This document shows positions 1-20,466 of a stretch of DNA of 20,466 bases, piece after piece. Source of the DNA: Myxococcales bacterium (lineage in GTDB: Bacteria; Myxococcota; Myxococcia; Myxococcales; Myxococcaceae); the NCBI GenBank assembly GCA_003153055.1, contig PMBV01000398.1:46744-67209 (forward strand), read 5' to 3'. The translations under genes and the position numbers were made by a program. The notes under the pieces were generated by a model. That model saw only the letters and a list, made by a program, of their open reading frames with translations, did no database searches and was not told where the DNA came from. Numbering within the stretch: position 1 is the stretch's first letter; each line of letters opens with the position of its first letter.

Positions 1-47
1 GCTCGCGTCTCTGCGTTCGGGCTCGGGCGGCGTTTCACACCAGTCAC

Positions 48-1598
48 CTAGCGTTCGCAGTAGCCGAAGGAGCAACTTGGCGCCGATGCCGGACAATCGA
101 GCGCGGTTGAGCAGCGCGTGCACTGGGTTTGCCCCGACACGAGCAGGTCGAAGTAGCACCCGCACGACACGGCCGGCAACGCTGACACCGGGGGAGACCC
201 GTCGAGCGGCTTGCCGCGTTTGACGCGCATCGCACATGGGGGCACCAGGTGCCGCAGTGAGTAGTATTGGACCAGATCGAGGCCCGCCAACTGCCGCGAG
301 CCGTCGAGGTACCCCACCACGGCCGCGGCGGCGGAGGAGACGATGGCCCCGGTGGAGGTATTCGTTCGAACGAAGAAGTGCACCGGACCCCACAGCGAGT
401 ATTGACCCGAGCGGACATTGGCCTTGTCCAGAGCGGCCCTGGTGCTGTCGGGGTACACCGCGCACGCCTGCCCATAATCCTGAAAGGCCAGCACGCGCAG
501 GCTGTCGCGGTAGGCGTCGGCGTAGTCGGTGGAGAGGATGCCAAGGACGTGCTCGGCCTTGTCGGGCGGCACGGCCAGGAGCTTGGCGAGCATGTCGTCG
601 CTGTTCTTGGTGAGGGTGCCCCGCCACCGCGTCGCGGGGAGAAGGGTCGAGGCGGCGATGAGCGACTGCGTCCCCGAGCTGCCCCCGCGTTGGAAGAGGT
701 ACCGCTCGTCGGTCCACGGTGCGACCCCGGAGGCGGCGCCCAAACCGTACGAAAGGTAGGCCGCCTCGGCGCTGGTCTCGGTCTGCGACGAGCTCACCGG
801 GACCACCAGCGCCATGGTCTGGATCGGCCCGGTGAAGTCACCCACGTTCGCCGGGAGGCCCTGGACCCCACAGCTCTGCGCGAACACGTCGGACATCCCG
901 ATGTCCACGGTGAGCCCCTCCGAGGGAAGCGCGCACGTCCGCTCGTTCGTCGCGTCGGAGGCCGTCGGGTCCCAGAAGGTCGCGCCCCCGGTGGCAGGCA
1001 GGTCCTGCACGAGTGCCTTGATTCCTACGCACGAGCCGACCGACTGGTAGACAAGGGTGACTGGCGGGGTGGCGCTCCCCAGTCGCGAGGCGAGCCGCGC
1101 GAGGAACGGCTTCATCGCGCTGGAGCCGATGATGATCAGGGGGCTCGGGAGGGAGCCGCAGCCAATTCCAGCGTCGGTTGGCCGAGCACCCCCGTCGGCG
1201 GGCGGAGCGAACCCGGAGTCGGGCGCTCCCGCATCGCCCGGCCCAGCATCGCCCGGCCCGGTGTCTGGGAGGGGTGGGAGGCCGCCGTCGGCCAGAAGCG
1301 AGGTGAGGCGAGCTCGGTCGAACGGAGTGCACACCGAGGCCGTGCACTGGTCGAGGAACTGCAGCGGCGTTACCGGCGGGCAGGCCCAGCATCCCTGCCC
1401 CCCGAGGCCGGAGGCGTCCACGCAGCTGGAGCTCCCTCCGTCGTCGCGCTCGACCAGCCCCGCATCGGAGCCATCTTCCACCAGTCGGTAGGCCCCGACG
1501 TCGAGGACCAACTCGCAGCTCGCTCCGAGCGCCGCCGCGGCGGCCCAGCCCCAGAGCCACCACGTGCGCTCCCGCCTCTGTCGCGAGTTGGTCACCAT
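48..1598 (-). CDS. PstS-like substrate-binding lipoprotein
   Basis: Predicted exported lipoprotein of 516 residues. An Arg-rich start and hydrophobic stretch (about residues 13-27) lead to a candidate lipidation Cys28 in the context LGASC, a loose rather than canonical lipobox. Residues 59-90 are Cys-rich, and 105-146 are a Pro/Gly/Asp/Ala linker containing a PGDAG repeat. Residues from about 150 to 460 look like a periplasmic binding domain of the PstS/phosphate-binding type: GSSAMKPF at 158-165, a Gly/Ser loop SVGSCVGIKAL at 186-196, then a GMSDVF segment. The last 45 residues are again Cys-rich (CGCY, CTRC, ending CSFGYCER). The start ATG overlaps the stop of the upstream TPR-PEGA gene by 7 nt (ATGGTGA), so translational coupling is likely. 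No ABC permease or ATPase lies nearby, which suggests sensing or binding rather than transport. The ligand is unknown; phosphate is only a family-based guess. Confidence 0.8.
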   Translation of the reverse strand: MVTNSRQRRERTWWLWGWAAAAALGASCELVLDVGAYRLVEDGSDAGLVERDDGGSSSCVDASGLGGQGCWACPPVTPLQFLDQCTASVCTPFDRARLTSLLADGGLPPLPDTGPGDAGPGDAGAPDSGFAPPADGGARPTDAGIGCGSLPSPLIIIGSSAMKPFLARLASRLGSATPPVTLVYQSVGSCVGIKALVQDLPATGGATFWDPTASDATNERTCALPSEGLTVDIGMSDVFAQSCGVQGLPANVGDFTGPIQTMALVVPVSSSQTETSAEAAYLSYGLGAASGVAPWTDERYLFQRGGSSGTQSLIAASTLLPATRWRGTLTKNSDDMLAKLLAVPPDKAEHVLGILSTDYADAYRDSLRVLAFQDYGQACAVYPDSTRAALDKANVRSGQYSLWGPVHFFVRTNTSTGAIVSSAAAAVVGYLDGSRQLAGLDLVQYYSLRHLVPPCAMRVKRGKPLDGSPPVSALPAVSCGCYFDLLVSGQTQCTRCSTALDCPASAPSCSFGYCER

Positions 1599-2644
1599 CG
1601 AACCTCGAAGCCTCCGTCAGTGAGCGCCAGCCACGCGGCGTGGCCCGTCGCGCCGCGCGACGACTCGCCCGACGGGGAGCCAAGCTGGCCGGTGGCCGAG
1701 GCGTTCGCCAGGAGCACCGCCAGCAGAACAGACGCCGCGGCGGCGACCGCGCCGACGGTCCAGCCGATGGTGGACACCGTCGCGTCGCGCCTGAGCAGGT
1801 CGAGGTCACCTCGACTCGAGAGGGGGCACAGCTGGGCGAGGCACACCGCGTCGAGCCGCGCCTTGTCGCGGAGGGCGACGACCCCGAAGCCGGCGCCCAC
1901 TCCCATCCCCACCACGCCAACCACCAGGGCGACGAGCGCGGGTACCCTGAGCGCCGGCGCGGACGATCGGCTCGTGGGGGCCGCGGTGGTCTCGAGCGGC
2001 GGTGTCGGCGAGGTGAGCCGGCTCAGCTTCGGGGGGGCCTCGCTGCCCGCGCTCGGTGGCAGGTCCGAGCTCCGCGGGAGCATCAGCTCGACCTGCTGGA
2101 TCGCGCCTTCCAAGACGGTGATGGTTCGCTCCACCTGGTCGAAGCCCTCCGCCTCGGCCTTGACCCGGTGCTCGCCGGGGTCCACCGGCAGGTCGACCTC
2201 CAGCATCGCGGGCGACACGCCCTCCGAGTCGAGCGTCACTCGGACCGCGCCGGGGGCCGGCCCCACCACGTGGACCGTGAGATGCCCCAGCCGCGGCTCC
2301 GCCTCCGCCAGGAGTGTCAGGGCGCGGGCCCTGGCGGCGACGAAGGCGCGACTTGGCGTGGGTCCGAGGTCCTCCACCGCGACGCGCCGGAGCCCCTCGG
2401 TGCCGAGGACCAACTTCCCCAGCGAGAGATAGCACTCGGCGAGGCGGACGCGAATCGTCGGGGCGGGGAACAGCGCCTCGGCACGGCTCAACGGGGCGAC
2501 CGCGGCCGCGCAATCCCCCGCCTCCGCAAGCCGCATTCCCTGCCGGGCGAGCTGGCGGGCGGCGGCGATCTCCATGGGACTGGCTGGGGCCGGCGCCGCG
2601 CGGGCCAGGCTGGCAGTCAATGCGATGAGAAGGACGCGCAACAT
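1592..2644 (-). CDS. TPR and PEGA domain membrane protein
   Basis: Protein of 350 residues with a signal-like N-terminus (1-16, hydrophobic, ending ARA). Residues 26-115 form TPR-like helical repeats (MRLAEAGDCAAAVAPLSRAE and following). Residues 121-188 match a PEGA domain, a small beta-fold named for its motif and common in surface proteins of myxobacteria; the visible core is PVDPGEHRVKAEAEGFD. A Pro/Ser/Thr linker (190-230) precedes two hydrophobic segments at about 234-257 and 292-314. This TPR-PEGA-two-helix layout is frequent beside Ser/Thr kinases in myxobacteria; the function of such proteins is not established. The gene begins 17 nt after the kinase stop with a GGAG about 10 nt upstream, and ends inside the start of the PstS-like gene. 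It is the middle gene of a three-gene operon. Confidence 0.82.
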   Translation of the reverse strand: MLRVLLIALTASLARAAPAPASPMEIAAARQLARQGMRLAEAGDCAAAVAPLSRAEALFPAPTIRVRLAECYLSLGKLVLGTEGLRRVAVEDLGPTPSRAFVAARARALTLLAEAEPRLGHLTVHVVGPAPGAVRVTLDSEGVSPAMLEVDLPVDPGEHRVKAEAEGFDQVERTITVLEGAIQQVELMLPRSSDLPPSAGSEAPPKLSRLTSPTPPLETTAAPTSRSSAPALRVPALVALVVGVVGMGVGAGFGVVALRDKARLDAVCLAQLCPLSSRGDLDLLRRDATVSTIGWTVGAVAAAASVLLAVLLANASATGQLGSPSGESSRGATGHAAWLALTDGGFEVRW

Positions 2645-2661
2645 GGGTGGGTATCTCCAGA

Positions 2662-4161
2662 TCAGAACCCGAGCTCGTCGGGCGTGCTCGGCTCGCTCAC
2701 CAGCGCGCGAGACGGTTTTCTGGGAGAACGCTCCGGCGCCTTGGTGGCCCTCGCCCGGGAGGCTGATGGCGCGGCCAGGGGCACCTCGGCCTCGGGCTCG
2801 GGAGGTTGTGCTTCGAGGTGGGCTTCAGGTCTTTTCGGCGACGGGGGAGTGGGCGCTGGCGTGACCGCCACAGCCGGCTGAGGCTCCGGTGGAGGCGGGG
2901 TCGCAACCAGGGTGGCCTGCGGCGGCGTGCTCGGGGTCCGCATCGAGCGCACCGCCAGCGCACCCAGGAGCATCGAGATGGCCGATCCGATCATCACCGC
3001 CCAAAGCCAGCGGGCCCGGAGCGCGCGGCGCGGGGGCTTACCGACTGCTGCCTCCGACAGGGGCTCCGGTGTCGGTGGCTCGCCCCGCCCCTGAGTGGCC
3101 ACCAATGGCCGGGCCTCACCCGAGGACGACGAGGAGGAGGCGCTGCCGTAGGAGGCGTGGGGAATCACCAGTGCGCGGTATTGGCCGGTGGGGGTGCTCT
3201 TCACCTCCAGCAGCTGATCAGCGATGGTGCGTTGGAGCTTCTCTCGATCAACCGCGAAGGCGCCGGCGACGAGGGCGCCGAGATCGCGTCGGCTCGCGCT
3301 GAGCCCAGCGGATCTGATGTGCCCCTCGAGCCCCTCGAGGAGCGCCCCGGCCGAGGGACAACGCCGCTCGAGCTCGGGCTCCAGTGCCCAGTTGCACAGG
3401 TCTATCAGCTCTGACCCGACGCCGGCGGGCGGTCCCACCAACCGCGGGACACCGCCTTCCCGCAGGCGCAGAAGCAGGCTCAGCTCGGTCTCCCCCTGCC
3501 ACAAGCGACGCCCGGTGATGAGCTCGAACAGCATCACCCCCGCGGCGAAGACGTCGGCCCGCTGGTCCACCGCCTCTCCCATGGCTTGCTCGGGCGGCAT
3601 GTACGCCACCTTGCCCTTGAACAGCCCTCCGCGAGTCACCAGCGCGGAGTCGAGGGCCTTGGCGACCCCGAAGTCGACGATCTTGCAATGCCCCTCGTAG
3701 GTCACCAGGACGTTCTGCGGAGAGAGATCGCGGTGCACCAGCCCGAGCGATGCGCCGTCGAAGCCCGTGAGTGCATGGGCGTAGCGCAGCCCGTCGAGCA
3801 CCAGCGACATCACGTGGAGACCGATGGGGAGGGGGATCGACACCCGCTTTCGCAGCTTGTGCAGGGCAGGCCCGTCGATGAACTCCATCGCGATGAAGTA
3901 CTGATCCTCCTCGGTGCCTACCTCGTACGTCTGGACCACGTTGTGGTGGTTGAGGCGCGCCGCCAACCTGGCCTCCTCGAGGAACATGTCGAGCCCCTGC
4001 TGCTCGCCGAAGTCGCGGAGGAGCTTGAGCACCGAGAGCTTGTTGAACCCGCCCGGGCCGCCGGACACCGCCAGGTACACGTCGGCCATGCCGCCTCGGC
4101 CAAGCTCGGCGAGAAGGCGGTACTTCCCCAGGACGTTGCTGCGGCGAGAGTGGTTTTCCAT
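2662..4161 (-). CDS. membrane-anchored Ser/Thr protein kinase
   Basis: Hanks-type (PknB-like) Ser/Thr kinase of 499 residues. The catalytic domain spans about 12-280: glycine loop GRGG at 21-24, ATP-binding Lys46 (SVLKLL), helix-C Glu63 (LEEAR), HRDLSPQN at 143-150 with catalytic Asp145, DFG at 163-165, and MPPEQ in place of APE at 188-192. All catalytic residues are present, so it should be active and of the RD class. Residues 281-380 form a cytoplasmic linker with a Ser run (SSSSSS) and Pro stretches. One transmembrane helix lies at about 385-405 after an RRALRAR charge patch, followed by a Pro/Ala/Glu-rich, apparently disordered exterior tail of about 95 residues with no sensor domain. It is the first gene of the operon with the TPR-PEGA and PstS-like genes and is transcribed away from maiA across a 243-nt gap. 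No strong ribosome-binding site is visible before the ATG. Confidence 0.93.
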   Translation of the reverse strand: MENHSRRSNVLGKYRLLAELGRGGMADVYLAVSGGPGGFNKLSVLKLLRDFGEQQGLDMFLEEARLAARLNHHNVVQTYEVGTEEDQYFIAMEFIDGPALHKLRKRVSIPLPIGLHVMSLVLDGLRYAHALTGFDGASLGLVHRDLSPQNVLVTYEGHCKIVDFGVAKALDSALVTRGGLFKGKVAYMPPEQAMGEAVDQRADVFAAGVMLFELITGRRLWQGETELSLLLRLREGGVPRLVGPPAGVGSELIDLCNWALEPELERRCPSAGALLEGLEGHIRSAGLSASRRDLGALVAGAFAVDREKLQRTIADQLLEVKSTPTGQYRALVIPHASYGSASSSSSSGEARPLVATQGRGEPPTPEPLSEAAVGKPPRRALRARWLWAVMIGSAISMLLGALAVRSMRTPSTPPQATLVATPPPPEPQPAVAVTPAPTPPSPKRPEAHLEAQPPEPEAEVPLAAPSASRARATKAPERSPRKPSRALVSEPSTPDELGF

Positions 4162-4404
4162 TGTGGCGATGGCAGCACTGCGCTCCTACCCCGAGGTCCA
4201 GAGGCCCTCCGTTCCAGGTGTGTGTCTTTTCGAACGTGACGAGCGACCGCCCACGACGCCACCGTGGCCCTCTCCCCCAACGCGAGGACCCTGCTCCGAG
4301 GCTGTTTATCGTGCTCCTGGTCGCGCCGTGGTTCCGCGCCCCTACGTGAGCTGACTGGCTCGGCCTTGACTCCGCGGGCGGCGGTTGCCAAGCACCTGGC
4401 CCAC

Positions 4405-5049
4405 GTGAAGCTCTACAACTACTGGCGGTCGAGCTCGTCGTACCGCGTGCGCATCGCCCTCGCCCACAAGGGACTCCGTTACGACTACGTGCCGGTGAAG
4501 CTGACCCGCGGAGAGCAACGCGAGACGGCTCACCGCGAGCGCAACCCGTGGGGCTCGGTGCCCGTGCTCGAAGTCGACCACGACGGCCGTACGCACTTCA
4601 TTCCCCAGTCGGTGGCCATCATCGAATACCTCGAGGAGCGCTGGGCGCTTCAGCCGCTCTTTCCCACGTCGACCATCGAGCGGGCCATGGTGCGCTCCAT
4701 CGCCGAGACCATCACCTCGGGCATTCAGCCGTTCCACAACCTGGCCACCCTCGACTACGTGAAGGAGACCCTCGGAGGCAGCCCCAAGGCCTGGGCCGAG
4801 CACTTCATTCTCCCCGGCCTCGAGGCCGTCGAGCAGCTCGCCAAGCGCAGCGCGGGCCGTTTCCTGGTGGGCGATGTCTTCTCCTGGGCCGACTGCTGCC
4901 TGGTGCCCCAGCTGTACGCCGCCCGCCGCTTCACCACCTTCGGCAGCTCGGACTTTCCGCTGCTGAGCCGGGTGGAAGAGAACTGCCTCGAGCTGAGCGC
5001 GGTCCAGGAGGCCAGGCCCGAGGCCCAGCCCGACGCCACGCCGGGCTGA
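4405..5049 (+). CDS. maiA: maleylacetoacetate isomerase (zeta-class GST)
   Basis: Glutathione-dependent isomerase converting 4-maleylacetoacetate to 4-fumarylacetoacetate in tyrosine/phenylalanine breakdown (homogentisate pathway), cytosolic. With the GTG start the protein has 214 residues, the usual family length, and opens MKLYNYWRSSSSYRVRIAL. The thioredoxin-like half carries the zeta-class active-site motif SSSSYRVRIAL (residues 9-19), the cis-Pro region NPWGSVPVLEVD (47-58) and the glutathione-contacting QSVAIIEYLEE (68-78). The helical half has PFHNLATLDYV (109-119) and the folding motif FLVGDVFSWADCC (153-165). The Cys of the mammalian SSCSWRVR motif is Ser11 here, as in many bacterial relatives from memory. 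The reading frame stays open 141 nt further upstream, but that extension lacks family similarity. No other tyrosine-catabolism gene is in the window. It is followed after 40 nt by the rhomboid gene. Confidence 0.92.
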   Translation: MKLYNYWRSSSSYRVRIALAHKGLRYDYVPVKLTRGEQRETAHRERNPWGSVPVLEVDHDGRTHFIPQSVAIIEYLEERWALQPLFPTSTIERAMVRSIAETITSGIQPFHNLATLDYVKETLGGSPKAWAEHFILPGLEAVEQLAKRSAGRFLVGDVFSWADCCLVPQLYAARRFTTFGSSDFPLLSRVEENCLELSAVQEARPEAQPDATPG

Positions 5050-5089
5050 CGACGCGATTCGCAGCACGCTGTCACGAAAGGGGGAGGAC

Positions 5090-7012
5090 GTGTTCGCGGT
5101 GGTGCCTTTGGGAGTCGAGGGCGGTGAGGTGCGCTTTCCCGTGGTTGGGTTGGCGATTCTCGTCACCTGCGCCGTCATCTTCGGCGCGACGTGGCTGGCC
5201 GAGCCGGACCCACTGGGGACCGCGCCCGAGCAGACGGAGCCGGTGTTCGAGTACTGGTCGAAGCGCCCGTACCTCGAGCTTCCAGAGGCCTTCACTCGGC
5301 GCTTCGTTGGCACGCCTGGGCGCGCCGCCATGGAGCGTGTGAGGAGCCACTGGTCGAAGGAGTCGCAGCCGCCCGACGCCCGCCTGGTCATCGAGGAGCA
5401 GAACGAGCTCGACGTCATGGCCACCGAGGCCGTCGCCGCCGCGCCCGAGCCGCTGTTTCGCCGCCTCGCCTTGAACCCGTCGCGAGGGTGGGCCCAGCCG
5501 GGCTGGGTGACGCACCTCTTCGTGCACGCCGGGTGGATGCACCTCATCGGCAACATGCTCTTCCTCTACGCCGTCTCGCTCTTGCTCGAGGACGCCTGGG
5601 GGAGGGGCCGCTTCCTCGCCTTCTACCTCGTGGGTGGGCTCGTCTCGGGAGCCGCCGAGTTCCTCATGAACCGCGGCTCCACCATGGTGCTGGTGGGCGC
5701 GTCGGGGGCCGTGTCCGCGTGCATCGGCGCGGCCATGGTGCGCTTCGCCCGGCGGCGCATGCGCGTGGGGTACCTGCTCTTCCTCGGCATCCTCTTTCGC
5801 ACCGGCACCTTCTCGATGCCCGTCTGGCTGTGGGGCGTCTTCAAGGCAGGCAACGAGGTGATGGACTTGGCCACCGGCAGCGCTCCCGGCGTCGCGGTGC
5901 TGGCTCACGTGGTGGGCATCGGCTTCGGCGTTGGGGTGGCGCTGGTGATGCGGCTGGCGGGCCTGGACAAGGAGTTGGTGGCCACCGACGAGGCCAGCTC
6001 GAGCTTGGTGATGTCCTACTCCAGCGACGTCGAGGAGGCTCAGCGGCTCCTCGCCCAGGGAGACCTCGTCGGCGCCCGCCGCTACTTCCAGCAGGCGCGC
6101 GCCACCTCAGGCACCGATGTCGATGCCCTCTGGGGTCTCTTCGAGCTCGAGGTGCGCGAGCGTCGACCGGCCGCCGCGGGCGCCCATCTGGAGCGCATCG
6201 TCCAGGTGCTGCTCAAACAAGAACAGACTGAGCGTGCTCGTGACTTCTTCGTCTCCGGGTGGAGGTCCGTGAGACCTTCGGACCTCAGGCCTGGGCTGGC
6301 GCTGGTGGCAGCCAAGGCGCTGGGCCCGTTGCTTCCCTCCGATGTCGCCCTCGAGGTGTGGACCCGCGCCAGCGAGGTGGGCGGCGTCTCCTCCGCGCTT
6401 CCAACCATGAAGGCCCTCGAGCTCGCAGTGAGCGCCGAGGACGCCCCCCTCGCTCGCCGCCTGCTCCATCAGCTCGAAGGGCTGGGCCCGCTCGCTCCTG
6501 AGGTGGAGGGGCGCAAGGACGCCGCCCGTGCCCGGCTGGAACAGGTGGTCCACGAAGAGCCTGACCTCCGGGCGCTCCACCACCAGCCTCCGCTGGCCAC
6601 CCCGCGGCAACGCTTCGAGGCCTCGGTCACCAGCGCCCGACGAGAAGGGTTGAGCCTCGCGCTGCGCTCGGGTGCGTCGCGGGTGCTCCCGCTCAGCGAA
6701 GTCAAAGCCGTGGCTGCCGGCTATGTCGCAGCGGCCGAGCAGCGCCGGGTGTTGGTCGTCTTCCTGGTGCTCGACTGGGGAGGCGCCGGGCGGCCGGCGG
6801 TGCTCGTCAAGCTCGACAGCGACACCGGTGGCGTCGATCGCCTGCGCCCCGGGGTTACCGCCAGAGCGGCCTGGCTGCAATTTCTCCCCTGGCTGGTCGA
6901 CCAGGCTCGCTCGGTGGCCTTGCCCAGCCGCGAGCACCTGGCCACGGGGGAGCTGCCCTTCTGCGCCGACGTCAGCACCCTCGAAGAGGCCCTGTTTTCG
7001 CCCCTCTCCTGA
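5090..7012 (+). CDS. rhomboid intramembrane serine protease with C-terminal TPR extension
   Basis: Inner-membrane protein of 640 residues starting with GTG preceded by AAAGGGGGAGG (5077-5087). TM1 is at about 16-37, followed by a roughly 100-residue soluble insertion (38-138) that is unusually long for this position. The rhomboid core spans about 139-290: HAGWMHLIGN (His146, His151, Asn155), GASG with nucleophile Ser205, and AHVVGIGFG with catalytic His273. The Ser-His dyad and HxxxN element are all present, so it should be a working protease rather than an inactive pseudoprotease. Residues 313-480 are helical TPR-like repeats (EEAQRLLAQGDLVGARRYFQ and following), probably cytoplasmic. Residues 500-640 form another soluble module with a VLVVFLVLDW strand that I do not recognise. 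It lies 40 nt after maiA and 109 nt before the sigma gene, on the same strand. The substrate is unknown. Confidence 0.88.
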   Translation: MFAVVPLGVEGGEVRFPVVGLAILVTCAVIFGATWLAEPDPLGTAPEQTEPVFEYWSKRPYLELPEAFTRRFVGTPGRAAMERVRSHWSKESQPPDARLVIEEQNELDVMATEAVAAAPEPLFRRLALNPSRGWAQPGWVTHLFVHAGWMHLIGNMLFLYAVSLLLEDAWGRGRFLAFYLVGGLVSGAAEFLMNRGSTMVLVGASGAVSACIGAAMVRFARRRMRVGYLLFLGILFRTGTFSMPVWLWGVFKAGNEVMDLATGSAPGVAVLAHVVGIGFGVGVALVMRLAGLDKELVATDEASSSLVMSYSSDVEEAQRLLAQGDLVGARRYFQQARATSGTDVDALWGLFELEVRERRPAAAGAHLERIVQVLLKQEQTERARDFFVSGWRSVRPSDLRPGLALVAAKALGPLLPSDVALEVWTRASEVGGVSSALPTMKALELAVSAEDAPLARRLLHQLEGLGPLAPEVEGRKDAARARLEQVVHEEPDLRALHHQPPLATPRQRFEASVTSARREGLSLALRSGASRVLPLSEVKAVAAGYVAAAEQRRVLVVFLVLDWGGAGRPAVLVKLDSDTGGVDRLRPGVTARAAWLQFLPWLVDQARSVALPSREHLATGELPFCADVSTLEEALFSPLS

Positions 7013-7038
7013 AGCGTCGTTCTGAAAAGCAGAAGAGT

Positions 7039-7067
7039 CAGCGCTCGAATTTTCAACCGCAGCGCTC
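7039..7067. repeat. pair of 8-bp direct repeats upstream of sigma gene
   Basis: The octamer CAGCGCTC occurs at 7039-7046 and 7060-7067, so the copies start 21 bp apart, about two helical turns. Each copy contains the palindrome AGCGCT. They lie in the 109-nt gap between the rhomboid stop and the sigma-factor start, 55 nt before the chosen ATG. This spacing fits a dimeric regulator binding on one DNA face, but the same elements could form a weak 6-bp hairpin. No matching promoter hexamers are clear. Confidence 0.3.
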
Positions 7068-7121
7068 CTAGGCGGCGACTACTTGTCTGCTCCCTTCCTT
7101 CGACTTTCCGTGGGGCGTGAC

Positions 7122-7970
7122 ATGGGACGAACCGATGCAACTTTCTTCGAGCGCGAGTGCGCGCGCATCGCGTCGCAGCCGCCCTTGAGCGAAGAGGAGG
7201 AACGGGGGTTGGTGCTCCGCTGGCACGAGGAGAATGACCGCTCGGCTGCCCACGCGCTGGTGAGGGCCCACCTGCCGGTGGTGCTGCACCTGGCGAATCG
7301 CTACCGCGGCTACGGCGTGGCGCGCGAGGAGCTGGTGGCCGAGGGCAACGTGGGACTCCTCAGGGCGGTGGAAAAGTTCGAGCTCCGCGGCGTCCGCTTC
7401 AAGACGTACGCCGGCTACTGGGTGCGGGCCCACATGCTGTCCTACGTGCTGCGCGCCAACAGCATCGTCGCCCGGGCCACTGGCGCCGTGGGGGCCCACT
7501 TCTTCTTCAAGCTCCGCGCCGCGAGGGCGAGGGCGGAGGCGCTCCTCGGGCCACGCAATGACGGCGTCGACGAGCTGCTGGCGCGGCAGTTCGACGTGTC
7601 GGTGGAGCAGATTCGCGCCCACTCGGCGCGGCTGGCCATGGCCGACGTCTCGCTCGACGCGAAGGTGTCCGACGACGGAGACACCACCGCACTGGACCTC
7701 TTGGCCAGCGAGTGGATGTCGCCCGAGGAGGAGGCCTCGGTCGCCCAGCGCGATGAGCTGGTGCACCAGGTGGTGGAGCGGGTGGGGCGTGGCTTCGATG
7801 CCCGCGAGCGAGCGCTCGTCAGTCAGCGGCTGTTGGCCGACGAGAGCCTCACTCTGGCCGAGCTGGGCACCCGCTTTCGCCTGTCTCGCGAACGGCTCCG
7901 GCAACTCGAGATGGGAGTCAAGGCGCGGCTGCGGCGGGCCCTCGAGGTGGACCTCCCCGGCCTCGAATAG
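7122..7970 (+). CDS. RpoH-like alternative sigma factor
   Basis: Sigma-70 family factor of 282 residues, close to the length of E. coli sigma-32. Region 2 spans about 41-111, with the core-binding and -10 recognition part NVGLLRAVEKFELRGVRFKT (76-95) followed by YAGYWVRAHMLSYVL. Between regions 2 and 3 lies AHFFFKLRAARAR (125-137), resembling the RpoH box (KLFFNLR in E. coli) that marks the heat-shock sigma group. Region 4 at 243-272 carries a helix-turn-helix, LTLAELGTRFRLSRERLRQL. Region 1.1 is absent, as expected for this group. The ATG at 7122 has GGGG 6 nt upstream. The frame stays open to a TTG at 7083, but those residues add nothing family-like. Myxobacteria encode several RpoH-like factors (for example SigB and SigC of Myxococcus) used in development or stress; which paralogue this is cannot be decided. 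It converges on the lipoprotein gene. Confidence 0.9.
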   Translation: MGRTDATFFERECARIASQPPLSEEEERGLVLRWHEENDRSAAHALVRAHLPVVLHLANRYRGYGVAREELVAEGNVGLLRAVEKFELRGVRFKTYAGYWVRAHMLSYVLRANSIVARATGAVGAHFFFKLRAARARAEALLGPRNDGVDELLARQFDVSVEQIRAHSARLAMADVSLDAKVSDDGDTTALDLLASEWMSPEEEASVAQRDELVHQVVERVGRGFDARERALVSQRLLADESLTLAELGTRFRLSRERLRQLEMGVKARLRRALEVDLPGLE

Positions 7971-7991
7971 CCTGGCGGCTCAGCGCCGAGG
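7971..7991. terminator. small hairpin between convergent stop codons
   Basis: CCTGGCG (7971-7977) can pair with CGCC and AGG (7984-7987, 7989-7991) around a GCTCAG loop, with one bulged G. The structure begins directly after the sigma-factor stop and overlaps the end of the convergent lipoprotein gene. There is no T-run on either side, so it is at most a weak bidirectional terminator. Confidence 0.22.
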
Positions 7992-8582
7992 GCCCGTCAC
8001 GTCGAAGGACACGCTGCACCGGTGGCAGGGACAGCCGGCGTCGGCCGCCGCTCCGTCGAGGACCCCCGCGTCGTCCACCGCGAGCGTGGCCACGAGGGTC
8101 CCGCAGGCCAGCATCGCGTCGACGCCGTACTCGGTGAGGCCGGGCCCCGAGATGCCCGCGTCGGGGTCGGGCGCCGGTACGCCACCGTCGAGCGGGTTGG
8201 GCTGGCAAGCGGAGCCCACGCTTTGGGCCTGAGAGCGGCTGAGCAGCGCCAGCTCGATGGTCTCCACCACGTGGGTCCTGCAGGCGCCGGCGTCGGTGGT
8301 GAATACCCGGGGGGCCGAGGCGGTCGAGGTGAAGACGTGGCCATCCCACGAGGCGTCGCGGGAGATGCCCGCGAGCGTCATCCACGCTCCGGTGCCGTCG
8401 ACGTTCCTCGACAGCGTCACCTCGAAGCTCATGGCGGAGCCGCCGTCGAGGAGGCAGCCGGGGTCCGCCGAGGCCGGCACGGCGGTGAGGGTGAAGGTTC
8501 CCAGGACTTCGTCTCCCGGCACCTTGGCGGTCGTGCAGGCCAACAGCACGCTGGTCACCCCGAGCAGGGTCCTCAAGCGCAT
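7980..8582 (-). CDS. small lipoprotein coupled to the giant TPR gene
   Basis: Protein of 200 residues opening MRLRTLLGVTSVLLAC, a clean lipoprotein signal with lipobox LLAC and lipidated Cys16. The mature part has no domain I recognise: a beta-like segment GTFTLTAVPASADPGC, several Cys (including CPCHRC near the C-terminus), and Asp/Ala/Gly-rich stretches. Its paired Cys suggest disulfides in the periplasm or at the outer membrane. The frame extends 46 codons upstream, but that part lies inside the giant TPR gene. The ATG at 8582 has AGGAGG at 8587-8592, and its A is also the last base of the upstream gene's TGA (TGATG), so re-initiation coupling is expected. The outer-membrane or inner-membrane destination cannot be told; residue +2 is Thr, not Asp. 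Confidence 0.82.
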   Translation of the reverse strand: MRLRTLLGVTSVLLACTTAKVPGDEVLGTFTLTAVPASADPGCLLDGGSAMSFEVTLSRNVDGTGAWMTLAGISRDASWDGHVFTSTASAPRVFTTDAGACRTHVVETIELALLSRSQAQSVGSACQPNPLDGGVPAPDPDAGISGPGLTEYGVDAMLACGTLVATLAVDDAGVLDGAAADAGCPCHRCSVSFDVTGPRR

Positions 8583-11500
8583 CAGCCCTCCTGGAGGCGC
8601 GCCAGGGCGACCGACGTCAGCACGCGGAAGCTCGGGCTGGTCGTGAGCACCCGGGCCACGTTCACGGCTCGTGGGTCGCTCCCGCGCACCGAGCGGTCGA
8701 GGTGGGCCACCACCCGGCACGCCGCCAGCGACGCCGGGGCCGCGCGGAAGGCCTTCAGCGTCGCCTCGTCGAAGCCCTCCACCGCGCCGGTGCTCTGGAG
8801 CTGGACACCGGCCGACCCCAACTCGAGCGCCAGCGCCAGGAGGAACGAGAGCTCGGGCGGGCCGAACACCGACAACGCCCCGACGCCCAGCACCAGGCGA
8901 TTGTTTTCGGCGAGGAAGGCCTCCACGCCGCCCGCCGGGTTCAGCGCCACCGACACGTGGCTGGCTCCCAGGCGTTGGAGAATCTCGCCCAAGGTCGAGG
9001 TGAGGCGGGGCATGGCCGCGTCGGTGAGCAGCACGCAGCCTGGTGGGGGCGGCGTCGACGATGGCTCGATGCGTGCCAGGGGTACCAGAGGCACCGACGG
9101 AGCCGGCCCCGACGGCACGGTGAGGGCGGCCCCGAAGCCATCAGCCATCACCGCGCCCGTCGCGTCACCGCTCAGGCGCAGGGCCTCGGCGAAGAGCGTC
9201 CACCCGTGGGCGTCGACCGGCTGAGCGCCGAGCAGGTTGACGAAGGCGCGTGCCGCCACCGCCGCGCCTTGTTGGGTCGGCGCCAGGCGCTCGGCCACCA
9301 GACGCAGCGTGCGAGGCCCCAGTGGCCCCTCGGCCATCAGGCGCTCAGAGAGCCGCGCCGCGAAGGGCACCAGCTCGGCGTCGAGGTAGCCCTCCAGCAC
9401 GGCTTCGAGCTCGGCCCGGGTGGTGGCCGCTCGCTCCAACAGCTCGAGGGATTCGGCCCGTCGACCCAGCGCCTCGGCCAGGCGCGCCCGCCGACGGAGC
9501 AGCATCGGCTCGTCACCCATCTGGGCCAGGAGCTCGGAGGCCTCCTCGAGGCGATCCAACCCCTCGTAGGCGTCGGCCAGTGACTCGCGCAGCGGGGCCA
9601 CGGCCTCTTCGCCAGCCAGCGCGCGCAGCTTCTCCACCGCCGCGACGTAGCGGTCTGCTGGGCCGTCGCTGAAGAGCCGCACCAGCGCCTTGACCGCCTC
9701 GAGCTGTGTCGAGTCGTCGACCAGCGCCTGCTCGAAGGCCGCCCGGGCGGCTGCCTGGTTGTCGAGGCCTCGGAGCTGCAGCGTGCCCTGCTCCACGCGG
9801 AGCGCTGCCCGCGCCACTGGGTCGGCCTCCGTCTCGATGAGCGCTCCCAGGCTCGCCACCGCCGCCGCCGGGTGCCCGAGCTCGGTCTCGATCGTGGCGA
9901 GGGAGCGCAGGGCCACGTTTCGGTGCTCGGGCAACAGGTGGGCGGCGCGGGCCAAGATGGCGGGCTGCTGCTCCCGTGGCAGCGCGTCGAGGTGGGCCAG
10001 CAGCACCGCCAGCACCGCGGGGCGCTCGGTCGACGCGAGCGAGGCGGTCTCACCCGCCTGGGCCAGCGCTTCGGCTGCGTCGGCCCGGTCGTGGTCGAGG
10101 GCCAGCTCACGCCACAGCGCCACCGCGACCAGCGGAGTGGTGCTCGAGGCCACCTGGGCGAGCTGGCTCAGGCCCTCGACGTCTCCCGCCGCGCGGAGGA
10201 GCTCGGCGTAGCGGCTGGCCTCGGTCGAGCTGGGGGCGGCGAAGGAGAGCTCCTTCAGGGCCTCGAGGATGCTCGGTCTCTCGTCAGCGGCGTCAGCCAG
10301 CTCGAGGGCCCGCTGGGCGCGGCCTCCCTCGAGCGCGGCGCGGAAGCCCACCTCGAAGGCTCGGCGAGGGGCACCCAGCTCGAGGAAGCGGGTGGCGAAG
10401 GCCTCGACCGTCCGGTGGCCGCGCGCTTCGACGAAGGCCCGCTCCAGCACGGCCTTGGCCCGCCCTGGCTCTCCGGCGGCGTCCCACTCGTCGACCGAGG
10501 AGAAGAGGGCATCGGCACGCTCCGCGCCCTCGGAGAGCTCGGCCAGGAGCCCCAGCGCCCGGGCGACCTCGTCATGCTGGCCCTGCGCGCGGCCGAGGTC
10601 GGCGAGGAGCACCAGCCCCTCGCGCGTCGGGTGGGCGGCCAGCGCCTGGTGGGCGGCGGCAAGGGCCTTGTCGAGGCGGCCGGACCGCTGCCAGAGGCGA
10701 GCGACGTCGAGGAAACGAGCCGCTCGCCCCTCGGCCGGCTCGAGCTCGCCGAGGGCGACCTGCAGCTCTACCAGCGCCTCGAGGTCGTTGGCGGCGCGGG
10801 CGAGTCTCTCGAGGGCCGCCAGCGCCTGGGCATAGCCGGCTCCCGAGGGCCCGTGCTGCCGCAGCGGCTCGAGGGCTCCCCGCGCCTCGGCCCACTCACC
10901 CCGGGCCTCCAGCGACGCGGCGAGCTCGAGCGTGAAGGCGCTGCTCCTGAGCTCGTCGGCGTGGGCTGCCAGGCGGCGAAGGAGCGACTCCACCTGGGGC
11001 ACGTCGCCGCGCCCACGGGCCTCGTTGAGCGCGTTGGACGCGGCGTCGAGGTCTTCTGGGTCGACCCGGCTCGCCTCGAGGAAGAGCTCGTAGGCGCGGG
11101 CCTCGTCGTGCAGCTCGGTCTGGGCCAGGCGCGCGGCGGCGGCGAGGGCCTTCGAGGCCTGGCGACCTCCCGTGGCCGCGGCGTGGCGCTCGTGCAAGGC
11201 GACGGCCTCACCGACTCGGCCCTGGCGCGAGAGGGCAAGGAGCCCCTTCTCGTACAGGCCTTCTTCTCCGGGGTGCCGCTCGAGGAGCCAGGCGAGGGCG
11301 TCCCACGCGCGCTCGGGCTCCCCGTGGAACGAGAGGGCCCGGCGAAAAAGCGCGTCGGCCTCGGCGCCAGTGCCTGCCTTGGCCGCCTTCAACGTGGTGC
11401 GGTACTGGCCGTCGGCGTCGTCGAGGCGCGCGTAGGCTTCGGAGAGGGCCGTCAGCACGGCGTTGCCCTTGGGCCCGTCGGGGTCGCTGGTGACGACGGC

Positions 11501-14500
11501 CTCGAAGGCGTCGACGGCGTCGTGCCAGGCCTGGCTCTCCATGGCCGCCTGACCGAGGCGAGCCCAGGCGGTGAGCCGGGTGGCGAGGGGGAGGCTGTCT
11601 CCTCCCAGTTGCACCAGTCGGCGATCGAAGGGCTGGGAGGCACGGGGACCACCGCCCTGCGCGGCGAGGTTGGCGCGCTCGGCCAGGGCACCGAGGTCGT
11701 CGGTCACCAGCACCAGGTAGTCGTCCCACGCGGCCGCGGCGAGGAGCGGGTCGCCTCGAGACGAGAGGACCTCGGCGCGCTGCTTGAGGAGCGTCGAGGC
11801 CTCGCCCGGCACGGCGCCGGCGCGGAGGGCCAGGAGCTCGGCGAAGCGACGGGGGTCATCTTTGGCGCGCTCGGTGAGGCGCTCGAAGGCCTCGCGGTTG
11901 CTCGCGCTCGCCTCGAAGGCCTGGTCCTCGCAGAGCTGCGCCCGCTCGGAGGCGCCAGCCCGTTGGAAGGCGTCGGCGGCCTGGAGCCAGGTGCCGGCTG
12001 CCTCGCTCTCGCTCTGGGCCCCGGCGCGACGAGAGTAGAGCGCGGCCAGCGAGAGGTGCTCGCCCAGCTCTTCGAGCCACGCGACGTGGCGCTCGAAGCT
12101 GGAATGGAAGGGGTCGTGCTCGAGGAGCAGCGCGTCGAAGTCGGCCGCGTCTTGGCGTCGGCCGAGCTCGGCCAGCAGGTTGGCCACGCGGGTGGTGAGC
12201 GAGAGGTCGTCGGGGTCGGCGGCGCGAGCGGCGAGGAGCGCAGCGGCGGCCTCGTGAGGGCGGCCGGCCCGCTCGTGGTACAGCGTGGCGGCGTTGAGGA
12301 GCAGCTCGGCCTTGGCCTTGGGCTCGGTGGCCCGCTGGGCAGCCTCCTCGTACCAAGCGGCCACGTCGCCTACGCGGTCTTGGCGCTCGAACAGTGCCAG
12401 CAGCATCGTCTGGGCGCGCGGGTGGGCCGCGTCGAGCTCGAGGGCCTGGCGGAGGGCGGCCTCGGCCTGCTCCGGTGCCAGCATCGGGGCTTGCGCCAGC
12501 TCGGCGGCGTCGCTCGGGCCTTCGGCGGGGAGCCCGAGGTGCAGGCGGGCCAGCGCGACGAAGGCGTCGGCCTTCTCGTGCCCTTCGAGCAACCCCAGCC
12601 GCCGCTCGGTCCAGTCGAGCTCCGCTTCACGGTCGGTGCGCCGGCGAGCGAGCTCGACGCCCTCGGTCGCCGTCTCGAGCAAGGGCCGCAGCTCCCAGGC
12701 GTGCTCGAGGGCGGCCGCGGCGCTGGCGAGGTCGAGCTTGGCGTCACGGAGCAGGTGGGCCGCGCGCACCAGGAGGCCGGCTGCCTCGGTCGAGCGCTCC
12801 TCTTCTTCGGCCAGCTCGGCCATCACGGCGATGGTCCGGAGGGCGTCGTCGATGCGCCCGGCGGCCTCGGCGAGGCGAGACTCCTCGTCCCACGCCTCGA
12901 GGGCCGAGGCCACCTCGCCCAGGGTGACGGACAACTGGGCCACCTGATGGAGCTCGCTCATCAGCTCGGCGGTGCGGTCGGCGGCGCGCAGCACGGTGAC
13001 GAGCTCGTGGCGAATGGCGAGCGGCGCGTCGCTCGCGGCGGCGGCCAGGCGGTAGAGGCGAACGGTGAGCTCGAGCTCCTCGGGTCGTCGCCCGGCGTCG
13101 CGCGCGAGCCCCACCAGCCGCTCGGTGGCCCGAGGGGAGGGGCCCAGCGACTGGAAGTGTCGGGCGAGCAGCTCGATGGCGGCGCGGGGGTCGACCTCTC
13201 CCTTGAGCGCGGCGAGGCGCTCCACCGCCTGGGTATTGAGGGGCCGCTCTTCCATCAACCGGGTGAGCGTGGCTTCGGCGAGTGGGCGGTCATTCACCTC
13301 GAGGGCGAGGTCCGCCAGGCGCAGGTACACCCGCTCGGCCTCGTCGGGCGCGTCATCGAAGCGGGCCGCCTCGGCGACCTGGCGCTGCAGCGGGAGCGCC
13401 TCACGGATGGCCCCGTGAAGGTAGAGCGCATCGGCCAGACGCTCGAGGGCGACCCCGGTCGCGGGTTGGAGCTCGTGCGCGGCGCGGAGGAGCCGCAGCT
13501 CCTTGGCCGAGTCGTGGGCGCGCTGAGCCAACCCCGCCGCCTCGCGGAGCGCCGCTGCTGCCTCGCTGGGCCCGAGGTGCTTGGCCGCGTCTTCCAACAG
13601 CGCTCCGGCGTCGGCCAGCTCGCCCCGGCCGAGGAGAATGGCCGCCAGTCGTCGCCGAGCCCCCACGTTGGTCGTGTCGAGGGCCACCACACGGCGGAGC
13701 GCCGATTCGCCGGGGCCGCTCTCGTTCAGGCGTTCGAAGTAGAGGCTGGCGAGCTCCTCGTAGAGCGGCACCGCCTCGCTCTTGGGCGCCTGGGCCGCGG
13801 CGGTGGCCAGCACCTCGGCCAGGCCTTCCCAATCGGTGAGAGACCGCAGCACCCGGGTGAGGCCGGCGAAGGCGATGGGGCTGCGAGGGGCCAGCGCCAG
13901 CGCGCCGCTGAACGCCTGAACGGCCTCGTCTTTCGCGTCGCGGGCCTCGAGCAGGTTCGCACGCTCGAGCAGCGCGTCGACCCTGCGGGGCACGGGGCCA
14001 CTCGTGGAGGCTTCGAGGAGCGCCTGCTCGGCCCGTCGCAGGTCGGCGCCGGCGCGGGCAGCCCGGGCAACGCCGTACCAGGCCTCCTGCCGCTCCGCTG
14101 GCGGGAGCTTCAGGTTGGCCAGCGCCTCGTAGGCGTTGCGAGCCCGCGCCACGTCGTCGCTCGCCAGCCGAGCCGCGGCCAGGGCGAAGAGGCGAGGGGC
14201 GGCCTGCTGGAGGATGAGCGTGTCGTGGCCCGCGCGCTCCAGGGCCACCCGCCACGTCTCGAGCTCGCCGATCTCGTCCTTGGCCTCCCGGGCGTACTCG
14301 GCGAGGGCGCGGAGCAGTGGCAGCGGCCGGGGCGAGAGCTCAGCGGCCTCGAACAGGTCGGCCCGGGCAGCCGTGGCGTCACCCAACGAGCGGTGGAGCT
14401 CGGCGCGGTGGGTGAGCAGCTCGGAGCGGACCTCGCCCTTGGCGGTGGCCACCAGCCGAGACACCAAGTCGAGCCGCTCGATGAGGTGGGCGTCGTCGGC

Positions 14501-17500
14501 GGGGAGCAGCGCCAGGAGTCGTGACGCGGCCCACTCGTCGACGGGCGCCTCGGAGAGGATGGAGCGGAGGGCCTCCACCGCGGCGGCGCTTCGGCCGAGG
14601 GCCAGCGCTCCTTCGGCGTATTCTCGGCGCGCGGCCAGTCTCGCCTCGCCGGCCAGCTGGGGCCACAGCTCGCCCAAGAGGTCCACCAGGGGCTCCATGG
14701 CCCCGGCCTTCCGCAGCAGCCCGGCGAGGTCGAGCTGGGCGTCGAGGTCTCCTGGCCTCTGGGCGGCGTACCTCGACAGGTAGCGGCGGGCCGAGTCGTA
14801 CTGTCCAGAGCGCTGGGCCGCGCTGGCGGCGCGCTTGGTGAGGGCGGCCACGTCGAGGGTGAAGGGCGTCACGGCGTCGTCGTCGCGCCACTCGGTGAGC
14901 AGCACCGCCTCGAAGTCGGCGAGCGCCTCGTGAGGGTTGGAGGCCTCGGCCAGCTCGCCCCGCCTGAGACGCGCCGGGAGGTAGCCCTCGTCTTGTTCGA
15001 GGGCCTTGGTGAGGAGGCCCGGCTCCTTGGGGGTACCTTGGTTCAGTCTGGCGGCGGCGAAGTACCAGCGCGCGGCGTCACGCCCGGTGGCGAGGCTGGC
15101 GCGGCGGGCGTAGAGGCGGGCGGCCTCGAGGGGCTCTCCGCGCCCGAGCTCGAGGGTGGCCATGGCCTCGAGGGCTTGGCCAGCGTGGTCTCCGGTGGGT
15201 GAGGCTTCGAGCGCGGCCGACAGGCGCAGCATCGCGCCGGCCGAGTCCTTGGCCTCGATGGCGGCCAGGGCCGACTTGAAGAAGAGCGGCGCGGCGTCTT
15301 GGGCGCGGCCCACCTGCACCAGCGCCTGGGCTCGGGCGGCCCACAGCTCGATGAGCGGCTGGGTGTAGTGGCCGTCGGTGTAGAGCACCTCGAGGCGCCG
15401 GGCGAGCTCGTCGTCGAGCCTGCGGAGCGGGAAGGCGACGGCGTAGTTTTCCCTCGCGGCGTCCTTGTCACCCAAGAGCTCGCAGGCTCGGCCCAGGCGG
15501 GCGCGCACCTCGGCTACCTTCTCGGGCGGCGCGTGAGGCGGCAGCATGGCCAGCACGTCTTCGAGGGCGCGGCGGGCGTTGAGCGGGCGTTCGACCCTGA
15601 GCGAGAGGGTGGCGAGCTCGAGGAGTGTGTTGGGCTCGGGGAAGAGTCGGGTGGCCTTCTCGAGGGCCACCATGGCTTCACCAGCGCGGCCCAGGCGGGT
15701 GTCGAGCACCTGAGACAGCTCGCGGAGCGCGGCGGCGGCGAGGCGCTTGTCCTGGAGTTGCTCGGCGACCCGGGCCCGCTGCTCCAACGCCCAGCACAAA
15801 CCAGCCATGTCGGCGCGGCGGCGCTCGAGGGCGGTGAGCTCGCCCAGCATCGGCAAGTCATCGGGCTCGACGCGGAGCACTTCACGGTAGGCGAAGGCGG
15901 CGAGCTCGAGGTCAAACGACAGGTCTCGCGCGGCGACGGCGAGGCGACGGTAGTGGCGCACCCGCTCCTTGACGTCGTCGGCGAGGAGCGCGAGCGCCTT
16001 GAGGCAGCGGCACAGCTGGCCACCGTCGCGGCGGCTCTCGGCGAGGGCGAGCAACCCCTCGAGGGCAGGGCGGCACTTGGGGTCGGCCTCCAGCGCTTGT
16101 GAGAGGAGCCGCTCGGCCTTGTCGGGCTGATTGAGGCGGCCGCGGTAGAGCTCTCCGGCCTCGGCCCAGAGGGCGGCGCGCTTGGGCACGTCGTCGATGA
16201 TGGCGGCGGACTTCTCGCAGGCCTGCGCCAGCTCCTCGGCTTTCCCCGAGGCACGGTAGAAGGGGAGCAGCTCGTCGAGGGCGGCGGTGTCCTTGGGGTC
16301 GAGGAGGAGCGCAGCCTCGAGGTGCTCCCGGGCGCGGGTCGGCTCGCCCAGCCGCGTCTTGAGGAGCCGCGCCAGGGCATGGTGTGAGGCGTGGGCGGCC
16401 TTGAGGATGTCGTCGGTGCGTGGTGCGGGCCCGGCGAGCTCGATGGCCTGCTGGTAGCCGGCGACGGCCTCTTGCACCTTGCCCAGGCTGTCGGCGACTC
16501 GGGCCGCGAGGTAGAGCGGTTCGGGCTCTCCGGGCAAGAGGCTGGCGGCCTCGCGGAACCGGAGCAGCGCGTTCTCGGGTTGCTTGAGGCCCGTCTCCCA
16601 GACGAGGCCGGCCATGAGGTTGGCGCGGCCGATGCGGTCGACCTCGTGGCGGGCCATGGCCACGTCGCGGAGGCGATCCAGCGCCTTGATGGCCCGGAGC
16701 CACTCGCCGCCTCGGTAGCAGAGCTGGCCCAACTGGAGGAGCGCCTCGGGGTGGTCTGGCGCGAGCCTGAGGGCCGCCTCGCAGTGCAGCCGGGCGCCGG
16801 CGAGGTCGTCCTCGGTCTCGGCGCAGAGGCGGGCGAGGTGCACGTGGGCGTCGGCGGCGTCGGCGGCATCGCGGGCCAGGGCGGCGAGGCGTCGGTAGGC
16901 GCGAATGGCGCCGGCGCGGTCCTTCGCTTGGTCCGAGGCGCGGGCCAACGCTTTGAGGGACGGGAGGTGGTCAGGCTTGAGACCGAGGAGCTCGTGGAGG
17001 GCTTTGACGGCGAGCTGCGGGGCGTGGTCTCGGGAGGCGCGAGCGGCGGCCTCGGCGGCGAAGAAGGCCCCGGCGTCTTCCTGGAAGCGGCGGGAGAGGG
17101 CCGAGAGGGCGAGGTAGCGCTCGGAGGCGCGGGCGAATTCGCCTCGGCGCTCGCGCACCACGCCCTCGGCCCAGATGGCGGTGGCGCTGCGGTCTCGCCG
17201 TCGGGCCAGGGAGGCGGCGATGTCGAGGACGAGCTCGTGGGCCTGGGGGTCGGCCACCAGGAGCGTCAGGAGTCGCTCGACGGCGAAGGGGTGGGCCTCG
17301 GTGGCGTCACCCAGCTTGAGGTACGCCGCGCGGGCTTCCTGGAGCTTGCCCTCGGCGAGGAGCTCCTCGGCGTCGGCGAAGGCGCGGGCTCCCTCGAGGG
17401 TGAGGAGAAGCTCCTCGTCGGGGACGCCGCTGGGGGGCAGACCGCCGGAGGAGAAGCGGAGGCGCAGGCCCTTGGAGGACACCACCGCCTCGGCCAGGCG

Positions 17501-18112
17501 GGCTTGGTCGAGCGCGGGCATCTTGTAGCCCCGGGCCACCGCGGCCACCTCGACGATGGCGGGGAGGATGCGGGTGGTGAAGCCGCTGACGCCGCGTCGT
17601 TCGACCTCGGGCAGTATGGCCGCCGTCTTGATGGCCTCGGACACGACGGCCCCGATGCGCGAGGCCGGGGTGGGGGAGAAGCCGTAGAGGCGGACGTCGT
17701 AGAGGTAAACGGCCAGGCGCTCGCCGTCGCCGTCGAAGGCCACCTTGAAGGTGATGGGGGTCTTCTCGGGGCCCCGGAGCCAGGCCTGGACCTCGAGGTG
17801 CCCAGGGCGGAAGTGGAGCTTGACGTCGTCGAGCTCGGACACCTTGGGGGCGAGGGCGCGGACCTCGCGCTGAATGATTTCGGCGTCGACCGAGAGCTCG
17901 AGGGTGCCGAAGTCGAGCTTCTTCTTCTGGTACTTGGCCGCACCGCCCGAGAGGTTCAGGGGGAAGGTGATGTCGGGAATCTGGAGCGCGAATTCGGTGA
18001 TGGTCACCCCGGGCTTGAGCTTCAGCTCGGGGAAGCCCACGAAGGCACGACGGTCTACCAGCCTCAGCTCGGGGCCCGGGACTCGCTCGCTCGTCTTCTC
18101 TCGGTCAGCCAT
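8582..18112 (-). CDS. giant TPR-repeat protein (3176 residues)
   Basis: An uninterrupted 9.5-kb gene. Residues 1-70 start MADREKTSERVPGPELRLVD. Residues 70-220 are a beta-rich domain (LELSVDAEIIQREV, LHFRPGHLEVQAWLRG, LAVYLYDVRLYG, GLRLRF) whose pattern recalls tubular lipid-binding domains such as DUF2993/LmeA; this is an impression, not a search result. From about 243 to 2960 the chain is almost entirely TPR-like helix pairs (for example AYQQAIELAGP, ALALAPRSPIAFAGL, AYEALANLKLPPAERQEAW), which at 34 residues each would be about 80 repeats forming a very long superhelix. The last 165 residues form a separate domain with LVLGVGALSVFGPPELSFLL. No signal peptide or membrane helix is seen, so a cytoplasmic scaffold is the simplest reading. 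The frame is open to an ATG at 18337, but that extension crosses a hairpin region and looks non-coding. No strong Shine-Dalgarno precedes 18112, so the start is moderately secure. Confidence 0.88.
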   Translation of the reverse strand: MADREKTSERVPGPELRLVDRRAFVGFPELKLKPGVTITEFALQIPDITFPLNLSGGAAKYQKKKLDFGTLELSVDAEIIQREVRALAPKVSELDDVKLHFRPGHLEVQAWLRGPEKTPITFKVAFDGDGERLAVYLYDVRLYGFSPTPASRIGAVVSEAIKTAAILPEVERRGVSGFTTRILPAIVEVAAVARGYKMPALDQARLAEAVVSSKGLRLRFSSGGLPPSGVPDEELLLTLEGARAFADAEELLAEGKLQEARAAYLKLGDATEAHPFAVERLLTLLVADPQAHELVLDIAASLARRRDRSATAIWAEGVVRERRGEFARASERYLALSALSRRFQEDAGAFFAAEAAARASRDHAPQLAVKALHELLGLKPDHLPSLKALARASDQAKDRAGAIRAYRRLAALARDAADAADAHVHLARLCAETEDDLAGARLHCEAALRLAPDHPEALLQLGQLCYRGGEWLRAIKALDRLRDVAMARHEVDRIGRANLMAGLVWETGLKQPENALLRFREAASLLPGEPEPLYLAARVADSLGKVQEAVAGYQQAIELAGPAPRTDDILKAAHASHHALARLLKTRLGEPTRAREHLEAALLLDPKDTAALDELLPFYRASGKAEELAQACEKSAAIIDDVPKRAALWAEAGELYRGRLNQPDKAERLLSQALEADPKCRPALEGLLALAESRRDGGQLCRCLKALALLADDVKERVRHYRRLAVAARDLSFDLELAAFAYREVLRVEPDDLPMLGELTALERRRADMAGLCWALEQRARVAEQLQDKRLAAAALRELSQVLDTRLGRAGEAMVALEKATRLFPEPNTLLELATLSLRVERPLNARRALEDVLAMLPPHAPPEKVAEVRARLGRACELLGDKDAARENYAVAFPLRRLDDELARRLEVLYTDGHYTQPLIELWAARAQALVQVGRAQDAAPLFFKSALAAIEAKDSAGAMLRLSAALEASPTGDHAGQALEAMATLELGRGEPLEAARLYARRASLATGRDAARWYFAAARLNQGTPKEPGLLTKALEQDEGYLPARLRRGELAEASNPHEALADFEAVLLTEWRDDDAVTPFTLDVAALTKRAASAAQRSGQYDSARRYLSRYAAQRPGDLDAQLDLAGLLRKAGAMEPLVDLLGELWPQLAGEARLAARREYAEGALALGRSAAAVEALRSILSEAPVDEWAASRLLALLPADDAHLIERLDLVSRLVATAKGEVRSELLTHRAELHRSLGDATAARADLFEAAELSPRPLPLLRALAEYAREAKDEIGELETWRVALERAGHDTLILQQAAPRLFALAAARLASDDVARARNAYEALANLKLPPAERQEAWYGVARAARAGADLRRAEQALLEASTSGPVPRRVDALLERANLLEARDAKDEAVQAFSGALALAPRSPIAFAGLTRVLRSLTDWEGLAEVLATAAAQAPKSEAVPLYEELASLYFERLNESGPGESALRRVVALDTTNVGARRRLAAILLGRGELADAGALLEDAAKHLGPSEAAAALREAAGLAQRAHDSAKELRLLRAAHELQPATGVALERLADALYLHGAIREALPLQRQVAEAARFDDAPDEAERVYLRLADLALEVNDRPLAEATLTRLMEERPLNTQAVERLAALKGEVDPRAAIELLARHFQSLGPSPRATERLVGLARDAGRRPEELELTVRLYRLAAAASDAPLAIRHELVTVLRAADRTAELMSELHQVAQLSVTLGEVASALEAWDEESRLAEAAGRIDDALRTIAVMAELAEEEERSTEAAGLLVRAAHLLRDAKLDLASAAAALEHAWELRPLLETATEGVELARRRTDREAELDWTERRLGLLEGHEKADAFVALARLHLGLPAEGPSDAAELAQAPMLAPEQAEAALRQALELDAAHPRAQTMLLALFERQDRVGDVAAWYEEAAQRATEPKAKAELLLNAATLYHERAGRPHEAAAALLAARAADPDDLSLTTRVANLLAELGRRQDAADFDALLLEHDPFHSSFERHVAWLEELGEHLSLAALYSRRAGAQSESEAAGTWLQAADAFQRAGASERAQLCEDQAFEASASNREAFERLTERAKDDPRRFAELLALRAGAVPGEASTLLKQRAEVLSSRGDPLLAAAAWDDYLVLVTDDLGALAERANLAAQGGGPRASQPFDRRLVQLGGDSLPLATRLTAWARLGQAAMESQAWHDAVDAFEAVVTSDPDGPKGNAVLTALSEAYARLDDADGQYRTTLKAAKAGTGAEADALFRRALSFHGEPERAWDALAWLLERHPGEEGLYEKGLLALSRQGRVGEAVALHERHAAATGGRQASKALAAAARLAQTELHDEARAYELFLEASRVDPEDLDAASNALNEARGRGDVPQVESLLRRLAAHADELRSSAFTLELAASLEARGEWAEARGALEPLRQHGPSGAGYAQALAALERLARAANDLEALVELQVALGELEPAEGRAARFLDVARLWQRSGRLDKALAAAHQALAAHPTREGLVLLADLGRAQGQHDEVARALGLLAELSEGAERADALFSSVDEWDAAGEPGRAKAVLERAFVEARGHRTVEAFATRFLELGAPRRAFEVGFRAALEGGRAQRALELADAADERPSILEALKELSFAAPSSTEASRYAELLRAAGDVEGLSQLAQVASSTTPLVAVALWRELALDHDRADAAEALAQAGETASLASTERPAVLAVLLAHLDALPREQQPAILARAAHLLPEHRNVALRSLATIETELGHPAAAVASLGALIETEADPVARAALRVEQGTLQLRGLDNQAAARAAFEQALVDDSTQLEAVKALVRLFSDGPADRYVAAVEKLRALAGEEAVAPLRESLADAYEGLDRLEEASELLAQMGDEPMLLRRRARLAEALGRRAESLELLERAATTRAELEAVLEGYLDAELVPFAARLSERLMAEGPLGPRTLRLVAERLAPTQQGAAVAARAFVNLLGAQPVDAHGWTLFAEALRLSGDATGAVMADGFGAALTVPSGPAPSVPLVPLARIEPSSTPPPPGCVLLTDAAMPRLTSTLGEILQRLGASHVSVALNPAGGVEAFLAENNRLVLGVGALSVFGPPELSFLLALALELGSAGVQLQSTGAVEGFDEATLKAFRAAPASLAACRVVAHLDRSVRGSDPRAVNVARVLTTSPSFRVLTSVALARLQEG
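8587..8592 (-). promoter_or_regulatory. ribosome-binding site of the lipoprotein gene
   Basis: AGGAGG on the minus strand, 4 nt before the ATG at 8582 and inside the last codons of the giant TPR gene. It fixes the lipoprotein start at the TGATG overlap rather than at the longer open frame. Confidence 0.8.
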
Positions 18113-18257
18113 GGGTGAGGCAGTGGTGAACCGTACCACCGGGTGAGCGACTCGGGAATTTACGAGCCACACGCGGAGCGAAAGGGCTCGACTACGAAGG
18201 GTGGCTCCTTGAGCAATGCCCACGTGCGACTTCGGCCCCGGCGCAATTTCGGGCGTT

Positions 18258-18286
18258 GACGTTTTTCGGAAATGAACGAAAACGTC
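18258..18286. promoter_or_regulatory. hairpin enclosing the start codon of a small ORF
   Basis: GACGTTTTTCG (18258-18268) pairs with CGAAAACGTC (18277-18286) as a 10-bp stem with one bulged T and an 8-nt loop, GAAATGAA. The ATG of the truncated ORF (18272-18274) lies in this loop. An alternative, mutually exclusive pairing uses TTTTCGGA (18263-18270) with TCCGAAAA (18292-18299). The element is AT-rich against a GC-rich background and lies 146 nt upstream of the giant TPR gene's start, so it may be an operator or attenuator for either direction. Confidence 0.4.
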
Positions 18287-18466
18287 ACCAATCCGAAAAT
18301 GCAGCCTCAACTCGTCCTGCCAAAGTCGCCCAAGCACGATGCAGCTCGAGACACCTTGCTGGAGGTGTGGCTGGCATCACGGCTGGAGCGCGCGGGGTTC
18401 AGCGCCAGAGTCCAAGAGCCCGACATCGGTCTCGAGGTGCAGGGGACGGAAGTCGGAGTGGCCTGA
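18272..18466 (+). pseudogene. truncated small ORF, possible nuclease-like remnant
   Basis: Open frame of 64 codons from ATG 18272 (a second ATG at 18299) to TGA at 18464-18466. The product is not low-complexity like the antisense shadows. It has a helix-like stretch HDAARDTLLEVWLASRLERA, then GFSARVQEPDIGLEVQGTEV, and stops after GVA. The spacing of PD and a following E-x-G-x-A strand recalls the start of PD-(D/E)XK nuclease-fold proteins, in which a Lys would come next; the stop codon falls just there. No continuation is seen in the other two frames. I read it as the 5' fragment of a degraded accessory gene. It could instead be a small real protein or a chance ORF; the shortness makes this a weak call. 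Confidence 0.35.
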
Positions 18467-18545
18467 CAACGTGGTCGTCCATGCGGGGCGGGTGAGGTCG
18501 CCGCGTTGCCCGGAAGACAGGACGGTGAGAGCAAGCCTTGAAGTG

Positions 18546-18594
18546 CGAGGTGGGGCTGGTGCCTCCCGGCCGAGGCGGTCTGACCAGCCCCTCG
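18546..18594. repeat. GC-rich hairpin
   Basis: CGAGGTGGGGCTGGT (18546-18560) can pair with ACCAGCCCCTCG (18583-18594), giving 12 bp with a two-base TG bulge around a 22-nt loop. The right half is reused in the longer inverted pair with 18815-18837, so the two structures are alternatives. Confidence 0.5.
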
Positions 18595-18837
18595 ACCCGA
18601 GACCGGAGTGTGCACACGTGACACGAGGTCCGAGCCCGTTCTCGTGGGCCAGCCCAATCAGCCACTCGACCAGGGGCGAGGTGGGCGAGGGTCCCCCGCA
18701 ATAGTACCAATGGTACCATTCGCACGCGCCTCGCAGCCGATGTAACCATTGGTACTATTGCTGGAGACCTGCCCCCAACTCAGGCCTTCAATCGGGGACC
18801 ATCACCTGCCGTGCCGAGGGGCTGGTCTGACCGCCCC
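18572..18837. repeat. 23-bp outer inverted repeat pair enclosing a structured 266-bp segment
   Basis: Arms at 18572-18594 and 18815-18837 are inverted copies matching at 21 of 23 positions; the core GACCAGCCCCTCG is perfect in the left arm's sense. Inside lie a 7-bp pair GGTCCCC/GGGGACC (18690-18696 with 18794-18800), the 22-bp AT-rich inverted pair at 18698-18761, and a perfect palindrome GTGTGCACAC (18608-18617). The three pairings are nested in compatible order, as in a folded RNA or a small non-autonomous element. No target-site duplication is visible outside the arms. Confidence 0.5.
18698..18761. repeat. AT-rich 22-bp inverted repeat with 20-nt spacer
   Basis: Arms 18698-18719 and 18740-18761 match at 20 of 22 positions, and the outer 15 bases plus one GC pair (CAATAGTACCAATGG against CCATTGGTACTATTG) are perfect. 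The left arm also carries its own 12-bp perfect palindrome AATGGTACCATT (18709-18720). The ACCAATGG/ACCATTGG core recurs three times. Its low GC content stands out in this genome. It could be an operator for a dimeric or ribbon-helix-helix regulator, a recombination site, or the stem of a transcript; no regulator or recombinase gene is adjacent. Confidence 0.7.
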
Positions 18838-19139
18838 GCGCCCAGGGCCCAAACGCCGCCGTCCTCCCTGGGCCAGCCTGCCCATGTCAGACATCCGTCC
18901 GCCCATGGAGGAAGCACGCGACCCCATTGACCAACCGAGGCGACTCCACGCGGCACCGCTCCATCACGGGAGGGCAGCGCGGCGCGAACCGACACCCGCG
19001 TGTCTTCGCGCGAACCCGTGAATCAGGTTGCGAGACGGCCCTGAGGCGGAAGTGAGGCCCGTGGCGCCGCCCAGCGCTTGCCTCGCACAGCTCGGAACTG
19101 CCGCTGGTGGACCTGGCGCCCTGCGCCTCGGGCCGCCGG

Positions 19140-20237
19140 CTACCAGTCGCCGTGGTGATCGTCGGGCCTGGCCGGCCGATGCCCCCAGTGGCCCGGCCTC
19201 GGCTCGTCGAACTCTCGGTCGCCGTCGTGATCGTCCTCGCAGTCGTGATGAGGAATCGCCGCCGCCAGGGCGTCCAGCACCTCCCCATTGACCTCGCCAT
19301 TCTCCACGAGGTTCGGGGAGGACCACCCTCCGTCCGCCGTCTGGCGAGAGAGGAGGAACTCGAGCGCTCCAGCTCTGGCCCGATGGACCTCGCGGCTGTC
19401 AGGTGACGCCAGCAGTCCCCTCAGCACGAAGGCCGTCGTCTGGAAGTCGCCGTCGGCCCAGGACCCGTCCGTCGCCTGCGCCTGCAGGAGATGTCGGCGA
19501 AGCTCGTCGCGGGAGTGTCTGATGGTCCTGCTCTCGAGCTCGGAGAGCGCCTCCAGGAGCGCGCCCTGGGAGAGGAGCGTGTAGTCGGTTCCCCCCAGGG
19601 GGAGATTCTCCCAGTCCGCTCGTCGGGCGACCACCTCGAGGGCGAGGCTCCGGGCGTAGTCCTCTTGATCGACGGCCAGCGCGACTTCGATCTGCACCGC
19701 GGCATCCCAGCCGGCGAGCGAGAGTCGAGCCAGGTCGTGGTCGGCGAGCGCCGCGCCAGTGGGGAATTGCGCACGGATGTCCTCGAAGTAGGAACGGGCT
19801 CGCGCGGCGAGGGTATGATCGAAGGTGGCCTCGGACAGGTCCGTCAGAAGAAGCAGATCTCCGAAGGACCGCCGGCCGGTCGGATTGGCATCGTACCGGC
19901 TGATGACCTGGGCTGCTGCACAGCTGGCGCCGACGACGGAGGCCCTCTGTCTGGTGACCTTGTAGGCCTCCACCAGCCCGCGCGCCGAGGCGCCTTGCGT
20001 GTTCTGGTAGGCCACACCGGAGCCCACCTCCCACTCCCATGCGCAGAGGTATTGGCCGGCGCCCGTGTCTCCGTTGGTGTAGGAGCCCTCCAGGGAGAGT
20101 TGATGATCAGCGGCGCGGACGATCCCCGCTCTGAGCGCGGATGAGCGCTCTCGCTCGTCGGCGTACGCCACCGGCGACAGCCAGGAGATCGCTGCGGACA
20201 AGACCACGACGGCCGGGATGACGGACTTCGCTCTCAT
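19140..20237 (-). CDS. secreted alpha/alpha-toroid (squalene cyclase/prenyltransferase repeat) protein
   Basis: Protein of 365 residues. The signal peptide (MRAKSVIPAVVVLSAAISWL..., cleavage likely after AYA at 26) exports it. The body is helical with repeats of the squalene-cyclase/prenyltransferase superfamily, which form an alpha-alpha barrel: QW-like motifs QATDGSWADGDFQTTAFVLR (252-271) and SRQTADGGWSS (297-307), each followed by a helix. Known enzymes of the superfamily act on isoprenoids inside cells; an exported version lacking a DDTAE or DxDD motif is more likely a binding or processing protein of unknown substrate. The C-terminal 36 residues (330-365) hold 7 His and 12 Asp/Glu, including an EF-hand-like loop at 334-345. 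The start at 20237 has GGAGGGGG upstream; the frame continues 47 codons further but without a signal-like start. It is a single gene, and no terminator is evident. Confidence 0.8.
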   Translation of the reverse strand: MRAKSVIPAVVVLSAAISWLSPVAYADERERSSALRAGIVRAADHQLSLEGSYTNGDTGAGQYLCAWEWEVGSGVAYQNTQGASARGLVEAYKVTRQRASVVGASCAAAQVISRYDANPTGRRSFGDLLLLTDLSEATFDHTLAARARSYFEDIRAQFPTGAALADHDLARLSLAGWDAAVQIEVALAVDQEDYARSLALEVVARRADWENLPLGGTDYTLLSQGALLEALSELESRTIRHSRDELRRHLLQAQATDGSWADGDFQTTAFVLRGLLASPDSREVHRARAGALEFLLSRQTADGGWSSPNLVENGEVNGEVLDALAAAIPHHDCEDDHDGDREFDEPRPGHWGHRPARPDDHHGDW

Positions 20238-20241
20238 GAAT

Positions 20242-20249
20242 CCCCCTCC
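20242..20249 (-). promoter_or_regulatory. ribosome-binding site of the toroid protein gene
   Basis: GGAGGGGG on the minus strand; the GGAGG core ends 7 nt before the ATG at 20237. It selects the start that yields a signal peptide over the upstream in-frame ATG at 20378. Confidence 0.8.
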
Positions 20250-20466
20250 GTAAGACCCTGCACGCCCTGGAGAACCCAGGCAGGCGGGTCGAAGGCATTG
20301 AAGACCAAGTCGGGACGAAACGGGCGGCCCCGCGTGAGGCAGCGGTCGAACTCTGTGGCAGCCAGCCGACGGAGTCAACGCGCGCAGTGCGCCCCAAACT
20401 CCGCTCTAAGGATTCGGAACTGGCTCGCTGGCCCCTTGCTGAGACGCGGTCGACCGAGGTTGCCGC

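What the first reader, a model, noticed from the sequence alone, without database searches (positions are those of the whole stretch)
8582..18112. A 3176-residue TPR giant flanked by two distinct terminal domains
A single uninterrupted frame encodes roughly 80 predicted TPR-like units between a beta-rich N-terminal domain and a separate C-terminal domain, with no signal peptide or membrane helix. Very long solenoids of this kind would span tens of nanometres and usually organise large assemblies. Its coupling to a lipoprotein gene hints at an envelope-linked machine not described under any name I know.
Basis: partly seen in the sequence, partly recalled or inferred. Interest (0 to 1): 0.7.

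Follow-up and report, generated by a model that had tools for sequence, protein, structure and literature searches.

The report
Giant myxobacterial repeat-protein scaffold plus lipoprotein
One gene encodes a 342-kDa repeat protein with a possibly lipid-binding-like head and a dead-protease-like tail, widespread in one bacterial phylum and often beside its own lipoprotein gene; what it does is unknown.

Summary
Confirmed. On the minus strand, 8582-18112 encodes 3176 aa: a beta-rich head (1-232), a TPR solenoid (about 233-3000) and a C-terminal domain. It belongs to one orthologous group in Myxococcota: a head profile matches strongly in 135 of 195 genomes. In 28 aligned relatives no indel reaches 20 residues; ten other relatives do lose repeats internally, all between residues 2349 and 2916. 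The downstream lipoprotein gene (7980-8582, overlap TGATG) is a recurrent partner: 38 of 50 testable relatives have it downstream, and in 85 of 86 genomes with both on one contig it follows on the same strand about one giant's length away; 35 of the 135 head genomes gave no lipoprotein match. The head resembles TULIP lipid-binding domains by fold only (weak lead). The C-terminal domain is a degenerate M48-peptidase-like domain without HExxH, related through distant orthologues to that of the gliding protein GltI/AgmK. It is not GltI: both occur in the same genomes. The database name 'FliK' got no support. Best reading: a non-enzymatic scaffold coupled to an envelope lipoprotein; partners, compartment and lipid binding are untested.

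The parts
8582..18112 (-). Giant TPR protein, 3176 aa (ATG at 18112-18110, TGA at 8584-8582)
   Evidence: relatives
17417..18112 (-). Head domain, residues 1-232, beta-rich, TULIP-like by fold (lead only)
9119..17416 (-). TPR solenoid, residues 233-2998, about 50 units detected, about 75 by spacing
   Evidence: ends modelled
15263..17416 (-). Most conserved part of the solenoid, residues 233-950 (39% of columns invariant in 29 sequences, against 11% for 951-2998)
9365..11068 (-). Part of the solenoid, residues 2349-2916, in which all internal deletions of 20 or more residues seen in ten shorter relatives lie
8585..9052 (-). C-terminal domain, about residues 3021-3176, degenerate M48-peptidase-like, no HExxH
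   Evidence: AF2; hhalign; motif check
7980..8582 (-). Lipoprotein gene, 200 aa, lipobox LLAC with Cys16; start overlaps the giant's stop by one base (TGATG)

Best explanation
The gene encodes a non-enzymatic scaffold. A head domain, possibly a TULIP-type pocket for a lipid or other hydrophobic ligand, leads into about 75 TPR units of which the first 20 or so are the main conserved binding platform; a dead M48-like domain ends the chain as a docking module of the kind also found on GltI. In the window's family it is made together with one exported lipoprotein and most likely serves a process at the inner face of the envelope in which that lipoprotein takes part on the other side. Shown here: anatomy, usually single copy, near absence of indels in the first 2,350 residues, recurrent operon partner, loss of the protease motif. 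Inferred: lipid binding, docking role, cytoplasmic location, joint function with the lipoprotein.
For: Head profile with best E <= 6.6e-19 in 135 of 195 phylum genomes; with the single sequence, one match per genome in 132 of 133; relatives down to 18% identity in the head alignment. No indel of 20 or more residues in 28 aligned relatives at 44-64% identity. AF2 models of both ends are confident. M48 relation: hhalign scores 37.3 (distant set) and 31.5 (window-type set) against maxima of 12.9 and 12.0 in 40 column-shuffled M48 alignments, and 12.5 and 9.7 against reversed M48; no HExxH in the last 330 aa of 52 of 52. Lipoprotein: 38 of 50 testable relatives, 85 of 86 same-contig genomes on the same strand at +8.0 to +10.8 kb from the head.
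Confidence: 0.4

Rival explanations
1. A GltI-type motor scaffold: the giant is the cytoplasmic organiser of a further Glt/Agl-like surface machine and acts in motility or a related surface process.
For: Same layout (giant TPR array plus degenerate M48-like C-domain); the distant orthologues' C-domain matches GltI's at p 1.9e-17; GltI is one of the Glt gliding proteins (PMC3169522, passages).
Against: The neighbours that I looked at (clusters in 53 loci; printed sequences of six loci; nine proteins by Pfam) show no Glt- or Agl-like genes, but no systematic search for them was made; window-type C-domain against GltI directly is not significant (p 0.092).
Confidence: 0.2
2. A lipid or lipoprotein trafficking factor: the TULIP-like head shuttles a lipid at the inner leaflet and the lipoprotein is its client or acceptor.
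For: Head fold lead; recurrent lipoprotein partner; in one deep relative (L048) an ABC transporter ATPase lies directly upstream (LolD-like by recall).
Against: No profile support for TULIP families; the ABC neighbour is in one locus only; a shuttle does not need 75 repeats.
Confidence: 0.18
3. Co-transcription without joint function: giant, lipoprotein, QueC and M15 peptidase form an old operon kept for expression reasons, and the giant works alone in the cytosol.
For: A QueC-type gene is also found downstream (30 of 53 loci by clustering; Pfam on one member) and has no obvious link; 12 of 50 testable relatives lack the lipoprotein.
Against: In 85 of 86 genomes with both on one contig the lipoprotein follows the giant; the pair stays together where QueC is not seen next to it, as in the window; 35 of the 38 lipoprotein matches start within about 60 nt of the giant's stop.
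Confidence: 0.18
4. Flagellar hook-length control protein FliK, as databases name it.
For: Names given by sources.
Against: No flagellar family at E<=0.001 in Pfam or NCBIfam scans; TPR architecture.
Confidence: 0.01

Closest known systems
GltI/AgmK (MXAN_4863) of the Myxococcus gliding machinery
   Same: Giant TPR array (4132 aa, no signal peptide or membrane domain in Table 1 of PMC3169522, passages), related degenerate C-domain, near-constant frame length
   Different: The two GltI frames examined have no match to the head profile at E<=10; GltI sits beside a zinc-ribbon/GYF protein (L090; GltJ-like by recall); it is a separate gene present in the same genomes (e.g. G141: L090 and L071)
~1,700-aa TPR class with the same C-domain (e.g. 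L130:7430-12670, 1747-aa frame)
   Same: TPR array plus the same C-domain, no HExxH in the one checked
   Different: Half the length; in the one locus viewed no neighbour suggested a partner
BepA (M48 peptidase with TPR)
   Same: Combination of M48 fold and TPR
   Different: BepA is periplasmic and active (PMC7950410 and PMC8423444, start of abstracts in the listing) with the peptidase first and TPR last (recalled); here the M48-like part is last, lacks HExxH and there is no evident export signal
TULIP lipid-binding domains (CETP 2obd)
   Different: No sequence-profile support; known members are mostly secreted or at membrane contact sites (recalled)

Membership tests
TPR solenoid proteins | Tandem ~34-residue helix-turn-helix units detected by TPR profiles over most of the chain | tested here: met
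GltI/AgmK orthologues | Best match to the GltI N-terminal region and location in the glt cluster | tested here: not met
   The GltI query finds separate frames (4087-4142 aa in 18 of 20 genomes); the window-type genes give only weak repeat matches, best listed 6.2e-6; neighbours seen differ
GltI-type C-terminal domain | Homologous C-terminal domain | tested here: met
   By way of intermediates: distant orthologues to GltI p 1.9e-17, window-type to distant orthologues p 2.8e-5, A2 to A3 E 1.3e-10 with repeats included. Direct window-type to GltI p 0.092, not significant
M48 metallopeptidases | Sequence-profile relation to the M48 domain | tested here: met
   p 1.5e-4 (distant set) and 3.5e-4 (window-type); ten unrelated control pairs 0.056-0.85; shuffles and reversal. 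Two GltI C-domains alone against M48 gave p 0.22. hhalign probabilities were only 37-52%
M48 metallopeptidases | HExxH zinc motif (active enzyme) | tested here: not met
   Absent from the last 330 aa of 52 of 52 family members, of two GltI frames and of one 1747-aa frame
M48 metallopeptidases | M48 fold in a structure comparison | tested here: inconclusive
   Foldseek and VIA-align rows for the C-terminal model were filled by TPR matches
TULIP superfamily | Tubular lipid-binding fold | tested here: inconclusive
TULIP superfamily | Profile match to a bacterial TULIP-type family (LmeA, DUF4403; their TULIP nature recalled) | tested here: not met
   Neither family in the Pfam scan of 47 heads at E<=1; DUF4403 hhalign p 0.2
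TULIP superfamily | Bound lipid | not testable with these tools
   needs the purified domain
FliK | Flagellar hook-length control domain | tested here: not met
   No such family at E<=0.001
Bacterial lipoproteins (partner gene) | Short hydrophobic leader and lipobox Cys | tested here: met
   Lipobox Cys invariant in 22 aligned members; these had been picked partly by that motif; 14 further relatives were found by profile

The most novel reading that the evidence does not exclude
Much of a bacterial phylum keeps, besides the Glt gliding scaffold, a second giant solenoid machine: a cytoplasmic scaffold tens of nanometres long with a lipid-gripping TULIP head and a dead-peptidase tail that works across the inner membrane with its own dedicated lipoprotein.
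Probability: 0.24. Interest if true: 0.8.

Novelty: new variant of a known kind. Interest (0 to 1): 0.6.

Why it matters
A 342-kDa protein, usually single-copy, keeps its first 2,350 residues almost free of indels while its sequence drifts to 44% identity, which suggests that the order and number of repeats there matter. Its head was found in strong form in 135 of 195 Myxococcota genomes, yet databases give it an unsupported flagellar name. Its C-domain ties it to the gliding scaffold GltI, so it offers a second case to learn what these giant solenoids and their dead M48-like tails do, and the lipoprotein partner gives an immediate genetic handle in Myxococcus.

Tried and rejected
FliK/hook-length ruler: no domain support. 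GltI orthologue: rejected on N-terminus, separate gene and neighbours seen. Active M48 peptidase: motif absent. LmeA and DUF4403 as sequence relatives of the head: no support. Foldseek and VIA-align with the C-terminal model returned TPR matches, so the C-domain fold itself was not matched to a solved structure; searches of solved-structure sequences gave nothing below E 0.9 for the head and TPR proteins for the distant C-region, apart from a few weak rows. First TPR count with one idealised consensus was weak and was followed by a family profile seeded with 26 of those units. First neighbour clustering found the lipoprotein in only 18 of 53 loci, at least partly because my simple gene caller missed or mis-started short genes; the later profile raised this. 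The one ~1,700-aa locus viewed had no informative neighbours. Literature: open-access searches (listings, plus passages of three papers) showed no paper recognisably on this protein; most subscription papers are not in the library. PMC9120999 calls AgmK a transmembrane protein of 3,812 aa whereas PMC3169522 gives 4132 aa and no membrane domain (passages); not resolved.

Rows dropped: L014 and L057 (contig ends) from the lipoprotein count; L014, L057 and L074 from C-domain sets (L074's giant is split into two frames); L006, L008, L012 and L015 (partial giants) from the gene sets; L083 and L084 from the 28-relative indel count (examined); a wrong seed, L085, from the second lipoprotein profile; M48 pieces under 150 aa. 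Head alignment A1 used 47 of 53 sequences; C-domain alignments A2, A3 and A4 used 25, 19 and 41. In one search, 8 of 144 database proteins under 2800 aa were not examined.
Full report
Observation. The reported frame is real. It lies on the minus strand, 18112 to 8582, 3176 aa with an ATG start. Identity of 28 relatives to the window protein runs from 31% to 82% per 100-residue block along the whole chain, so the entire frame is under selection.

Architecture. AF2 with an alignment of 47 sequences models residues 1-320 at pLDDT 88.8 and pTM 0.86: a mixed beta/alpha head to about residue 225, then helices from 233. AF2 with 41 sequences models residues 2817-3176 at pLDDT 96.8 and pTM 0.90: 11 solenoid helices to residue 2998, a linker, then helix, three strands and further helices. 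Residues 321-2816 were not modelled; there, Pfam TPR models match in most pieces and a profile seeded from the family finds about 50 units per chain against 1-5 in column-shuffled and 10-14 in reversed sequence. Common spacings are 31-45 residues, with many near twice that, so about 75 units are likely. From recalled TPR superhelix geometry (about eight units per 7-nm turn) a regular array would be some 65 nm long.

Family. The homologue search reported 486 proteins and listed 120; 116 of the 120, including the window's own, are 3151-3196 aa. In 195 genomes of the phylum the head sequence alone was found in 133, once per genome in 132. Alignment A1, which includes the first repeats, gave 146 genomes at E<=0.001, of which 11 have a best E of 4e-11 or weaker and are probably repeat-only or fragmentary, leaving 135. 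No match in the rest does not prove absence, as many are drafts. Giant frames in 52 fetched relatives, chosen because they carry the head, run from about 2.7 to 5.8 thousand residues in deeper groups, so repeat number changes between groups. Nearer the window, 28 aligned relatives at 44-64% identity show at most 28 inserted and 32 deleted residues in total and no indel of 20 or more. That is not the whole story: of 144 database proteins kept are 3050-3250 aa, 8 are 2800-3050 and 8 shorter. One of the 2800-3050 group (P0046) only lacks the first 278 residues; the other seven, P0142 (3116 aa), L083 and L084 lack internal stretches, all between residues 2349 and 2916. So the chain before residue 2349 is almost free of indels, while repeats in the poorly conserved late part can be lost. 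GltI behaves alike: 4087-4142-aa frames in 18 of 20 genomes with a close match to its N-terminal 300 aa; the other two frames are 2078 and 918 aa. Conservation is highest in residues 233-950 (39% of columns invariant in 29 sequences), then the head (29%), against 11% for 951-2998 and for the C-domain.

C-terminal domain. Distant orthologues carry a longer version. It matches the C-terminus of GltI at p 1.9e-17 and the window-type version at p 2.8e-5, while window-type against GltI directly is not significant, p 0.092. GltI was identified as L090:5949-18455, a 4169-aa frame followed by a zinc-ribbon/GYF protein, consistent in size and order with gltI-gltJ in PMC3169522 (passages). The distant version matches M48 peptidase profiles at p 1.5e-4 and the window-type at 3.5e-4 (probabilities 52% and 37%); ten unrelated pairs gave p 0.056-0.85. 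Scores of 37.3 and 31.5 compare with maxima of 12.9 and 12.0 in 40 shuffles. In the alignment of the distant set the M48 zinc-motif helix falls on a degenerate helix and the M48 ExxAD region on an RRTADRVALLASGD-like stretch (motif names recalled); the window-type alignment stops just before the zinc motif. HExxH is absent in 52 of 52. Two GltI sequences alone did not match M48 (p 0.22).

Partner gene. The lipoprotein ATG overlaps the giant's TGA by one base. A profile from 25 members (window included), chosen by position, lipobox and a proline-glycine motif, finds the gene downstream on the same strand in 38 of 50 relatives with downstream sequence, 14 of them not used as seeds. In 35 it starts within about 60 nt of the giant's stop, in L013 and L003 about 200 and 390 nt away, and in L074 it follows the second half of a split giant. 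The 12 without it are L049, L050, L053, L054 and L058-L065. Across 195 genomes the family was matched in 110, once each except G074, which has two partial matches on different contigs; five or so of the 110 are weak. Conversely 35 of the 135 head genomes gave no lipoprotein match, G037 among them although its locus L051 has one by the local profile (E 9.7e-10), so some of these are misses. A QueC-type gene follows in 30 of 53 loci and an M15-type peptidase in 16 (Pfam on one member each); neither is next to the lipoprotein in the window, where a sigma-32-like gene faces it.

Mechanism. The evidence fits a non-catalytic scaffold: array of binding surfaces, head that may hold a hydrophobic ligand, dead-enzyme tail as docking module. 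The linkage to an exported lipoprotein suggests an envelope process, but the giant has no evident export signal, so contact would have to go through a membrane partner. I put 0.40 on this reading as a whole; anatomy and gene partnership are well supported, function is inference.

Known or new. The general kind, a giant TPR scaffold with a degenerate M48-like tail, exists in GltI. The head, the lipoprotein partner and the distinct orthologous group are new to me, and the searches of the held library showed no paper on it (calls listed under Tried and rejected). Hence 'new variant of a known kind'.

Noticed in passing
window 7083-7970, +: Sigma-32-like RNA polymerase sigma factor (TIGR02392 202 bits, below its cut-off of 323), convergent with the lipoprotein gene where many relatives have queC.
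   Followed up: no
window 5090-7012, +: Rhomboid-domain protein with a TPR match further along the chain.
   Followed up: no
window 48-4161, -: Ser/Thr kinase, PEGA-domain protein and a protein with a sub-threshold PBP-like match in a row.
   Followed up: no
window 18678-18781: Inverted repeat, two 42-nt arms 81% complementary, upstream of the giant; a 16-base piece of it was not found in the 131 fetched loci.
   Followed up: partly
window 19140-20378, -: 412-aa frame with a weak squalene-hopene-cyclase-like match (E 0.0053, below cut-off).
   Followed up: no
L130:7430-12670 and similar frames: A ~1,700-aa TPR class with the same degenerate M48-like C-domain recurs in many of the Myxococcota genomes listed; no name seen.
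   Followed up: partly
genome G108, contig 9, 80591-81478: A second GltI-like frame of 5294 aa, 47% identical to the GltI N-terminal query.
   Followed up: no
L048:15008-15682 and 15675-17597: ABC transporter ATPase (Pfam) and a permease-like gene (by inspection) directly upstream of the giant in one deep relative.
   Followed up: no
L074:7671-14489 and the frame after it: The giant is split into two frames in this genome (2284 and about 1,000 aa); not examined further.
   Followed up: no
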